From positions 2,376,777-2,440,776 of the forward strand of contig NZ_CP026003.1 in the NCBI RefSeq assembly GCF_003086795.1: DNA of 64,000 nucleotides, written 5' to 3'. The position numbers and the translations under genes were made by a program. The notes under the pieces are model-generated. The model was not told the origin of the DNA. It did no database searches and worked only from the letters and a program-made list of their open reading frames with translations. The stretch comes from Stenotrophomonas sp. SAU14A_NAIMI4_5 (GTDB lineage: Bacteria > Pseudomonadota > Gammaproteobacteria > Xanthomonadales > Xanthomonadaceae). Shown piece after piece: positions 1 to 64,000 of this stretch (positions are counted from its first letter, which is position 1; every line of letters starts with the position of its first letter).

Positions 1-1139
1 CAGTCATCATCCTTCGCATCGAACATGGCATAGCCCTGCGCTGCCTCGGCCAGACTCATCCGATGCGAAATGATGTTGCCGGGGTCCAGCTTTCCCTCCA
101 AGATGGCAGTCAACAGCTCAGGCATGAGGCCCTGCACATGGGTCTGCCCCATCTTGAAGGTCAGGCCCTTGTCGAATGCATCCCCCAGCAGGAAGCCATG
201 GATGAAGCCGGCATACACGCCAGGAATGCTGACCACCCCACCGCGGCGAGCGGCAGCAATGCACTGGCGGATGGCCGCGCCGCTGCTGCCTTCAAGCTTC
301 ACTGCGGTCAATGCAGTCTCAAGCGAACTGCCCTCCGCCTCGAACCCGACCGCCTCGATGCAGGCATCCACGCCTCGCCCGCTGGTCTGGCTGACGATGT
401 AGTCGGCGGGATCGTCCACCTTGCTGAAGTCGATGGGCGTGATGCCGTAGGTCCGTTGCGCGAAATCCAGCCGATACGGCAGATGATCGACCATGAAGAT
501 GGTTTCCGCACCCAGCAGGCGGCAACAGGCAGCGCTCATCAACCCCACCGGGCCTGCACCGAAGATGGCTACCGTCGAGCCCGCCTTCACCCCGGCGTTG
601 AGTGCGGCTTGATAGCCGGTCGGCAGGATATCGGACAGGAACAGCACCTGTTCATCTGCCACGCCTTCAGGAATGCGCAGTGGACCGACGTTGGCCTTGG
701 GCACCCGCACGAATTCCGCCTGGCCGCCAGCGACCCCACCGTAGAGGTGGCTGTAGCCAAACAATGCGGCAGGCGGCATCAATCCCTTCGCATTGAGTGC
801 CGCGCCTTTGCCGGGATTGGTGGTCTCGCACGCGGCATACTCCGCCAGCTGGCAGTGGAAGCATTCACCACAGGCAATCACGAACGGGATGACCACTCGG
901 TCACCGGGGCGCACCTGGGTCACGCCCCTGCCAACCTCTTCCACGATGCCCATGAACTCATGGCCGAGTACATCTCCGGTGTGAAGGTCCGGAATCTTGC
1001 CCCGGTACAGATGCAGGTCGGAGCCACAGATGGCGGTGGCGGTAACGCGCAGGATGAGATCATCCTCGGCGGCGAGCACCGGATCGGGCACGGTCTCAAC
1101 GCGGACATCCTTGCGGCCGTGATAGGTCAGCGCCTGCAT
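1..1139 (-). CDS. Zinc-dependent alcohol dehydrogenase (3' end cut by window)
   Basis: This is a medium-chain, zinc-dependent dehydrogenase that oxidises alcohols or aldehyde adducts with NAD(P). The reading frame starts at an ATG (MQALTYHG) and stays open to the window edge at FDAKDD, so only the last few residues are missing. Catalytic zinc ligands are visible in ICGSDLH and GHEFMG. The structural-zinc loop has four cysteines ([15 protein letters not shown]). The cofactor-binding glycine motif is GAGPVGL. The longer loop around [13 protein letters not shown] resembles the class III/formaldehyde dehydrogenase-like subgroup. The substrate cannot be read from the sequence. The DUF421 gene lies 96 bp upstream on the same strand, so co-transcription is possible. 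Confidence 0.9.
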
Positions 1140-1235
1140 CGTCGTTCTCCTGCCGTTGGGGACTGCAGGGTTGCATGGGCACGGCTGTGCCCACGGTGAC
1201 CTTGTCGTGTGCGGCGTGTGGATTCCACTGCAGCT

Positions 1236-1712
1236 TCAGCGGCCTTCGGCATCCACGGTGATCTCTCCCGAGGTTTCCAGCATGGCCAGTTCGATCTGGT
1301 GATGGCCATCGCAGCCTGCCTTGCGCATGGCCACGTCCAGGTCCTCCGGCGCCACATTGCAACGGCGCAATTGCTCCCAGAACACCTTGCCGTTGCGCAC
1401 CAGCACCACCGGCGCGCCCTCCACCCAACGGTGCAGCCGACGATTGCGCGCGGTCACGAAACCGACCAGCCAGTTCAGACCCAGCAACGTGGCGGCAAGG
1501 ATGAGTCCGCCAAGCAGTGAGGTGTCCTCACCGATCAGCGAGTTCTGCACTGCCGTGCCCAGCAGGACGATCACCAGCATGTCGAACGGTGCGGACTGCC
1601 CGATCGATCGCTTGCCACTGAGGCGCGTCAACAGCAGCACCACCACGTAGACGGCGGTGGCCCGTAATACGAACTCGAACCACGGCATGCCCAGCTCGAA
1701 CAGATCGGTCAC
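1236..1712 (-). CDS. DUF421/YetF-family membrane protein
   Basis: This is a 158-residue inner-membrane protein of the YetF/YcaP (DUF421) family. The N-terminal third has two or three hydrophobic segments (MPWFEFVLRATAVYVVVLLL and a segment ending in LLGLNWLVGFV). A soluble C-terminal domain contains the family signature around EGAPVVLVRNGKVFWEQLRR. The conserved loop LSGKRSIGQ and the stretch PFDMLVIVLLGTAVQNSLIG fit the family closely. I chose the GTG at 1712 because a GGGAGA Shine-Dalgarno sequence lies 5 nt upstream. An ATG 17 codons earlier adds residues with no resemblance to the family. The molecular function of the family is poorly defined, with links to spore and membrane stress. Confidence 0.85.
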   Translation of the reverse strand: MTDLFELGMPWFEFVLRATAVYVVVLLLTRLSGKRSIGQSAPFDMLVIVLLGTAVQNSLIGEDTSLLGGLILAATLLGLNWLVGFVTARNRRLHRWVEGAPVVLVRNGKVFWEQLRRCNVAPEDLDVAMRKAGCDGHHQIELAMLETSGEITVDAEGR

Positions 1713-1790
1713 GGTATTCTCCCTGCATGGCCTGCCCGGAGGGATACAGAACAGGTCGTCCACGCTGCGTGACTCCGCCTGTGCGGCCTG

Positions 1791-2648
1791 CTAAAGCGGG
1801 TGCAGGGCCCATTGGCCCAACGACAGCCCCTTGCGAAGGATCCGGTACGCGTCGCGGTCGAACACCGGATCACTCCGACGCACGCGCCGGGCAGCGGCCA
1901 GGGTCTTCGCGCTGCCGTGATAGAACCATCCATCAACGACGTGGAACTGCCGCATCGCTTCGCCGCGTTCCTCGATGGCCACGGGGCCGGCGTAGGGCCA
2001 TTCGGCAATCTCCAGCAGCATGAGCGCATCGGCCAGCCGCTGTTGATGCTCGGCAAGGGTCTCGCCGCCGCAGCAGGCACCGGCACACTGGCGCAGCATC
2101 GAGCGGAAGCACGGGCGTCCAGAGGGAAGCCGTTCCAGGCCCAGCAGCGAATAGCAAAGCCGATTCTCATCCGCCACGCGGCGCAGTGACTCACGCGCGG
2201 CGCGGGCACTCGAATAGATGCCGTACAACATCGGCGTGGTCGTCAGATCCACCTCTGACGAGTTCACCACACTGATCTCGCCCCGATACAGACGCAGGCT
2301 GAACTGACGCGGCAACCGCCGCAGCAGCCGGTTGTACAGCGGGCGCTGTTCTTTCACCATCGCCGCCTCCAGCAGCTGCGCGCCCAGATCGCCCGCCATC
2401 GGCAGATGACTGATGCGCTCTGACTGGCGCAGCATCGCAGCCTCCTCAGCCGTCCGCAGATGGTCCATCACCCGCGTGCGCAGGTTGATGCTCTTGCCGA
2501 TGTAGAGCGGCAGGCCGCCCTCGCGGCCATGGAACGTGTAGACGCCGGGTTGTGCGGGGAGCGCCTGCGCCTGCTCGCGCAGATGCTCGGGAAACACATA
2601 CCCGGCGGCGCGGGCGGAACGTCGCGCGGCCTGCGCATTGGAAGGCAT
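1791..2648 (-). CDS. cho: Excinuclease Cho (UvrC-like GIY-YIG endonuclease)
   Basis: Cho is an alternative 3'-incision nuclease of nucleotide excision repair. It acts on UvrB-DNA complexes, especially at bulky lesions that UvrC cuts poorly. The 285 residues match Cho length (about 295 in E. coli). The GIY-YIG domain covers roughly residues 30-115, with PGVYTFHG and LPLYIGKS as its two signature strands, followed by NLRTRVMDH (catalytic Arg) and the Glu-containing segment LLEAAMVKEQRPLYNRLLRR. The C-terminal half has a CAGACCG cysteine cluster typical of UvrC/Cho. There is no UvrC C-terminal RNase H-like or HhH region. It is transcribed divergently from the sensory rhodopsin transducer gene, with about 180 bp between them. 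Confidence 0.88.
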   Translation of the reverse strand: MPSNAQAARRSARAAGYVFPEHLREQAQALPAQPGVYTFHGREGGLPLYIGKSINLRTRVMDHLRTAEEAAMLRQSERISHLPMAGDLGAQLLEAAMVKEQRPLYNRLLRRLPRQFSLRLYRGEISVVNSSEVDLTTTPMLYGIYSSARAARESLRRVADENRLCYSLLGLERLPSGRPCFRSMLRQCAGACCGGETLAEHQQRLADALMLLEIAEWPYAGPVAIEERGEAMRQFHVVDGWFYHGSAKTLAAARRVRRSDPVFDRDAYRILRKGLSLGQWALHPL

Positions 2649-2829
2649 GAAGGGCAGCAGTCAGGTGCAGTGGGACCAGCGGTGCATGATAGGCAAGCGC
2701 CGCAGGACGGCCAACGCGTAACGGTGCACGCCACTGAACGCTTCATGTTGATGCCGTGGACACTTGACGTGCACGCCTTCGGCGCGGGCGCCTCGACCAC
2801 TCTGGTGCCCCCCCGTACGGAGAGAAACC

Positions 2830-3216
2830 ATGACGCAGGAAAACCCCGGCGCCCTCGGGCGCACGCGCTGGGCCATTGCCGAGGGCTACATTCCCGGTTG
2901 GAGCAACGGGCCTGGGCCCGAGCTGCAGAGTCACGACACGTGCTGCATCCTCAATGCCGGCAGCACCGATGCCCGTATCAGCCTGATGCTGTACTTCGAA
3001 GATCGAGCGCCGCAGGGGCCCTACACCTTCACCGTTCCTGCCCAGCGCACCTGCCACAAACGCTTCAACGACCTGCAGGAACCAGCCCCGGTGCCGCTGG
3101 GCGTTGGCTTCTCCTGCGTCATCGAGTCCGACGTGCCCGTGGTGGTGCAGCACACGCGCCTTGATTCGCGCCAGGCGGCGAACAGCATCATGACCACCAT
3201 CGCGCACCCGCTGTGA
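2830..3216 (+). CDS. Sensory rhodopsin transducer (ASRT) family protein
   Basis: This 128-residue soluble protein closely matches the family of the Anabaena sensory rhodopsin transducer, a small beta-sandwich tetramer. Diagnostic segments are RWAIAEGYIPG near the start, the central SHDTCCILNAGS, RFNDL, and the C-terminal VIESDVPVVVQHTRLDSRQ. The start ATG follows GGAGAGAAACC. No microbial rhodopsin gene is present in this window, so a light-sensing role is not implied. Many such homologues occur in genomes without rhodopsin and are proposed to bind DNA or small carbohydrates. The SDR gene follows 96 bp downstream on the same strand and may be co-transcribed. Confidence 0.88.
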   Translation: MTQENPGALGRTRWAIAEGYIPGWSNGPGPELQSHDTCCILNAGSTDARISLMLYFEDRAPQGPYTFTVPAQRTCHKRFNDLQEPAPVPLGVGFSCVIESDVPVVVQHTRLDSRQAANSIMTTIAHPL

Positions 3217-3312
3217 CCCACGCCGTGCACGCCGTGCCGACATTGCTGGGCCACGGCGTTTACCGCGGGGTGCCCACACTGGCAGCTCTCTTCCCCCACA
3301 CAGGACGCACGC

Positions 3313-4179
3313 ATGCCAGTCCCCAACTACCCGAAGCCGCCATTCAAGGCGCAGCAGCAGTCTTTCCCTGGCAAGACCAGCAAACTTGACCCGAAACCGG
3401 ACCACGGTGAACAGAGCTACAAGGGTCACCGCCAGCTTGAGGGCAAGAAGGCACTCATCACCGGTGGCGACAGCGGCATCGGCGCAGCCGTGGCCATTGC
3501 CTATGCACGCGAAGGTGCGGATGTGGCGATCGCCTTCCTGGAAAGCGAAAAGGACGATGCTGCCGCCATCGGCAAGCTCATCCAGGAGGCCGGCCAGAAG
3601 GCGGTTCTGGTCCCCTGCGATATCAGTGACGAGGCGCAGGCCGAACAGTTGATCCAGCGCGTCGTGACCGAGCTGGGCGGTTTGGACATCCTGGTGAACA
3701 ACGCCGCCTACCAGCGCTACTACGAGTCGTTTGACGAGATTACGATGGAAGACTGGCGCAGGACGTTCGACACCAATGTCCATGCGCTGTTCAACCTGAC
3801 CCGCCTCAGCGTTCCGCACCTGAAGGACGGCGGCTCGGTCATCAACACCGCCTCGGTGAACTCCAAGAAGCCGACGCCGAACATCCTGCCGTACTCGACC
3901 ACCAAGGGTGCGGTCGCCAATCTCACAATCGGCCTGGCGGGGCTGTTGGCCGAAAAAGGCATCCGGGTCAACGCGGTCCTCCCGGGCCCGATCTGGACGC
4001 CGTTCATTCCTGCCGGCATGGCTGCAGAGGAGGTTGAGAGCTTCGGCAGCCAGACCCCGTTCGGCCGCCCTGGCCAGCCCGCCGAGCTTGCGTCTGCCTA
4101 TGTGATGCTGGCAGCGGACAGCGCCAGCTACACATCGGGCGCACTGCTTACCATCTCCGGTGGCGCAGTGACCGTGTAA
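3313..4179 (+). CDS. SDR-family oxidoreductase (YghA/glucose dehydrogenase-like)
   Basis: This 288-residue NAD(P)-dependent short-chain dehydrogenase/reductase belongs to the general-stress subgroup with an N-terminal extension of about 45 residues (PKPPFKAQQQSFPGKTSK). That extension is typical of YghA-like proteins. The cofactor motif is TGGDSGIG, followed by NNAAYQ. The catalytic residues are the serine in NTASVNSKK and the YxxxK motif in YSTTKGA. The C-terminus ends in the classical SGALLTISGGAVTV. In relatives these enzymes reduce or oxidise sugars and aldehydes and are often induced in stationary phase or by stress. The substrate here is unknown. A hairpin follows 14 bp after the stop. 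Confidence 0.9.
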   Translation: MPVPNYPKPPFKAQQQSFPGKTSKLDPKPDHGEQSYKGHRQLEGKKALITGGDSGIGAAVAIAYAREGADVAIAFLESEKDDAAAIGKLIQEAGQKAVLVPCDISDEAQAEQLIQRVVTELGGLDILVNNAAYQRYYESFDEITMEDWRRTFDTNVHALFNLTRLSVPHLKDGGSVINTASVNSKKPTPNILPYSTTKGAVANLTIGLAGLLAEKGIRVNAVLPGPIWTPFIPAGMAAEEVESFGSQTPFGRPGQPAELASAYVMLAADSASYTSGALLTISGGAVTV

Positions 4180-4193
4180 CCTGCTGCTTGCCT

Positions 4194-4215
4194 GCCGCAG
4201 GTCTTCCCCTGCGGC
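4194..4215 (+). terminator. Candidate terminator hairpin after the SDR gene
   Basis: A perfect 8-bp stem GCCGCAGG/CCTGCGGC surrounds a 6-nt loop. It starts 14 bp after the SDR stop and lies between convergent genes. No clear U-tract follows, so termination is inferred from position and stem quality. Confidence 0.45.
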
Positions 4216-4317
4216 GCAACCAAGCATTGACTGGTGGGGCAGACGACTGTTGCCCTGCCCTGCCCACCCGGGTGAAATGAGGTGGCCTATCGGCAGGCAG
4301 CGGAGTTGCAGGTTCTG

Positions 4318-5007
4318 TCAGTTGGCAAGGGAGAGCTGAGGAGACGGCAGAGCCTCAGCAGCGGCCAGGCTGGCGAGATAATCGGCAAAGCCACCGACGG
4401 CGCGGCCTGACAACCGGCCACTGGTGGTCACCACAGGCGCGCTGGCCCAACGGATCGACGCACCCGCCACCTCCAATCGGCGCACCAGGTCCACATCTTC
4501 GGAGCATCGCTGCGCCGCAAATCCGCCCGACCGCCGGTAGGCAACGGCCGAGACGCCGAGGTTGGCCCCATGCACGCGACCATGCCCCTCACCCCAGCGC
4601 TCACTGCGCTGGAAGCAGCTGCGCAGCCACGCCTGCTGCGGCTCCAGAGAGCCGAGATCGACCACGCCACAGAACACGTCGGTGCCTGCGGCGCGCTGCG
4701 CCACCAGCCAATCGGCCGGGACTGCGCTGTCTGCATCGGTGCTGGCCAGCCATGCGGCGCCGCGCTCGAGCAGCACGCCCGCCGCGGCCGCGCGCGCAGC
4801 GCCCACACACCGCGCCTGCAGGCTGAGCGTCTCCGTCGCCAACCGCGAACAGACCTCGGCGCTGCCATCCGTGCAGGCATCCAGCGCGACGATGATCTGC
4901 ACCGGCTCGCCAGCCAGCCCTGGATGCGCTGCAGCGATGGCCAGCGAGCGCAGGCATGCGGCCAGGTGCTCGGCCTCGTTATGCGCCGGCACCAGCACGC
5001 CGATCAT
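4318..5007 (-). CDS. Family 2 glycosyltransferase
   Basis: This is a 229-residue GT-A fold glycosyltransferase without membrane segments, so probably cytosolic. It begins with the family start IGVLVPAHNEAEHLAACLRS and continues with VALDACTDGS (UDP-sugar binding) and the metal-binding motif STDADSAVP. A later SEDVDLVRRLEVAG corresponds to the ED base motif. It is the last gene of a four-gene operon; its ATG overlaps the methyltransferase stop by 4 nt. The order acyl-CoA dehydrogenase, PIG-L deacetylase, methyltransferase, glycosyltransferase suggests these act on one N-acetylated, glycosylated metabolite. The product is unknown. Confidence 0.85.
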   Translation of the reverse strand: MIGVLVPAHNEAEHLAACLRSLAIAAAHPGLAGEPVQIIVALDACTDGSAEVCSRLATETLSLQARCVGAARAAAAGVLLERGAAWLASTDADSAVPADWLVAQRAAGTDVFCGVVDLGSLEPQQAWLRSCFQRSERWGEGHGRVHGANLGVSAVAYRRSGGFAAQRCSEDVDLVRRLEVAGASIRWASAPVVTTSGRLSGRAVGGFADYLASLAAAEALPSPQLSLAN

Positions 5008-5591
5008 CTCAGGCCCTCGTTGCTGGCCAGGGAGAGCGGCCTGCGCGTCCAGCCCTGCAGGATGAAATCGCTATCGCGGTAGCAGAACGCCTCCTGCAGG
5101 CCATGCCCGAGCCGCTCGTGCACCAGCGCGCTGCGACTGGCCCGGCCCGGGAATGACGGCAGCCAATGGCAGGCAACCAGCAGGCCGTCGTCCTTCATCG
5201 CGGCATGCAGCCCATCGCGCAGCTCGACCAGCGCTTCCGGGCCCAGGTAGTAGCCCATCTCGCCACACACGATCAGATCGAAGCGACCGGCCGGCCACTG
5301 CTGCGGGTGCTGCGCGCAATGCACCTGCACATGCGGCAGATGGGCCAGCCCACGACGCGCCTGGAAGGCGGCGCGCGGACTGATGTCGGTAGCCAGCAGG
5401 CGCTCGCAGCGGCCGGCCAGGCGCTCTGTCAGTACCCCGTTGGAGCAGCCCAGCTCCCAACCGCGCTGGAAACTGGGCTGGGTCAGACTGGCCATCAGCA
5501 GGTCGCGTTTGCGCTCTTCGTACCAGCGGGTGCGGTAGCCGAACGGATCTTCGTTGGCATGCAGGTCATCAAAGTACGGCTGGGCGCTCAT
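5004..5591 (-). CDS. SAM-dependent methyltransferase (NodS-like)
   Basis: This 195-residue class I methyltransferase has motif I as WELGCSNGVLTERLA, the acidic end of strand 2 as LLATDISPRA, and motif post-II as FDLIVCGEMGYYLG. This arrangement resembles NodS, which N-methylates chitooligosaccharide intermediates after an N-deacetylase has acted. It overlaps the upstream PIG-L deacetylase gene by 4 nt and the downstream glycosyltransferase by 4 nt, indicating translational coupling. By analogy the protein could methylate the amine exposed by the deacetylase. That is inference from context, and the true acceptor is not known. Confidence 0.85.
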   Translation of the reverse strand: MSAQPYFDDLHANEDPFGYRTRWYEERKRDLLMASLTQPSFQRGWELGCSNGVLTERLAGRCERLLATDISPRAAFQARRGLAHLPHVQVHCAQHPQQWPAGRFDLIVCGEMGYYLGPEALVELRDGLHAAMKDDGLLVACHWLPSFPGRASRSALVHERLGHGLQEAFCYRDSDFILQGWTRRPLSLASNEGLR

Positions 5592-6340
5592 GCGAAGTAA
5601 ACCTCGTGGTTTCTATAGAATCGGGTGAGTACGTGGGCCGGCAGGATGGGCTCGGCGTGCAGCCTCGAGACATCGCCGGTCTGGGTGCGGAACTGTGCGA
5701 TCGCTTCGCGCTTGTGCGCGGCGACGGCGGAAATGTCGAGCAGCTTCGGCTGCTCCCACGCCATGTGGGCGCAGCCGGGGTCCAGCCAGTGCCAGCCCCA
5801 GACGGGGTATTCAAGACGTCTGCAGCCGACCGCCCGGGCCGCACGCCAGGCGGCGCGGCCGGCCGCTTCGTGATCGGGATGGCCATCGAAGCGCCACGGC
5901 GCCAGCACCAGGTCGTCTTCGCGCAGGGTCTGCCACAGCCAGTCTTCGAGGCCGGCTTCGTGGTCGGTGACGCCCCCATCGGCAATGCCAAGATGGACAA
6001 TGGCGCCGGCATCAATGGACAGCGCGCCAAGCGCATCGCGCAACTCTTCACGGCGTGCCTGGCGCAGGCGCTGCGGCGTCCACCAGCGCTCGCCCGGGTA
6101 GCAGGCCTCACCGTCGGTCACCGCAACGACCTGTACTTCCAGGCCGATGCCTGCGGCCGCACACAGCAGCCCGCCACACGCCAGCACCTCGTCATCCGGG
6201 TGCGGCGCGACCACTACGAGCCGGCAAATGCCTGCACACAGGTCAGCAAGCGCGGTTTCAGGTTGTTGCCAGAGCCAGTCGCAGTGTTCCCACGCACGCT
6301 CCTCCGAACCCTGGCCGTGGATGGTGGCTACAGCGACCAT
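5588..6340 (-). CDS. PIG-L/LmbE-family N-deacetylase
   Basis: This is a 250-residue zinc-dependent deacetylase of the PIG-L superfamily, which includes GlcNAc-PI de-N-acetylase, MshB and BshB. The metal motif VVAPHPDDEVLACGG is near residue 45, and the later zinc histidine lies in RFDGHPDHEAAGRAAW. I place the start at the ATG at 6340, preceded by AGGTGA 4 nt upstream. A GTG seven codons earlier would enlarge the overlap with the acyl-CoA dehydrogenase gene. The gene is translationally coupled to the methyltransferase that follows. It probably removes an N-acyl group from an amino sugar or similar substrate made or used by this operon. Confidence 0.87.
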   Translation of the reverse strand: MVAVATIHGQGSEERAWEHCDWLWQQPETALADLCAGICRLVVVAPHPDDEVLACGGLLCAAAGIGLEVQVVAVTDGEACYPGERWWTPQRLRQARREELRDALGALSIDAGAIVHLGIADGGVTDHEAGLEDWLWQTLREDDLVLAPWRFDGHPDHEAAGRAAWRAARAVGCRRLEYPVWGWHWLDPGCAHMAWEQPKLLDISAVAAHKREAIAQFRTQTGDVSRLHAEPILPAHVLTRFYRNHEVYFA

Positions 6341-7317
6341 GGCATCACCTGTCGGGCGCACTGCTCACCCAGCCATTGCCAATCTTTGTCGGCGTGACTC
6401 TGGCGCATGAACACCGTCAGATCCGCCCAGCGCCGTGCATGGGCATCTTCCATGCACATCGGCGCGGGGCCAAGCGCGCGGCCGGCCAGATCAAGCACCT
6501 GGGTGGCGGCGCGCTCGACGACGCTGCGCACGCGTACCACCTGCACGCGGTGTGTCAGCTGCGGTGCTGCGTCGATGGCCATGGCCAGTTCCCGCAGCAG
6601 CGCGGCTGCCGGTGCCAACGCCAGATCGACCTTGCCCAGCAACCGCGCGCGCAGGCCCTCGCTGCAGCCGTGCTGCATGCGCTCGGCCAGGGCTGTCGCC
6701 GCACCGAACCATACTGCCGCGATGCCGGCGCCGCCGTGCCAGAAGCCCGGTCGTTCCAGATAGCCATCGATCGGACCCACCACTTCGGCTTCTGCGCCAT
6801 CAAAGCGCACCGTGGTGGACGGCACACCGGCCATCCCAGCGGCCGGCCACGGCTCGCCATCCATGCAGTGCCACTGCGAGGCGTCCACCTTGTAAAGCTG
6901 CACGCCCGCCTCGCCGCGCACGGTCACCAGCGCGGTGTCGACCAGATTGCTTCCCGAGCACCACGGCTTGTCGCCGCGCAACCGGCCGTCGTGCTCCGCC
7001 CGCAGCGTGCAGGCCGGGCCCTCTGCCGCCCACACCGCCAGAAGTTGTTCTGAAGGCACGGGCACGCGCAATTCGTGCAGGATCGCGATCGCATCGTGAT
7101 GGGCTTCTAGCACTTTGGCCAGGCACAGGTCTTCATGACCCAGTGCTGCCAGTGCACGCCAGCGTTCAAGGGTGCGGCCCTGGCCCGGAAGCGGAAGATC
7201 AGGCACCTGCAACAGGCGCTGCCTGGCAAGGTTGGACAACGGGGGAGGCAGGACGGGAGCAAGCATTTCGTGAACGTCGCAGGGGACAGATCTGGAACGT
7301 AGGCCTTCCCCGGTCAC
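6328..7317 (-). CDS. Acyl-CoA dehydrogenase-like flavoprotein
   Basis: This protein of up to 329 residues resembles the short, divergent acyl-CoA dehydrogenases found beside PIG-L deacetylases. The middle domain contains KPWCSGSNLVDTALV (beta-barrel FAD region). The C-terminal helical region includes GGAGIAAVWFGAATALAERM and VVRVRSVVERAATQVLDLAGRALG. A canonical catalytic glutamate is not obvious, so it may not be a classical fatty acyl-CoA dehydrogenase. The GTG at 7317 lacks a good ribosome-binding site. The ATG at 7263 (MLAPVLPPP) is an alternative start. It is the first gene of the four-gene operon and its 3' end overlaps the deacetylase gene. Confidence 0.75.
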   Translation of the reverse strand: MTGEGLRSRSVPCDVHEMLAPVLPPPLSNLARQRLLQVPDLPLPGQGRTLERWRALAALGHEDLCLAKVLEAHHDAIAILHELRVPVPSEQLLAVWAAEGPACTLRAEHDGRLRGDKPWCSGSNLVDTALVTVRGEAGVQLYKVDASQWHCMDGEPWPAAGMAGVPSTTVRFDGAEAEVVGPIDGYLERPGFWHGGAGIAAVWFGAATALAERMQHGCSEGLRARLLGKVDLALAPAAALLRELAMAIDAAPQLTHRVQVVRVRSVVERAATQVLDLAGRALGPAPMCMEDAHARRWADLTVFMRQSHADKDWQWLGEQCARQVMPWSL

Positions 7318-7401
7318 GTTGCTGTCTTGCTGATGTATCCGCTGGATGATTGCCGTGGATATGCATCGTCACGGCCGCTGCCCAACGTCACGATGAAGCA
7401 T

Positions 7402-8193
7402 TCAGACGCTGACGGTGATCCAGGTCGGCGCGTGATCGCTGGCCTTGTCCTGCAGGCGCACCCAGCGATCGACCCCGGCATCCTTCAGCCGCGACGCAAG
7501 CACCGGATTGAGCAGCAGGTGATCGATGCGCAGCCCGCGGTCGCGCTCGGCATGCTGGCGGAAGTAGTCCCAGAAGGTGTAGATCACGTCCTCCCCGTGT
7601 ACTTTGCGCAGGGCGTCGGACCATCCCTGCGCCAGCAGTCGTTCGAAAGCATCGCGGACATCGGGCTGGAACAGCGCGTCACGCTTCCACGCCTTGGGGT
7701 CATACACATCCAGCTCAGTGGGGATGACATTGAAGTCGCCCATAAGCACCGCCGGGTGCGGAAGATCGACCAGCGAGCGGGCATGGCCCAGCAGGCGCTG
7801 CATCCAGCGCAGCTTGTAATCGAACTTCGGACCGGGCTGCGGGTTGCCGTTGGGCAGGTACAGTGCGCCCACCACGATGCCATGCACGGCCGCTTCCAGA
7901 TAACGGCTCTGGCTGTCTTCGGGATCACCCGGCAACCGGCGACGGCTTTCGATCGGTATCGCGTCGCGCGCGAGCACTGCGACACCGTTCCAACGCGCTT
8001 CGCCGCACCAGATCGCGCCATAGCCCGCCTGCTCCAGCTCCGCTGCCGGAAACGCTGCATCCGTGGCCTTCAGCTCCTGCAGGGCGACCACGTCTGGTGC
8101 TTCACGGTCCAGCCATGCCAGCAGCTGCGGCAGCCGCGGGCCGATCCCATTGACGTTGAAGGTGGCGATGCGCAGCGTTTTCCGACGTGGCAT
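7402..8193 (-). CDS. xthA: Exodeoxyribonuclease III / AP endonuclease
   Basis: This 263-residue enzyme of the ExoIII/APE1 family incises abasic sites and trims 3' blocking groups in base excision repair. Key motifs are FNVNGIGPRLPQLL, the metal-binding glutamate in VALQELK, LYLPNGNPQPG, the active-site GDFNVIPTELDVYDP, and the C-terminal RIDHLLLNP and SDHAPTW, which hold the catalytic Asp-His pair. I start it at the ATG at 8193 (MPRRKTLRI), immediately before the first beta strand. An upstream in-frame ATG at 8280 would add 29 non-homologous residues. Length and motifs are normal for the family. Confidence 0.92.
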   Translation of the reverse strand: MPRRKTLRIATFNVNGIGPRLPQLLAWLDREAPDVVALQELKATDAAFPAAELEQAGYGAIWCGEARWNGVAVLARDAIPIESRRRLPGDPEDSQSRYLEAAVHGIVVGALYLPNGNPQPGPKFDYKLRWMQRLLGHARSLVDLPHPAVLMGDFNVIPTELDVYDPKAWKRDALFQPDVRDAFERLLAQGWSDALRKVHGEDVIYTFWDYFRQHAERDRGLRIDHLLLNPVLASRLKDAGVDRWVRLQDKASDHAPTWITVSV

Positions 8194-8286
8194 GGCGGAG
8201 GCCCCGGCTGGCCCAATGCACGATTCAAGGGTTGCCAGTATCCGCGCGGCCAGATGCACGCGCGGTGCACGGCCATTCACCCCCTG

Positions 8287-9183
8287 TCAGCGCCCTGCGC
8301 GGTAATCCATCGCCAGCAGATCCTGCAGCAGCGTCGGGCCACCCGGCTGCCAGCCAAGGCGTTGCCGGGTCAGCCCACTCGATGCGGGCAGATCCATCCC
8401 GGCGAACAGCGCGAACCAGCCAAATATCGCAGCTGCTTCTTCCTGCGTGGTGCTGCGCACCGGCACGTCCAGCCCAGCAGCCACAACCTCGGCGATGCGT
8501 CGTGCGCTGATGCCTTCCTCGGCCACCGCGTGGTAACGCTCGCCGGTGTGACCGCGCTCCAGCGCCAGGCAGTACGCACGGGCGACGTCTTCCACATGCG
8601 CCGCCGACCAGCGGTTTGCACCTTCGCCCACATAGGCGGCCACGCCCTGCTGCCGGGATATATCGATGAAATAGCTGATCAGCCCTTGGCGGACGGTATC
8701 GTGCACCTGCGGCAGGCGCACCACCCGCACGTCCACGCCAGCCTCCAGCAGCGTGTTGCCTGCGCGTTCGGAGGCGATGCGCGGGTTGCCGTGGCCCGGA
8801 TTGAACACGGTCTCCAGCGCCGGCCGGCCGGGCTTCGCTTCACCCATGCCGACGCCGGAGGTGATCAGCAACGGTCGCGCCGAACCCTTGAGCACCTCGC
8901 CCATTGCGCCGATCACCGCGGCATCCTGCTCGCAGTTGGCCGCAAAGCGGCTGAAATCGTGGTCGAAGGCGGTGTGGATCACCGCATCGGCCGCCTCGGC
9001 TCCGGCGCGCAGGCTGGCGAGGTCGCCCAGTTCGCCGTGCTGCACGTCGGCGCCCGCTGCACGCAGTGCCTCCGCACCCGCCTCCGATCGGGTCAGGCCG
9101 ATGACCTGGTGGCCGGAAGCCTGCAGCTGTTGGAGTACGCGGCTGCCGATGAAGCCGGTGGCACCGGTCAGGAATACACGCAT
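8287..9183 (-). CDS. NAD-dependent epimerase/dehydratase-like SDR
   Basis: This 298-residue extended/atypical SDR starts MRVFLTGATGFIGS, with the nucleotide-binding GATGFIG motif at residues 7-13. GGAGG lies 8 nt upstream of the chosen ATG. The rest fits the NmrA/epimerase-like group that uses NAD(P) (LLITSGVGMG, RVVRLPQVHD, WSAAHVEDVARAY). The usual YxxxK catalytic pair is not clear, since the expected position reads ETVFNPGHGNPRIASE. It may therefore be a sensor or a reductase of atypical mechanism. It is divergently transcribed from an XRE regulator, with a 106-bp shared promoter region, which suggests it is that regulator's target. Confidence 0.85.
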   Translation of the reverse strand: MRVFLTGATGFIGSRVLQQLQASGHQVIGLTRSEAGAEALRAAGADVQHGELGDLASLRAGAEAADAVIHTAFDHDFSRFAANCEQDAAVIGAMGEVLKGSARPLLITSGVGMGEAKPGRPALETVFNPGHGNPRIASERAGNTLLEAGVDVRVVRLPQVHDTVRQGLISYFIDISRQQGVAAYVGEGANRWSAAHVEDVARAYCLALERGHTGERYHAVAEEGISARRIAEVVAAGLDVPVRSTTQEEAAAIFGWFALFAGMDLPASSGLTRQRLGWQPGGPTLLQDLLAMDYRAGR

Positions 9184-9248
9184 GAGGTCTGCCTCCACTG
9201 GAAAGTAGGCCCAGTATCCCGTTCGCCTCATCCTGTTAAAGTAGTGAC

Positions 9249-9264
9249 GTTATACAGGTATAGC
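9249..9264. promoter_or_regulatory. Candidate operator in the SDR/XRE divergent promoter
   Basis: GTTATAC-AG-GTATAGC is a 7-2-7 inverted repeat with one mismatch, located midway in the 106-bp gap between the divergent SDR and XRE genes. Position and symmetry suggest the binding site of the XRE regulator. This is inference only. Confidence 0.4.
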
Positions 9265-9289
9265 CACTGACAGGCAGGCGGTCACCGGC

Positions 9290-10108
9290 ATGAACCAGCA
9301 TTCGCTTGGCGAATTCCTCAAGAGCCGTCGCGCGCGGCTGGATCCAGCCAGTTTCGGCTTCGCCACCGGTCGCCGGCGCACGCCCGGCCTGCGCCGCGAA
9401 GAGGTCGCGCAGCGCGCCAGCATCAGCCCGACCTGGTACACCTGGCTGGAACAGGGTCGTGGCGGCGCGCCGTCCGCCGAGGTGCTGGACCGCATCGCCG
9501 CCGCCCTGCGGCTGACCGACGCCGAGCGCGAACACCTCTACATGCTGGGGCTGGGCCGCCCGCCGGAAGTGAAGTACCGCAGCGGCGAGAGCATCTCGCC
9601 GCGCCTGCAGCGGGTGCTGGACGCCCTGCCCTACAGCCCGGCACTGATCCGTACCCCGACCTGGGACGTGGTCGCCTGGAACCAGGCAGCCGCCCTCCTG
9701 CTGACCGACTACGCCCAGGTGCCGCCGCGCGAGCGCAACATCCTGCGCTTCATCTTCAGCAACAGCCGGGTGCGCGCGGCGCAGGACGACTGGAGCAGTG
9801 TCGCCCGCTTCGTGGTGGCGTCGCTGCGTGCAGACGCCATCCGTGCCGGTGCCGAGACCGAAGTGGCCGAGCTGGCCGCCGAGCTATCCGCCAGCAGCCC
9901 TGAATTCGCCGCGCTCTGGCGCAGCAACGACGTGGCCAGCGAAGGCGATGGCAGCAAGCGGCTCAAGCACCCGGAGCTGGGCCTGCTGGAGCTGGACTTC
10001 TCGACCTTTGCCGTGGAAGCGCGCCCGGACCTGTCGATGATCGTCTACACCGCCGGCACCCCGGAGACGCTGCAGCGGATCGCCGCGTTCATCGAGGCGC
10101 GCCGATAG
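9290..10108 (+). CDS. XRE-family regulator with MmyB-like ligand domain
   Basis: This 272-residue transcription factor belongs to a large family typical of actinobacteria and proteobacteria. The N-terminal helix-turn-helix covers about residues 5-80 (LGEFLKSRRARLDP, GLRREEVAQRASISPTWYTW, LEQGR). The C-terminal half is an MmyB/MLTR ligand-binding domain (about residues 100-270) with the characteristic TWDVVAWNQAAALLLTDY and LRFIFSNSRVR. Members often repress an adjacent, divergent SDR gene and respond to a small hydrophobic ligand. That matches the gene order here. A SMAG repeat begins directly after the stop codon. Confidence 0.9.
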   Translation: MNQHSLGEFLKSRRARLDPASFGFATGRRRTPGLRREEVAQRASISPTWYTWLEQGRGGAPSAEVLDRIAAALRLTDAEREHLYMLGLGRPPEVKYRSGESISPRLQRVLDALPYSPALIRTPTWDVVAWNQAAALLLTDYAQVPPRERNILRFIFSNSRVRAAQDDWSSVARFVVASLRADAIRAGAETEVAELAAELSASSPEFAALWRSNDVASEGDGSKRLKHPELGLLELDFSTFAVEARPDLSMIVYTAGTPETLQRIAAFIEARR

Positions 10109-10110
10109 CC

Positions 10111-10177
10111 GTAGAGTCGAGCTTGCTCGACTGCCTTTGCCGCGGCATTGCGTGCAGTCGAGCAAGCTCGACTCTAC
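10111..10177. repeat. SMAG-type palindromic repeat dimer
   Basis: Two hairpins lie in inverted orientation. Positions 10111-10133 (GTAGAGTCGAGCTTGCTCGA and three more bases) and 10155-10177 are exact reverse complements over 23 bp. Each half also folds on itself (AGTCGAGC-TT-GCTCGACT). The GTAG at the outer edge of each half is the hallmark of S. maltophilia SMAG repeats. It sits between the XRE and HAD genes. Confidence 0.85.
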
Positions 10178-10281
10178 CGGCAAGCCGGATTGCGGCGTTC
10201 ATCGAGGCGCGGGGTGCCCGCCCCCGCCCTGTGGGAAAATAGCGCGCAGCTTCCCCCGTTGGTTGTTGCAAGGAGTTCCTG

Positions 10282-10977
10282 ATGTCCCCCTTCCCCTTCG
10301 ATGCCGTGCTGTTCGACTGCGACGGCGTCCTCGTCGATTCCGAGCCGCTGGTCGCCCGCGTGCTGTCGGAAATGCTGAGCGAGCGCGGCTGGCCGCTGAC
10401 CCAGCAGCAGGCCGGTGAAATCTTCCTCGGCAAATCCGTCGCCGGCCTGGCCGGCCTGATCGAGGAGCGTACCGGCAAGCCCTTCACCGATGAATGGCTG
10501 GATGAATTCCGCCGCCAGCGCAACGTGGCGCTGGAACGTGACCTCACTGAAATTCCCGGCGCCCCGGCCGCCGTGCGTGCGATCCAGGCCGCGACCGGCG
10601 GCAGGATTGCCTGCGCCTCCGGTGCCGACCTGCTGAAAGTCCGCCTGCAGCTGGGCAAGATCGGCATCCTCGATGCCTTCGCCGGGCAGATCTTCAGCGG
10701 CCAGGACCAGCCGCGAACCAAGCCGCACCCGGATGTGTACCTGGCAGCCGCCGCGGCACTGGGCGTGGACCCGACCCGCTGCGCGGTCATCGAAGACACC
10801 GTGACCGGTGCCACCGCAGGCGTGGCCGCGGGTGCCACGGTGTTCGGCTACAGCCCGGGCGGCCAGTACCACAGCACGCCCGAGGCCCTGCGTGCAGCCG
10901 GCGCGCATGTGATCTTCGAATCCATGCACGAGCTGCCGGCCGTGCTGGCCGCCTACGCCGCCAACGCTGCGGCGTGA
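10282..10977 (+). CDS. HAD-IA family hydrolase (sugar-phosphatase-like)
   Basis: This 231-residue haloacid-dehalogenase phosphatase has a helical cap inserted after motif I. Motif I is LFDCDGVLVDSE, with the nucleophile Asp and acid-base Asp. Motif II is IACASGADLLKVRL. The motif III lysine is in RTKPHPDVYLAAA, and motif IV is CAVIEDTVTGATAG. The DGVLVDSEP stretch and cap resemble beta-phosphoglucomutase/YieH-type phosphatases that hydrolyse small sugar or organic phosphates. The start ATG has AAGGAG 8 nt upstream. It is transcribed alone, and a hairpin separates it from the convergent TonB receptor. Confidence 0.88.
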   Translation: MSPFPFDAVLFDCDGVLVDSEPLVARVLSEMLSERGWPLTQQQAGEIFLGKSVAGLAGLIEERTGKPFTDEWLDEFRRQRNVALERDLTEIPGAPAAVRAIQAATGGRIACASGADLLKVRLQLGKIGILDAFAGQIFSGQDQPRTKPHPDVYLAAAAALGVDPTRCAVIEDTVTGATAGVAAGATVFGYSPGGQYHSTPEALRAAGAHVIFESMHELPAVLAAYAANAAA

Positions 10978-10983
10978 TCGGCG

Positions 10984-11014
10984 CTGCCGCCGCCCCGTCC
11001 GGGTGCGGCGGCAG
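10984..11014. terminator. Candidate bidirectional terminator hairpin
   Basis: A perfect 10-bp stem CTGCCGCCGC/GCGGCGGCAG with an 11-nt loop lies in the 58-bp gap between the convergent HAD and TonB-receptor genes. There is no strong U-tract on either strand. Confidence 0.5.
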
Positions 11015-11035
11015 TCCTGCATCACCCGGTCTGCT

Positions 11036-13270
11036 TCACCAGGTGAAGCGCGCCGTCGCCGTCACCGTGCGGCCAGTGCCGTAGTAGCACGACGATACGC
11101 CGGTGCAGGTCGACACGAAACGCTTGTCGGCCAGGTTGCTCAGGTTCAACGACAGCTGTGTCCCCACCGCGCCGTACAGGCCGATGTCATAGCGGATGGC
11201 GGCATCCCACAGGGTGTAGGAAGGAATGCGGTACAGGTTGGCGCTGTCGCCGTAGCTCTTGCCGTTGTAGCGCATGCCCGCCGCCAGGCTCAGGCCTTCC
11301 AGTGCACCGCCCTGGAAGGTGTAGTCGCCCCACAGCGAGGTGGTCCAGTCCGGCACCATCGCCAGCTCGTTGCCGGCGTAGCCGTTGTTGCTGCGGGTCA
11401 CTTCCGATTCCATCCACGAGGCGGCACCGATCACGCTGAAGCCCGGCAGCGCGGTGACGCGGCCTTCCAGTTCGACACCGCGCACGCGGCCCTCGCCATC
11501 CTGCACCTGGCACTGGCTGGTGCCGGTGGTGCCGCAGGTGTTGTGGCTGCTGTCCGGGTCGTCGGTCAGCACGTTCTGCTGCCGCAGGTCGTAGGCCGAT
11601 ACGGTGATCAGGCCATCGAAGCTGGCCGGCTGGTACTTCAGGCCCACTTCCCACTGCTTGCCGGTGATCGGATCGAACGCCGTACGCTCGTAGGACTGCG
11701 TGGCCGTGCTGCCGGCCGGCTGGAACGATTCGGCATAGCTCAGGTACGGGGTCAGGCCGTTGTCGGCCACGTACAGGATGCCGGCATTGCCGCTGAAGGC
11801 ATCGTTCTTGATGTGGCTGGGCGTGCGTGCGCCATAGCGGTTGGTAGCCACGGTGTAGGCCTGGGTCCAGGTGTCATCCTTGGTCCAGTCGTAGCGGCCA
11901 CCGACGGTGAAGCGCCACTTGTCCAGCGCGATCTGGTCCTGCAGGTAGGCACCGGTCTGTCGGTTGATGCCGCCGGAATAGCTGATCGAGGTGGTGGCCG
12001 GGATGTAGCCGCTGTAGACCGGGTTGAAGATGTCGATCGCGGTTGGCGTATCGGTGGTCGTGCCCATCGCGCCGCGCGCCGCGGTCCAGTCGGCCTTCTG
12101 CCAGTCCACGCCCAGCAGCAGGGTGTGTTCGGCGGCGCCGGTGCTGAACTTGCCGGTCAGGCGGGTATCGGCGGTATCGCCGCGCGAATCACCCTCACCC
12201 CAGGTGGAACGACGCTTCTGCGTGCGGCCATCGGCGTTCAACGCGCCATTGGTCACCACGCTGCGGAAGATCGATTCCACGTTCAACCGGCGCGCACTCT
12301 GGCTCAGCGTCCAGTGCTCGTTGAAGGCGTGCTCGAACAACCAGCCGCCCGACCAGATCGTGCGGTCGTAGGTGTTCCAGGTCGGCTCGCCGATGAAGGT
12401 GCTGTTTTTCATGTGCCCATAGGGCGTGGCCACCAGGGTGCCGGCCATTGGCAGGAACTGGTAGGTCGAGCCGCCATCGTCGCGCTGGTACAGGCCCAGC
12501 AGGGTCAGGCGCGTGTGCTCGGCCATCTGGAAGGTGTAGCTCGGCGCCAGGAACCAGTGCTCCTGGTCGGTGTGCTTGATCTGCGTGTCGCCGTCACGGT
12601 ACAAGCCGACCAGGCGGCCCAGGTGGCGCTTGTCATCGCTGCCCGCGCCGACATCGAAGGCGGTGCTGTACTGGCCGTTGCCATCCACGCCCAGCTGCAG
12701 CACCTGCTGCTGGTCCGGGGTGGGCGTCTTGCTGACCTGGTTGACCATGCCGCCCGGAGCCACCTGGCCATACATCACCGCCGAAGGGCCCTTGAGCACT
12801 TCCACGCGGTCCAGGTTCCAGCTGTCGACCATCGTGCGGTTCCACTGGCCGCCCTGCGGCGCGCGCATGCCATCGACGGTGACGTTGTTGCTCCAGCTGC
12901 CGGCATCGAAGCCGCGGATGCGGAAGTCGTCGACACGGTTGTCGATGCCGGTGCTTTCCAGCGAAACGCCGGCCACATAGCGCATCGCCTCGTTGAGGTT
13001 CTGCACGCCGCGCGCGTCCAGTTCCTCACGTGCGATGACCGACACCGACTTTGCCATCTCGGCCACTGGGGTATCGGTCTTTGTCGCGCCGGAGGTGTGG
13101 GTGATGGTGCGGTAGGCGTTGACGTGCACCGCGTCCAGATCGGTGGGCGTGGCGCCATCGGGCATCGCCGACTGGGCTTGCGCGGCCAGCGGCAGGGCCA
13201 GCAGCGCGGCAACGGACACGGACAGCAGCGAGCGCATCGGCTCGCGGGAAGTAGAACGGAGGTTGGACAT
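11036..13270 (-). CDS. TonB-dependent siderophore receptor
   Basis: This 744-residue outer-membrane beta-barrel imports a ferric siderophore using TonB energy. A signal peptide of about 33 residues (MRSLLSVSVAALLALPLAAQAQ region) is followed by a short TonB-box-like stretch (LDAVHVNAY). The plug domain covers about residues 65-190 (AKSVSVIAREELDARG, RIRGFDAGSWSNNVTVDGMR, VEVLKGPSAVMYG, PGGMVNQVSK). The barrel ends with an aromatic residue (ATARFTW). The SNNVTVDGM and VLKGP motifs are those of hydroxamate/ferrichrome-type receptors. A Fur-box-like sequence lies 75-93 bp upstream, consistent with iron repression. No siderophore biosynthesis genes are nearby, so it may take up xenosiderophores. 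Confidence 0.92.
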   Translation of the reverse strand: MSNLRSTSREPMRSLLSVSVAALLALPLAAQAQSAMPDGATPTDLDAVHVNAYRTITHTSGATKTDTPVAEMAKSVSVIAREELDARGVQNLNEAMRYVAGVSLESTGIDNRVDDFRIRGFDAGSWSNNVTVDGMRAPQGGQWNRTMVDSWNLDRVEVLKGPSAVMYGQVAPGGMVNQVSKTPTPDQQQVLQLGVDGNGQYSTAFDVGAGSDDKRHLGRLVGLYRDGDTQIKHTDQEHWFLAPSYTFQMAEHTRLTLLGLYQRDDGGSTYQFLPMAGTLVATPYGHMKNSTFIGEPTWNTYDRTIWSGGWLFEHAFNEHWTLSQSARRLNVESIFRSVVTNGALNADGRTQKRRSTWGEGDSRGDTADTRLTGKFSTGAAEHTLLLGVDWQKADWTAARGAMGTTTDTPTAIDIFNPVYSGYIPATTSISYSGGINRQTGAYLQDQIALDKWRFTVGGRYDWTKDDTWTQAYTVATNRYGARTPSHIKNDAFSGNAGILYVADNGLTPYLSYAESFQPAGSTATQSYERTAFDPITGKQWEVGLKYQPASFDGLITVSAYDLRQQNVLTDDPDSSHNTCGTTGTSQCQVQDGEGRVRGVELEGRVTALPGFSVIGAASWMESEVTRSNNGYAGNELAMVPDWTTSLWGDYTFQGGALEGLSLAAGMRYNGKSYGDSANLYRIPSYTLWDAAIRYDIGLYGAVGTQLSLNLSNLADKRFVSTCTGVSSCYYGTGRTVTATARFTW

Positions 13271-13344
13271 GGGGGACCTGCTTCTGGGAGGCGCGCCTGG
13301 AGGCGGCGGCTGCGGCGCTGGTTAAGGGCGCGTTAAATCATAGC

Positions 13345-13363
13345 AGATGCGAATGGTTCCCAC
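13345..13363. promoter_or_regulatory. Candidate Fur box upstream of the TonB receptor
   Basis: AGATGCGAATGGTTCCCAC resembles the gammaproteobacterial Fur consensus (half-sites like GCGAATG/CATTCGC around an A/T-rich centre). It precedes a siderophore receptor gene, the expected Fur target. It is an imperfect match, so confidence is moderate. Confidence 0.45.
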
Positions 13364-13497
13364 TACTATTGGAGCGACAATCGGTCGCAGCCTGACACGA
13401 TGACAGGCCGAGCACGGTGCCTTAACCGGCCTTCCCTATCCTGTCTGCGCGCCGCACGTCTGCGGCGCATCCGCAATGGAACGCCCGAGGAGAATGC

Positions 13498-13776
13498 ATG
13501 ACCCGTCTGCACACCCTGATCGTCACCGCCGGCCTGCTGGCCATCAGCCCGCTCGCCCTGGCTGAAACGGTGAACCTGACCAACAGCGCCGACGGCGCCA
13601 ACCGCGATGCCGGCATCACCGCGGTCAAGAAGAAACTCAACGACGCCTGCACCGAGCGCAAGGGAACGCCGAAGGTGGACTCATTCGAGGTGGTCTTCGA
13701 AAAGACCAGCGAGAACCCGAACGTCCCCAAGCCGTACTACGTGGACGGCAAGATGCAGTGCGACCTGCCGGGCTGA
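13498..13776 (+). CDS. Small secreted/periplasmic hypothetical protein
   Basis: This 92-residue protein has a clear Sec signal peptide (MTRLHTLIVTAGLLAISPLALA, cleavage after ALA near residue 22). The mature part is about 70 residues and highly charged. It holds two cysteines, in NDACTERKG and MQCDLPG, which could form a disulfide. The start has GAGGAGAATGC immediately upstream. I do not recognise a family. The gene stands alone between the divergent TonB-receptor promoter region and a terminator hairpin, so context gives no function. Confidence 0.75.
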   Translation: MTRLHTLIVTAGLLAISPLALAETVNLTNSADGANRDAGITAVKKKLNDACTERKGTPKVDSFEVVFEKTSENPNVPKPYYVDGKMQCDLPG

Positions 13777-13784
13777 CTGAGCGC

Positions 13785-13812
13785 GCAGGCCTGGCCCTGA
13801 GGTCAGGCCTGC
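13785..13812. terminator. Candidate bidirectional terminator hairpin
   Basis: A perfect 9-bp stem GCAGGCCTG/CAGGCCTGC with a 10-nt loop lies in the 52-bp space between the small secreted protein and the convergent stressosome operon. Confidence 0.5.
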
Positions 13813-13828
13813 AGCCGGCCGCGCCGCC

Positions 13829-15760
13829 CTACAGCGCCGCGCGCACCGCGGCCATCAGCTCCAGCAGGCTGAACGGCTTGGGCAGCAGACTCATGCCGGT
13901 ACCGAGGAAGGACTCACGCACCGCAGCACGTTCGGTGTAGCCGGTGATGAACAGCACCGGCAGAACGGGATTGATCTCGCGCGCGGCATCTGCCAGTTCG
14001 CGCCCGTCCATGCCGGGCAGGCCGACGTCAGACAGCAGCAGATCGAAGGCCGGATCCTGCCGCAGGTGGCGCAGCGCCTGGCGCGCATCCGCCGCCAACG
14101 TCACCTGGTAACCCGCTTCGGACAGCATTTCACCCACCATCATCCGCACCGAATCGGTGTCATCGACCAGCAGGATGCGCTCGGACTGGCCACGCGGCGG
14201 CGCGACCTGCTCGGCGCTCGTTTCCGCATGTGTCACTTCACCGGCGGGCAGCAGCAGCTCGACCTCGGCCCCTTCGCCGGGCTCGCTGGCGATGCGCGCC
14301 AGCCCGCCCGACTGCCGGGCGAAACCATAGGTCATCGACAGGCCCAGGCCCGTGCCCTCGCCCTGCGGCTTGGTGGTGAAGAAGGGTTCGAAGACCTTCG
14401 CCACCAGTTCCGGTGGAATGCCCGGCCCGTTGTCGATCACCTTCAGGCTGACATAGCGGCCTGAGGTCAATTCGTTCTCGCGCTGGACTTCGCAGGCCTC
14501 CGCGCGCAGGCGGATCAGGCCGCGGCCGCCCAAGGCATCGCGCGCGTTGATGACCAGGTTCAGCACCACGTTCTCGAACTGGTTGACGTCGGCAATGGCA
14601 ACCAGCGGTTCCTCGCCCAGTTCGAACTCCAGCTCGATGTTCTCGCCGATCGAGCGGCGCAGCAGGTCTTCCAGCGAGCGCGTGCGCGCCACCAGGTCGA
14701 AGGGGCGCGAATCCAGCGGCTGTTTGCGGGCGAACGCCAGCATGCGTTGGGTCAAGGCGGCAGCGCGCTGGGCCGATGCGGCGGCGATGCTGCTGTACTG
14801 CGGCACCTTCTCAAGTCGCGACGACGACACGGCCAGTTCGATCATGTCCAGGCCGGAGATGATCGTGGTCAGCAGGTTGTTGAAGTCATGCGCGATGCCG
14901 CCGGTCAACTGGCCCAGCGAATCCATCTTCTGCGCCTGCAGCAGCTCGGCTTCGGTGCGGCTGCGCTCGGCGATCTGGTGCGCAAGCTCGGTGTTGGCGG
15001 TCTCCAGTTCGGCACGCTGTTCGCGGGCGCGCACATGGTGCTCGGTCACGTCCTCCACCACCACCAGCCCATGGCCAGTGCGGCGGTCAGGCGTCAGCCG
15101 CCATTGCGTGTTGCGCACGCCCTGCCGGCTGGCGATCGACAGCACGCCCTGCCAGCGCTCCTGCCGGGCCAGTGCGTCCTGCAGGTCCAGCACGAATTCC
15201 TTGTTGCTGCCCAGCAGCGCAAACAGCGATCCATTGGCATCTGCTTCGCTGAGCAGGCGGGCGAACGCGGAGTTGCTTTCGCGGATCTGCAGCTGCTCAT
15301 CCAGCACCGCAATGGGCGCATTGACCTGGCTGAAGATCTCCTGGAACCGCGCATCCGCTTCACGCAGGGCTTCCTCGGCGCGTCGCGCGCGCAGCAGGCT
15401 GCGCAGCGTCGCCAGCAGCACGTCCGGGTCCACCGGATGGATCAGGTAGCCATCGGCACCGTTGTCCAGGCCGGTAATCATGTCGCCGGTGGCGATGGAC
15501 GCCGCGGACACGTGCACCACCGGCAGCAGCTGGGTGCGTGGCTGGGTACGGAGCTGGCGTACCACATCAAAGCCACTCATGTCTGGCAGGTTGACGTCCA
15601 GCACCACCGCGCCGAACTCCGAGTCGGCCAGCCGGTCCAGCCCCTCCTGTCCAGTGGCCGCTTCACTGACGCTGTAACCATGATGTTCCAGCACGCGCCG
15701 CACGGAATAGCGGGTGGCTGCGTTGTCATCGACCACCAATACGCGATCAGAGTGCGGCAT
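13829..15760 (-). CDS. REC-PAS-histidine kinase-REC hybrid protein of the stressosome operon
   Basis: This 643-residue cytosolic protein has a receiver domain at 1-125 (phospho-acceptor Asp55 in VVLDVNLPD), a PAS domain at about 135-240 and a HisKA/HATPase core. The phospho-His is His291 in GGIAHDFNN, and the ATP-binding boxes are [16 protein letters not shown] and [10 protein letters not shown]-terminal receiver covers about 525-643 ([20 protein letters not shown]). In the first receiver the usual conserved Lys before Pro is replaced by His (YLIHPVD), which may alter its switching. It is the last gene of the rsbR-led operon and overlaps the upstream kinase by 14 nt. It is probably the final relay of the stressosome output. 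No DNA-binding or GGDEF domain is present. Confidence 0.9.
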
Positions 15761-16616
15761 GGGCGTCCTCCGTCGCCTCGTTCAGTGCTACCGGCAAGAC
15801 TACATGGAACGCCGAGCCGCTGCCGGGCAGGCTTTCCACCGCTACCCGGCCGCCCAGCAGTTCGGCAAACCGCTTGCACAGCGACAGGCCCAGGCCGGTG
15901 CCACGCAGGCGCTTCTGCAGCGGCGAATCGACCTGCACGAAATCCTCGAACAGCGCGGGCAGCAGCTCCGGGGCAATGCCGATGCCGGTATCGCGCACGG
16001 TGAAGCGGACCTCCGCGTCGCTCTCCATCGCCGCCGACACCACCACCTGGCCTTCCGGGGTGAACTTGATGGCATTGGAGATGTAGTTGCGCAGGATCTG
16101 TGCCAGCTTCTTGTCGTCGGTGTAGAGCATCGGCAGAGGCGGCGGATCCTCGAACACCAGCTCGATGCGCTGGTTGCTGTCCACCAATGGCCTGAACATG
16201 CCGCGCAGGGCGGCGAACAGGTCCATCAGGTCGAACCAGCCCGGGGAAATGGTGATGCGCCCGGCCTCGATCTTGGCCAGGTCCAGCAGGTCGTCCACCA
16301 TCTCGCGCAGCTCCGATGCCGAGGCGCTGACGAAGCGGACCTGGCGCAGCTGCTCATCGTTGAGCGTGCCGTCGAAACCGTCTTCCAGCAGCCGCGTCAT
16401 GCTCAGGATGGACCCCAGCGGCGTGCGGAACTCGTGGCTCATGTAGGACAGGAACCGGCTCTTCAGGTCGGAGACCTCGCGCAGCTGCAACGCCTGCTGG
16501 TCCAGCTCGGCATACAGCGCCAGCACGCCCTGGTTGGTCTCCTCCAGCTCGGCGCGGAGGGCGGCATTCTCGGCCGCAAGGCGGGTGTTCTCTTCCTGCA
16601 TCTGTTCCTGCCCCAT
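15747..16616 (-). CDS. Soluble sensor histidine kinase downstream of the stressosome
   Basis: This 289-residue kinase has no membrane segment or recognisable sensor domain. It starts with a coiled coil of about 50 residues (EENTRLAAENAALRAELEE) and then goes straight into HisKA. The phospho-acceptor is His61 in SYMSHEFRTPLGSIL. The catalytic domain has NYISNAIKFTP, DTGIGI and RGTGLGLSL. The ATG overlaps the upstream stop as TGATG, indicating translational coupling. In this operon it is well placed to receive a signal from RsbT or from the SpoIIE-type phosphatase and pass phosphate to the adjacent receiver protein. That partner switch is inferred. Confidence 0.88.
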   Translation of the reverse strand: MGQEQMQEENTRLAAENAALRAELEETNQGVLALYAELDQQALQLREVSDLKSRFLSYMSHEFRTPLGSILSMTRLLEDGFDGTLNDEQLRQVRFVSASASELREMVDDLLDLAKIEAGRITISPGWFDLMDLFAALRGMFRPLVDSNQRIELVFEDPPPLPMLYTDDKKLAQILRNYISNAIKFTPEGQVVVSAAMESDAEVRFTVRDTGIGIAPELLPALFEDFVQVDSPLQKRLRGTGLGLSLCKRFAELLGGRVAVESLPGSGSAFHVVLPVALNEATEDAHAAL

Positions 16617-17629
16617 CACCACGCTCCCATGCGCAGGGCAACGATGCTGGCATCGTCACGACCACGGTCGAAATCCCGTTGCAGCACCGCCACCACCAGC
16701 GCCGGGTGCCGATGGACCAGGCCCGGATAGTCCTGCAACCGCCAGCGCCCCTGCAGGCCATCGCTGTGCATGATCAGCAGCGTGCCGTGCGCGGCGTGAA
16801 CGTTGAATGCCTGTGCCTTGCGGTACTGCACGCCGACGATGCCTGGCATCGAGGCCAGGCCGCGATAGGTCGTTGCATCGGCGATGCCGGCATTGATGTT
16901 GCCGATGCCGGAAAACTGCAGCTCGCCCCCGGCCAGCGGCAGGGTCGCCACGGCAACAGCACCGCCGCGGGTGCCGGACATGGCCTGGTGCAGCGCTTCA
17001 ATCAGCGCGTTCGGCGCATCCACGCCCACTTCCGCGGCCCGGCGCGTGCCCTCCTGCGCGGCATCGGTGGCAGGCAGGCCGTGGCCCAGGCCGTCGATCA
17101 CGGTCAGCGTCGCCTGCCCTTCCCGTACCGACAGGTGCCAGGCATCGCCGCAGGCCTCTTCGCCCCGCATCGCAAGGCGCAGGGCGCCGTACGCGAGATC
17201 AACGCGTGGGCCGGCATGTTCGGGGTAGATCCGCGCCACCACGATCGTGCCGCGCGCGTCGGACCAGCTGTCGAGCAGCGTCGCCTGGCGCTTTACCGCA
17301 CCCAGTCCCAGGCCCTGGCTGCCGCCGGTGGAATAGCCTTCCACCAATGCCTGCGACAGCACGAAGCCAGGACCGGAATCGACGGTATACAGTTCGACGC
17401 CGCGGGCGTCGTACCCTTGCACGACCGAGAGATACGCCTTGCCGCCGCCACCATGGCGCAGCAGGTTGCTGGCCAGCTCGCTGGCGGCCAGCGCGACCCG
17501 GCCACTGTCCGTTTCATCGAAACCGATCCGTGCGGCCAGGGCCAGCGCCTCGCGGCGCACCTGCCCGACCTGGGTCGGTTCCTCAACGGCCACGACGCGG
17601 GTGACGTGGCCGGAGAAATTCACGTCCAT
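16616..17629 (-). CDS. HATPase-SpoIIE fusion (RsbT/RsbX-like phosphatase)
   Basis: This 337-residue protein has two domains. Residues 1-135 are a GHKL ATPase like RsbT/RsbW (VALAASELASNLLRHG, VDSGPG, GSQGLGLGAVKR). Residues 140-337 are a PPM/SpoIIE phosphatase (LTVIDGLGHG with metal Asp, LLIMHSDGLQ, GRDDASIVALR). The phosphatase domain corresponds to RsbX, which resets phosphorylated RsbS and RsbR. The kinase-like domain could add a second anti-sigma-type switch. The gene overlaps rsbT by 10 nt. No gene for sigma-B, RsbV or RsbW occurs in the window, so the usual downstream partners are absent locally. Confidence 0.88.
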   Translation of the reverse strand: MDVNFSGHVTRVVAVEEPTQVGQVRREALALAARIGFDETDSGRVALAASELASNLLRHGGGGKAYLSVVQGYDARGVELYTVDSGPGFVLSQALVEGYSTGGSQGLGLGAVKRQATLLDSWSDARGTIVVARIYPEHAGPRVDLAYGALRLAMRGEEACGDAWHLSVREGQATLTVIDGLGHGLPATDAAQEGTRRAAEVGVDAPNALIEALHQAMSGTRGGAVAVATLPLAGGELQFSGIGNINAGIADATTYRGLASMPGIVGVQYRKAQAFNVHAAHGTLLIMHSDGLQGRWRLQDYPGLVHRHPALVVAVLQRDFDRGRDDASIVALRMGAW

Positions 17630-18021
17630 TTGGTGATGGCGATGCGCGTGCCCTGGCCCGGTGCACTGTCCAGCTCGAAGACATCCACCAGCCGCCGGGA
17701 GCCGGACAGGCCCAGGCCCATGCCCTTGCCCGAAGACCAGCCGTCCGTCAGCGCCTGCTCGATGTTGGCGATGCCGGGCCCCTGGTCGGAGAACACCAGG
17801 CGCACGCCACGGCGCAGCCCTTCATCCAGCAGTTCCCAGTCCATCTGCCCGCCACCGCCGTAGATGACGGTGTTGCGCGCCAGCTCGCTGGCGGCGGTCA
17901 CCAGCTTGGTCTGGTCGACCAGCCGCAGCCCGCAGGCCACTGCCGCCTGGCGCACGGCCTGGCGGGCCAGCACCACGTCCTGCTCGACCCGCACGGGTAA
18001 CGTCCCCTGGCGTGCGGTCAT
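17620..18021 (-). CDS. rsbT: RsbT, stressosome switch kinase
   Basis: This 133-residue serine/threonine kinase of the GHKL fold phosphorylates RsbS and RsbR on stress and is then released from the stressosome. ATP-binding boxes are visible: the N box in AASELARNTVIYGGGG (Glu46, Asn50), the G1 box DQGPGI (79-84) and the G2 box GKGMGLGL (99-106). The length equals that of Bacillus RsbT (133). The ATG overlaps the rsbS stop by 4 nt. In Bacillus, free RsbT activates the RsbU phosphatase. Here the likely recipients are the SpoIIE fusion or the two kinases encoded downstream. Confidence 0.92.
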   Translation of the reverse strand: MTARQGTLPVRVEQDVVLARQAVRQAAVACGLRLVDQTKLVTAASELARNTVIYGGGGQMDWELLDEGLRRGVRLVFSDQGPGIANIEQALTDGWSSGKGMGLGLSGSRRLVDVFELDSAPGQGTRIAITKWT

Positions 18022-18380
18022 GGCAGTTCATCACTCAGGCGCAGCAGCTTCATGCCGCGCTCCACGTTCAACGCCGTGCGCACGCCGCTCAGGTCCAGGC
18101 CGAGTTCAACCAGGGTGATGGCCACGGCCGGCTGCATGCCCACCACCACGGTGGTCGCGTCCATCACCCGCGACAGCGCGGAAATGGTGGCGATCATGCG
18201 GCCGATGAAGGAATCGACGATGTCCAGCGAGGAGATGTCGATCAGCACGCCACGCGCGGAGGTGCGGCGGATGCGCTCACTGAGGTCGTCCTGCAGGTTC
18301 AGTGCCAGCTGGTCGTGCATGTCCACCTGGATGGTGACCAGCAGCAGGTCGCCCATCTGCAGGATCGGGATGCGGTCCAT
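18018..18380 (-). CDS. rsbS: RsbS, stressosome STAS scaffold
   Basis: This 120-residue single-domain STAS protein builds the stressosome core with RsbR and sequesters RsbT. The phosphorylation site aligned with Bacillus Ser59 is preserved as Ser57 in SSLDIVDSFIGR. The adjacent VVGMQPAVAITLVELGL completes the STAS signature. The ATG overlaps the rsbR stop (TGATG). Gene order RsbR-RsbS-RsbT is identical to the canonical module. The protein is cytosolic. Confidence 0.93.
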   Translation of the reverse strand: MDRIPILQMGDLLLVTIQVDMHDQLALNLQDDLSERIRRTSARGVLIDISSLDIVDSFIGRMIATISALSRVMDATTVVVGMQPAVAITLVELGLDLSGVRTALNVERGMKLLRLSDELP

Positions 18381-19240
18381 CAGCGGTTGGCCTGGCTGAC
18401 GGACAGGCCGTTCCGCTTCAGGGCCAGCGCCAGGGCGTCGGCCAGGTTGGCCTTGGTGACGATGCCCTGCAGGTCCAGGCCCAGGTGCACGATGGTCTGC
18501 GCGATCTGCGGACGCACGCCGCTGATGATGGCGTCGGCGCCCATCAGGCGGATGGCGGTGACGGTCTTCAGCAGATGCTGGGCGACCAGCGTGTCCACGG
18601 TGGGCACGCCGGTGATGTCGATGATGGCGATTTCAGAGCCGGTGTCGACGATCCGCTGCAGCAGCGATTCCATCACCACCTGGGTACGCTGCGAATCCAG
18701 CGTGCCGATCATCGGCAACGCCAGCACGCCATCCCACAGCTTCACCACCGGGGTGGACAGCTCCAGCATCTCTTCCTGCTGGCGCTGGATGACATCCTCG
18801 CGGGTGCGCTGGAAGGCTTTCACCGTGTGCAGGCCGAGCACGTCCAGCAGCTCGGAGATCGACCAGAGCTGTTCGCCGAGCGCCTGCGGATCGCCACTGT
18901 GGTGCTGCTGCAGCAGCTGGAACAGCGGCCGCTTCAGCGAGAAGATGAAGGTAGCCGTCTCCGAGGACGAGAAACCCTTGATCGCGCGGTCGCGAGAGAG
19001 GTCTTCAAGGAAATGGCGGATGGCCTGCCATTCGGCGCCGTGCAGGTTGCCTGCATCGGCGGCCGACAGCGAGGGCAGCAGCAGCTGCCAGAATTCATTG
19101 ACCTGGATGTCCAGGTCGCGCGCACCGATGCGGCTGTCATCGTTCTGGCCGGCGGCATTGAGGTTGTCACGCCACTGCGCGATCAGGGTCGACTGATGCT
19201 CACGGATGAGATCGATGGTGCGCTGCTGCAAAGCCGCCAT
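18380..19240 (-). CDS. rsbR: RsbR-type stressosome sensor
   Basis: This 286-residue protein has an all-helical N-terminal RsbRD-like domain (about 5-150: LIREHQSTLIAQWRDNL, WQAIRHFLEDLSRDRAIKGF). A linker helix (VIQRQQEEMLELSTPVVKLW) leads to a C-terminal STAS domain (about 165-280). Both RsbT target threonines of Bacillus RsbRA are kept: Thr217 in GVPTVDTLVAQHLL and Thr249 in GVRPQIAQTIV. The N-terminal domain is not a globin or PAS, so its signal is unknown. This is the first gene of a six-cistron operon in which every junction overlaps. Confidence 0.93.
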   Translation of the reverse strand: MAALQQRTIDLIREHQSTLIAQWRDNLNAAGQNDDSRIGARDLDIQVNEFWQLLLPSLSAADAGNLHGAEWQAIRHFLEDLSRDRAIKGFSSSETATFIFSLKRPLFQLLQQHHSGDPQALGEQLWSISELLDVLGLHTVKAFQRTREDVIQRQQEEMLELSTPVVKLWDGVLALPMIGTLDSQRTQVVMESLLQRIVDTGSEIAIIDITGVPTVDTLVAQHLLKTVTAIRLMGADAIISGVRPQIAQTIVHLGLDLQGIVTKANLADALALALKRNGLSVSQANR

Positions 19241-19374
19241 GGGTACGGTCCAGGTAGTTGGAAACGCCGGGAGCCGTCCTGTCAGACAAGCTCCCTACTC
19301 GTCAGGAAGCGTATTAAGCACTGTGAAGACGTTTTCGTCATGTGAAATTGCCGGGCATTCCGTCCTTACAGCGC

Positions 19375-21207
19375 TCAGCGCGCCATCGCTCGATTGGCCT
19401 GCTCCTGCTGCACCTGCTGTTCCTGCTGCCCGGCCTGTGTGTGCTCCGTGCCGCGCTCGGCAGGCTGGGGCAGCTCGCGCACCTGCTCGCTCACCGGCGT
19501 GGCGACGGCCTTCGCGGTGTCCGCGCAGGCGATCTGCCGATCAGCCGCATGCGCTTCACCCTGCACGGCGAACGCGTAGCGGCCATCTTCGCTGAGCACG
19601 GCTTCATCGATGCGCTCCATGCCGTTGCGCCGCGCCGCCACCAGCAGAGCCATGCTCAGGCGCTCGCTCATTTCGTCCGGGGTGCGGCCCATGGCCTGAT
19701 CCAGGCTGCGGACCGCGCCCTGGCTCTGGCACCACATCGCGTGGTCCGGACTGCTGGCATGGCGCGGGTCCTGCTGCGGCAGCAGCGGCGAAGGCGGCGG
19801 CAGGCCCTGCAGGTGGTCACCGCGCACGGTAGCGTCGATCTTCTGCAGATCCTGGCCGCCGGCGGCGGCGACGTGGAACAGGCGCTCGGCCATGCCATAG
19901 GCCGAATGGCCCTGGTTGCGCGCGAGCGCCACGGCAAAGGCATCGACATCCTGCTGCGGCCTGCCCTGTCCGTCCTCGACCAGCAGATGCCAGGCCGGGC
20001 CCATCATCGGGTTGTCCTTCACCATCGCCTGGGTGCGCTGCATCAGCCCGCGCATCTGGCCCTCGTCCAGCACCAGCGTGTTCACTTCGCCGGCCTTCAA
20101 AGGCCCGCGCACATCGTTGCCGGCGCGCCCGGCCAGCGCACTGTTGGCCAGGCTGGCGATCTGCTCGCCGTTGGGGTTGTCCTTCAGGTCGAAGGTGAAT
20201 TCGTAGCGGCGCTGCGCGAGGTCTTCCCTGCCGTCGGCACCGTAGGCGCTGATGCGGCTCATCGGCAGGTTGCCGCTGTACTCCAGGTTCATCCGCTCGG
20301 TGTAGCTGCCATCCTCGCGGCGCACGCGCACGATATCGCCGGCATTGCGCTGGCCGGCCAGGTCGACGCCGAGCTTGTCGTTGTAATCCAGCTTCAGACG
20401 GGTCTGCGAGTTCATGCCGATCCGCTCGATGGTGGCCAGGTCCTGCACGCCGGGCGTGCCGGCCTGCATCCGCCCGGTCTCGATAAACTGCGCGTAGGCC
20501 GCCCGGCCATCGGCCTGCTCCAGGTCGAAGGCCGCACTGCGCACCGACGACTGCCCCAGTCCATCCTGTCGGCCGGCAACGGCGCTGAACTTGCCTGCCG
20601 AGAAGCCCACGCCATTGAAGGCCTCCACGGCGTCGTTCGGGCCCGTGCTGACGCGCACGCGGCCATCGCTGAGGCGATCGACGCGATAGCTCGCGCCCTG
20701 CGCCTCGGTCAGCTGGCTCTCGGCGGCCATGTTGCGGAACCGCGCTTCCATCTGCGTGCCAGTGAATTGCTGGCCATCGAGGATGACGCTGCCACCGCGC
20801 GGGATCGTGGTTGGGTCCAGTGGACTGACCTCGCGCGGATCGGTGGTGTCGTTCTGCGGCAGGGCCACCTTGTAGCGCCCACGGCCACCGGCAGTCACTG
20901 CAGCTTCGACGATGCCCGCCTTCAGCTGGCTGCGAGTGGCATTGGCCACCTCCAGCTGGAATTCGTTGCGTCCATCGACGACCGTTTCAGTGACGGCGGC
21001 GCTGGCATCGACGAACTGTCCCGCGAACTTCGTCCCGGCCAGTTTGCGTTCGCCGCTGGACTTCACCCCGGTCTCGGAGACCGTCACGCTGCCGTCGCGC
21101 GACGTCCGCCGCGCTTCGTGCACGCTGGAGGTGTAAGTGGGATCGAAGGCCGCCTTGTCCGCGGCGTCGTAAGCGGTGGTGCTGTCCTTGCCAGCCTGTG
21201 CAGTCAT
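19375..21207 (-). CDS. Putative type IV secretion effector with XVIPCD tail (X-Tfe)
   Basis: This 610-residue protein lacks a Sec signal. Its C-terminus (about 480-580) carries the conserved XVIPCD features by which Xanthomonadales T4SS effectors bind VirD4: DPRHASSPDHAMWCQSQGAV, RSLD, NGMERIDEAVLSEDGRYAF followed by AVQG, and ATPVSEQVREL. A Gln-rich tail follows (QQEQQVQQEQ). The N-terminal 400 residues, which would carry the toxic activity, match no family I recognise. AGGAG lies 8 nt before the ATG, and a TATAAT box occurs at 21235-21240 on the same strand. X-Tfe genes usually sit beside a small lipoprotein immunity gene. None is seen on either side. T4SS structural genes are outside this window. 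Confidence 0.82.
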   Translation of the reverse strand: MTAQAGKDSTTAYDAADKAAFDPTYTSSVHEARRTSRDGSVTVSETGVKSSGERKLAGTKFAGQFVDASAAVTETVVDGRNEFQLEVANATRSQLKAGIVEAAVTAGGRGRYKVALPQNDTTDPREVSPLDPTTIPRGGSVILDGQQFTGTQMEARFRNMAAESQLTEAQGASYRVDRLSDGRVRVSTGPNDAVEAFNGVGFSAGKFSAVAGRQDGLGQSSVRSAAFDLEQADGRAAYAQFIETGRMQAGTPGVQDLATIERIGMNSQTRLKLDYNDKLGVDLAGQRNAGDIVRVRREDGSYTERMNLEYSGNLPMSRISAYGADGREDLAQRRYEFTFDLKDNPNGEQIASLANSALAGRAGNDVRGPLKAGEVNTLVLDEGQMRGLMQRTQAMVKDNPMMGPAWHLLVEDGQGRPQQDVDAFAVALARNQGHSAYGMAERLFHVAAAGGQDLQKIDATVRGDHLQGLPPPSPLLPQQDPRHASSPDHAMWCQSQGAVRSLDQAMGRTPDEMSERLSMALLVAARRNGMERIDEAVLSEDGRYAFAVQGEAHAADRQIACADTAKAVATPVSEQVRELPQPAERGTEHTQAGQQEQQVQQEQANRAMAR

Positions 21208-21324
21208 GCCATGGGCTCCTCTACGTAGCCCGCGATTATAGACAGGCGATATCGGCAGGCATTCACATCATCACGCAGTGATGTTCGGGATAGTGACGCA
21301 TGTCCCACCCGTTGAAGAGCCCGG

Positions 21325-23511
21325 ATGCCCGCATTTCCCGCACGTTTCACCCACTGGCCGCGCCGCTGGCGGCTGCTGGCCTGGAGCGTTGCCGGCGTTT
21401 ACGCGCTCTATCTGCTGGCAGGCAATATCTTCCTCAACACACCGCTGTTCGACCTTGCCACCAACCGCAAACCGCAGAAGTTCGTGATGCGCACCGGCCC
21501 GGCCATCACCCTGCTGCCGGGGCATGTCATCGCCTGGAACGTGCACATGCGCGGCCATGTGAACCACACGGTCTATGTGCTGCACGCCGACCGTGCCAGT
21601 GCCCGTCTGGCGTTGTGGCCGTTGTTCCACCGCGAAGTGCGCGTGCCGCACCTGCAGGCCAGTGGCGTGTCGGCCGAAGTCACCCGTGTCGACGATGTCG
21701 TGCCACCGCCACCGCGTGGCAACCAGGGCTGGACCCTGCGCTTCGATGCCATCCACAGTGATTCCATCCAGCACGCGCGCTTCGGCAAGCTGCTGATCAT
21801 CGGCCAGGGCCAGGGCACGGTCGGCTTCCGCAAGCAGCTTCGTGGCGGCCCCTCGGAACTGTACGACTCGCAGGTGGCCTTCAGCGATGCCAGGGCCAGC
21901 TATGACGGCGTGCAGCTGCTGGACGCGATGAAGGTCGAGGCAACGTTCGGCTACCCGTGGCATTACCGCGACCAGGCGCCCGGCCTGGCCAAGTTCGAGA
22001 TCCTCCGCGGCGCATTGAAGGTGGATGCGCGCAGTCACGGCATCCGGGTGGACACCGACGCTCGCACCCTGGCGGTATCCAGCTCACCCAGCACGGGCCA
22101 GCTGCAGGCCGACATCACGCTCGACCGCGGCACCCTGCAGCCGGGCAGTCGCGCGGTGTGGCGTGTGCCGTTGCAGGCCGGCGCCGGCGCCCCCGATCGC
22201 GGCACGCTGGCCCTGCAGTTGAACGCTGCCCAAAACATCCGCCTGCAAGCGCGCCTGCCGGCACGCGAGGGCACGGGCGCCTCACTTGATGCCGACCTGC
22301 ATATCATGGGACGGAAGATTCCCTTCCGCGAACCCGGCCAGCTGATCGAGCGCACCTCCGGTCGGGTGCAGGGCGAATGGACCTTCACCTCGCTCAACTG
22401 GATTCCCGCCCTGTTCCTGCGCAAGCCCTGGGTACAGCTGGACGGCGGCGGCACCGTGCGGGCCGACCTGCAGCTGAAAGCGGGTGAGCTTGCGGCCGGC
22501 AGTACGGTGGATATTCCCGAAGCGGCGGCGACCGCGGAGGTGGCCGGCGTGCGCATGACCGGTACGGCCAGCGCACACGGCGAGCTGGCGCCAGGCACGC
22601 CCACCCGTGCCACGCTGGATGTGCGGGTGCCGCGTTTCAACGCACGCGCTGGCGGTGCAAAGGGAGACACCCTGTTCGACGGGCGCGGCCTGTCGCTGCA
22701 GCTCAGCGGCGATGGCCGGCTGCGCGAGTTCCGCAAAGACATGCGCGCGCGCCTGCGCTTCAGCAATGCCACCATTCCCGATCTGACCGCCTACAACCGC
22801 TATCTGGGCAAGGGCCAGGCCAAGCTTCTGGGTGGCACCGGCACCCTCACCGGCGATGTGGAACTGGATACCGACGGCCGGGTCGGCCATGGCACCGCCA
22901 CCCTGCTCGGCAACGGCGCGCGCCTGCAGGTGGCCGGCCTCGACCTGCTTGGCAATGCACAGGTCGACGCCACTTTGCGCCGCGCCGACTTCAAGCAGCG
23001 CTACTTCGACCTGTCGGGCACGTCGGTGCAGCTGCGCAACGTGCAGGTTGGCCAGCAGCAGCGCAAGACACCCTGGCAGGGACGCGTGCAGTTCAAGCAG
23101 GGCCGCATCGATGCGCAGGCACCGTTCCGGGTCGATGCCAGCGCCGCGCTGACCATGAGCGATGCCGCACCCCTGCTGGCGGTGTTCGCCGAGCGTGGCG
23201 ACTACCCGCGCTGGGCGCTGTCCCTGCTCGATTCCGGGCAGGTGAACGCAACCACCCGCCTGCGCTGGCAGGCAGGCCATCTGGTGCTCGACGGCCTGGA
23301 AGCCGAGAACGAGCGGCTGTCCCTGCGCGCACGGCTGGATCTGCTGGAGCAGAACAAGCGCGGCGATCTCTACCTGCGCTGGGGACTGCTGGGTGCCGGC
23401 ATCGAACTGGACGGCAAGCAGCGCCAGTGGCATCTGGCGGGTGCACGCAAATGGTTCGACGGACGACCGGCCCTGCTGCCTGCCGAGGGCGCACCGGGTA
23501 CCGCAGACTGA
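21325..23511 (+). CDS. AsmA-like/DUF748-type periplasmic protein
   Basis: This 728-residue protein has one N-terminal transmembrane helix (about 16-34, WRLLAWSVAGVYALYLLAGN) and a long periplasmic region rich in beta strands with repeated amphipathic pattern. This organisation is typical of AsmA-like/TamB-type bridge proteins implicated in moving lipids to the outer membrane. Family-like segments are LLPGHVIAWNVHMRGHV near the start and repeated blocks such as VQLDGGGTVRADLQLKAGEL. The ATG follows GAAGAGCCCGG. It is divergent from the effector gene and precedes tspO. Assignment to a precise AsmA subfamily is uncertain. It is too large and of the wrong topology for an effector immunity protein. 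Confidence 0.7.
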   Translation: MPAFPARFTHWPRRWRLLAWSVAGVYALYLLAGNIFLNTPLFDLATNRKPQKFVMRTGPAITLLPGHVIAWNVHMRGHVNHTVYVLHADRASARLALWPLFHREVRVPHLQASGVSAEVTRVDDVVPPPPRGNQGWTLRFDAIHSDSIQHARFGKLLIIGQGQGTVGFRKQLRGGPSELYDSQVAFSDARASYDGVQLLDAMKVEATFGYPWHYRDQAPGLAKFEILRGALKVDARSHGIRVDTDARTLAVSSSPSTGQLQADITLDRGTLQPGSRAVWRVPLQAGAGAPDRGTLALQLNAAQNIRLQARLPAREGTGASLDADLHIMGRKIPFREPGQLIERTSGRVQGEWTFTSLNWIPALFLRKPWVQLDGGGTVRADLQLKAGELAAGSTVDIPEAAATAEVAGVRMTGTASAHGELAPGTPTRATLDVRVPRFNARAGGAKGDTLFDGRGLSLQLSGDGRLREFRKDMRARLRFSNATIPDLTAYNRYLGKGQAKLLGGTGTLTGDVELDTDGRVGHGTATLLGNGARLQVAGLDLLGNAQVDATLRRADFKQRYFDLSGTSVQLRNVQVGQQQRKTPWQGRVQFKQGRIDAQAPFRVDASAALTMSDAAPLLAVFAERGDYPRWALSLLDSGQVNATTRLRWQAGHLVLDGLEAENERLSLRARLDLLEQNKRGDLYLRWGLLGAGIELDGKQRQWHLAGARKWFDGRPALLPAEGAPGTAD

Positions 23512-23524
23512 GCGGCGCGGCGCC

Positions 23525-23551
23525 TGCATCCAATACGCACCGGTCTGCGTA
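23525..23551 (+). promoter_or_regulatory. Candidate ECF (ChrR-partner sigma) promoter for tspO
   Basis: TGCATCCAA (23525-23533), 13 nt, then GCGTA (23547-23551). The same two boxes with identical spacing precede the ECF sigma gene, its divergent neighbour and the desaturase gene. A start about 7 nt after the -10 gives a leader near 31 nt before the tspO ATG. Assignment to that sigma factor is inference from the shared motif. Confidence 0.7.
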
Positions 23552-23588
23552 GACCGGGTGCGATGGCAAACGTTCGAGAGGATCAGTG

Positions 23589-24074
23589 ATGAATCACAGA
23601 AGACAGATGGCCGGCCTGGTGGGTTCGCTGGCATTGACGCTCGCAGCAGCGGCGCTGGGTGCGCGCGCCTCGATCACCGCCGCGCAGTTCTACGGGCAGC
23701 TGGTCCAGCCCAGCTGGGCGCCGCCGGCCAATGTCTTTGGACCGGTCTGGACACTCTTATATGTATTGATGGCGCTCAGCGCCTGGCTGGTCTGGCGCCA
23801 GGGCGGTTGGCGCAGCAATCGGACCGCGCTCGGACTGTACGTCGCGCAACTGGTCGTCAACGTGCTCTGGAGCTGGCTGTTCTTCGCATGGAAGCTCGGC
23901 GGTGCGGCGTTCGCCGACATCCTGCTGTTGCTGGTACTGATCGTAGCCACGATGCTGGCCTTCGCCCGTCGCAGGGCCTTGGCGGCGTGGCTGCTGCTGC
24001 CCTACCTGGCCTGGGTCAGCTTCGCCACCGCACTCAACCATTCGGTCTGGCAGCTCAATCCTTCGGTGCTGTGA
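23589..24074 (+). CDS. tspO: TspO/MBR tryptophan-rich sensory protein
   Basis: This 161-residue protein with five predicted transmembrane helices belongs to the TspO/peripheral benzodiazepine receptor family, which binds and degrades or moves porphyrins. Family signatures are FYGQLVQPSWAPPANVFGPV with the following WTLLYVLMALSAWLVW, then LYVAQLVVNVLWSWLFFAWK and the final LPYLAWVSFATALNHSVWQL and NPS. GAGAGGATCAGTG precedes the ATG. An overlapping GTG at 23586 is less likely to be used. The upstream motif suggests control by the ECF sigma factor encoded 7.7 kb downstream. A bacteriophytochrome gene lies 600 bp further on. Both deal with tetrapyrroles, though in different ways. Confidence 0.93.
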   Translation: MNHRRQMAGLVGSLALTLAAAALGARASITAAQFYGQLVQPSWAPPANVFGPVWTLLYVLMALSAWLVWRQGGWRSNRTALGLYVAQLVVNVLWSWLFFAWKLGGAAFADILLLLVLIVATMLAFARRRALAAWLLLPYLAWVSFATALNHSVWQLNPSVL

Positions 24075-24081
24075 GCGGGGC

Positions 24082-24336
24082 TCAGGCGGCGGGTACGGCC
24101 GCCGCCCGCCACTGCCGCAGCGCGGCGCCAGTGAACGACTGCTGGCCACAGCCGGATGGGCAGCGGACCACGCGGGCCGACGAGGTGCTGACCAGGCCAG
24201 CGCCTTCCTCTGCCTTGAACACCGTCTCGCACGCCGTGCAGCGCGCCACCAGCGCATAGAGGTGGACGATGCGGCCGCTGCAGGGATCCTGCAGTGCACT
24301 GACGTCGAGCAGTTCGAAGTGGGCACTGTCCGCCAT
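24082..24336 (-). CDS. Small zinc-ribbon-like hypothetical protein
   Basis: This is an 84-residue protein (MADSAHFELLDVSAL) with two cysteine pairs, ARCTACETVF and VRCPSGCGQQ, which could bind one zinc ion. No enzyme motif is seen. I use the ATG at 24336. An in-frame ATG at 24450 would add 38 residues rich in Arg and Pro that look non-coding. The gene is convergent with tspO, with only 7 bp between stop codons. A similar small protein with paired cysteines is at 55627-55926. The function is unknown. Confidence 0.65.
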   Translation of the reverse strand: MADSAHFELLDVSALQDPCSGRIVHLYALVARCTACETVFKAEEGAGLVSTSSARVVRCPSGCGQQSFTGAALRQWRAAAVPAA

Positions 24337-24674
24337 CGGCCGACGCGGGAAGGAAGGATGACGATCGAAGGAAGGAATGGAAGGCTGCAGGTTCACGCGG
24401 CGTCGCCATGAGGGGAGTGGCTTTACTGTATGCAGCCGCGCGTGCAGCAAGCGTGCAGTGCCGATGCAGCTGCTGCGAAGGCGCGCTGTGCCTTCACCCG
24501 AAGTTTGCTGAATTGTTCAGCGTTTCAACCCTGAGTCTTCACATTAAAGAGTGGTATGCGAATCACGGTTTTTGCTTCACCATGTAGCGATGGCTTTTTC
24601 TTCCGACTCAGACTTGCGTCGTGGCGTGCAATCCGGCGCTGCCAACCTGCCCCGAACCGCGAGCGCTGCTGCTG
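24337..24674. other. Intergenic region ahead of the bacteriophytochrome operon
   Basis: These 338 bp hold the divergent promoters of the zinc-ribbon gene and bphP. The part from 24500 to 24600 is clearly richer in A+T than its surroundings. Apart from the inverted repeat at 24507-24521 I see no gene, terminator or ECF-type motif. Confidence 0.6.
24507..24521. promoter_or_regulatory. Perfect inverted repeat upstream of bphP
   Basis: GCTGAA-TTG-TTCAGC is a perfect 6-3-6 inverted repeat in the A+T-rich part of the intergenic region, about 150 bp before the bacteriophytochrome gene. It could be an operator. No regulator is identified. Confidence 0.35.
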
Positions 24675-26912
24675 ATGTCATCTGCTGAAACCGCGCAGGA
24701 CGCCGCGCTGGACCTCTGCGCGCGTGAGCCCATCCACACGCCGGGTGCCATCCAGCCGTACGGCGTGCTGCTGGTGGTCGACCCGCACTCGCTGCAGGTC
24801 CTCGAGCGCGCGGTGAGCGAGCCAGCCCTGCTTGAACGCTTCGGCGACCCGCTGGGACAGTCGCTGGCCGACGTGCTGGGCGGCGCGCTGGCGGGCTGCA
24901 TCGAGCCGGTCGGCCAGGTGGCCATGGACAGTTCGGTGCACCTCGGCTCCATCGAGCTGCCGGACTACGGGCGGCATCAGGTGCTGGCCCATCGCTCGCC
25001 GCAGGCGCTGCTGCTGGAGCTCGAATCACCGGTTGTGGGCCAGCCGACCTCGCTGGAAGCCCTGTATCCCGCCATCCGCCAACTGATGGCGGCCATCGAG
25101 ACCGCCAGCACGGTCGAGGCGCTGTGCCAGATCGCCGCCGAGCACATGCGCGCGATGACCGGCTTCGACCGCACCCTGGTCTATCAGTTCGACAGCGGCT
25201 GGAATGGCATCGTCATTGCCGAGGATGGCAATGGGGTGCTTCCCTCCTATCTCGACCTGCGCTTCCCCGAGTCGGACATCCCGGCGCAGGCGCGCGAACT
25301 GTACCGCCGCAACCGTGTGCGCCTGATCGCCGATGCCAACTACAGCGCGGTGCCGCTGGTGCGCGCTGCGCAGCATGCCGATGCGGCGCCGACCGACCTG
25401 AGCCTGTCGGTGCTGCGCAGCGTCTCGCCGGTGCACCTGCAGTACATGCGCAACATGGGTACCGGCTCGTCGATGTCGGTGTCACTGATCCACGAAGGCC
25501 AGCTGTGGGGTCTGGTGTCCTGCCACAGCGCGGATGCCCGGCGCCTGCCCTACCCGGTGCGCACCGCCTGTGAGTTCATGGGCCAGATCGTCTCGCTGCA
25601 GATTGCCCTGAAGGAACGGGCCCGTGCGGTGGAAGAACGCATCAACCGCCGCTCGGTGCTGGTCCGGCTGCTGGGGCGCATGGCCGGTGACGAAGAGTTC
25701 ATGGCCGCGCTGCGCCAGGATCCGGCCAGCCTGATGTCGCTGACCAATGCCGCCGGCGCTGCGATCGTGCACAAGGGCGACTGCCTGCTGGTCGGGCACT
25801 GCCCCGCCCGCAACGAGGTGCTGGACATCGCCCATTGGCTGGCCAGCGAGCACGCCGGCGACGAGGTCTATGCCACCGATCACCTGGCCAGCAGCTGGCC
25901 TGCGGGCGAAGCCCTGACCGAGACCGCGAGCGGCCTGCTGGCGGTCTCGATCTCCCAGCTGCACGACAGTTTCCTGATGTGGTTCCGCCCCGAAGTGGTG
26001 CGCACCGTGCGCTGGGGCGGCGACCCGCGCAAGACCGCGGCGCCGGGAACGGTGCTGTCACCACGCAATTCCTTCGAAGCCTGGAAGGAAACCGTGCAGC
26101 AGCGCAGCCTGCCGTGGAGCGATGCCGACCGCGATGCCGCGCACGAAATGCGCACCGCCATCGTCGACATCGTGCTGCGCAAGGCCGAGGAGATGGCCGA
26201 ACTCAACGAGCAGCTCCTGCGCAGCAACAAGGAGCTGGAGGCGTTCTCGTACTCGGTCAGCCATGACCTGCGCGCGCCGTTCCGGCATATCGTCGGCTAC
26301 TCCGAGCTGCTTGGCAGTTCCGCCGCCGAGCGCCTGAACGCTACCGAGCGCCGCTTCCTGGACACTATCGTCGAGTCGGCCAAGTCGGCCGGCACGCTGG
26401 TCGATGACCTGCTGAGCTTCTCGCAGATGGGCCGCTCGACACTGGGCCGCATGCGCTTGGACATGGGCGCCCTGGTCAGCGATGTGCGCCGCACCCTGGC
26501 CTTCGACTATGCCGGGCGCGAGGTCGAGTGGAAGGTCGGCGCACTACCGGTCATCGAGGCCGACCCGACGATGATGCGACTGGTCTGGCAGAACCTGCTG
26601 TCCAACGCCGTCAAGTTCACCCGCGAACGCGAGCACGCCGTCATCGAGATCGGCTGTGAACGCACCGACGAGGAGAACGTCTTCTTTGTCCGCGACAACG
26701 GCTGCGGCTTCGACATGCGTTACGTTGACAAGCTGTTCGGCGTGTTCCAGCGTCTGCACCACGTCGAGGAATTCGAAGGCACCGGCATCGGCCTGGCCAA
26801 TGTCCGCCGCATCGTCGGCCGCCATGGCGGCCGCACCTGGGCCGAGGGCGCGCTGGGCAAGGGCGCCACGCTTTACTTCACCCTGCCCCATCAAAACGGA
26901 GAACACCCATGA
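24675..26912 (+). CDS. bphP: Bacteriophytochrome histidine kinase (PAS-GAF-PHY-HK)
   Basis: This 745-residue red/far-red photoreceptor kinase has all the photosensory modules. The biliverdin-binding cysteine is Cys15 in LCAREPIHTPGAIQPYG. In the GAF domain the chromophore-pocket Asp201 lies in LRFPESDIPAQ, with His254 in SPVHLQYMRNMG and His284 in SCHSA. The PHY tongue carries a PRxSF motif (PRNSF, about 463-467). The kinase acceptor is His530 in SYSVSHDLRAPF, followed by NAVKFT, DNGCGF and GTGIGL boxes. The pocket reads IQPYG where most family members have IQPHG. I start at the ATG at 24675, which puts the Cys at the usual position. A GTG at 24621 is possible. No heme oxygenase gene is adjacent. 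Confidence 0.94.
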   Translation: MSSAETAQDAALDLCAREPIHTPGAIQPYGVLLVVDPHSLQVLERAVSEPALLERFGDPLGQSLADVLGGALAGCIEPVGQVAMDSSVHLGSIELPDYGRHQVLAHRSPQALLLELESPVVGQPTSLEALYPAIRQLMAAIETASTVEALCQIAAEHMRAMTGFDRTLVYQFDSGWNGIVIAEDGNGVLPSYLDLRFPESDIPAQARELYRRNRVRLIADANYSAVPLVRAAQHADAAPTDLSLSVLRSVSPVHLQYMRNMGTGSSMSVSLIHEGQLWGLVSCHSADARRLPYPVRTACEFMGQIVSLQIALKERARAVEERINRRSVLVRLLGRMAGDEEFMAALRQDPASLMSLTNAAGAAIVHKGDCLLVGHCPARNEVLDIAHWLASEHAGDEVYATDHLASSWPAGEALTETASGLLAVSISQLHDSFLMWFRPEVVRTVRWGGDPRKTAAPGTVLSPRNSFEAWKETVQQRSLPWSDADRDAAHEMRTAIVDIVLRKAEEMAELNEQLLRSNKELEAFSYSVSHDLRAPFRHIVGYSELLGSSAAERLNATERRFLDTIVESAKSAGTLVDDLLSFSQMGRSTLGRMRLDMGALVSDVRRTLAFDYAGREVEWKVGALPVIEADPTMMRLVWQNLLSNAVKFTREREHAVIEIGCERTDEENVFFVRDNGCGFDMRYVDKLFGVFQRLHHVEEFEGTGIGLANVRRIVGRHGGRTWAEGALGKGATLYFTLPHQNGEHP

Positions 26913-27376
26913 GGGATCTGCGGCCCATCCTTCTGGTTGAAGACAGCCCCAAGGATGCCGAGCTGACGATGGCAGCACTGGCACGCTGCCAGCTGCTGAA
27001 CGACGTCATCCATGTGCGCGACGGTGCCGAAGCACTGGACTACCTGCGCTGTGAAGGCGCCTATGCCGGTACGCAGCATGGTGGCCCGGTGGTGGTCCTG
27101 CTCGACCTGAAACTGCCCAAGATCAATGGCCTGGAAGTGCTGGAACAGGTGCGCAACGACGCGACGCTGAGCAGCACGCCGATCGTCATGCTCACCTCGT
27201 CGCGCGAGGAGCAGGACCTGGTGCGCAGCTATCAGCTGGGCGTCAACGCCTTCGTGGTCAAGCCGGTGGACTTCAAGGAGTTCTTCGACGCCATCCAGGG
27301 CCTTGGCATGTTCTGGGGCATCACCAACCAGCCGCCACCGCACCCGTCGGTCGGAACAGGCCCCCGCGATGCGTGA
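26909..27376 (+). CDS. Single-domain response regulator (Rcp1-like)
   Basis: This 155-residue lone receiver domain is of the type paired with phytochromes. Acidic residues are in LLVEDSPKDAE, the phospho-acceptor is Asp66 in VVVLLDLKLPKINGLE, the switch residue is in MLTSSREEQD, and the conserved lysine is Lys118 in FVVKPVDFKEF. It overlaps bphP by 4 nt (ATGA), so the kinase and regulator are translationally coupled. It should accept phosphate from the phytochrome and pass it on or bind a partner, since it lacks an output domain. Confidence 0.92.
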   Translation: MRDLRPILLVEDSPKDAELTMAALARCQLLNDVIHVRDGAEALDYLRCEGAYAGTQHGGPVVVLLDLKLPKINGLEVLEQVRNDATLSSTPIVMLTSSREEQDLVRSYQLGVNAFVVKPVDFKEFFDAIQGLGMFWGITNQPPPHPSVGTGPRDA

Positions 27377-29774
27377 TGCCGCGCGCCGTGCTTCGCACCT
27401 GCGCATCCTCATGCTGGAGGACAGCGCGCTCGATGCGGAGCTGATCACGGCGCAACTGCAGCGGGGCGGGCTGGATTTCGAGATCGATCGCCTGTGGACC
27501 CGCGACGCCTTCATCAACGCGATCGAGAGCGATCGTTTCGACGTCATCCTGGCCGACCACGTGCTGCCAGGCTTTGACGGCGATGCCGCGCTCGACCTCG
27601 CGCGCGAGCGCGCGCCGCACATCCCCTTCATCTTCGTTTCCGGCACCCTGACCGAAGAACTGGCGGTGCAGGCGCTGACCCGTGGCGCGCGTGACTATGT
27701 GGTCAAGCAGCGCCTGCAGCGCCTGCCCGACGCGATCCGTCGCGCGCGCCAGGAAGCCAGCGAGCGCAACCAGCTGACCCAGGCCCGCGCGGCGCTGGAC
27801 GAAAGCCAGGCTCAGCTGCAGCAGATCACCGATGCCGTGCCGGCGCTGATCGCCCACCTCGGCACCGACCACCGCTACCGCTTCGCCAACAAGGCGTTCC
27901 TCGACTGGCACGGCACCGACCTGCAGAGCATCCTCGGCCGGACCGCCGCGGACGTTGGCGGCGAGGAGGCCTTCACCAACGCCCTGCCCAGCCTGCAGCG
28001 GGTACTGGCTGGCGAACGCGCCAGCTTCCAGGTCACCCTGGTGCACCGCAGTGGCGAGTCGCGCTTCCTGCAGATGGACTGCGTGCCCGAGCGTGCCGCC
28101 GATGGCAACGTCACCGGCTACACGTGCCTGGGCAGCGATGTGTCCTCACTGAAGCGCGCCGAACTGGCGCTGCGCGAGGACAACGAATCATTGGAACGGC
28201 AGGTGCAGGCGCGTACCGCCGAACTGCAGGCCAGCAAGCGGCGCCTGCAGGCCATCTTTGAATCCAGCTTCCAGCACCAGGTGCTGCTGGACCGCAGCGG
28301 CCGCATTGTCGATGCCAATGTCGCCTCGCTCGCCGCGGTACTGGCCGAGAAGGACGATGTCATCGACCTGCCGTTCTGGGAATCGCCGTGGTTTGCCGCG
28401 ACGCCCGGGCTGGCCGGCGTCGTCGACCAGGCGGTGGCCGATGCCGCGCGCGGCCGCAGTGCGGTGCAGGCGATGGACCTTGAACTGCCCACCGGTCGCC
28501 GCAGCTTTGATTTCACCTTCCGCCCGCTGCAGGGTGCCGAGGGCACGGTGACCGCCGTGGTCTCCGAGGCCGTGGAAACCACCGCCCGCATCCAGGCCGA
28601 GCACGCGCTGAGGCAGGCACAGAAGATCGAGGCGGTGGGCCAGCTCACCGGTGGCATCGCCCATGACTTCAACAACATCCTGACCGTGATCGCCGGCAAC
28701 GTCGAGCACGCGATGCTGCTGAACCAGCGTGACGGCCAGCCCGGCAACATGAGTGCGCGTGCGCTGGACAACGCCTTGAAGGGCGTCGGCCGAGCGGCCA
28801 GCCTGACCCAACGGCTGCTTGCGTTTGCGCGCAAGCAGCCGCTGCGCAGCCAGGCGGTCAACCTCAACGACGCGCTGCTGGGCATGCATGACATGCTGCA
28901 GCGGGCACTGGGCGAACTGGTCCAGCTGGACATCCGCACCGGCGAAAGCATCTGGTGCGTCGAACTCGACGTCAGCCAGCTCGAGGCTTCGGTGCTGAAC
29001 CTGGCAGTGAACGCGCGCGACGCGATGTCCGGTGGCGGGCGCCTGGTGGTGGAGGTCGACAACAGTCACCTCGACCATGACTATGCCGCGCTGTTCCCGG
29101 ACGCGACGCCGGGCGAATACGTGATGCTGCGCGTGCGCGACAACGGCCACGGCATGTCCGCCGATACGATGGCCAAGGTGTTCGAGCCCTTCTTCACCAC
29201 CAAGCAGGTAGGCCGCGGCACCGGCTTGGGCCTGTCGATGGTGCACGGCTTCGTCAAGCAGTCCGGCGGCCACGTCCTCATCGATTCGGTGGAAGGCGGC
29301 GGCACCAGCATCACCATGATGTTCCCGCGCTCCATGCTGGACCTGCCCTGCGAGACCGCCGTGGCGGCCACCGGCCTGGCCGGTTACGAGCCGCGCGAAG
29401 AAACGATCCTGGTGGCCGAGGACAACGACGACGTGCGCGCCTACACCGTCGAGTCGCTGCGCCAGCTGGGCTACCGCGTGCTGGAAGCGCACGATGGCCC
29501 GTCCGCGCTGCGCCTGCTGGAGCGTCCGGATGCGAAGATCGACCTGCTGTTCTCCGACGTGGTGATGCCGGGGATGTCAGGCTGGGCGCTGGGCCGTGAA
29601 GTGCGCGAACGCTGGCCGGAGGTCGCCGTGCTGTTTACCTCGGGCTATCCGCGCGACCACGATGCCGCCGGCAGCAAGGGCCGTTCGGCACCCCTGCTGT
29701 CGAAGCCGTTCACCCGCAGCGACCTGGCCGAGTCGATCATCAGCGTGCTGAAGGATCGCGCGCCAGCGCGTTGA
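27369..29774 (+). CDS. REC-PAS-PAS-histidine kinase-REC hybrid of the phytochrome operon
   Basis: This 801-residue soluble hybrid kinase overlaps the preceding regulator by 8 nt. The order is an N-terminal receiver (about 10-130, ILADHVLPGFDG and YVVKQRL), two PAS-like modules (about 150-270 and 290-410) joined by a helical linker, HisKA ([19 protein letters not shown]), HATPase ([25 protein letters not shown]) and a C-terminal receiver (LLFSDVVMPGMSG). It probably integrates the light signal with a second input through PAS and continues the phosphorelay. No DNA-binding or cyclase output is encoded here, so the final target is unknown. Its 3' end overlaps the convergent SDR gene by 35 bp. Confidence 0.9.
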   Translation: MRDAARRASHLRILMLEDSALDAELITAQLQRGGLDFEIDRLWTRDAFINAIESDRFDVILADHVLPGFDGDAALDLARERAPHIPFIFVSGTLTEELAVQALTRGARDYVVKQRLQRLPDAIRRARQEASERNQLTQARAALDESQAQLQQITDAVPALIAHLGTDHRYRFANKAFLDWHGTDLQSILGRTAADVGGEEAFTNALPSLQRVLAGERASFQVTLVHRSGESRFLQMDCVPERAADGNVTGYTCLGSDVSSLKRAELALREDNESLERQVQARTAELQASKRRLQAIFESSFQHQVLLDRSGRIVDANVASLAAVLAEKDDVIDLPFWESPWFAATPGLAGVVDQAVADAARGRSAVQAMDLELPTGRRSFDFTFRPLQGAEGTVTAVVSEAVETTARIQAEHALRQAQKIEAVGQLTGGIAHDFNNILTVIAGNVEHAMLLNQRDGQPGNMSARALDNALKGVGRAASLTQRLLAFARKQPLRSQAVNLNDALLGMHDMLQRALGELVQLDIRTGESIWCVELDVSQLEASVLNLAVNARDAMSGGGRLVVEVDNSHLDHDYAALFPDATPGEYVMLRVRDNGHGMSADTMAKVFEPFFTTKQVGRGTGLGLSMVHGFVKQSGGHVLIDSVEGGGTSITMMFPRSMLDLPCETAVAATGLAGYEPREETILVAEDNDDVRAYTVESLRQLGYRVLEAHDGPSALRLLERPDAKIDLLFSDVVMPGMSGWALGREVRERWPEVAVLFTSGYPRDHDAAGSKGRSAPLLSKPFTRSDLAESIISVLKDRAPAR

Positions 29775-30426
29775 TCTGCGCGCATTCCACGACCGCCGGC
29801 GGTAACGGCACCCGGGCCAGCGCGATCATCGCCTGGCCGATGCGACGGTTGCTGGTGGTCAGCGCCGGGAGCAGCCCCTCGGCCACCGCCATCAGCGGGC
29901 GGGCCAGCAGATAGAACGGCTTGAGCAGCGTGTGTCGCGTGCCGGTGCCGGATACCGGGCGCACGCCGGCCGGTCGCAGCATCACCGTGCGCACCGGCAG
30001 GTCGGCAAGCGCCTGCTCGGTCTCGCCCTTGACCCGCAGCGGCATGATCCGGCTGTCCGGGTTGGCGTGCGCGCCTGACACATAAAGGAAGCATCCCTCA
30101 GGATTCGCCGCCGCCCAGGCTGAAGCCACGGTGCGGGTCACCTGCAGCGTGACCTGCCGGTACTCGGGCTCGGCCGTGCCCACCGGTGGTGCGCCCGCAC
30201 AATAGAAACAGGCGTCGAATCCAGCGAGCGCATCGCCCAGGGTGGCGGCTCGCTGGAAGTCCGCCAGTACGATCTCATCAACGTTGCCCGGCACGCTGCC
30301 GGGCCGGCGCACCAGTGCGGCGACGTGGCCGACATCCGCGGACTGCAGGCAGGCCTGCAGCACGCCCTGCCCGACCAACCCGGTGGCGCCCACCAGCAGC
30401 ACCCGCATTGCATTGCCATTGCCCAT
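29740..30426 (-). CDS. NAD(P)-binding SDR/NmrA-like protein in the sigma-chrR operon
   Basis: This 228-residue atypical SDR has the dinucleotide motif VLLVGATGLVGQGVL and downstream FYCAGAPPVG and LYVSGAHANP. It lacks an obvious YxxxK pair, as do many NmrA/HSCARG-like redox sensors and nucleoside-diphosphate-sugar epimerase relatives. GGAGG lies 8 nt before the ATG. It begins 19 bp after the chrR stop and is the third gene of the sigma-chrR transcription unit. An SDR gene is commonly found in RpoE-ChrR-associated clusters of proteobacteria. Its role there is not settled. Confidence 0.83.
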   Translation of the reverse strand: MGNGNAMRVLLVGATGLVGQGVLQACLQSADVGHVAALVRRPGSVPGNVDEIVLADFQRAATLGDALAGFDACFYCAGAPPVGTAEPEYRQVTLQVTRTVASAWAAANPEGCFLYVSGAHANPDSRIMPLRVKGETEQALADLPVRTVMLRPAGVRPVSGTGTRHTLLKPFYLLARPLMAVAEGLLPALTTSNRRIGQAMIALARVPLPPAVVECAQINALARDPSAR

Positions 30427-30445
30427 CGGGCTTTCCTCCAGCGTT

Positions 30446-31129
30446 CTAGAGCTTTACGAACCGCTGGATCTTGCGCGCCAGCCAACCGCTGAACACCAGC
30501 GGCGCATCCAACGCCGATACGCAGATGCAGGGCACGCCCGGTGCGGTGACCGGCTGGTGCTCCACGTCTTCGTCCAGATCAGCCACATCGCCTGGCGCGA
30601 ACAGACCCAGCGCATCATTGTAGGCGCCGCGCAGGATATGGGTGAGCTCGCTGCGGCCGTGGCTGTGCATCGGCAGGCACTTGCCCGGCGCGATCTTGAG
30701 CATGATCAACGAGGGCATTTCCGCGGAGCGGATGCAGTGCACGCCCGGTGCGATCCAGCGCCAGCGCAGCGCAGCCAGCGAGCGACCGAAGTACGGGTGC
30801 AGGGACGCCGGCAGATGGTCCGCACTCACCTCCGGCCGCTCCACCGGCGGCGCGGCCGGCCGCGCGACGGCAATGGCAGCCACCGCTGGCTCGTCACGCT
30901 CCAGCTCGGCCAGCATGGCCGCACGCAGCGCCTGGCTGCGGCCGCCAACCACCATCGGCTGGGTCTGTTCGATCAGCGCCGCGCCGATGGCCTCGGCCTC
31001 GCGCAGGCGCTGGCGGCAATGCGGGCACTGCTCCAGGTGGGTGCCGGCGACCACGCTCAGCGGCGCCGGCAACGCGCCGGCCGCATAGCTGAGCAGGGTC
31101 GATTCATGCAGGTGGTGGTGCGGGCTCAT
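30446..31129 (-). CDS. chrR: ChrR-type zinc anti-sigma factor with cupin domain
   Basis: This 227-residue anti-sigma factor holds its ECF sigma partner inactive until singlet oxygen or organic peroxide triggers its destruction. The N-terminal anti-sigma domain has zinc ligands His6, His31, Cys35 and Cys38 (THLEQCPHC), the same positions as in Rhodobacter sphaeroides ChrR. The C-terminal cupin (about 115-225) keeps its own zinc ligands His155, His157, Glu161 (MHSHGRSELTHIL) and His191. It overlaps the sigma gene by 4 nt. The residue-for-residue agreement supports the same singlet-oxygen-sensing type. Confidence 0.93.
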   Translation of the reverse strand: MSPHHHLHESTLLSYAAGALPAPLSVVAGTHLEQCPHCRQRLREAEAIGAALIEQTQPMVVGGRSQALRAAMLAELERDEPAVAAIAVARPAAPPVERPEVSADHLPASLHPYFGRSLAALRWRWIAPGVHCIRSAEMPSLIMLKIAPGKCLPMHSHGRSELTHILRGAYNDALGLFAPGDVADLDEDVEHQPVTAPGVPCICVSALDAPLVFSGWLARKIQRFVKL

Positions 31130-31749
31130 GGCATGCCCCCCACCTTCGACTGCAGCTGCAGGAAGGCCCGCCGCAGGTGTGATTTCACCGTGCCCAGCGG
31201 CATGCCCAGCGCCTCGGAGATCTCGCCGTGGCTCTTGGCCTCGAAATAGGACATGCGCACCAGCCGCGCCTGCACTGCGGGCAGCTCGTTGATGCGCTGG
31301 CGCAGGCGCGCCTGGTCGGCATAGTGCTCGGCGCTGCTGTGAGACTGCGCGTCGCCGCTGGCAGCTTCCTCCACCGCGGCCTGCACCTGCATCCAGCTGC
31401 GCTCATGGCGCACCCGGTCGATCTGCAGGTTGCGCGCGATCCGGTACAGCCAGGTGCTCAGCGCACCCTGCGCCGCATCGTAGTCGGCCGCGCGCAGCCA
31501 CAGCCGCAGCAGGCATTCCTGCGCAAGCTCCTCGGCCACCGCTTCGGGCGCGCCGAGCCCGCGCAGGTAAACACACAGGCGTGGCATGAAGTGGTCGTAG
31601 ATGCGCATGAAACAGCTGCGGTCGCGCAGGCGCGCCACACCGTCCATGTCACCGGTCCAGTTCGTCGGCTCGCTGCTTGGCTGCTGGGAACTGGACACGA
31701 TGCGTGCGGCGTCGAAGTCAAAGGAAGGGCTGGCGGCGTCAGGGTACAT
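31126..31749 (-). CDS. ECF RNA polymerase sigma factor (ECF11/ChrR-associated)
   Basis: This 207-residue sigma-70 family ECF factor has region 2 at about residues 50-120 (FMPRLCVYLRGLG, AEELAQECLLRLW, STWLYRIARNLQIDRVRHE). Region 4 is at about 150-205 (LPAVQARLVRMSYFEAKSHG, EISEALGMPLGTVKSHLRRA). A 45-residue N-terminal extension precedes region 2. It is translationally coupled to chrR, so it is held inactive by that anti-sigma factor. A copy of the motif TGCATCCAA-N13-GCGTA, reading towards this gene, lies at 31790-31816, which indicates autoregulation. It should not be confused with the envelope-stress RpoE. Confidence 0.93.
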   Translation of the reverse strand: MYPDAASPSFDFDAARIVSSSQQPSSEPTNWTGDMDGVARLRDRSCFMRIYDHFMPRLCVYLRGLGAPEAVAEELAQECLLRLWLRAADYDAAQGALSTWLYRIARNLQIDRVRHERSWMQVQAAVEEAASGDAQSHSSAEHYADQARLRQRINELPAVQARLVRMSYFEAKSHGEISEALGMPLGTVKSHLRRAFLQLQSKVGGMP

Positions 31750-31789
31750 CCGGGCGGCGATCAGGCAGGTGAAGGGAGTCTGTGTGCTG

Positions 31790-31816
31790 TACGCACCAGA
31801 GGCGGGTTTGGATGCA
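31790..31816 (-). promoter_or_regulatory. Candidate autoregulated ECF promoter of the sigma-chrR operon
   Basis: On the minus strand, TGCATCCAA (31816-31808), 13 nt, GCGTA (31794-31790). A start about 7 nt downstream leaves a leader near 34 nt before the sigma ATG. The sequence and spacing equal those of the other three copies. Confidence 0.75.
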
Positions 31817-31827
31817 GCGCACCGCCC

Positions 31828-31854
31828 TGCATCCAGCCGGGCCTGTGGTGCGTA
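31828..31854 (+). promoter_or_regulatory. Candidate ECF promoter of the divergent lipid-gene cluster
   Basis: TGCATCCAG (31828-31836), 13 nt, GCGTA (31850-31854). It is back-to-back with the sigma promoter, 11 bp apart, and gives a leader of about 24 nt before the ATG at 31885. Confidence 0.72.
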
Positions 31855-31884
31855 TGTTCAGCAGGCCAACCTGCCAGGACCCCC

Positions 31885-32652
31885 ATGCATACCGCCGGGC
31901 TGCTGCTGTACCTGTCCACCGTGGCCAGCGCCACGCCCCTGCTGCGCAGCGAAGGCGTTGCCAGCCTGGCCGACGGCACCCCCGCCTACCGCGAGGTGCA
32001 CTGGCGGCGCGGGGCGCCCGAAGGTGCGGCGCGCTGGGTGCAGTACCTGTGCCCGGACGGTCGCCCGTTCGCACGCAAGGAGCTGCCGGGCACCGCCCAG
32101 CCGCAGGCGCGGGGCTACCTGCTGCAGGACGGACGCAGCGGCCAGGCCGCCAGAGTGGTGGTGGCCGGCGGAAAGGTCAGCATCGACTGGAAGGAAAGCG
32201 CGCCCGACGCGGAACGGCGTGCGCAGGTGCCACTGCCTGCCGACGCGGTGATCGACACCGGATTCGACGCCGCAGTGCGCGCGCACTGGCCTGCACTGAT
32301 GAAGGGCGATGAGGTCCGCCTGCCTTTTCTGGTGCCGGGCCGGCAGCGCTTCTACCCGGTCAGCGTGCGCCGTACCGGTGCGCTCACCTGGCAGGGTGCA
32401 CCCGCACAGGCCATCGAGGCGCGCCTGGCCACCTGGTACGGCGCGGTCGCTCCGCGGCTGTCCCTGGTCTACGCCGATGATGACCGCCGCCTGCTGGAAT
32501 TTCGCGGCACCAGCAACCTGCGTGATGGCCATGGCGCCTATCCGGCCGTCATTGTCCGCTTCGCCTCACCCGCGACGACGCAGCCACAGGCGCAGTGGCA
32601 GCAGGCCTGGGCACAACCGCTGGTGGCGTCCTGCGGCGTGAGCAGCAGGTGA
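31885..32652 (+). CDS. Periplasmic hypothetical protein of the ECF regulon
   Basis: This 255-residue protein has a short Sec signal peptide (MHTAGLLLYLSTVASA, cleavage after ASA). The mature part is predicted mostly beta (WVQYLCPDGRPFARKELPG, VSIDWKESAPDAERRAQVPL). It contains no motif I can assign to an enzyme. The start ATG follows CCAGGACCCCC and is preceded by a candidate ECF promoter. It is divergent from the sigma gene and 84 bp ahead of the desaturase, which has its own copy of the motif. Expression under singlet-oxygen or peroxide stress is therefore likely. Confidence 0.75.
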   Translation: MHTAGLLLYLSTVASATPLLRSEGVASLADGTPAYREVHWRRGAPEGAARWVQYLCPDGRPFARKELPGTAQPQARGYLLQDGRSGQAARVVVAGGKVSIDWKESAPDAERRAQVPLPADAVIDTGFDAAVRAHWPALMKGDEVRLPFLVPGRQRFYPVSVRRTGALTWQGAPAQAIEARLATWYGAVAPRLSLVYADDDRRLLEFRGTSNLRDGHGAYPAVIVRFASPATTQPQAQWQQAWAQPLVASCGVSSR

Positions 32653-32676
32653 AGCTGTCACGCAATGCCGATTGAG

Positions 32677-32703
32677 TGCATCCAATCCACGCCGTGCTGC
32701 GTA
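32677..32703 (+). promoter_or_regulatory. Candidate ECF promoter of the desaturase-led operon
   Basis: TGCATCCAA (32677-32685), 13 nt, GCGTA (32699-32703). A start about 7 nt downstream lies after the possible ATGs at 32665 and 32707, so translation should begin at the ATG at 32737. Confidence 0.72.
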
Positions 32704-32736
32704 GATATGGACAGACACGCCCTCGAGACTTCGCCC

Positions 32737-33690
32737 ATGTCCGCTGCTGCGCCCCTTCCACGCCGACGTGAGCGACTGCTGCGCACCCTGCGACGCTGGT
32801 TCGATACCGAGGCCGCCGCGGCGCAGGCCGATCCGGCGCAGCGCGGCCGCATCGACTGGCTGCGGGCCGTGCCCTTCGTCCTGCTGCATGTGGCGTGCCT
32901 GGGGGTGATCTGGGTCGGCGTGTCCTGGACCGCGGTAGCGGTCGCGCTCGCGCTGTACGCGGTGCGGATGTTCGCGATCACCGGCTTCTACCATCGCTAT
33001 TTTTCGCACCGCACCTTCCAGGCCTCGCGCCCGGTGCAGTTCATCTTCGCGGTGATCGGTGCGTCCAGTGTGCAGCGTGGCCCCTTGTGGTGGGCCGCCC
33101 ACCACCGCCATCACCACCGCCATGCCGACCAGCCGCAGGACCCGCATTCGCCCAATGAGGGCGGGTTCTGGCGCAGCCACATGGGCTGGTTCCTGACCCG
33201 CGAAGCCTTTGCCACGGATCTGGCGCGCGTGCCCGACCTGGCCCGTTTCCCTGAACTGCGCTGGCTGGACCGCTTCGACATCGCCGTACCAGTATTACTG
33301 GCCGCGGGCCTGTACGGCCTCGGCGCGCTGCTGGAGCGCATGGCACCCGGCCTGCACACGACGGGCCCGCAGCTGCTGGTCTGGGGCTTCTTCATCTCCA
33401 CTGTGGTGCTGTTCCATGCCACGGTCACCATCAATTCGCTGGCCCACCGCTTCGGCAGCCGCCGCTTCGAGACGCGCGATGACAGCCGCAACAACCTGTG
33501 GCTGGCCCTGCTGACCTTCGGCGAAGGCTGGCACAACAACCACCATTTCTTCCCCGGCACCGCCCGCCAGGGCTTCCGCTGGTGGGAAGTGGACCTGACC
33601 TGGTACGGCCTGCGCCTGATGGCCGCCGTCGGCCTGGTCAGCGGACTGAAGCCGATACCCGAGTGGGTGCTGGCCAAGGCGAAGGACTGA
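32737..33690 (+). CDS. Membrane fatty acid desaturase (acyl-CoA delta-9 type)
   Basis: This 317-residue di-iron membrane desaturase inserts a double bond in fatty acyl chains. The three histidine boxes are present: HRYFSHRTFQ, HHRHHHRHAD and the C-terminal EGWHNNHHFFP. Hydrophobic segments flank them (FVLLHVACLGVIWVGVSW; LLVWGFFISTVVLFHATVTI). I set the start at 32737 because the promoter boxes end at 32703, which excludes earlier in-frame ATGs. It heads an eight-gene block of lipid enzymes reaching 39958, with mostly overlapping or very short junctions. Unsaturated chains are the substrates for the CFA-type methyltransferases downstream. Confidence 0.9.
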   Translation: MSAAAPLPRRRERLLRTLRRWFDTEAAAAQADPAQRGRIDWLRAVPFVLLHVACLGVIWVGVSWTAVAVALALYAVRMFAITGFYHRYFSHRTFQASRPVQFIFAVIGASSVQRGPLWWAAHHRHHHRHADQPQDPHSPNEGGFWRSHMGWFLTREAFATDLARVPDLARFPELRWLDRFDIAVPVLLAAGLYGLGALLERMAPGLHTTGPQLLVWGFFISTVVLFHATVTINSLAHRFGSRRFETRDDSRNNLWLALLTFGEGWHNNHHFFPGTARQGFRWWEVDLTWYGLRLMAAVGLVSGLKPIPEWVLAKAKD

Positions 33691-33692
33691 GC

Positions 33693-34970
33693 ATGCGCAT
33701 CGCGGTCATCGGTTCGGGCATTGCAGGGCTGGCCAGTGCGTACTGGCTGGACGGCGAGCACGAAGTCACCCTGTATGAAGCCAACGACTATCTGGGCGGG
33801 CACACCCACACCCATCGGGTGCAGGTCGACGGCCAGCAGATGTCGGTCGACACCGGCTTCATCGTCTTCAATCCGCAGCACTATCCGCTGCTGACGGCCC
33901 TGTTCGACGAGCTGGGCGTGGCGTCACAGCCCACCACCATGAGCTTCTCGATGCACAGCGACCGCAGTGGCGTGGAGTACAACGCCACCTCGCTGGACGG
34001 CCTGTTCTGCCAGCGCCGCAACCTGGTCTCGCCGCGCTTCTGGGGCATGCTGGCCGACCTGCGCCGCTTCTATCGGGATGCGCCGCTGCTGCTGGCCGAG
34101 GCCGAAGGCCCGACGCTGGGACAGTATCTGCGCCAGCAGCGCTTCGGCGATGCCTTCGTGGAGGAACACCTGTTGCCGATGGCCTCGGCGCTGTGGTCAT
34201 CGCCGACCGCCACCGTGCTGGACTTCCCGGCGCGCTACCTGGTGCAGTTCATGGCCAATCACCAGATGCTGCAGATGACCGGTCGCCCGCCGTGGCGGGT
34301 GGTCAAGGGCGGCTCGGCGCGATATGTCGAGGCGCTGCGCGGCCGCTGGCGCGTGCATGAGCGGCTGGAAACGCCGGTGCAGGCGGTCGAGCGCATGCCG
34401 TGGGGCGCGCGCGTGCACAGCTCGGCCGGTATTGAAGGCTTCGACGAGGTGATCCTGGCCTGCCACAGCGACCAGGCCCTTGCCCTGCTGGCAGACGCCG
34501 ATCCGGTTGAAAGCGCCGTGCTGGGCGCGATCCGCTACCAGGCCAATGAGGCCGTGCTGCACACCGATGCCTCGCTCCTGCCCGCCAACCGCAAGGCCTG
34601 GGCCGCCTGGAACGCACACGTACCGGAAGATCCTTCGGCGCCCTGCACGGTCAGCTACTGCATGAACCTGCTGCAGGGCCTGCCCGGCGGGACGCCGTTG
34701 GTGGTGACCCTCAACCGCAGTGATGCCATCGATCCGTCCAAGGTGCTGCGCCGCCTGCACTATGCGCACCCCGTGCACGACCATGCCGCCGTGCGGGCAC
34801 AGCAGCGCTGGGGCGAGATCCAGGGCCACCGCCACACCTGGTTCGCCGGTGCTTACTGGGGCTGGGGTTTCCACGAGGACGGCATTGCCAGCGCACGGCG
34901 CACGGTTGATGCGCTGCGCGCCCGCACCGGCATCGCGTCGCCGCTGCGGCCGACCGAGATCACGGCATGA
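33693..34970 (+). CDS. FAD-dependent amine-oxidase-like protein (lipid desaturase candidate)
   Basis: This 425-residue flavoprotein starts with the FAD motif RIAVIGSGIAGLASAYWL and EVTLYEANDYLGGHTHTH. The NAD(P)/flavin oxidase family hallmark continues with VDTGFIVFNPQHYP. The C-terminal AGAYWGWGFHEDGIASA closes the FAD site. Homologues occur next to cfa in ChrR-sigma clusters. In Rhodobacter, proteins of this kind take part in furan fatty acid formation, acting on methylated acyl chains. The same role here is inferred from context. It begins 3 bp after the desaturase stop and overlaps the DUF1365 gene by 4 nt. Confidence 0.88.
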   Translation: MRIAVIGSGIAGLASAYWLDGEHEVTLYEANDYLGGHTHTHRVQVDGQQMSVDTGFIVFNPQHYPLLTALFDELGVASQPTTMSFSMHSDRSGVEYNATSLDGLFCQRRNLVSPRFWGMLADLRRFYRDAPLLLAEAEGPTLGQYLRQQRFGDAFVEEHLLPMASALWSSPTATVLDFPARYLVQFMANHQMLQMTGRPPWRVVKGGSARYVEALRGRWRVHERLETPVQAVERMPWGARVHSSAGIEGFDEVILACHSDQALALLADADPVESAVLGAIRYQANEAVLHTDASLLPANRKAWAAWNAHVPEDPSAPCTVSYCMNLLQGLPGGTPLVVTLNRSDAIDPSKVLRRLHYAHPVHDHAAVRAQQRWGEIQGHRHTWFAGAYWGWGFHEDGIASARRTVDALRARTGIASPLRPTEITA

Positions 34971-35734
34971 CCGCCAGTGCGCTCTATGTCGGGCAGGTGC
35001 AGCACCGCCGGCACCATCCGCATGCGCACGCATTCCGCTACCCGGTGGCGCAGCTGCTGCTGGATCTGGACGAGCTGGACACGATCTTCGCCGGGCGCTG
35101 GCTGTGGTCGGTCAACCGACGCAACCTGGCCGAGTTCCGCCGCAGCGACTACCTGGGCGATGCGAAGGTGCCACTGGCCGATGCCGTGCGCGACCATGCC
35201 GCCACCGTGCTGGGCCGTCGCCCGGAAGGACCCGTGCGGCTGCTGACCCACCTGCGTTTTGGCGGCCACGTGTTCAACCCGGTCAGCTTCTACTACTGCT
35301 ACCAGGCCGACGGCAGCACCCTGGACTGCATCGTCGCCGACATCACCAATACTCCGTGGAAGGAACGCCACGCCTACGTACTGCCGGTCGAGCAGGCGCA
35401 GCACGAAGGTGGCAGCCTGCGCTGGCAGTTCGACAAGTGCTTCCACGTGTCGCCCTTCATGCCGATGGACTGCCGCTACGACTGGCGCTTCAACGCTCCC
35501 GGCGATGCGCTGCGCGTGCACATGCAGGTCTGGCGCGAGGGCGTGCGCCAGTTCGATGCGACCCAGTCCATGCAGCGCCATCCGCTGGACGGCCGCGGCC
35601 TGGCGCGGGTGCTGCTGGGCTACCCGCTGATGACCGTGCAGGTGGTCGCCGCCATCCACTGGCAGGCGCTGCGCCTGTGGCTGAAACGCAACCCCGTGCA
35701 CGACCACCCTTCCCTTGCCGAGAAACCGCGATGA
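34967..35734 (+). CDS. DUF1365 family protein
   Basis: This is a 255-residue DUF1365 protein. Family features are the start SALYVGQVQHRRHHPHAHAF, RRSDYLGD, LLTHLRFGGHVFNPVSFYYC and HVSPFMPMDCRYDW. No signal peptide is present; a short hydrophobic patch near the C-terminus (MTVQVVAAIHWQALRLWL) may contact the membrane. The biochemical role is not established, but the family is almost always located between the amine-oxidase-like gene and cfa. ATGA overlaps on both sides indicate strict co-translation with those two enzymes, so the three probably act together on membrane lipids. Confidence 0.9.
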   Translation: MTASALYVGQVQHRRHHPHAHAFRYPVAQLLLDLDELDTIFAGRWLWSVNRRNLAEFRRSDYLGDAKVPLADAVRDHAATVLGRRPEGPVRLLTHLRFGGHVFNPVSFYYCYQADGSTLDCIVADITNTPWKERHAYVLPVEQAQHEGGSLRWQFDKCFHVSPFMPMDCRYDWRFNAPGDALRVHMQVWREGVRQFDATQSMQRHPLDGRGLARVLLGYPLMTVQVVAAIHWQALRLWLKRNPVHDHPSLAEKPR

Positions 35735-36990
35735 ACAATCTGACGCCTTCGGTGGCCCTGCCCCGTGCCGGTGCACTGGACGCCTTCCTGCGCCGTCGCC
35801 TGCTGGCCCAGCTGGCCCCGATGCACGACGGCCAGCTGCGCGTACGCGATGCCTTCGGCGAGGTGCTGCTGGGCGATGGCCAGGGCCCGCTGCAGGCCAC
35901 GGTGACCATCGACGACCCGGCCTTCTACCGCAAGGTGGCCGCGCAGGGCAGCGTCGGCGCCGGCGAAAGCTACATCCACGGCGACTGGCGCTGCGATGAC
36001 CTGGTGGCGCTGGTCCGCCTGCTGGTGCGCAACCGCGATCTGCTGGACGGCATGGAGCGCGGCCCGGCACGCGCCGCCGGCTGGCTGCTGCGCGGCTGGA
36101 ACCGCCTGCGCCGCAACAGCCGCGAGGGCAGCCGCCGCAACATTGCCGCCCACTACGACCTCGGCAATGATTTCTTCGCGCTGTTCCTGTCGCCGGACCT
36201 GATGTATTCCTCGGCGCTGTACGCACAGGCGGACGAGCCGCTGGAAGTGGCCTCGACCCGCAAGCTGGACCGCATCTGCGAGCAGCTGCAGCTGCAGCCG
36301 GGCGACCGCGTGGTCGAGATCGGCACCGGCTGGGGCGGCTTTGCCGTGCATGCGGCACGCCATTACGGCTGCCACGTCACCACCACCACCATTTCCGCCG
36401 AACAGCACGCACTGGCCGTGCAGCGCGTGCAGGACGCGGGTCTGCAGGAGCGCGTGACCGTGCTGATGCAGGACTACCGCGACCTGCAGGGCCAGTTCGA
36501 CAAGCTGGTCTCCATCGAGATGATCGAGGCCATCGGCGCCGAGTTCCTCGATACCTACATGGGCACCCTGCAGCGCCTGCTGAAACCCGATGGCGTGGCC
36601 CTGCTGCAGGCGATCACCATCGAAGACCACCGCTACGAACAGGCCCGGCGCAGCGTCGACTACATCAAGCGCTTCGTGTTCCCGGGCAGCTTCATTCCTT
36701 CGATCAACGCGATCATGGCGGCCAAGACCCGGGCCAGCGACCTGCAGCTGATCGCCCAGCAGGACTTCGGCCATTCCTACGCGCTCACCCTGCGCGCCTG
36801 GCGCCAGCGTTTCCTGGCCCAGCGCGCCGCCGTGCAGGCACAGGGGTTCGACGAGCGCTTCTGCCGCTTGTGGGAGTTCTACCTGGCCTACTGCGAGGGT
36901 GGCTTCCTGGAGCGCTCCATCGGCGTGTCGCACCTGCTGCTGGCGCGGCCGGGCCATTGCACCGACGTCCCCACCGGCCGCGAGGCCTGA
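35731..36990 (+). CDS. cfa: Cyclopropane-fatty-acyl-phospholipid synthase
   Basis: This 419-residue enzyme adds a methylene from SAM across double bonds of phospholipid acyl chains. The N-terminal region (about 1-120) has DPAFYRKVAAQGSVGAGESY and IHGDW. The SAM-binding core starts with NIAAHYDLGNDFFALFLSPD, LMYSSALY, and VVEIGTGWGGFAVHAA. Further motifs are TTTISAEQHALA, KLVSIEMIEAIG and DYIKRFVFPGSFIPS. These match E. coli Cfa in order. It overlaps DUF1365 by 4 nt. A second CFA-like methyltransferase lies at 38339, so the operon has two related enzymes that probably differ in reaction. Confidence 0.94.
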   Translation: MNNLTPSVALPRAGALDAFLRRRLLAQLAPMHDGQLRVRDAFGEVLLGDGQGPLQATVTIDDPAFYRKVAAQGSVGAGESYIHGDWRCDDLVALVRLLVRNRDLLDGMERGPARAAGWLLRGWNRLRRNSREGSRRNIAAHYDLGNDFFALFLSPDLMYSSALYAQADEPLEVASTRKLDRICEQLQLQPGDRVVEIGTGWGGFAVHAARHYGCHVTTTTISAEQHALAVQRVQDAGLQERVTVLMQDYRDLQGQFDKLVSIEMIEAIGAEFLDTYMGTLQRLLKPDGVALLQAITIEDHRYEQARRSVDYIKRFVFPGSFIPSINAIMAAKTRASDLQLIAQQDFGHSYALTLRAWRQRFLAQRAAVQAQGFDERFCRLWEFYLAYCEGGFLERSIGVSHLLLARPGHCTDVPTGREA

Positions 36991-37005
36991 GATGGGAGGC
37001 CTTAT

Positions 37006-37554
37006 ATGAAACGGACCTGGGCCAACCTGTTCGGCAACCAGCTGGTCTGGCTGTGCGCGGTGGCTGGCGCGGGCCGGGGCTGGCAATGGCCGGCACTGCT
37101 GGCCGCAGCGCTGCATGTCGCCAGCCAGCTGCTGACCAGCCCGGTGCCGCGCATTGACCTGCGCCTGCTGCTGCTCGCCCTCGCCTGCGCCTGGCTGGTG
37201 GATGGCATCGCCGCCGCCAGCGGCACCGTGCGCTATGCCGCCGCGCCGCTGGGCTGGGCACCGCCGCCGTGGATCATGGCGCTGTGGGCGGCGTTCGCGA
37301 TGACCCTGACCAGCTCGATGACCTTCCTGCAGCGGCACCGCCTGCTGCCGGTGCTGTTCGGCCTGCTGCTGGCACCGCTGGCCTATCTGTCGGCGGCGCG
37401 TGGCTTCCAGGCCGTGCAGTTTTACGCACCCGTGTGGCAGGGCGTCCTGCTGCTGGGGGTGGGCTGGAGCATCGCCCTGCCGCTGCTGTGCGCGCTGGCA
37501 CGCCGCGGCAATGGCAACGCAGCCGCAAGCACAGACAAAGGAGTACGCGCATGA
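37006..37554 (+). CDS. DUF2878 membrane protein
   Basis: This 182-residue protein has four or five predicted transmembrane helices and belongs to DUF2878. It begins MKRTWANLFGNQLVWLCAVA and includes LLLLALACAWLVDGIAAASG and PWIMALWAAFAMTLTSSMTF. GGGAGG lies 7 nt ahead of the ATG, and the gene follows cfa by 15 bp. DUF2878 is a regular member of ChrR-sigma lipid clusters but has no demonstrated function. It overlaps the DUF1295 gene by 4 nt. Confidence 0.85.
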   Translation: MKRTWANLFGNQLVWLCAVAGAGRGWQWPALLAAALHVASQLLTSPVPRIDLRLLLLALACAWLVDGIAAASGTVRYAAAPLGWAPPPWIMALWAAFAMTLTSSMTFLQRHRLLPVLFGLLLAPLAYLSAARGFQAVQFYAPVWQGVLLLGVGWSIALPLLCALARRGNGNAAASTDKGVRA

Positions 37555-38342
37555 ACCTGCTCGGCTGGGTGCTGCTCTACGCAGTGCTGGTGATGTGCTG
37601 GGGCTGGGTCTGGCAGCGCCGCCACCGCAACATCGGCGTGGTCGACGTGCTGTGGGCCAAGGGCGTGGCCGCGGGCGCACTGCTGCTGGCCTGGCTGGGT
37701 GACGGCGGCCTGCAGCCGCGCATCGCGCTGGCGGTGCTGGGCGGGCTATGGGGCAGCCGGCTGGCCCTGCATCTGTGGCACCGCGTGCGCAGTGAAGACG
37801 AGGACGGTCGCTACCGCTATCTGCGCGAACACTGGAACGGTCACCAGGGAAAGATCTTCGGCTTCTTCATGGCCCAGGCGCTGCTGGTGGTGCTGTTCGC
37901 CCTGCCGTTCCTGGCCGTGGCGCGCAACCCGGCCACCGGCCATGCCGGCTGGATCGCCGCGGCCATTGCGGTATGGCTGCTCAGCGTCGGTGGCGAAGCC
38001 GTGGCCGACCGCCAGCTCGCACGCTTCCGCGCCGACCCCGCCAACAAGGGCCGGACCTGCCGGCAGGGGCTGTGGCGCTACTCGCGCCATCCCAACTATT
38101 TCTTCGAGTGGCTGCACTGGTTCACCTATGTGCTGCTGGCCGTCGGCTCACCGCTATGGTGGCTGGCGTGGTCGGGACCGGTGGTGATGTACCTGTTCCT
38201 GCGCTACCTCAGCGGCGTCCCCTTCACCGAGAAACAGGCCCTGCGCAGCCGCGGCGATGACTACCGCGACTACCAGCGCAGCACCTCGATGTTCTTCCCG
38301 TGGTTCCCCCGCACTTCCCCTTCCCAGGACCGCACGCCATGA
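37551..38342 (+). CDS. DUF1295 protein (steroid-5-alpha-reductase-like)
   Basis: This 263-residue membrane protein of DUF1295 is related to steroid 5-alpha-reductase and isoprenylcysteine methyltransferase folds, which bind NADPH or SAM at the membrane. Hallmarks are NIGVVDVLWAKGVAAGALLL, RYRYLREHW, and the conserved C-terminal cofactor region GLWRYSRHPNYFFEWLHWFT. About six hydrophobic helices are present. AAGGAG precedes the start. It overlaps its neighbours by 4 nt on both sides. By homology it may reduce a double bond in an acyl or isoprenoid chain. This is unproven. Confidence 0.87.
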   Translation: MNLLGWVLLYAVLVMCWGWVWQRRHRNIGVVDVLWAKGVAAGALLLAWLGDGGLQPRIALAVLGGLWGSRLALHLWHRVRSEDEDGRYRYLREHWNGHQGKIFGFFMAQALLVVLFALPFLAVARNPATGHAGWIAAAIAVWLLSVGGEAVADRQLARFRADPANKGRTCRQGLWRYSRHPNYFFEWLHWFTYVLLAVGSPLWWLAWSGPVVMYLFLRYLSGVPFTEKQALRSRGDDYRDYQRSTSMFFPWFPRTSPSQDRTP

Positions 38343-39412
38343 ACGCCACCAGCACGCTGCACCCTCCCGTCGAGATCGAAGGCGGCCTGACCGGCTGGGC
38401 CGAGCGCGGCTGGATCCCGGACGCTGCCCTGCGTGCAGGCATCCGTCGCCTGTGCGCGCAGCGCCTGCAGGAGGAGGACGAGGGCGGCCAGGAAGGACAG
38501 TCGGTACGCTTCCAGCGTCGCATCGCCGAACTGGCCGGCAGCCCGCTCGCCCTGCACGTCGATGCCGCCAACCGCCAGCATTACGAGGTGCCGGCCGCGT
38601 TCTTCCAGGCCTGCCTCGGCAAGCGCCTGAAGTACAGCAGCTGCTACTACCGCACCGGTCACGAAACCCTGGACCAGGCCGAAGAGGCGATGCTGGAGCT
38701 GTATGGGCAGCGCGCCGGGCTGCGTGACGGCCAGGACATCCTCGAGCTCGGCTGCGGCTGGGGTTCGCTCACCCTGTGGATGGCCGAGCGCTACCCGAAT
38801 GCGCGCATCACCGCGGTGTCCAACTCGCACAGCCAGCGCGAGCACATCATGGGCCAGTGCCAGGCACGTGGCCTGCGCAACGTCGAGGTCCTCACCCGCG
38901 ACGTGAACCAGCTGGAGCTGCCGAGCGCGCGTTTCGACCGTTGCGTGTCGGTGGAGATGTTCGAGCACGTGCGCAACTACCAGCAGCTGCTGCAGCGCAT
39001 TTCTGCCTGGCTGCGGCCGGACGGCGCACTGTTCGTGCACATCTTCGCCCACCGCACACTGATGTACCCGTTCGAGACCGAAGGTGATGACAACTGGATG
39101 GGGCGGCACTTCTTCACCGGTGGCCTGATGCCGGCCGCCGACACCCTCCTGCATTTCCAGCAGCACCTGCAGCTGGACCAGCGCTGGCTGCTGGACGGCA
39201 CGCACTACCAGCGCACCGCCAACCACTGGCTGGACAACCAGGACGCGGCCCGTGCGCAGCTGATGCCGATCCTGCAGGCGACCTACGGCGAGGCCGCCGC
39301 GCGCATCTGGTGGCAGCGCTGGCGCATGTTCTGGATGGCCTGCGCCGAGCTGTTCGGCTATGACGATGGCCAGCAGTGGCTGGTCGCCCACTACCTGTTC
39401 CGCCCCCGCTGA
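38339..39412 (+). CDS. Second CFA-like SAM methyltransferase
   Basis: This 357-residue class I methyltransferase is related to cyclopropane synthase but shorter at the N-terminus. Core motifs are FFQACLGKRLKYSSCYYRTG, ILELGCGWGSLTLWMAERYP, ITAVSNSHSQREHI and RCVSVEMFEHVRNYQQLL. The SMEM-type tyrosine/glutamate region of Cfa is replaced by SVEMFEH. Such paralogues in ChrR-sigma operons are candidates for the methylase that makes methyl-branched unsaturated fatty acids, precursors of furan fatty acids. The exact product here is not determinable from sequence. It is coupled to DUF1295 by a 4-nt overlap and followed after 12 bp by the lipocalin gene. Confidence 0.88.
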   Translation: MNATSTLHPPVEIEGGLTGWAERGWIPDAALRAGIRRLCAQRLQEEDEGGQEGQSVRFQRRIAELAGSPLALHVDAANRQHYEVPAAFFQACLGKRLKYSSCYYRTGHETLDQAEEAMLELYGQRAGLRDGQDILELGCGWGSLTLWMAERYPNARITAVSNSHSQREHIMGQCQARGLRNVEVLTRDVNQLELPSARFDRCVSVEMFEHVRNYQQLLQRISAWLRPDGALFVHIFAHRTLMYPFETEGDDNWMGRHFFTGGLMPAADTLLHFQQHLQLDQRWLLDGTHYQRTANHWLDNQDAARAQLMPILQATYGEAAARIWWQRWRMFWMACAELFGYDDGQQWLVAHYLFRPR

Positions 39413-39424
39413 AGGAGACTGGCG

Positions 39425-39958
39425 ATGCGTATGCCCCCCTTGTTCACCCTGCTGACATTGGCCCTGTTCGGCACAGGCTGCAGCAGCCAGGACACCCGGC
39501 CACTGCCACGCGAAGCGTCGGTGGACGTGCCACGCTTCATGGGCGACTGGTACGTGATCGCCCACATTCCCTCCCGGCCGGAGCGCGAGGCTTTTGACGC
39601 CGTCGAGAGCTATTCCCTACGCCCGGATGGCCGCATCCAGACCACTTTCACCTACCGTAAGGGCAACTTCCAGGCGCCATACAAGAGCATGCACCCGGTC
39701 GGCCGGGTGGAAGAGGAAGGCGCCGGCGCGGTGTGGGGCATGCAGTTCATCTGGCCGATCCAGGCCGAGTACATCATCGCCTGGCTGGACGACGACTATC
39801 AGCAGACGATCGTCGGCCGCAGCAAGCGCGACTATGTCTGGTACATGGCGCGCACGCCGCAGGTGTCACCGCAGGAGTATCAGGCTGCGGTCGAGCGCAT
39901 CGCCGCGATGGGCTATGACACCTCGAAGCTGAGGAAGGTTCCGCAGTCCGTGCGTTGA
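39425..39958 (+). CDS. blc: Blc-type lipocalin lipoprotein
   Basis: This 177-residue protein has a lipoprotein signal peptide ending in ALFGTGC (Cys19 as lipidation site). A bacterial lipocalin barrel follows. The family motif GxW is in VPRFMGDWYVIAHIP. Other conserved strands are AVESYSLRPDGRIQTTFTYR, WPIQAEYIIAWLDDDYQQTI and YVWYMARTP. GGAGACTGGCG precedes the ATG. Lipocalins of this type bind fatty acids or lysophospholipids at the outer membrane. As the last gene of the lipid-modification operon it could carry or scavenge damaged or modified acyl chains. Confidence 0.9.
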   Translation: MRMPPLFTLLTLALFGTGCSSQDTRPLPREASVDVPRFMGDWYVIAHIPSRPEREAFDAVESYSLRPDGRIQTTFTYRKGNFQAPYKSMHPVGRVEEEGAGAVWGMQFIWPIQAEYIIAWLDDDYQQTIVGRSKRDYVWYMARTPQVSPQEYQAAVERIAAMGYDTSKLRKVPQSVR

Positions 39959-39978
39959 TCCCGCCACATGAATGGGCA

Positions 39979-39994
39979 CCACCGGTACCGGTGG
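39979..39994. terminator. Perfect palindrome after the lipocalin gene
   Basis: CCACCGGTACCGGTGG is a perfect 16-bp palindrome 21 bp after the lipocalin stop. It may end the lipid operon transcript or serve as a protein-binding site. There is no U-tract. Confidence 0.35.
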
Positions 39995-40032
39995 CGAGGC
40001 ACCGCCCCGCTCCTCTATAGTCAGCCGGGCAC

Positions 40033-40051
40033 GACAGGCACGGTGCCTGTC
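40033..40051. promoter_or_regulatory. 9-1-9 palindrome before the SPFH operon
   Basis: GACAGGCAC-G-GTGCCTGTC is a perfect inverted repeat 22 bp ahead of the SPFH start codon. A TATAGT box lies just upstream at about 40016. It could be an operator overlapping the transcription start or a 5'-leader hairpin. Confidence 0.45.
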
Positions 40052-40073
40052 CGGTAACCACAGGGAGCAGGTC

Positions 40074-41213
40074 ATGGGTCTGGTACAGGCGGTCAAGGGT
40101 GCAGTGGGCGGTGTTCTGGCCGACCAGTGGAAAGACTTCTACACCGTGCCGACGGGCCTGCCGTCGACCGCGGCCCTGTTCGCGGCCGTGCCGCAGGGCA
40201 CCAATGCCGGCCGTGGCTCGAACACCAGCGGCTCGTCCAACATCATCAGCAACGGCTCGAAGATCGTCGTGCCCGAAGGCTACGGCCTGCTGCTGTTCCA
40301 GGACGGCGCGATCACTGCCTTCGTCGCCGAGCCGGGTGGCTACGAGTGGCGCTCGGACGACCTCAACTCGCAGTCGATCTTCGCCGGTGACGGGCTGGTC
40401 AGCACCTTCATCAAGCAGAGCTGGGAACGCTTCAAGTTCGGCGGCCAGCCGGGCTCGCAGCAGGCCGCCTTCTTCGTCTCGCTGAAGGAACTGCCGGACA
40501 ACCGCTTCGGCACCCAGTCGGAAATCTACTGGGACGATGCCTTCCTCAACACCCAGGTCGGCGCGGTTACCCGTGGCTCGTACACGCTGAAGATCGTCGA
40601 CCCGATCCTGTTCGTGAAGAACTTCGTGCCGGCCAGCTACCTGCGCCCGGGCCAGGTGTTCGACTTCACCGACATGGACAATGCCGCCGCCACCCAGCTG
40701 TTCAATGAAGTGGTGGGTTCGCTGGCACCGGCGTTCAGCCTGTACAGCAACGACCCGTCCAAGGGCAACCGCATCACCAAGCTGCAGCAGGATTCGATCG
40801 GCTTCGCGCAGAGCCTGTCGGCGGCCGTCGAGCAGGCCTACCAGTGGAAGTCCGACCGTGGCCTGGCCATCGTCAAGACCGCCATCGTTTCGATCGAGTA
40901 CGACGCCAACACCCGTGAACTGCTGAAGACCGTGCAGCGCGCCGATGCGCTGTCCGGTTCGCGCGGCAATTCCAACCTGCAGGCCAGCGTGGCCCAGGGC
41001 ATCCAGTCGGCCGGCGAGAACGGTGGCGCGGCGGGCCTGGTCGGCGTCGGCATGGCCTCGGGCATGTTCGGTGCGGGCAGCCTGCAGCAGCCGACCGCGC
41101 CGGCCGCCGATGATCCGGTGGCCAAGCTGAAGAAGGCCAAGGAAATGCTCGACCTGGGCCTGATCACCCAGGGCGACTACGACGCGCTGAAGGCCAAGGC
41201 GCTGGGCCTGTAA
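40074..41213 (+). CDS. SPFH-domain protein with SHOCT tail (virion core protein-like)
   Basis: This is a 379-residue soluble SPFH-domain protein of the group often named virion core protein or YdjI-like. The SPFH part (about 30-260) contains KIVVPEGYGLLLFQDGAITA, TQSEIYWDDAFLNTQVG and SYTLKIVDPILFVKNFVP. After a Gly/Ala-rich stretch a short SHOCT motif closes the protein (DPVAKLKKAKEMLDLGLITQ). GGGAGCAGGTC precedes the ATG. It is followed by a double zinc-ribbon membrane protein and an 86-residue protein in one operon. Proteins of this set are thought to organise membrane-associated complexes, possibly in stress response. The function is inferred only. Confidence 0.87.
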   Translation: MGLVQAVKGAVGGVLADQWKDFYTVPTGLPSTAALFAAVPQGTNAGRGSNTSGSSNIISNGSKIVVPEGYGLLLFQDGAITAFVAEPGGYEWRSDDLNSQSIFAGDGLVSTFIKQSWERFKFGGQPGSQQAAFFVSLKELPDNRFGTQSEIYWDDAFLNTQVGAVTRGSYTLKIVDPILFVKNFVPASYLRPGQVFDFTDMDNAAATQLFNEVVGSLAPAFSLYSNDPSKGNRITKLQQDSIGFAQSLSAAVEQAYQWKSDRGLAIVKTAIVSIEYDANTRELLKTVQRADALSGSRGNSNLQASVAQGIQSAGENGGAAGLVGVGMASGMFGAGSLQQPTAPAADDPVAKLKKAKEMLDLGLITQGDYDALKAKALGL

Positions 41214-41233
41214 GCCGCCGGACGCGCAGACCC

Positions 41234-42586
41234 ATGTCCGACCCCAGAAACGGTCCTCCGCCGCTGCCCCAGGCCGCCCCCGCTTCGCCCCCGCCCTTGC
41301 CGGCGGCGAAGCTGGATGGTCCGGGTTCGCCGCAGGACGTCCCGCCCCTGCCTGGCAGCTTCCCGCTGGATACCAGCACCCTGCCGCAGGCCATCCGTGA
41401 TGAGGTCGAGGCGCCCGATCCGCTGGCCATCGATACCTCGGCCAGCGAACTCAAGGACGGCCTGAACCGCTGCCCGAAGTGTGGCAGCACCGACATCCGC
41501 CCCAGGCTCGGCACCGACGTCCTGGTCTGCCTGTACTGCCGTCACGAATGGCATGGCGCGCGGGTGGAGGAGGAATTCGGGCTGGGCGACGCGCTGGACC
41601 AGCTGCAGGGCACGGTCATCGCCTCCGGCGCACGCGACATCGACGCCGACACCTCGGCGCTGATGACCTTCAAGTGCGGCGGCTGTGGTGCCGAGGTCAC
41701 GGTCAACACCGAAAGCACGATGACCGCGCGCTGCCACTGGTGCCGCCACGTGTTCGGCGTCAACGAACAGATCAGCAACGGCGCCGTGCCCGATGCCGTG
41801 TTGCCCTTCCACATCAAGAAGGACGATGCGGTTGCGCGCATCCGCCAGTTCGTCGACAAGCGCCGGATGTTCGCGCTGAAGGCCTTCAAGGACCAGTTCA
41901 CCCCGGAAAACGTGGTGGGCGTGTACCTGCCCTACATGATCGTGGACAGCAATGTCAGCGCGGCCGTGGCCGGCAAGGGCGAGATCAAGACCCGCGAGTA
42001 CACCCGCGGCACCGAGAAGAACAAGCAGACCTACTACGACGCGGACATCTACCAGGTCGAGCGCCAGGTCGAATTCACCGTCGACGACCTGCCGCTGGAA
42101 TCCTCGGCCGAGCGCGGCAACCTCGACACGCGCACCAACACCAACAACATCATCAACACCATCCTGCCGTTCGACACCAAGAACGCGGTGAAGTGGAACG
42201 CGTCCTACCTGGCGGGCTTCACCTCCGAGAAGCGCAACGTGGATGTGGAGAAGCTGCGCCCACGGCTGGAAGACCAGCTGCTGTCGATCGCCCGCGCGCA
42301 GGTCGAAGCCAGCGTGCGCCGCTACGACCGCGGCGTGCGCTGGGAGCAGGAACAGCTGGACGTGCACGGCAGCCGCTGGGTGTCGATGTACCTGCCGGTC
42401 TGGCTGTACTCCTACCACCAGCCCGGCGCCAATGGCGGCATGCTGCACTACATCGCGGTGAACGGCCGTACCGGCGAAACCATGGGCAGCGTCCCCGTGC
42501 AGCAGTGGAAGATGCTGCTGGCCGCCCTGGCGACCGGTACGGTCATCGAAGCCCTCGCAATTGCCTTCCTGGTGGCGACAACATGA
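41234..42586 (+). CDS. Double zinc-ribbon membrane protein of the SPFH operon
   Basis: This 450-residue protein starts with about 50 Pro-rich residues. The first zinc ribbon is RCPKCGSTDIRPRLG with VCLYCRHEWHG, near residue 80. The second is FKCGGCGAEVTV with ARCHWCRHVFG, near residue 150. A large middle domain resembles TFIIB-type zinc-ribbon proteins that accompany SPFH genes (NVVGVYLPYMIVDSNVSAAV, TKNAVKWNASYLAGFTSEKR). A single hydrophobic helix ends the protein (MLLAALATGTVIEALAIAFL). It starts 20 bp after the SPFH gene and overlaps the next by 4 nt. The role is unknown, probably as partner of the SPFH scaffold. Confidence 0.85.
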   Translation: MSDPRNGPPPLPQAAPASPPPLPAAKLDGPGSPQDVPPLPGSFPLDTSTLPQAIRDEVEAPDPLAIDTSASELKDGLNRCPKCGSTDIRPRLGTDVLVCLYCRHEWHGARVEEEFGLGDALDQLQGTVIASGARDIDADTSALMTFKCGGCGAEVTVNTESTMTARCHWCRHVFGVNEQISNGAVPDAVLPFHIKKDDAVARIRQFVDKRRMFALKAFKDQFTPENVVGVYLPYMIVDSNVSAAVAGKGEIKTREYTRGTEKNKQTYYDADIYQVERQVEFTVDDLPLESSAERGNLDTRTNTNNIINTILPFDTKNAVKWNASYLAGFTSEKRNVDVEKLRPRLEDQLLSIARAQVEASVRRYDRGVRWEQEQLDVHGSRWVSMYLPVWLYSYHQPGANGGMLHYIAVNGRTGETMGSVPVQQWKMLLAALATGTVIEALAIAFLVATT

Positions 42587-42843
42587 GTGACGACAGTGGT
42601 CTCTGGTTGCTGGCGGCCGGCCCGGCCGGTGCTACCGCGCTGTACTGGGCGCTGTACCGCTATTACCGCAACACCGACAAATCGCATTCGTTCGAACACG
42701 AGACCGCGATCGACGCCAAGCCGGTCACCGGCTCGGACCGTCGCGTGGATTCGATCACCGGCACGCAGGAACGGCGCGTGCGCGGTGACAACGTGTACGA
42801 GTACCGCAAACGGGTGGTGCGGGTGAAGCCCAGCGGTGACTGA
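42583..42843 (+). CDS. Small membrane-anchored hypothetical protein of the SPFH operon
   Basis: This 86-residue protein has one N-terminal hydrophobic helix (GLWLLAAGPAGATALYWALY) and a charged tail rich in Arg (TGTQERRVRGDNVYEYRKRV). The ATG overlaps the zinc-ribbon stop by 4 nt, which supports translation as the third member of the operon. No family is recognised. The tight coupling suggests a structural partner of the SPFH and zinc-ribbon proteins. Confidence 0.75.
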   Translation: MSDDSGLWLLAAGPAGATALYWALYRYYRNTDKSHSFEHETAIDAKPVTGSDRRVDSITGTQERRVRGDNVYEYRKRVVRVKPSGD

Positions 42844-42912
42844 CACGGCACCACGCTGCCGTGACGCGGCCTTGATCTAGACTGGCGGCCCATGTTCTGC
42901 CTGCCCCTGCCT

Positions 42913-42929
42913 GGGGCGGGCAACGCCCC
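42913..42929 (+). promoter_or_regulatory. Leader hairpin ahead of the multi-PAS kinase
   Basis: GGGGCG-GGCAA-CGCCCC forms a 6-bp G+C stem 17 nt before the GTG start of the hybrid kinase. It may influence translation initiation or end the SPFH transcript. Confidence 0.3.
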
Positions 42930-42946
42930 GCCGTTCGAGATCGACC

Positions 42947-45742
42947 GTGAACCAGCCTCCCGTTCCCCAGCCGCAAGCCGCCCATGCCTCCGAAAGCGTA
43001 ACGATGGCGCTGGCAGCGGGTGCCATCGTCGGCACCTGGTTCTGGGATGTGCCGAACGACCAGCTGACCGTTGATGAAGCCCTGGCCCGCGCGTTCGGGC
43101 TCGACCCGGCGCTTGCGCAGCGCAAGCTGCAGCTGCACGAGGTGCTGGGCACGGTGCACCCCGATGACCTGGCCGGGCTGACCTCGGCCATCGAGCATGC
43201 CGTGCGGCACGGCGGCCGCTTCGCGCATCAGTACCGCACGCGCGGCGCCGATGGCGGTTACCACTGGCTGGAAAGCATCGGCCGCGTCGACCTGGACGAG
43301 AACGGTCGGGCACTGCGCTTCCCTGGCGTCCTGATCGACATCGACGAACGGCTGCGGGTGCAGGCCGAGCGTGACCAGGCCCAGGCCCTGCTGCGCTCCT
43401 TTGTTGAGGCCGCGCCGGGCGTGATGTATGCCAAGGATCGCCAGGGCCGCCTGCTGATGGGCAACAGCGGCACAACGGCACTGATCGGGCGCCCCCCGGC
43501 GGAGTATCTCGGGCGGACCGATGCCGAGCTGTTGGCCAACCCCGCTCAGGCTGCAGCGGTGATGATTACCGACGAGCGGGTAATGTCCAGCGGCCGCAGC
43601 GAGCAGTTGGAAGAAGAAGTCAGCTTTCCAGACGGCCGCCGGGCCTGGTGGCTGTCGACCAAGGCGCCGCTGCGCAACGATGCTGGCGAAGTGATCGGCC
43701 TGGTCGGCACCTCGCTGGACATCACCGACCGCAAGTCGGCCGAGGCCGAGCGTCTCGACATCGAGGAACGCTATCGACTGGCCGCACAGGCCACAAACGA
43801 TGCGATCTGGGACTGGCGCATGGTCGACGGGCACGTCGTCTGGAACGAGGCGCTGTCCAGCCTGTTCGGTCACCCGGTGAAGGAGACCAGCGCGCAGTGG
43901 TGGCTCGACCACATCCATCCCGAAGACCGCGAGCGCATCGATCGCAACATCCACGCCGTCATCGACGGCGACGGCATCACCTGGACCGGCGAGTATCGCT
44001 TCCGTCGCGCAGATGGCAGCTATGCCGCCGTGCTTGATCGTGGTGCGGTGCTGCGCGACGTTGATGGCCGCCCGCAGCGGATGATCGGCGCCATGCTCGA
44101 CCTGTCCGGACGCAAGGCGGCCGAAGCAGCGCTGGCCGAGGGTGAGGAGCGCCTGCGCCTGGCCACGGAAGCAGGCGAGCTTGGGTTATGGGACCTGGAC
44201 CTGGTGCAGAAAGTCCTGCTCTGGCCCGCGCGCATGAAGGCGATGTTCGGCATCTCCCCCGACGCGGAGGTGGACATCGAGGATTTCCGCAACGGCCTGC
44301 ATCCGGACGATCGTGCCGCGACGCTGGCAGCACTCGATGCATCTGCCGATCCACAGCGGCGCGCCAACTACGATGTGGAGTACCGTACCGTCGGCAAGGA
44401 AGATGGCGTGGTGCGCTGGGTCGCGGCCAAGGGCCGGGGCATCTTCGAGGCCGGGCGCTGCGTACGCCTGCTGGGCGTGGCCATCGATATCACCGCACGC
44501 AAGGCGGCCGACGAGCGCCTCCGCGAGTTGAACGAGCAGCTGGAAGCGCGGGTGCGTGCCGAAGTGGCGGAGCGCATGCGGGTGGAGGACGCGCTGCGGC
44601 AGAGCCGCAAGATGGAAGCCGTCGGCCAGCTCAGCGGCGGCATCGCGCACGACTTCAACAACATGCTGGCCACGGTGATCGGCCCGCTGGACCTGCTGGC
44701 GCTGCGTATCGGCGACAGTGATGCACGCGCGGTGCGCTACATCGAGATGGCCCTGGACGGTGCCCAGCGTGCCGCCCAGCTGACCCAGCGGCTGCTGGCC
44801 TTCTCACGCCAGCAGCCGCTGCAGCCGGTTGCCCTGGACGTGAACCATCTGGTGGCCGGCATGACCGATCTGCTGGTGCATTCGCTCGGCAGCAGCGTCA
44901 TCCTCGAAACCGTGCTGGGTGGCGGCCAGTGGTGGACGCACGCCGATGCCAACCAGCTGGAGAACGTGATCCTCAATCTGGCGGTGAACGCGCGCGATGC
45001 CATGCCGGGCGGCGGTCGCCTGACGCTGCAGACCAGCAACTGCCCGATCGGCCTGGCCAGCGTGGCCGAGCACGGCGGCGTCCCCACCGGCGATTACGTG
45101 CGCATCGCCGTGACCGACACCGGCGGCGGCATGGCGCCCGAGGTGATGGCACGCGCGTTCGATCCGTTCTTCACCACCAAGCCGGTCGGCCAGGGCACCG
45201 GCCTGGGCCTGTCGCAGGTCTATGGCTTCGTGCAGCAGTCCAACGGGCACGTCCGCCTGCAGTCCGCACCCGGCACGGGCACCACCGTCATCATCTACCT
45301 GCCGCGCCTGCTGGCCGAGGTGGACGCCCTGCCGCCGGCCAAGGCCGATGTGGCGCCGCTGTTCGGCGGTGGCGCCGAGCAGATCCTGGTGGTGGACGAT
45401 GACGCAGCGGTACGCGCGTTCTCGGTCGATGCGCTGTCCGAACTCGGCTACCGCGTGCTGTCGGCCGATGGCGCTGCCAGCGCCCTGCCCCTGCTGCAGG
45501 CCCACCCCGGCATCGCGCTGCTGTTCACCGACGTGGTGATGCCCGGGGTCAACGGCCGCCAGCTCGCCGACAAGGCCCTGGCGCGGCATCCGCACCTGAA
45601 GGTCCTGTTCGCCACCGGCAACAGCCGCAATGCCCTGGTCGACGACGGCGTGCTGGACGCGCATGTGCAGCTGATCGGCAAGCCATTCACCATCAGCGAA
45701 CTCGCCACGCGCGTCCGCGCCGTCCTCTCCGCGGAACGCTGA
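42947..45742 (+). CDS. Multi-PAS hybrid histidine kinase with C-terminal receiver
   Basis: This 931-residue soluble kinase has four PAS/PAC modules at roughly 20-140, 150-265, 275-395 and 400-520. Each ends in a PAC-like phrase such as GVLIDIDERLR, GTSLDITDRKSAE, GAMLDLSGRKAAE and GVAIDITARKAAD. The HisKA motif is [20 protein letters not shown]. The HATPase has NLAVNARDAMPGGG, DTGGGM and GTGLGLSQVYGF. The receiver is at about 815-931 (ILVVDDDAAVRAFSV, LLFTDVVMPGVNG, IGKPFTISEL). It probably autophosphorylates in response to cytosolic ligands or redox state. The start is a GTG, and no dedicated regulator gene follows. The output is unknown. Confidence 0.9.
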   Translation: MNQPPVPQPQAAHASESVTMALAAGAIVGTWFWDVPNDQLTVDEALARAFGLDPALAQRKLQLHEVLGTVHPDDLAGLTSAIEHAVRHGGRFAHQYRTRGADGGYHWLESIGRVDLDENGRALRFPGVLIDIDERLRVQAERDQAQALLRSFVEAAPGVMYAKDRQGRLLMGNSGTTALIGRPPAEYLGRTDAELLANPAQAAAVMITDERVMSSGRSEQLEEEVSFPDGRRAWWLSTKAPLRNDAGEVIGLVGTSLDITDRKSAEAERLDIEERYRLAAQATNDAIWDWRMVDGHVVWNEALSSLFGHPVKETSAQWWLDHIHPEDRERIDRNIHAVIDGDGITWTGEYRFRRADGSYAAVLDRGAVLRDVDGRPQRMIGAMLDLSGRKAAEAALAEGEERLRLATEAGELGLWDLDLVQKVLLWPARMKAMFGISPDAEVDIEDFRNGLHPDDRAATLAALDASADPQRRANYDVEYRTVGKEDGVVRWVAAKGRGIFEAGRCVRLLGVAIDITARKAADERLRELNEQLEARVRAEVAERMRVEDALRQSRKMEAVGQLSGGIAHDFNNMLATVIGPLDLLALRIGDSDARAVRYIEMALDGAQRAAQLTQRLLAFSRQQPLQPVALDVNHLVAGMTDLLVHSLGSSVILETVLGGGQWWTHADANQLENVILNLAVNARDAMPGGGRLTLQTSNCPIGLASVAEHGGVPTGDYVRIAVTDTGGGMAPEVMARAFDPFFTTKPVGQGTGLGLSQVYGFVQQSNGHVRLQSAPGTGTTVIIYLPRLLAEVDALPPAKADVAPLFGGGAEQILVVDDDAAVRAFSVDALSELGYRVLSADGAASALPLLQAHPGIALLFTDVVMPGVNGRQLADKALARHPHLKVLFATGNSRNALVDDGVLDAHVQLIGKPFTISELATRVRAVLSAER

Positions 45743-45756
45743 GCCTGAGTGCTTCC

Positions 45757-45898
45757 CGGCGGGCAGCGAAGGCAGCATCGCCACCGCACCGCGGATCAGG
45801 GCCAGCATGCCGAGCTCGAACTCGGCCTGCGCGGCCGCCGGTTCGAACCCGCGTCGCAACAGACTGAATGGGCGGCCGTGAGGGACTTCACCACCTGC
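45757..45898 (-). pseudogene. Possible remnant of a TetR-type regulator C-terminus
   Basis: Between a TAG at 45899-45901 and the end of the kinase gene, the minus strand reads PFSLLRRGFEPAAAQAEFEL and GMLALIRGAVAMLP. This resembles the last helices of TetR/AcrR regulators. There is no start codon before GMLALI, no N-terminal DNA-binding part, and no stop before the antisense of the kinase gene. It may be a decayed gene next to the aldehyde oxidoreductase operon, or a chance open stretch in G+C-rich DNA. Confidence 0.3.
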
Positions 45899-45961
45899 CT
45901 ACCGCAGCACAGCCATGCTGACACGTAATCCCGTCAGCCGACTGCAGCCAGCGGAGTCACG

Positions 45962-46609
45962 ATGAATCCCCCTTCCAAGCTTCCGCTCACGCGGCGCGAC
46001 ATGCTCAAGCTCAGTGCGGGCTCGGCCACCACCATGGCCATGCCCGCCGCTGTCGCTGCCGCCGCCGAGCCCGACCGCTCCTCCGCACGCGCCCCGGTCA
46101 CCACGCAGGTGACCTTCAAAGTGAACGGTGCAAGCCGCTCACTGCTGCTCGACACCCGGGTCACCCTGCTGGATGCGCTGCGTGAGCACCTGCAGCTGAC
46201 GGGCACAAAAAAGGGCTGCGACCATGGGCAGTGCGGTGCCTGCACCGTCCTGCTGGACGGCCGTCGCATCAATGCGTGCTTGACCCTGGCGGTGATGCAT
46301 GAAGGCGCCAGCATTACCACCATCGAGGGAATGGGATCACCTGGCAACCTCAGCGACATGCAGGCCGCCTTCGTCAAGCATGATGGTTTCCAGTGCGGTT
46401 ACTGCACGCCGGGCCAGATCTGCTCGGCCGTGGCGGTGCTCGACGAAATCCAGCGGGATGTCCCCAGCCACGCCACTGCGCGCCTGGACGAGCCTGCGGC
46501 ACTGACACCTGAAGAGATCCGCGAACGGATGAGCGGCAATATCTGCCGCTGCGGCGCCTACTCCAACATCATCGAAGCGATCCAGGATGCAGCGGGGAAG
46601 CGCTCATGA
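45962..46609 (+). CDS. paoA: Periplasmic aldehyde oxidoreductase, 2Fe-2S subunit (PaoA)
   Basis: This 215-residue small subunit carries the electron-transfer clusters of a molybdenum aldehyde oxidoreductase. A Tat signal peptide is present ([20 protein letters not shown]), so the complex is exported folded. The plant-ferredoxin-type cluster uses [16 protein letters not shown] plus the Cys of NACLTL. The second [2Fe-2S] cluster uses [10 protein letters not shown] and [11 protein letters not shown]. Length and order match E. coli PaoA/YagT. The ATGA overlap with the next gene marks a tightly coupled operon. Confidence 0.94.
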
Positions 46610-47562
46610 GGGCTTTCACCTATGAACGCCCTGCCAGCGCGGCCGATGCCATTGCCGCCGCCACGCGCGCACCGGGCGCACGCTTCATCGCAGGGGGCAC
46701 CAACCTGCTCGACCTGATGAAGCTGGAAGTGGAAACGCCGTCGCATCTGATCGATGTGAACGGGCTGGGCATGGACGGCATCGAAGCGACGGCCGACGGC
46801 GGCGTCCGGATCGGTGCACTCGTGCGCAATACCGATCTGGCCGCAGACGCCCGCGTCCGTCGCGACTACGCCTTGCTGACCCGGGCGCTGGTGTCGGGTG
46901 CCTCCGGACAGCTGCGCAACAAGGCAACCACGGCAGGCAATCTCCTGCAGCGCACGCGCTGCCCCTACTTCTACGATACGGCCCAGGCCTGCAACAAGCG
47001 CCTGCCGGGCAGCGGGTGTGCCGCAGTTGAAGGCGCAAGCCGGCAGCTGGCGATTATCGGCGGCAGCGCAGACTGCATCGCCACGCATCCCAGCGACATG
47101 GCAGTGGCCATGATGGCCCTGGGCGCATCGGTGGAAACACTGCGTGCCGACGGCACGCGGCGGCTCATTGCGCTGGATGCCCTGTACCGCCCGCCGGGAG
47201 CAACGCCACACCTTGAGACCACGCTGCTGCGAGGCGAGCTGATCCAGACTGTGATCCTGCCACCCCCGGCAGGTGGCACCCATGTCTATCGGAAAGTGCG
47301 TGACCGCGCCTCCTATGCGTTTGCGCTTGTTTCGGTTGCTGCCATCGTGCAGGCCGATGGCAGCGGGCGCATCGCCCTGGGCGGCGTGGCCTACAAGCCA
47401 TGGCGCAGCGACGCCGCCGACGCCGCGCTGCCGCAGGGCGCTTCGGCCGTCATCTCGACGCTGTTGCAGGGTGCGGCACCGACCGGCCAGAACCACTTCA
47501 AGGCGGTACTGGCCGAACGCACGCTGGCATCCATCCTGCAGGATCTGAGGGCGCGCGCATGA
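46606..47562 (+). CDS. paoB: Aldehyde oxidoreductase, FAD subunit (PaoB)
   Basis: This 318-residue medium subunit of the xanthine-oxidase family binds FAD through [17 protein letters not shown] and [21 protein letters not shown] cysteine-rich insert ([20 protein letters not shown] with SGCAA and [11 protein letters not shown]) matches the region that holds an additional [4Fe-4S] cluster in E. coli PaoB. That cluster is absent from ordinary xanthine dehydrogenase M subunits. It passes electrons from the molybdenum centre to an acceptor. ATGA overlaps link it to paoA and paoC. Confidence 0.94.
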
Positions 47563-49760
47563 AGTTCACTACGCCTGCTGGCACCAATCCCATCGATGCA
47601 AGGAAGGTCGTCGGGCAACCGCACCCTCGCATCGACGGTCCATTGAAGGTTTCAGGAAAGGCGACCTACGCCTACGAGTGGCATGACGCGCTACCCGAAA
47701 CGCCGGCTTACGGCGTGGTCGTCGGCGCAGGGATAGCCACCGGAACCGTCGCGACACTGGATCTCGAGCCCGCTCGCCGCTCGCCAGGCGTCCTGGCCAT
47801 CGTCACTGCCGACAATGCAGGGCCGCTGCAGCGCGTGAAGCGCAACGCTGCGCCGCTGCTCGGTGGCCCGACCATCAGCCACTATCATCAGGCGCTGGCG
47901 GTGGTGGTTGCCGAGACCTTCGAGCAGGCACGCGCGGCGGCCGCCAGGGTCCGCGTGCGCTACGCGCCCCGGCACGGTTCATTCGACCTGGCTGCGGCCC
48001 GCAAGGATGAGGCGTCACTGAAGACGCCCGAACCCGATGCCCGGGTGGGCGATTTCGAAAAGGCATTCCAGCAGGCCGACATCACCCTCGATGCGACGTA
48101 CCACACCCCTGACCAGTCACACGCCATGATGGAGCCGCATGCAACGCTGGCGGCCTGGGACGGTGACCACCTGACCGTGTGGACATCCAACCAGATGATC
48201 GACTGGGGCCGGACGGACCTGGCCAGGACGCTGGGCATACCGAAGGACAATGTACGACTGGTATCGCCTTACATTGGCGGGGGCTTCGGCGGAAAGCTGT
48301 TCCTGCGCTCCGATGCCCTGCTTGCAGCGCTCGCGGCACGTGCGGCGAAGCGCCCGGTGAAGGTAGCGCTGCAACGCCCGCTGGTCGCCAACAACACGAC
48401 TCACCGACCCGCCACCATCCAGCGCATCCGGCTGGGCGCATCCCCGAACGGAACGTTGACCGCCATCGGACACGAATCCTGGTCAGGCAACCTCGCGGGC
48501 GGCTCGCCCGAGGAAGCCGTGCAGCAGACCCGTTTCCTGTATGCCGGCGCGCATCGGCTGGCCGCCCTGCGATTGGCTGCGCTGGATCTTCCCGAAGGCA
48601 ACGCGATGCGCGCACCTGGCGAGACGCCCGGGCTGATGGCCCTGGAAATCGCCATGGATGAGATGGCTGAGAAGGTCGGGCTGGATCCGATCGAGTTCCG
48701 CATCCGCAACGATACGCAGGTCGACCCCAGCGATCCGTCTCGTCCGTTTTCGCAGCGACAACTGGTGCAGTGCCTGCAATCCGGCGCCTCGCGCTTTGGC
48801 TGGGAGCGTCGCAGCGCCGTCCCGGCCGCCAATCGCGATGGACGATGGCTGGTCGGCATGGGTGTGGCAGCGGGCTTCCGCAACAACCTGGTTATGAAGT
48901 CCGGCGCGCGCGTGCGCCTGGCCACTGATGGGCACGTGACCGTCGAGACCGACATGACCGATATCGGCACCGGCAGCTACACCATCATCGGCCAGACCGC
49001 CGCCGAAATGCTGGGCGTTCCCCTGGAGCAGGTCACGGTGAAGCTGGGCGACTCGCGCTTTCCGGTTGCCGCCGGCTCCGGCGGACAGTGGGGTGCCAAC
49101 AGTTCTACTGCAGGCGTCTACGCGGCCTGCATGGCATTGCGGACCAAGGTCGCCAGCGCGCTGGGGATGGATGCTGCCGTGGCACGGTTTGAAGACGGCC
49201 ATGTCATCGATGGGCAACGACGCGCTTCCCTGACAGAGGCAACTGGCAGCGGGGAAATGGTTGCCGAGGACAGCATCGAGTTCGGAACCTTGCAGGAGAA
49301 GTTCCAGCAATCGACCTTCGCCGCGCATTTCGTGGAGGTCGGCGTTGATGTCGCGACGGGCGAAACGCGCATCCGGCGGATGCTGGCCGTCTGCGCTGCG
49401 GGACGCATCCTGAATCCCACGACGGCGCGCAGCCAGGTCATAGGCGCGATGACGATGGGCATCGGTGCTGCGCTGTCGGAGGAACTGGTCGTCGACCCGC
49501 GCTTGGGCTTCTTCGTCAACCATGATCTGGCAGGCTACGAGGTTCCGGTGCATGCCGATGTGCCCCACCAGGAGGTGGTGTTCCTCGACGAGGCCGATGC
49601 CGTGTCATCGCCCATGAAAGCCAAGGGCGTCGGCGAGCTGGGCTTGTGTGGTGTCAGTGCCGCCATCGCCAACGCCGTCTATAACGCAACCGGCGTACGG
49701 GTCAGGAATTACCCGCTGACGCTGGACAAGCTGCTGGCAGGCCTGCCAGACCTCGCATGA
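47559..49760 (+). CDS. paoC: Aldehyde oxidoreductase, molybdopterin subunit (PaoC)
   Basis: This 733-residue large subunit (E. coli PaoC has 732) oxidises aromatic and aliphatic aldehydes to acids at a molybdopterin-cytosine-dinucleotide site. Visible features are [78 protein letters not shown], and the catalytic Glu in [20 protein letters not shown]. It has no signal peptide and would be co-exported with PaoA. The gene starts within the paoB stop (ATGA) and overlaps the XdhC-type gene by 4 nt. Confidence 0.95.
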
Positions 49761-50746
49761 CGACGTCGTTCTTTCCCGCACCGCTGGACCTTGAAACGGG
49801 CAATGCGCGGCCCGCCCTGCGTGCTGCTGCCGATGCCGCACGCAATCGCTCTCCGGCGGTGCTGGCCATCGTGGTGCAGACCGAAGGATCAACCTACAGC
49901 CGTGCGGGGACCTGCGTGTTGTTTGCCGGCGACGAACAGATCGGCTGGCTCAGTGGCGGCTGCCTTGAGCCGGAGCTCGCACGTGCGGCCTGCAGAGTCG
50001 CAGCGGAAGGGCAGCTCTGCTGGGTAAAAATTGATACCCGCGATGATGATGCGCTGTTTTCCGGCAACGCCGTGGGCTGCCGCGGCTGCCAGTGGATCGC
50101 GCTGCTGCCGTTGCACGAGTTGCCGGGCCTGGCAGACTGCCTGGATGTCTGGCTGCAGGGCCGTGACACCCTGCGCCTGTCCCTGGCGACCAAGGGTCTT
50201 GTTGAAGGTCGCTGCGCCGGATCTTCGTTCTGCACCCAACTGCCGGTGCTCAAGAGCGACGAGGCCATCGAGACCAGCGCATGGCGCCTGCAATGGCACC
50301 GGCCACCGCTGGTGCAGCTGCATGGCGCCGGACCTGAGGCATTGACGCTGGTGCCAATGCTGGAACATCAGGGCTGGCTCATACAGATCGTGGAGCCGCG
50401 AAGGGCGTGGCAGGCGCGCCTGCCAGCGCTGCAGCAGACGAACGAGGAACAGGCAGACCGCCAAGTGGATGCGGCACTGGTCATGCACCACAACTTCGAG
50501 CTGGACCTGGATGCGTTGCGATTGCTTGCCCGATCAAGGATTCCTTTCATCGGATTGCTGGGCCCTCGCCAGCGCAGGGATGATCTGTTCAAGCTGCTGG
50601 ACGCAGGTACGCGCGTCGCGCTTGAGCCCCGGCTGCGCTCACCCATCGGCCTGGCACTGGGCGGACGGGGGCCCGAGGCAATCGCCCTGAGCATCACCGC
50701 CCAGCTGCAGGCATGGCGCCATGGCAGCGCACTGGGCAGTACGTGA
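49757..50746 (+). CDS. paoD: XdhC/PaoD-type molybdenum cofactor maturation protein
   Basis: This 329-residue chaperone of the XdhC/CoxI family binds and sulfurates the molybdenum cofactor and inserts it in the apo-enzyme. The N-terminal XdhC domain has VLAIVVQTEGSTYSRAGTCV and GWLSGGCLEPELARAA. The C-terminal Rossmann domain has VQLHGAGPEALTLVPMLEHQ and IPFIGLLGPRQRRDDLF. Its cysteine in SGGCLEPE is typical. It follows paoC with a 4-nt overlap, matching the PaoABCD order of E. coli. Confidence 0.88.
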   Translation: MTTSFFPAPLDLETGNARPALRAAADAARNRSPAVLAIVVQTEGSTYSRAGTCVLFAGDEQIGWLSGGCLEPELARAACRVAAEGQLCWVKIDTRDDDALFSGNAVGCRGCQWIALLPLHELPGLADCLDVWLQGRDTLRLSLATKGLVEGRCAGSSFCTQLPVLKSDEAIETSAWRLQWHRPPLVQLHGAGPEALTLVPMLEHQGWLIQIVEPRRAWQARLPALQQTNEEQADRQVDAALVMHHNFELDLDALRLLARSRIPFIGLLGPRQRRDDLFKLLDAGTRVALEPRLRSPIGLALGGRGPEAIALSITAQLQAWRHGSALGST

Positions 50747-51339
50747 GCGGGCACGCTGCCGTGGTGCTCGCCGCCGGAATGAGCCGTCGCCTGGGCCGAC
50801 CCAAGCAGTGGCTTCAGATCAATGGCGAATCACTGCTGCGGCGTGCAGCGCGGCTGGCGTCTGAGACAGATCCGGACGTGCTGATCGTACTGACGCCGCA
50901 GGGCCCTGCCTTCGGTCCGGAGCTGGCCGGACTGCGTGCCGTCCAGGTGCAGAATCCCACGCCCGGGCTGGGGGTCGGCAGCAGCCTCCTGCTGGCAGCG
51001 CCGCACCTCGGCACCGCCCGCCAGGTGCTGGTCCTGGTCTGCGACCAACCGCGCCTCCATGCGGCACATCTTCGTGCCCTGCTCGACGCCGCCGCCAGCA
51101 CGCCGTGCCACTGCGCTGCTACGCTGGAAGGCGGGGTGCCGGGTTCGCCGGCCGTTGTCCCCGCCGCGTGGTTCAACGACCTGCCGCAGAGCGGTAGCGA
51201 ACACGGTTTCGGTCGCCGCCTGCGGCAGACCCCGGGCGTCGCCCTTTGTGCCAGCGACGTGTGCCTCCGTGACATCGACAACCCGGACGATCTGCGCGCC
51301 GCATCTGCCGCCGGGTGGATCGACAGGCCGCCGCAATGA
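50743..51339 (+). CDS. MocA-like molybdopterin nucleotidyltransferase
   Basis: This 198-residue GT-A fold nucleotidyltransferase is probably the enzyme that attaches CMP to molybdopterin for the neighbouring aldehyde oxidoreductase. It has the nucleotide-binding signature AAVVLAAGMSRRLGRPKQWL, LVLVCDQPRLHAAHL and GVPGSPAVVPAAWF. I favour the GTG at 50743, which overlaps the paoD stop as GTGA. An ATG at 50713 is an alternative start. A local MocA homologue fits the need of PaoC for molybdopterin cytosine dinucleotide. An SMAG array begins 6 bp after its stop. Confidence 0.85.
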   Translation: MSGHAAVVLAAGMSRRLGRPKQWLQINGESLLRRAARLASETDPDVLIVLTPQGPAFGPELAGLRAVQVQNPTPGLGVGSSLLLAAPHLGTARQVLVLVCDQPRLHAAHLRALLDAAASTPCHCAATLEGGVPGSPAVVPAAWFNDLPQSGSEHGFGRRLRQTPGVALCASDVCLRDIDNPDDLRAASAAGWIDRPPQ

Positions 51340-51344
51340 CGAAC

Positions 51345-51865
51345 GGTAGCGCCGGTCCATGCCCGGCGAGCGCAGCGGCACCTGATGGCATTCGCCAGGC
51401 ATGGCCTGGCGCTACCACAGCTGCGTCGATCCCTTCACTACCGTCGCAATGATGATCGGTAGCGCCGGGCCATGCCCGGCGAGCGCAGCGGCACCTGATG
51501 GCATTCGCCAGGCATGGCCTGGCGCTACCACAGCTGCGTCGATCCCTTCACTACCGCCGCAATGATGATCGGTAGCGCCGGGCCAGCCCGGCGAGCGCAG
51601 CGGCACCCGGAGGCCTTCGCCAGGCATGGCCTGGCGCTACCAAGGCTGCGTGGATCCCTTCGCTACCGACGCAAGGACGACTGGTAGCGCCGGGCCACGC
51701 CCGGCGAGCGCAACGGCCCCTGATGACATCCGCCAGGCATGGCCTGGCGCTACCAAGGCTGCGTGGATCCCTTCGCTACCAACGCAATGAGGACCGGTAG
51801 CGCCGGGCCATGCCCGACGAGCGCAGCGGCCCCTGATGGCATCCGCCAGGCATGGCTGGCGCTAC
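51345..51865. repeat. Tandem SMAG array, about 4.6 units of 113 bp
   Basis: GGTAGCGCCGG begins at 51345, 51458, 51571, 51683 and 51796. Each unit has two hairpins (CGCCGGGCCATGCCCGGCG type, and GCCAGGCATGGCCTGGC ending in GCTACC), in inverted orientation with GTAG at the outer edges. A 43-bp spacer containing CTGCGTCGATCCCTTC-like sequence follows. The last unit lacks the spacer. Spacers are conserved, so this is tandem duplication of one SMAG dimer, not CRISPR. From 51866 to 52017 I see only the promoter region of the next gene. Confidence 0.88.
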
Positions 51866-52017
51866 GTTCACGATGCGCTGGCCGCCGCCCCGCCGTGCCT
51901 GCACCCGCACACGGCCCTCACACCGCCCCCGTCCAGCCGGCGCTATGCTCCGCCGGCGCGGGAGGCTGCCGCCCCACACGCAGATCAGCGGTTTCAGCGT
52001 ACCCCAACGAGGATTCC

Positions 52018-52680
52018 ATGATGGCCAAGCTCTTCCCGCATTACGGGCTGCTGGCGTTGTGCAGCCTTGCCCTCCCTGTCGCTGCCGTGGCCCAGGACGC
52101 GTCGATCGGCTTCGGCCAGGACACCACCACCACGCAGTCGTCCAGCAGCAGCTCACAGACCACCGTCACCACCCAGTCGGACACCGGCACCAGCCAGGAT
52201 GGCAGCGACCAGACGCAGGGCGATTCCGACTTCGGCAACATGGGCTCGATGACCACCGAGATCACGACCACCGGCAGTTCGCATTCGGAGTCACGCAGCC
52301 ACGGTTCCGACGTCGAAGTGGATATCGGCCGCCCCGACAACCGCGGTGACGACTGGGGCCGTGACCGCCACCGCGGTGGCCCCCCGATCAACGACAGCGA
52401 TCTGTTCGGCGACTGGACGCTGGGCCAGGAGAACGGCAGCAGCTGCACCATCACCCTGAAGGACAGCCAGTGGTTCGGCGGCTACGGCGCGTGGGTGCCG
52501 GCTGGCTGCCCCGATGGCTTCTTCTCGGTCAACCGCTGGCTGCTGTCAGGCAACCAGCTGCTGCTGACCGACACCAACAACCAGGTCATCGGCCGTTTCC
52601 GCCCGAGCGGTGGCGGACGCTGGTCGGGCCGCCGCGAGTCGGACGGCACCCGCATCTACCTCAACCCCCGACAGCGCTGA
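52018..52680 (+). CDS. AprI/Inh-family metalloprotease inhibitor with extended linker
   Basis: This 220-residue secreted protein has a signal peptide (FPHYGLLALCSLALPVAAVA, cleavage before QDAS). A low-complexity Ser/Thr/Gln/Asp linker follows (about 30-95, TTTTQSSSSSSQTTVTTQSD), then a His/Arg/Gly-rich stretch. The C-terminal 95 residues form an AprI/Inh beta-barrel: DLFGDWTLGQENGSSCTITL, PAGCPDGFFSVNRWLLSG and GRRESDGTRIYLNP. Two cysteines would make the family disulfide. Such proteins protect the periplasm from serralysin-type zinc proteases during export. No protease gene is adjacent. The ATG at 52018 has GAGG 5 nt upstream; 52021 is an equally framed alternative. Confidence 0.82.
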   Translation: MMAKLFPHYGLLALCSLALPVAAVAQDASIGFGQDTTTTQSSSSSSQTTVTTQSDTGTSQDGSDQTQGDSDFGNMGSMTTEITTTGSSHSESRSHGSDVEVDIGRPDNRGDDWGRDRHRGGPPINDSDLFGDWTLGQENGSSCTITLKDSQWFGGYGAWVPAGCPDGFFSVNRWLLSGNQLLLTDTNNQVIGRFRPSGGGRWSGRRESDGTRIYLNPRQR

Positions 52681-52700
52681 GCGGACCGTATACGCGGCGC

Positions 52701-52730
52701 GGACACCCCCCATCGCACCATGGGGTGTCC
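52701..52730. terminator. Terminator-like hairpin after the AprI gene
   Basis: A perfect 9-bp stem GGACACCCC/GGGGTGTCC with a 12-nt loop lies 20 bp after the AprI stop. It contains an in-frame ATG (52720) of the next gene, which argues that translation starts at the following ATG at 52750. Confidence 0.5.
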
Positions 52731-52749
52731 GTTCCACCTGCCCCCTGAC

Positions 52750-53700
52750 ATGGCCGCTCCCACAGGCTCACGCCTGGTCGTATACGCCGCACTGTTCGGC
52801 AACCTTGCCATCGCCATCGCCAAGTTCGTCGCCGCCGGCATTTCCGGCAGTTCGGCCATGCTGAGCGAAGGCGTGCATTCGCTGGTCGATACGCTCAACG
52901 AAGTCCTGCTGCTGTACGGCCTGCACCGTGCCGAGAAGTCGCCCGACACGCTGCATCCGTTCGGCTATGGGCGTGAGCTGTACTTCTGGAGCTTCATCGT
53001 CGCCCTGCTGGTGTTTGCCGCCGGCGCCGGTGTATCGGCCTACGAAGGCATCCAGCACATCCGCCATCCGCAGCCGGCCACGAACCACGCCCTCAGTTAC
53101 ACGGTGCTGGGCGTATCGCTGCTGTTCGAAGGCAGCTCGTGGTACATCGCCCTGCGCGAATTCCGCCGCAGCAAGGGGGCGATGGGCTACTTCGAGGCCT
53201 TCCGGCGCAGCAAGGATCCGTCCACCTTCACCGTGCTGCTGGAAGACAGCGCGGCGCTGCTCGGCCTGGGCTTTGCCCTCGCCGGCCTGCTCGCCGCGCA
53301 GCTGCTGGACATGCCCGTGCTCGACGGGGTGGCCTCCCTGTGCATCGCCGCCGTGCTCGCGGTGACCGCCTTCCTGCTGGCCCGCGAAACCAAGGGCCTG
53401 CTGGTGGGTGAACCGGCGCACCCGGCGGTGGCACAGCGGATCATGGCGGTGGCGGTGACCGATCCCGACCTGCTGCGTGCAAATGGCGTGACCACCATGC
53501 AGATGGGCCCGGAACAGGTGGTCGCCATGCTCAGTGCCGAGTTCGAGGATGACCGCCGGACACCGCAGATTGAGGCCTGCATCACCCGTATCGAGACGGC
53601 GGTCAAGGACGAATTTCCCGAACTGGTGGCATTGTTCGTCAAGCCGCAGACCCCGGAAGTCTTCGCAGCACGGCAGGCCGCCTTGAAGAAACACAGCTGA
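52750..53700 (+). CDS. Cation diffusion facilitator transporter (ZnT9-like group)
   Basis: This 316-residue transporter of the CDF family has six transmembrane helices and exports divalent metal by proton exchange. Helix 2 has the metal-site pattern HSLVD within SGSSAMLSEGVHSLVDTLNE, and PFGYGRELYFWSFI is a family signature. Helix 5 reads VLLEDSAALLG, where most CDF proteins have a His-x3-Asp pair. The Glu-Asp form is that of the SLC30A9/ZnT9-like subgroup. A soluble C-terminal domain (about 215-316) ends KPQTPEVFAAR. Metal specificity cannot be read off. The ATG at 52720 falls within a hairpin, so 52750 is preferred. Confidence 0.88.
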   Translation: MAAPTGSRLVVYAALFGNLAIAIAKFVAAGISGSSAMLSEGVHSLVDTLNEVLLLYGLHRAEKSPDTLHPFGYGRELYFWSFIVALLVFAAGAGVSAYEGIQHIRHPQPATNHALSYTVLGVSLLFEGSSWYIALREFRRSKGAMGYFEAFRRSKDPSTFTVLLEDSAALLGLGFALAGLLAAQLLDMPVLDGVASLCIAAVLAVTAFLLARETKGLLVGEPAHPAVAQRIMAVAVTDPDLLRANGVTTMQMGPEQVVAMLSAEFEDDRRTPQIEACITRIETAVKDEFPELVALFVKPQTPEVFAARQAALKKHS

Positions 53701-53813
53701 GACGCCCTCGGCCGACCTCACGCGGGCATCACCCTGGAACGCGGAATGCTAACAATTACCCCACTAGCGTGGGGCCTGCCCCGCCCTTCCCTGCAGAAGC
53801 CAGCGCGCCAGTT

Positions 53814-55559
53814 ATGGATGAAGCTTTCCGACTTTGCGAGATCGACCGCCTGGGAGTGCTCGACACTCCGTCCGAACCCGTCTTCGATGCGATCGTCGCC
53901 GCCGCCCAGGCCGCCACCGGCATGCCGATGGGGTTGATTTCCATCGTTGCCGAGCACCGGCAATGGTTCAAGGCCAACATCGGCCTGCCGGACACCAGCG
54001 AAACGCCGCGCAACATTTCCTTCTGCACGCATGCCATCGAACGCGATGCGCTGATGGAGATCCCCGATGCGCGCCAGGATCCGCTGTTCGCCGCCAATCC
54101 ACTGGTCACCGGCGGGCCGCGCATCCGCCATTACGCCGGCATCCCGCTGGGTACCGCGCATGGCGCGCGCATTGGCACCCTGTGCCTGCTCGACACCATG
54201 CCCGGCGTGCTGTCGCCCTCGCAGCGCGAACTGATGGTGCACCTGGGCCGGGTCACCACCCAGGTGCTGGAACAGCGCGCCACGCTGCTGCAGAAAGTCG
54301 CCCAGGCGCAGCACCTGCACAGCGACCTCAAACGCAGCGAGGATTTCCTCGAACGCACCAACACCGCCGCCAGGGTCGGCGGCTGGGAACTGGACCTGAC
54401 CAGCAACGAGGTGCGCTGGACCCGCGAAACCAAGCAGATCCATGGCGTGCGCGCCAGCTACCAGCCGACCCTGGACAGCGCCCTCTCGTTCTATCGCGAG
54501 GACAGCCGCGCCATCATCCGGGCCTCGGTGCAGCGTTGCATCGACGCCGGCACGCCGTGGGAAGTGCAGCTGCCGATGTCCACCGCTGACGGCCGCGCGA
54601 TCTGGACGCGCGTGGTCGGCAGCCGCCAGCAGGTCGAGGGGCGGCCACGCCTGGTCGGGGCCATCCAGGACATCACCGAGGAACGCGCCGTGCTGGACGC
54701 ACTGGAGGCCAGCGAAGTGCGCTACCGCCGCCTGTTCCACTACAGCCTGGGCCTGATCTGCACGCACACCCTCGACGGGACAGTCACCTCGGTGAACCCG
54801 GCCGCGGTGCAGTCGCTGGGGTTCCCCGAGAGCCAGATGGTCGGCCGCAGTCTCTGCGACCTGATGCCTGCGGACAAGCGCGATGCCTTCAAGGCCTACC
54901 TGGCGCGGATCGAGAGCAACCACACCGATGCCGGCGTGATCGAGCTGATCGCCGCCGATGGCAGCCGTCGCTACTGGGCCTACAACAACGTCCTCGACAG
55001 CGAGGCACACCCACCCTTCGTGCTCGGCCACGCGCAGGATGTCACCGCGTTGCGACAGCAGGAAGAGCGTCTGCGCGAACTGTCCCAGCGCGACCCGTTG
55101 ACCCTGTGCCACAACCGCCGCTACCTGCACCGTCTGGAACAACTGGAGACCGAATCCTGGGCCTGCGTGGTGTTCGACCTGGACCACTTCAAGCAGGTCA
55201 ACGACACCCAGGGCCACCGTCGCGGCGATGCCATCCTCGTCGAGTTCGCTGCTTTCCTGCGCTCGCCGCTGGGTGCCGGGGAAAGCGAAGTCCGGCTGGG
55301 CGGCGATGAATTCATGGTGGTGCTGATCCAGCCGGCCCGCGAGCGCCTGCAGGCGCTGCTGGACTGGTACGAGCAGAACGCCGGTCTCGCCCCGATCGCG
55401 TTCTCCATGGGCGCGGCCACGCATGCCCGTGGCGAGCTGGTCGCCGACACCATCCATCGCGCCGACAACGGCCTGTACAGCACCCGCGAGCGGGTCCGCC
55501 GGGTCCAGCGCGAGGATGACGCCGTGATGCCGGGGACATCCGCGTCCACATCCGATTGA
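53814..55559 (+). CDS. GAF-PAS-PAS-GGDEF diguanylate cyclase
   Basis: This 581-residue cytosolic protein makes cyclic di-GMP. A GAF domain covers about 10-160 (LCEIDRLGVLDTPSEPVFDA, SFCTHAIERD, YAGIPLGTAHGARIGTLCLL). Two PAS domains follow at about 185-305 and 310-430 (GAIQDITEERAVL, GHAQDVTALRQQEE). The C-terminal GGDEF domain (about 435-570) has an intact active site RLGGDEFMVVL and FDLDHFKQVNDTQGHRRGDA. A possible GTG start at 53769 lies within a CCCCAC-TAGC-GTGGGG hairpin (53759-53774), so I use the ATG at 53814. No EAL domain is present. The signal sensed is unknown. Confidence 0.9.
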   Translation: MDEAFRLCEIDRLGVLDTPSEPVFDAIVAAAQAATGMPMGLISIVAEHRQWFKANIGLPDTSETPRNISFCTHAIERDALMEIPDARQDPLFAANPLVTGGPRIRHYAGIPLGTAHGARIGTLCLLDTMPGVLSPSQRELMVHLGRVTTQVLEQRATLLQKVAQAQHLHSDLKRSEDFLERTNTAARVGGWELDLTSNEVRWTRETKQIHGVRASYQPTLDSALSFYREDSRAIIRASVQRCIDAGTPWEVQLPMSTADGRAIWTRVVGSRQQVEGRPRLVGAIQDITEERAVLDALEASEVRYRRLFHYSLGLICTHTLDGTVTSVNPAAVQSLGFPESQMVGRSLCDLMPADKRDAFKAYLARIESNHTDAGVIELIAADGSRRYWAYNNVLDSEAHPPFVLGHAQDVTALRQQEERLRELSQRDPLTLCHNRRYLHRLEQLETESWACVVFDLDHFKQVNDTQGHRRGDAILVEFAAFLRSPLGAGESEVRLGGDEFMVVLIQPARERLQALLDWYEQNAGLAPIAFSMGAATHARGELVADTIHRADNGLYSTRERVRRVQREDDAVMPGTSASTSD

Positions 55560-55626
55560 GCCTTCCATCACGCCCTGCAGCCAGCGCTGCGGGCACCCTG
55601 TCAGCAGGTTCTACGGAGACAGCGCC

Positions 55627-55926
55627 ATGCCCAATACCGGTCGTTTTTTCGTATTGGCTCTCGATGCAGACAGGGACCCGGCAGGCGCCATCGTGCAGAT
55701 CCGTTCGATGGCACTGCGCTGCGAAGCCTGCGGTGAGGTCACCCGCACCGAAGGTGCACAGATCGCGCGACTGGATGGCGGCACCATCCTCGCCTGCACC
55801 CATTGCGGCGCGACCCAGGCCGTGGCCAATGCGCGGCTGGAGGAGTGCGATCACGTAATGGCCGTCGCCTCGCCGGCCATCGCCGCTACAGGAGGGTTGC
55901 CGCTGCCAGGACGAGGACGTGGCTGA
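55627..55926 (+). CDS. Small zinc-ribbon-like hypothetical protein
   Basis: This is a 99-residue protein with two CxxC pairs (LRCEACGEVTR and LACTHCGATQ) that could bind zinc, and a Gly/Arg-rich end. ACGGAGACAGCGCC precedes the ATG. It starts 67 bp after the diguanylate cyclase and is convergent with the AlkX/YcaQ-like gene. No family is recognised. Confidence 0.6.
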   Translation: MPNTGRFFVLALDADRDPAGAIVQIRSMALRCEACGEVTRTEGAQIARLDGGTILACTHCGATQAVANARLEECDHVMAVASPAIAATGGLPLPGRGRG

Positions 55927-55941
55927 CCGTGGAGGCGCCGC

Positions 55942-57051
55942 TCAGGCGCCGCTGCCTGGCCCGTGCAGGAAGTCGTCCATGCGTTGCAGTTCGTCGTCCA
56001 GCGCCGCGCGGAACGCCGCCTCGCGCGGCGCCTTGCCAGTCACGTAACCCAATGCCGGTTGCAGGCGGCCATCGGGCGCCGTGATGTTGGCCCAGCCGAT
56101 GATCTGGTCGCGCCACAGTAGTGGCAGTGCGTAGTAACCGAAGCGGCGCTTCGCTGCGGGCGTGTAAGCCTCGAACTTGTAGGTCCAGCCCCAGAGCAGT
56201 TCGAAGCGCCGACGATCCCACGCTACCGGATCGAACGGTGCCAGCAGGCGCACCTGCTCATCCACCGCGAAGCGCCGCGAGCGCGGATTCTCTTCCGCCG
56301 GCCAGTACCAGGTCGTCCCTTCGACAACGGCGCTGGCCAGCGTCTGCCGGGCCTCACGCAACGCCTGTTGCAGCGGTGCAGCAAGGTGCGGCGCGCCATA
56401 GCCGAGCAGGCGCACCAGGTAGGTCAGGCTGGCGGCCGGCAGGGGCGCGTACTTGCGCACCACCAGGTCGACCAGGGCGGCGGCACGCTGCGCCTGCGCG
56501 GCCGCGCCGGTGTCTGCCTGCGGGTGGTCGGCCACGCTGTAGATGCGTGTGCCGCTGTCACGCCGCTGCACGCGCAGCATGCCGCGGTAGTGCATACCAT
56601 CAAGCAGATGGGTGCTGGCGTTGCTGGTGCCGCCCCAGTAGTTGGTCACCCGGCCATGCGCGAAGGCCTGGTCCACCTCGCGGGGATGCACGCTGCCACG
56701 CGCCTGCACGAATTCGAGCACCTCGGCCGCCTTGCGGCGGGTCGCCGCATCCCACACCCTCGATGAGACCCGCGGATGCATCAGCGCCAGCAGTTCGCGC
56801 GGCAGAAAGCCATAGTTGACCAGGCAGTCCTCTTCCACCGGCAGGCGCGCGTAGCGTCGTTCCAGATCACCGGCCCGATAGCCCTTGACCCGGTGGCGCA
56901 GGGTCAGATCCTGGGCGCGGGCGGGAGCCCGGATGGGATCGGCCTGGACGAACCCAAGGCGACGGATGGCCGCCAGCAGGGTCGTTGGCCTGAACAGCGT
57001 GCGCGTTACGGCGTAACGGCGCAGATCATCGAGGGTCGGCGTGGCGGGCAT
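55942..57051 (-). CDS. AlkX/YcaQ-like winged-helix DNA glycosylase
   Basis: This 369-residue protein belongs to the HTH_42 (AlkZ/AlkX, formerly YcaQ) family. These are tandem winged-helix DNA glycosylases that unhook interstrand crosslinks and remove bulky or alkylated bases. The catalytic QxD motif is visible as Gln36-Ala37-Asp38 in RRLGFVQADPIRAPARAQDL. Other family segments are LPVEEDCLVNYGFLPRELLA, THLLDGMHYRGMLRVQRRD and the C-terminal FDPVAWDRRRFELLWGWTYK. It is divergent from pip and convergent with the small zinc-ribbon gene. A DNA-repair role follows from the family, with substrate range not predictable. Confidence 0.85.
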   Translation of the reverse strand: MPATPTLDDLRRYAVTRTLFRPTTLLAAIRRLGFVQADPIRAPARAQDLTLRHRVKGYRAGDLERRYARLPVEEDCLVNYGFLPRELLALMHPRVSSRVWDAATRRKAAEVLEFVQARGSVHPREVDQAFAHGRVTNYWGGTSNASTHLLDGMHYRGMLRVQRRDSGTRIYSVADHPQADTGAAAQAQRAAALVDLVVRKYAPLPAASLTYLVRLLGYGAPHLAAPLQQALREARQTLASAVVEGTTWYWPAEENPRSRRFAVDEQVRLLAPFDPVAWDRRRFELLWGWTYKFEAYTPAAKRRFGYYALPLLWRDQIIGWANITAPDGRLQPALGYVTGKAPREAAFRAALDDELQRMDDFLHGPGSGA

Positions 57052-57163
57052 GCCCTATTGTCGGCTATCGCCAAGCGGCCGACCACCGTCACATGGCACG
57101 CGCGATGCGACGCCGTCCGACCGGCACCGCTATGCTTGTCGTTCCTGCTCGTGAGACACCGCC

Positions 57164-58120
57164 ATGCGTACGCTCTTTCCGCCGATCACGCCTTACCGCG
57201 AGCACCGCCTTGCCGTGGATGCGCTGCATACGCTGCATATCGAGGAATGCGGCAACCCGGCGGGCAGCCCCGCCGTGTTCCTGCATGGCGGCCCCGGGGC
57301 CGGCGTCTCGCCCACGCATCGTCGCTTCTTCGACCCGGCGCGCTACCGCATCGTGCTGATCGACCAGCGCGGCTGCGGCCGCTCCACGCCGTTCGGCGAA
57401 CTGCGTGACAACACCACCGCGCACCTGGTGGAGGACATCGAGCGGGTGCGTGAGCACCTCGGCATTGAACGCTGGCTGGTGTTCGGCGGCTCCTGGGGCT
57501 CCACGCTGGCGCTGGCCTACGCACAGGCCCACCCCGAGCGCGCGACCGGCGTGATCGTGCGCGGTGTGTATCTGGGCCGCGCCGAGGAGAACGCCTGGTT
57601 CGCCGAGGCGGACGGCGGCGCCCGCTGGATCTTCCCGGAACGCTGGGCGCGCTACGAGGCGCATATTCCGGAGGACGAGCGTGGCGACCTGATTGCGGCG
57701 TACTGGAAACGGCTGGACAGCGCAGACCCTGCCACGCGCATTGCCGCGGGCCTCGCCTGGCTGGGGTGGGAAGACCACGCCGCCACGCTGGTGCACGATG
57801 TCGATGCGGTCTCCGATGCCGATCCGCTGGATACGCTGGCCAAGGCCCGCATCGAGGCGCACTACTTCCGCCACAACGCATTTCTCGAGCACGGGCAGCT
57901 GCTGCGCGACGTCGATCGCATCCGCCATCTGCCCGCGGTGATCGTGCAGGGGCGCTACGACATCATCTGCCCGGCCCGCAGCGCCTGGGACCTGTCCTGC
58001 GCCTGGCCGGAAGCCCGGCTGGAGATGGTGCTGTCCGGGCACAGCGCCACCGAGCCGGCCACCACCGATGCGCTGGTCCGCGCGACCGACGCGTTCGCGG
58101 ACCGTGCCGCGCGTCCGTAG
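57164..58120 (+). CDS. pip: Prolyl aminopeptidase
   Basis: This 318-residue alpha/beta-hydrolase removes N-terminal proline from peptides (EC 3.4.11.5). The start MRTLFPPITPYREHRLAVD matches Xanthomonas Pip. The oxyanion loop is FLHGGPGAG, the nucleophile lies in VFGGSWGSTLALAYAQAHPE, the acid Asp in IVQGRYDIICP, and the catalytic His in LSGHSATEPA. It is cytosolic and monocistronic. The stop codon TAG (58118-58120) is part of the GTAG that opens the downstream SMAG array, so the array begins inside the gene's last codons. Confidence 0.94.
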   Translation: MRTLFPPITPYREHRLAVDALHTLHIEECGNPAGSPAVFLHGGPGAGVSPTHRRFFDPARYRIVLIDQRGCGRSTPFGELRDNTTAHLVEDIERVREHLGIERWLVFGGSWGSTLALAYAQAHPERATGVIVRGVYLGRAEENAWFAEADGGARWIFPERWARYEAHIPEDERGDLIAAYWKRLDSADPATRIAAGLAWLGWEDHAATLVHDVDAVSDADPLDTLAKARIEAHYFRHNAFLEHGQLLRDVDRIRHLPAVIVQGRYDIICPARSAWDLSCAWPEARLEMVLSGHSATEPATTDALVRATDAFADRAARP

Positions 58121-58696
58121 ATCCACGCCATGCGTGGATGCCGTTCACCACGCATCGCGCGAAAGGCAGCCGAGCATGGCTCGGCTCTACAGGACAGGCG
58201 ACCGACGCGTTCGCGGATGGTTAGTAGATCCACGCCATGCGTGGATGGCGTTCGCCACGCATCGCGCGAAAGGCAGCCGAGCATGGCTCGGCTCTACAAG
58301 ACGGGCGACTGACACCTTTGCGAACGGTTGGTAGATCCACGCCACGCGTGGATGGCGTTGCCCACGCATCGCGCGAAAGGCAGCCGAGCATGGCTCGGCT
58401 CTACAGGACAGGCGACCGACGCGTTCGCGGATGGTTAGCAGATCCACGCCATGCGTGGATGGCGTTCGCCACGCATCGCGCGAAAGGCAGCCGAGCATGG
58501 CTCGGCTCTACAAGACGGGCGACTGACACCTTTGCGAACGGTTGGTAGATTCACGCCACGCGTGGATGGCGTTGCCCACGCATCGCGCGAAAGGCAGCCG
58601 AGCATGGCTCGGCTCTACAGGACAGGCGACTGACACCTTTGCGAACGGTTGGTAGATCCACGCCACGCGTGGATGGCGTTCGCCACGCATCGCGCG
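58117..58696. repeat. Tandem SMAG array, about 5.4 units of 107 bp, fused to the pip end
   Basis: Units begin (G(T/C)AGAT(C/T)CACGCC) at 58117, 58224, 58331, 58438, 58545 and 58652, an exact 107-bp period. Each holds two hairpins, ATCCACgccatgcGTGGAT and AGCCGAGCatgGCTCGGCT, ending in CTAC. Spacers alternate between two types. The type after units 1 and 3 contains 20 bp (GCGACCGACGCGTTCGCGGA at 58198 and 58412) identical to the pip coding end at 58082-58101. From 58697 to 58808 I see only the likely promoter region of the magnesium operon. Confidence 0.9.
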
Positions 58697-58808
58697 CGCC
58701 CCTATACCAACGTATATCCGCGCTTACCCACGGGCATCTAGGCCCGGCGCGGCCGCGCGCGGACAATAGCGCCACCGGCCCACACAGGCCCCACCGATGG
58801 AGACGCTG

Positions 58809-58901
58809 ATGGACCCCGACCCTGCCGGGCGCACCGCGCCCCCGAGTACCGCCGCCTGTTCCCTGCTGGCGCCCATCGCCGGTCCCTGTCCGCACGCGTG
58901 A
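58809..58901 (+). CDS. Putative MgtL-like leader peptide (MDPDP) of the mgtA operon
   Basis: This is a 30-codon ORF starting MDPDPAGRTAPPSTAACSLL, with seven prolines in all. GGAG lies 6 nt before the ATG. E. coli MgtL begins MEPDP, and that acidic-proline start destabilises the translating ribosome when magnesium is low, allowing mgtA to be transcribed. The same residue pattern ahead of an mgtA gene suggests a functional counterpart. An in-frame ATG at 58797 would place four residues in front but lacks a ribosome-binding site. The rest of the peptide differs from MgtL, so the claim rests on the first five residues and the position. Confidence 0.6.
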   Translation: MDPDPAGRTAPPSTAACSLLAPIAGPCPHA

Positions 58902-58936
58902 TGGGGGCCCCGGGCGTCGCCTGCCCGGAGTTTCCC

Positions 58937-59236
58937 ATGTCCTACAAGATCCTCTACATCAGCCTGCGCCGCCTGATTGGTGAGCGCGATGTCGCCGGCC
59001 TGCGCAGCCGCCTGCTGCAGCACGGCCCGGTGCTGTTCGCCCATGCACTGGCGCTCGGTTCACCGCGGGTCGTCGCCGACGCGCTTTCGCTGCTGCCGAT
59101 CAGCGAACGCATCACCGTGCTGCGCCACCTGCCCCACCCTCTGCGCGACGCCATGAAGCCGCTGTGCATCGGCGGCAGCCAGCGCCTGCACCTGCAGCCG
59201 TGGTCGCCGTCCGTGCTGGCCCTGCGCCGCGCCTGA
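58937..59236 (+). CDS. Small hypothetical protein in the magnesium operon
   Basis: This 99-residue basic protein (MSYKILYISLRRLIGERDVA) contains leucine- and arginine-rich helices (LRSRLLQHGPVLFAHALALG, PISERITVLRHLPHPLRDAM) and no membrane segment. GGAG is 8 nt before the ATG. It lies between the putative leader peptide and mgtA, 53 bp before the latter, so it should be co-transcribed with them. I recognise no family. It could be a small regulator of the transporter, analogous in position only to MgtR or MgtS-like proteins. Confidence 0.65.
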   Translation: MSYKILYISLRRLIGERDVAGLRSRLLQHGPVLFAHALALGSPRVVADALSLLPISERITVLRHLPHPLRDAMKPLCIGGSQRLHLQPWSPSVLALRRA

Positions 59237-59289
59237 TTCACGCCACTCCGCGACCCGGCAGCCCGGGTCGGCACTTCCGAGGATGACCC

Positions 59290-62049
59290 ATGAGCCTGCT
59301 CAACGCCTGGTTCAACGCCTTCCTGCGCAGCCGCCGCGCAGGAAGCCTGTTCCGCCGCCGCGCCTTGCCCGAGGCCGGCTTTGGCCGTGGTGCCGCCCAG
59401 GCCGCGCCTTCCGCACTCACCGATGGCCTGCTGACCCTGGCCCGACTCGACGATGCCCGCCTGCTGGCCGCGCTGGATTCGCACAGCGATGGCCTCAGCC
59501 CGCAGGAGGCCACCGAGCGCCTGGCCCGTCTCGGGCCCAACGAAGTCGATCACGAAAAGCCGCTGCCGTGGTGGCGCCATCTGTGGCAGTGCTACCGCAA
59601 TCCGTTCAACCTGCTGCTCAGCGTGCTGGCGGCCGTGTCCTGGTTGACCGAGGACGCCAAGGCCACGGTGGTGATCGCTGCGATGGTGGTGCTCTCCACC
59701 CTCATCCGCTTCGTCCAGGAGGGTCGCTCCAACCGCGCCGCCGAACGGCTGAAGGCGCTGGTCGGCAACACCTCCCGGGTCCTGCGCCGCAGCGCGGGCA
59801 CCGAGGCGGCGGAACTGGCCGACCAGTACTTCGGCGCGCATCTGCACAGCAGGCGTCCCTCGCGCCTGCTCGACCTGCCGATCCGTGCGCTGGTGCCGGG
59901 CGACCACATCGTGCTCTCGGCCGGCGACATGATTCCGGCCGACTGCCGCGTGCTGAGCGCCAAGGACCTGTTCGTGGCCCAGGCCGCGATGACCGGCGAG
60001 TCGCTGCCGGTGGAGAAATTCGCCAGCCCGGGCGACGCCGAGGCCGGGCTGATGGAACAGGCCAACCTGCTGTTCATGGGCACGAATGTGGTGTCGGGCA
60101 CGGCCACGGCGGTGGTGCTGGCCACCGGCAACCGCACCTACTTCGGCACGCTGGCCCAGCGCAGCACCGCCACCGAGCGCGCGCCGACCGCGTTCCAGGC
60201 CGGGGTGAACAGTGTCAGCTGGCTGCTGATCCGCTTCGCCCTGGTGATGGTGCCGTTCGTGCTGCTCATCAACGGCTGGACCAAGGGCGACTGGACCGAA
60301 GCCTTCCTGTTCGCGCTGTCGGTGGCGGTCGGGCTGACCCCGGAAATGCTGCCGATGATCGTCACCTCCACCCTCGCCAAGGGCGCGGTGCTGCTGTCGC
60401 GGCAGCGAGTGATCGTCAAGCGCCTCGACGCGATCCAGAACTTCGGTGCGATGGAGGTGCTGTGCACCGACAAGACCGGCACCCTCACCCAGGACCGCAT
60501 CGCGCTGGAGCGCCACACCGATGTGTTCGGCCAGGACTCGGAGGACGTGCTGAAGTTCGCCTACCTCAACAGCCACTTCCAGACCGGGCTGATCAACCTG
60601 CTCGACCGTGCCGTGCTCGAGCACGTGGAGCTGCAGAGCTCGCTGCGCCTGTCGCAGGACTACCGCAAGGTCGACGAGATTCCGTTCGACTTCCAGCGCC
60701 GCCGCATGTCGGTGGTGGTGGCCGAACGCGAGGACCACCACGAGCTGATCTGCAAGGGCGCGGTGGAAGAGATGCTGGCGGTGTGCAGCACCGTGCGCGA
60801 GGGCGACATCGACCAGCCGCTGGATGCGGCACGGCTGGCACGGGTACGGCAGACCACCGAGGAACTGAACGAACAGGGCCTGCGCGTGGTGGCCGTGGCG
60901 ATGAAGGAGACCGCGGCCAGCCAGTCGGTGTATTCGCAGGCCGATGAGTGCGGCCTGACCCTGGTCGGCTACGTGGCCTTCCTCGACCCGCCCAAGGAAT
61001 CGACCGCACAGGCCCTGCAGGCGCTGGCTGCGCATGGGGTGGAGGTCAAGGTCTTCACCGGCGACAACGAACTGGTCACCGCCCGCGTCTGCGCCCAGGT
61101 CGGTCTGGAGGTCGATGCCATCGTGACCGGGCCGCAGATCGAACGCATGGACGATGCTTCGCTCGCGCAGGCCCTGCAGCAGCACCGGGTGTTCGCCCGC
61201 CTGACGCCGCTGCACAAGGAGCGGCTGGTGCGCTGCCTGCGCGCGCAGGGCAAGGTGGTCGGCTTCCTCGGCGATGGCATCAACGATGCCCCCGCCCTGC
61301 GCGCGGCAGACATCGGCATCAGCGTGGACAGCGCGGTGGACATCGCCAAGGAAGCGGCCGACATCATCCTGCTGGAGAAGAGCCTGATGGTGCTGGAGGA
61401 CGGCGTCATCCAGGGCCGGCGCACGTTCTGCAACATGCTCAAGTACATCCGCATGACCGCCAGTTCCAACTTCGGCAACGTGTTCTCGGTGCTGGTTGCT
61501 TCGGCGTTCCTGCCCTTCCTGCCGATGCTGCCGCTGCAGCTGCTGGTGCAGAACCTGCTGTACGACATCTCGCAGATCGCCATCCCGTTCGACAACGTGG
61601 ACGAGGAACTGGTGCGCCAGCCGTTGAAGTGGAACCCGGCCGACATCGGGCGCTTCATGGTGTTCTTCGGGCCGATCAGCTCGATCTTCGACCTGTGCTG
61701 TTTCGCGCTGATGTGGCATGTGTTCGACGCGCGCACGGTGGCCGACCAGAGCCTGTTCCAGTCCGGCTGGTTCGTGGTCGGCCTGCTCACCCAGACCCTG
61801 ATCGTGCACATGATCCGCACGCCCAAGGTGCCGTTCCTGCAGAGCATCGCCGCGCCGGCCCTGCTGCTGATGACCGCAGCGATCATGGCCATCGGCGTGC
61901 TGCTGCCGATGAGCCCGCTGGCCGGCTACTTCAAGCTGCAGCCCCTGCCGTTGGGTTACTGGCCGTTCCTGGTGGCGATCCTGTTCGGCTATGCGGTGCT
62001 GACCACGGCGATGAAGCGGCTCTACATCCGCCGCTACGGGTGGCAGTGA
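59290..62049 (+). CDS. mgtA: Magnesium-translocating P-type ATPase
   Basis: This 919-residue P-type ATPase (P3B) imports magnesium. Family motifs in order are the actuator TGES (QAAMTGESLPVEKF), the phosphorylation site CTDKTGTLTQDRIAL, the nucleotide-binding KGAVEEMLAVCS, and the hinge GFLGDGINDAPALRAADIGI. Ten transmembrane segments are expected; the last group runs to TTAMKRLYIRRYGWQ. The N-terminus is Arg-rich (FLRSRRAGSLFRRR), as in MgtA. It is preceded by the leader ORF and overlaps mgtC by 1 nt (TGATG). Regulation by magnesium availability through the leader is inferred. Confidence 0.95.
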   Translation: MSLLNAWFNAFLRSRRAGSLFRRRALPEAGFGRGAAQAAPSALTDGLLTLARLDDARLLAALDSHSDGLSPQEATERLARLGPNEVDHEKPLPWWRHLWQCYRNPFNLLLSVLAAVSWLTEDAKATVVIAAMVVLSTLIRFVQEGRSNRAAERLKALVGNTSRVLRRSAGTEAAELADQYFGAHLHSRRPSRLLDLPIRALVPGDHIVLSAGDMIPADCRVLSAKDLFVAQAAMTGESLPVEKFASPGDAEAGLMEQANLLFMGTNVVSGTATAVVLATGNRTYFGTLAQRSTATERAPTAFQAGVNSVSWLLIRFALVMVPFVLLINGWTKGDWTEAFLFALSVAVGLTPEMLPMIVTSTLAKGAVLLSRQRVIVKRLDAIQNFGAMEVLCTDKTGTLTQDRIALERHTDVFGQDSEDVLKFAYLNSHFQTGLINLLDRAVLEHVELQSSLRLSQDYRKVDEIPFDFQRRRMSVVVAEREDHHELICKGAVEEMLAVCSTVREGDIDQPLDAARLARVRQTTEELNEQGLRVVAVAMKETAASQSVYSQADECGLTLVGYVAFLDPPKESTAQALQALAAHGVEVKVFTGDNELVTARVCAQVGLEVDAIVTGPQIERMDDASLAQALQQHRVFARLTPLHKERLVRCLRAQGKVVGFLGDGINDAPALRAADIGISVDSAVDIAKEAADIILLEKSLMVLEDGVIQGRRTFCNMLKYIRMTASSNFGNVFSVLVASAFLPFLPMLPLQLLVQNLLYDISQIAIPFDNVDEELVRQPLKWNPADIGRFMVFFGPISSIFDLCCFALMWHVFDARTVADQSLFQSGWFVVGLLTQTLIVHMIRTPKVPFLQSIAAPALLLMTAAIMAIGVLLPMSPLAGYFKLQPLPLGYWPFLVAILFGYAVLTTAMKRLYIRRYGWQ

Positions 62050-62789
62050 TGCTGGGCCTGCAGGTGAACCTGCCGCCGTTCAACGCCGGTGCGACGCTGG
62101 GCTCGCTGCTGAGCCTGACCGTGGCCTTCGTGCTCGGCGCGGCGATCGGGCTGGAGCGGCAGCTGCGCCAGCGCACCGCCGGACTGCGCACCAACACGCT
62201 GGTGGCGGTGGGTGCGGCGGTGTTCGTCGATCTGGCGGTGCGTTTCCACGATCTGTACGGCGGGCCGCCCTCGCCGCTGCACGTGGTCGCCTACGTGATC
62301 TCCGGCGTCGGTTTCCTCGGCGCCGGCGCGATCATGAAGGACGGTGCGCAGGTCTCGGGCCTGAACACCGCGGCCACGCTGTGGGGCTCGGCAGCGGTCG
62401 GTGCCTGTGCCGGCGTCAAGCTGCTGCCGGAAGCGGTGATGGCGGCCGTGTTCGTGCTGGCCGCCAACACCCTGCTGCGGCCGGTGGTCAACCGCATCCA
62501 GCGGCAGCCGCTGGCGCAGGGTTTCAGCGAGGCGACGTATGCAATCAACGTGGTCTGCCAGCGCGAACAGCAGGCCGAGGTGCTGGACCGGCTGCTGCTG
62601 CTGCTCGAGCAGGCGCAGTACCCGGTGCGTGCGGTGGACCAGCGGCCATTCGGCGAACGCGACGTGGAGATCGAGGCGGTGCTGTATGCCACCTCGGTCG
62701 ACGCCGCGGAACTGGATGCGGTGCTGGAGAACCTGGCCGGCACGCCGGGCGTGTTGCAGGGGTTCTGGAATGCCAGCCTCGAAGAATGA
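62049..62789 (+). CDS. mgtC: MgtC/SapB family protein
   Basis: This 246-residue inner-membrane protein of the MgtC family has four or five helices in the first 150 residues. Signature segments are FVLGAAIGLERQLRQRTAGL with RTNTLVAVGAA, and YVISGVGFLGAGAIMKDGAQ. A soluble C-terminal ACT-like domain follows (about 160-246, SEATYAINVVCQREQQAEVL). MgtC proteins support growth at low magnesium and inside macrophages by restraining the ATP synthase or other targets. The ATG shares a base with the mgtA stop, so the two are translationally coupled. The order mgtA-mgtC differs from the mgtCB order of Salmonella. Confidence 0.92.
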   Translation: MLGLQVNLPPFNAGATLGSLLSLTVAFVLGAAIGLERQLRQRTAGLRTNTLVAVGAAVFVDLAVRFHDLYGGPPSPLHVVAYVISGVGFLGAGAIMKDGAQVSGLNTAATLWGSAAVGACAGVKLLPEAVMAAVFVLAANTLLRPVVNRIQRQPLAQGFSEATYAINVVCQREQQAEVLDRLLLLLEQAQYPVRAVDQRPFGERDVEIEAVLYATSVDAAELDAVLENLAGTPGVLQGFWNASLEE

Positions 62790-62822
62790 TCCACCCCGGT
62801 ACTGCCGGCATGTTCGCACCCC

Positions 62823-62871
62823 GGTAGTGCCGGCCGCTGGCCGGCATTGCCCACCAAGGTGGGCATCTACC
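62823..62871. repeat. SMAG repeat dimer after mgtC
   Basis: GGTAG precedes hairpin TGCCGGCCGCTGGCCGGCA. A second hairpin TGCCCACCAAGGTGGGCA is closed by TCTACC. The paired GTAG/CTAC edges mark a SMAG dimer, here as a single copy between mgtC and the next kinase gene. Confidence 0.8.
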
Positions 62872-62920
62872 AGACCCGCCGCTTATCATCCCCCCACCAC
62901 CCGCCAGGGAGCTGTTCCCG

Positions 62921-63979
62921 ATGCCGTCGCTGTCGCCCCGCCGCCCGCTGGCGCTGCTCGCCCTGATCGTGGTGATGGCGGCGATCTTCCTGCTCGACAC
63001 CGTCACCGACTATGCCGTGGCCGCCGCCTGCTTTTACGCAGCGGTCATCCTCGCCGCCTCGCGGTTGATGGCCCCGCGCGGCCTGCTCATCCTGGCGGCC
63101 GCCTGCATCGCGCTCACCGGCCTGAGCTTCTTCCTGACCCGTTTCGGCACCTATCGCATCGGCCTGGTCAACTCGACCATCGGCATGCTGGTCATCGGCA
63201 TCACCACCTGGCTGGTGCTGAAAATGGAGGCGGCCAAGGCGGCCGTGCAGGAAGCCCAGGCGCGCCTGCTGCGGGTGGCCCGCGCTTCCACGGTGGGCGA
63301 ATTGACCACTTCGATCGCCCATGAAGTGAACCAGCCACTGGCCGCCATCGCCAGCAGCGCCGAGGCCAGCCAGCGCTGGTTGGCGCAATCGCCCGCCAAT
63401 GTCGACAAGGCGCTTCAGGCCATCGCCCGCATCCTGTCCGATGCGCACCGCGCCAGTGACGTGATTGCCAGGATCCGCGGCCTGACCCAGGGCGCCGCGC
63501 CCGAACGCCGCGCCTTCGATCTGAACCAGGCCGTGCAGGACATGCTGGCCCTGTCACGCAATGAACTGGACCAGCACCAGGTGGATGTGGCGCTGCTGCT
63601 CGATGCGGACCTGCCGCCGGTCTTCGCCGATCCCGTGCAGGTGCAGCAGGTGATCGGCAACCTGCTGCTGAACGCGGTCGACGCGATGGCCCTGCTGCCG
63701 CCTGCCGAGCGGCGTGTTGCGCTGGCGACGGCGCGCGATGGCCGCGGCCAGGTCAGCCTGAGCGTGCGCGACCGTGGCGTCGGCCTGCCCAGCGAGCAGC
63801 CGGACCGCGTCTTCGATGCGTTCTGGACCACCAAGGCCCATGGCCTCGGCCTGGGCCTCAGCCTGAGCCGTTCGATGATCGAGGCCAACGGTGGCCGCAT
63901 CCGCGCCGAGCGCCCGGCCGGCGGCGGCGCCTGTTTCGTGTTCGAACTGCCGGCCGCCGGCAAGGATGACCATGCGTAA
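62921..63979 (+). CDS. Membrane sensor histidine kinase (HK4-type)
   Basis: This 352-residue kinase has about four N-terminal transmembrane helices (ALLALIVVMAAIFLLDTVTD, YAAVILAASRLM, GLLILAAACIALTGLSFFLT, TIGMLVIGITTWLVLKMEAA) with almost no extracytoplasmic domain. The kinase core has the HK4 phospho-acceptor TSIAHEVNQPLAAIASSAEA. The ATPase has NLLLNAVDAM, DRGVGL and GLGLGLSLSRSMIEANGG. The arrangement resembles FixL/DctS-like kinases paired with LuxR-type regulators. The next gene begins within its last codons (ATG at 63972), probably the cognate regulator. The signal is unknown. Confidence 0.9.
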   Translation: MPSLSPRRPLALLALIVVMAAIFLLDTVTDYAVAAACFYAAVILAASRLMAPRGLLILAAACIALTGLSFFLTRFGTYRIGLVNSTIGMLVIGITTWLVLKMEAAKAAVQEAQARLLRVARASTVGELTTSIAHEVNQPLAAIASSAEASQRWLAQSPANVDKALQAIARILSDAHRASDVIARIRGLTQGAAPERRAFDLNQAVQDMLALSRNELDQHQVDVALLLDADLPPVFADPVQVQQVIGNLLLNAVDAMALLPPAERRVALATARDGRGQVSLSVRDRGVGLPSEQPDRVFDAFWTTKAHGLGLGLSLSRSMIEANGGRIRAERPAGGGACFVFELPAAGKDDHA

Positions 63980-64000
63980 GCCACTCACACCGCCAGCCGA
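63972..64000 (+). CDS. Start of a probable response regulator (cut by window)
   Basis: ATG at 63972 (MRKPLTPPA) overlaps the kinase stop, with AAGGA about 6 nt upstream. An in-frame ATG at 63966 is an alternative start. Only nine codons are inside the window. The identification as a FixJ/LuxR-type regulator rests on its position behind an HK4 kinase. Confidence 0.35.

Follow-up and report, generated by a model that had tools for sequence, protein, structure and literature searches.

What reads a two-box element that stands, with the same boxes and the same spacing, ahead of four genes in one stretch of a Stenotrophomonas genome, one of them the gene for an ECF sigma factor? An earlier note on this DNA proposed a local regulon of that sigma factor and its ChrR partner. 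We analyzed the whole stretch of 64 kb (the window; C1:2376777-2440776, in a genome of 4,570,883 bases) and then the genome and its relatives.

A two-box element ahead of gene starts

The features of the window on which the argument rests are the following.

23525..23551, forward strand: candidate ECF11-type promoter of tspO (exact motif)
23586..24074, forward strand: tspO, TspO/MBR family (PF03073, 150 bits)
24621..26912, forward strand: sensor histidine kinase, bacteriophytochrome type (ORF, by reading)
26909..27376, forward strand: response regulator gene of the kinase gene unit (ORF, by reading)
27303..29774, forward strand: hybrid sensor kinase gene of the kinase unit, start uncertain (ORF, by reading)
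29740..30426, reverse strand: NAD(P)-binding protein, chrA orthologue by position (PF13460, 35.3 bits)
30446..31129, reverse strand: ChrR anti-sigma factor (TIGR02451, 158.8 bits, cut-off 124.5)
31126..31749, reverse strand: ECF sigma factor, RpoE/ECF11 type (Sigma70_r2, 56.3 bits; r4_2, 53.9 bits)
31790..31816, reverse strand: candidate promoter of the sigma-chrR-chrA operon (exact motif)
31828..31854, forward strand: candidate promoter of the divergent periplasmic-protein gene (exact motif)
31885..32652, forward strand: predicted periplasmic protein, smlt2375 orthologue by position (ORF; no Pfam match)
32677..32703, forward strand: candidate internal second promoter within the lipid cluster, before the desaturase gene (exact motif)
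32737..33690, forward strand: fatty acid desaturase (PF00487, 88.2 bits)
33693..34970, forward strand: FAD amine-oxidase-type oxidoreductase (PF01593, 66 bits)
34967..35734, forward strand: DUF1365 protein (PF07103, 288.1 bits)
35731..36990, forward strand: cyclopropane synthase-type methyltransferase (PF02353, 273.9 bits)
37006..37554, forward strand: DUF2878 protein (PF11086, 110.8 bits)
38339..39412, forward strand: second cyclopropane synthase-type methyltransferase (NF008686, 146.6 bits, below the cut-off of 400)
39425..39958, forward strand: putative lipocalin, smlt2367 by position (ORF, named by reading and position)

The motif TGCATCCR-N14-GCGTA, which the earlier note wrote as TGCATCCA(A/G)-N13-GCGTA, matched the window exactly at the four places and on the strands that the note had named and nowhere else; 100 dinucleotide shuffles gave no match. 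The four promoters had been called identical, and this is true of their boxes and box spacing; the spacer sequences are different in all four copies, at most positions. The last A of GCGTA lies 34 nt (GTG) or 37 nt (ATG) from the tspO start codon and 40, 30 and 33 nt from those of the sigma, periplasmic and desaturase genes, respectively. Subtracting 6-8 nt from these gaps of 30-40 nt leaves about 22-34 nt, close to the 24-34 nt leader that had been predicted.

Genome-wide, the exact motif occurs six times (reversed control, 0 in 4.57 Mb), each time upstream of a gene start. No fifth copy lies in the window, as the note had found by eye; the two further copies stand back to back at C1:2306702-2306751, facing away from each other. 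This pair is about 94 kb away from the window promoters, so the regulon is not only local.

Only the tight form of the motif is informative, since a search of the window that allows up to 3 mismatches yields 45 matches, which is the chance level (mean, 51.3). In the genome, the looser form GCATCCR-N15-CGTA matches 16 times (control, 1), at the six promoters and at ten other places, none of which is ahead of a gene. These ten, and likewise the ten one-mismatch matches to the long form (control, 5), a partly overlapping set, all fall within predicted ORFs (picked by a GC3 rule), and we dropped them as extra promoters for that reason. Allowing up to 2 mismatches gave at least 241 matches in the genome versus 163 for the control. 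The classical TGATCC-N16-CGTA has five matches (control, 0), three inside predicted ORFs and two in none, and none of the five is at a regulon gene.

The ECF11-type sigma factor and its ChrR partner

The best PDB match of the sigma factor is RpoE of R. sphaeroides (2Q1Z; E, 8e-25), and among 50 loci in named genomes its closest relative is that of Stenotrophomonas cyclobalanopsidis (98% identity). The anti-sigma gene follows directly. Its product clears the TIGR02451 cut-off, reaches 27.4 bits for Cupin_7 (cut-off, 27), has R. sphaeroides ChrR (PDB 2Z2S; E, 1.2e-33) as its best solved match, and stays below the narrower equivalog NF051881 (144.7 versus 300 bits). An N-terminal H..C..C and a C-terminal cupin H, H, E, H, which we take to be the zinc ligands of ChrR, align with 2Z2S. 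These data bear out the ECF-sigma/ChrR module that the earlier note had recognized.

ATCC-N16-CGTA, the ECF11 promoter, is present at the motif copies, including the one ahead of the sigma gene, and the -35/-10 geometry that had been judged typical of ECF promoters is that of this group. The core targets of ECF11 are photolyase, oxidoreductase, and cfa-type lipid genes, and the motif stands ahead of such units here. (The photolyase-type target in this genome is a photolyase-related gene of the DPRP family.) The -35 sequence of the group, TGATCC, is not found at any of the six promoters, all of which carry TGCATCC. We conclude from the sequence that the element is an ECF11 (RpoE-ChrR) promoter, ATCC-N16-CGTA, with an altered -35.

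Two published systems match this description in part, as far as the available text of each report goes. Shewanella oneidensis RpoE2-ChrR (Dai et al. 2015, PMC4336711) likewise uses ATCC-N16-CGTA promoters and targets its own operon, photolyase, and cfa genes; the rpoE2 and pgpD start sites have been mapped. Unlike here, its -35 is TGATCC (TGATCA at one listed promoter), and its listed targets add glutathione peroxidase and ferrochelatase and do not include tspO. A genome scan had been expected to return photolyase, peroxidase, and lipid genes: photolyase-related and lipid genes did appear, but no gene directly behind the six promoters is peroxidase-like. Pseudomonas syringae PSPTO_1043/1042 (Butcher et al. 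2017, PMC5507510) has the ATCC-N16-CGTA spacing at its own promoter, a phrB-cfa locus, and bphO-bphP genes at the locus of one of its targets; its -35 is TGATCC or near it, and that text mentions no tspO.

The two bases before ATCC vary between groups. In the alphaproteobacterial loci L075 (Acetobacteraceae) and L078 (Caulobacteraceae), the two divergent promoters both read TGATCC-N16-CGTT or CGTA, and in one further genome (G089, L148) both have CAATCC, whereas the collected Xanthomonadales promoters have TGCATCC or CGCATCC. A residue in sigma region 4.2 might be associated with the TGCATCC box; this is a lead, drawn from a comparison with few sigmas from outside the group.

For the 41 named loci that have both sigma and ChrR (L034-L074), we then scored conservation as a looser motif (GCATCCR-N15-CGTA) within -150..+30 of the gene start, leaving cut-off or missing genes outside the denominators. 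The motif was present ahead of the sigma gene in 39/41 loci (missing in L060 and L067), the periplasmic gene in 28/30 (missing in L067 and L068), the desaturase gene in 33/34 (missing in L059), and tspO in 20/20. These loci, being closely related, are not independent samples, but each site is represented by 18 to 37 distinct sequences; background was 7 other matches in 1,850,164 strand-bases, or 0.0007 expected per 180-base stretch. The pattern by which the promoters were gathered fixes its own letters by construction. At the free positions, position 1 was T in 88 and C in 32 of the 120 promoters and position 23 was G in 70; position 8, where A or G was permitted, was A in 110. The autoregulation that the note had expected from the copy at the sigma gene is matched by conservation of that copy.

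The core of this regulon is already published. In S. maltophilia KJ (Ku et al. 2025, PMC11832516), whose available text we rely on throughout, RNA-seq (done once) and qPCR of six genes showed increased transcripts of rpoEc-chrR-chrA and smlt2375-smlt2367 in a chrR mutant, an increase that was lost once rpoEc had been deleted as well. The increases were 697-fold for smlt2375, 507-fold for smlt2374, and 45-fold for sigma, and in the double mutant none of the three exceeded the wild type. A MEME box was reported ahead of rpoEc and smlt2375, and the two-component genes smlt2382-2380 were up in the chrR mutant. Others have therefore shown that the orthologues of the sigma operon and the lipid cluster depend on the sigma, and the window shares with that strain the sigma-chrR-chrA operon, the divergent nine-gene lipid cluster, the downstream two-component genes, and autoregulation. 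The regulon reading of the earlier note stands: the motif is conserved at all four sites, and the orthologues of three of the units are sigma dependent in S. maltophilia. Its suggestion of singlet oxygen does not fare as well, for the same study reports a role in superoxide tolerance and no effect on singlet oxygen tolerance. We conclude that this is a real regulon of a known type whose core was described in a sister species.

One difference lies within the lipid cluster. In the S. maltophilia text the nine genes form a single operon, whereas here a second candidate promoter precedes the desaturase gene. The S. maltophilia transcript values in the chrR mutant, 744 for smlt2375 and 2088 for smlt2374, fit a second promoter at this place, which would be an addition to the known regulon.

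tspO, the kinase genes, and a shared -35

The main text of the S. maltophilia study names neither tspO nor photolyase, although its 24-gene Table S2 may list them. Among 73 genus genomes, tspO was found in 32, the ChrR-type sigma in 49, and both in 31 (Fisher p 7e-7, uncorrected for relatedness). The motif stood ahead of tspO in 30 of these 31 (28/29 and 2/2), the sole miss being G055 (L153). It was absent ahead of tspO in G070 (L179), the one tspO genome without a ChrR-type sigma, and in the five genomes of other families that we examined (G073, G080, G092, G104, and G116). In four named loci (L036, L041, L043, and L048), where tspO follows the sigma operon closely and we found no kinase genes, the motif is kept ahead of tspO at this other distance from the sigma gene. 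Retention of the motif across genomes and arrangements marks tspO as a conserved member. By this measure tspO is a conserved part of the regulon and an addition to the published genes. TspO has to do with porphyrins, which are photosensitizers according to the accessible literature, and its membership would suit such a response; the R. sphaeroides tspO is given there as RpoHII dependent.

The kinase and response regulator genes behind tspO match smlt2382-2380 by position. No motif was present ahead of the sensor kinase gene in 17 loci or in the window, and we therefore ascribe the published rise of smlt2382-2380 to read-through from the tspO promoter or to an indirect effect. The interval from tspO to the sensor kinase gene contains a small gene on the opposite strand; it was matched in 22 loci, some without the kinase gene.

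Of the pair of promoters outside the window, one faces the photolyase-related gene (DPRP; PF04244, 255 bits) and the other faces a DUF2256 gene. The DUF2256 profile scan was made on the copy from G039 (L122), to which the copy in this genome is 85% identical. The two -35 boxes overlap in GGATGCATCC, a 10-base palindrome. With a shared -35, one polymerase at a time could use the site. A 50-base pattern of this layout, allowing up to 2 mismatches, was found in 5/298 genomes and in each with 0 mismatches. Within the 73 genus genomes in which we looked for the photolyase-related gene, these five (G000, G009, G020, G039, and G050) are the ones that have it; the pattern search also took in 18 further genus genomes. 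A lipocalin gene and a membrane protein gene stand between the pair and the photolyase-related gene in G020, and at least a membrane protein gene does so in G050; on the other side, both have DUF2256 and then a chrA-like gene. The 252-aa membrane protein in the lipocalin/photolyase-related interval of G020 was considered as TspO-like and set aside, as it has no Pfam match. At 22 distant photolyase-related loci (L191, L192, and L194-L213), no motif was present within -300..+150 of the gene. Two promoters sharing a palindromic -35 are a candidate addition to the known regulon.

One promoter beside two sigma modules

Some genus genomes contain the motif without a near match to the sigma of this genome. 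They carry the same periplasmic gene, promoter, and lipid operon beside a different ECF sigma, 32-35% identical to the ChrR-type sigma and accompanied by an anti-sigma factor with an RskA C-terminal domain (PF10099, 73 bits; cut-off, 29.4; one pair scanned, L127). The domain is shared with the SigK-RskA systems (ECF18/ECF19; available text of PMC7509140). Unlike those, the sigma of the scanned pair falls below the NCBIfam SigK cut-off (NF007228, 140.1 versus 226 bits), and we call it SigK-like.

The lipid-operon oxidoreductase gene was present in 57 of the 73 genus genomes, and all 57 have one of the two sigma types: ChrR type within 6 kb in 38, RskA type in 17, and a sigma on another contig in 2 (G015 and G050). 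Of the 16 genomes without the oxidoreductase, 15 have neither sigma and 1 (G025) has the ChrR type. Nine of the 17 RskA-type genomes also carry a ChrR-type sigma elsewhere. The association holds for the genus and not for other families of the order, where the oxidoreductase was matched in 35 genomes, most without a close match to either sigma. In 19 RskA loci, one of which lacks each gene and one of which (L143) is from another family, the looser motif was present ahead of the periplasmic gene in 18/18 and ahead of the desaturase gene in 18/18. It was never directly ahead of the SigK-like gene (0/19); that gene lies inside an operon of which the periplasmic gene is the first.

On a tree of 57 oxidoreductases (39 ChrR, 18 RskA), some of whose deep branches are long, the sigma label changes four times, and at least three changes are forced by well supported branches. 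A single RskA clade was rejected (p-AU 1.1e-6). Pairwise identities of the oxidoreductase and the SigK-like sigma correlate (r 0.97; 18 RskA loci), which argues against a recent acquisition of the RskA module by each genome. The pattern would be compatible with an exchange of modules, and also with an ancestor that had both and whose descendants lost one or the other. If, as their position suggests, the RskA-type sigma reads the GCATCCR-N15-CGTA promoters, then the operon would respond to two inputs in the nine genomes that have both sigmas. We think it probable, though well short of certain, that the promoter has outlived the sensor, with the output genes rewired to a different stress input while the promoter stayed unchanged.

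The presence of the same promoter beside the SigK-like/RskA pair in 17 genus genomes means that sequence alone does not name the sigma. The earlier note had assigned the motif to the adjoining sigma; the ChrR-type sigma does adjoin it here, but relatives carry the motif beside the other pair. Could another ECF sigma of this genome read the six promoters? Several observations make this improbable. At E <= 1e-20 the RskA-type pair is not found in this genome, where the sole match of its sigma is the ChrR-type sigma itself (32% identity); one motif lies ahead of the gene for the ChrR-bound sigma; and in S. maltophilia dependence on that sigma is reported (PMC11832516, in its available text).

We consider it just as improbable that a DNA-binding regulator uses the element as its operator. 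Strong conservation of two boxes at several genes, with a 10-base palindrome in one pair, could suggest this. However, neither box repeats the other, every site counted has its copy oriented towards the gene, the distance from motif to start codon in the window has the narrow range given above, and the geometry equals that of ECF11 promoters with mapped start sites. The identity of the boxes in the four window copies might also reflect recent duplication of one promoter segment with no regulatory meaning. The unlike spacers and the conservation of each copy ahead of its own gene across species make this the least credible explanation of all.

It is thus very likely that the six promoters are read by one ECF11-type sigma held inactive by the zinc anti-sigma factor ChrR. 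ChrR would keep the sigma inactive and then release it, and sigma-bound RNA polymerase would read GCATCC as the -35 and CGTA as the -10 element, 16 bases separating ATCC from CGTA. Transcription of the sigma operon from its own motif would provide positive feedback. The divergent periplasmic gene and the desaturase, oxidoreductase, and cyclopropane-type lipid genes would be switched on, as would tspO, perhaps with read-through into the sensor kinase genes behind it, and the photolyase-related and DUF2256 genes outside the window from their one shared -35. We infer that each motif copy is a promoter in this strain and that tspO and the photolyase-related gene are expressed by the sigma, with read-through into the kinase genes.

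Among the 73 genus genomes, 56 of the 58 with a ChrR- or RskA-type sigma have the exact motif (mean, 2.5). Several observations count against this reading, among them the loci named above that lack the motif ahead of one of these genes and the five genome matches to the classical box. Five of the 15 genus genomes without either sigma retain one to three exact copies (mean over the 15, 0.6). The yce operon is a published member in S. maltophilia (available text of PMC11832516), yet no further motif match here is ahead of a gene.

In the open-access literature that we searched, no title, opening of an abstract, or available passage reports a sigma-module exchange, control of tspO by a ChrR-bound sigma, or a shared -35. 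That relatives differ in their sigma module would be an addition to published knowledge. For this environmental and opportunistic genus, the findings outline a stress regulon in which tspO and a photolyase-related gene join the lipid and sigma genes. They also point to a natural experiment, a genus in which the same promoters and target genes stand next to two dissimilar sensor modules, which offers a test of how promoter specificity persists when a sigma factor is replaced.

Promoters and photolyase-related genes

In the Stenotrophomonas genome under study (G000), two copies of the ECF11-type promoter TGCATCCR-N14-GCGTA lie at C1:2306702-2306751 (excerpted locus L125:6703-6752), divergent and overlapping in a single palindromic -35 element (GGATGCATCC). 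A photolyase-related gene flanks the pair on one side and a DUF2256 gene on the other. Because the first ATG of the DUF2256 gene is only 11 nt past CGTA, its transcript may be nearly leaderless. The photolyase-related gene of genome G020 seems to be broken in the assembly, since its match (G020:C1:426933-428464) falls in two pieces.

Of the five matches to the classical ECF11 box, TGATCC-N16-CGTA, in G000, two, at C1:699997 (L231:1501-1526) and C1:4216537 (L235:1501-1526), are outside the ORFs that we chose by a GC3 rule.

The interval from tspO to the sensor kinase gene

Between these two genes, the window holds a small gene on the opposite strand:

24082-24450, (-), small gene

Its protein has matches in 22 loci, with 57-99% identity in the named loci.

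Motif copies and sigma genes in relatives

Further copies of the promoter motif were observed in relatives. S. rhizophila-type genomes carry one near the sigma-ChrR pair (L066:13087-13112; G046:C1:1489366). It sits where a large ORF starts, and the product of this ORF, by reading, appears to begin like a GAF-type sensor. An additional copy in G020 (L119:2089-2114) lies near the start of a gene read as outer-membrane-like, which is followed by one read as fasciclin-like. Genome G007 has an exact copy (L128:3641-3666) despite lacking both the ChrR-type and the SigK-like sigma.

At L120, L121, L126, L127 and L129-L143, genes for a SigK-like sigma and an RskA-type anti-sigma replace sigma-ChrR, and the neighboring lipid operon (desaturase, FAD oxidoreductase and cyclopropane synthase-type genes) and the promoters are the same as at sigma-ChrR loci.
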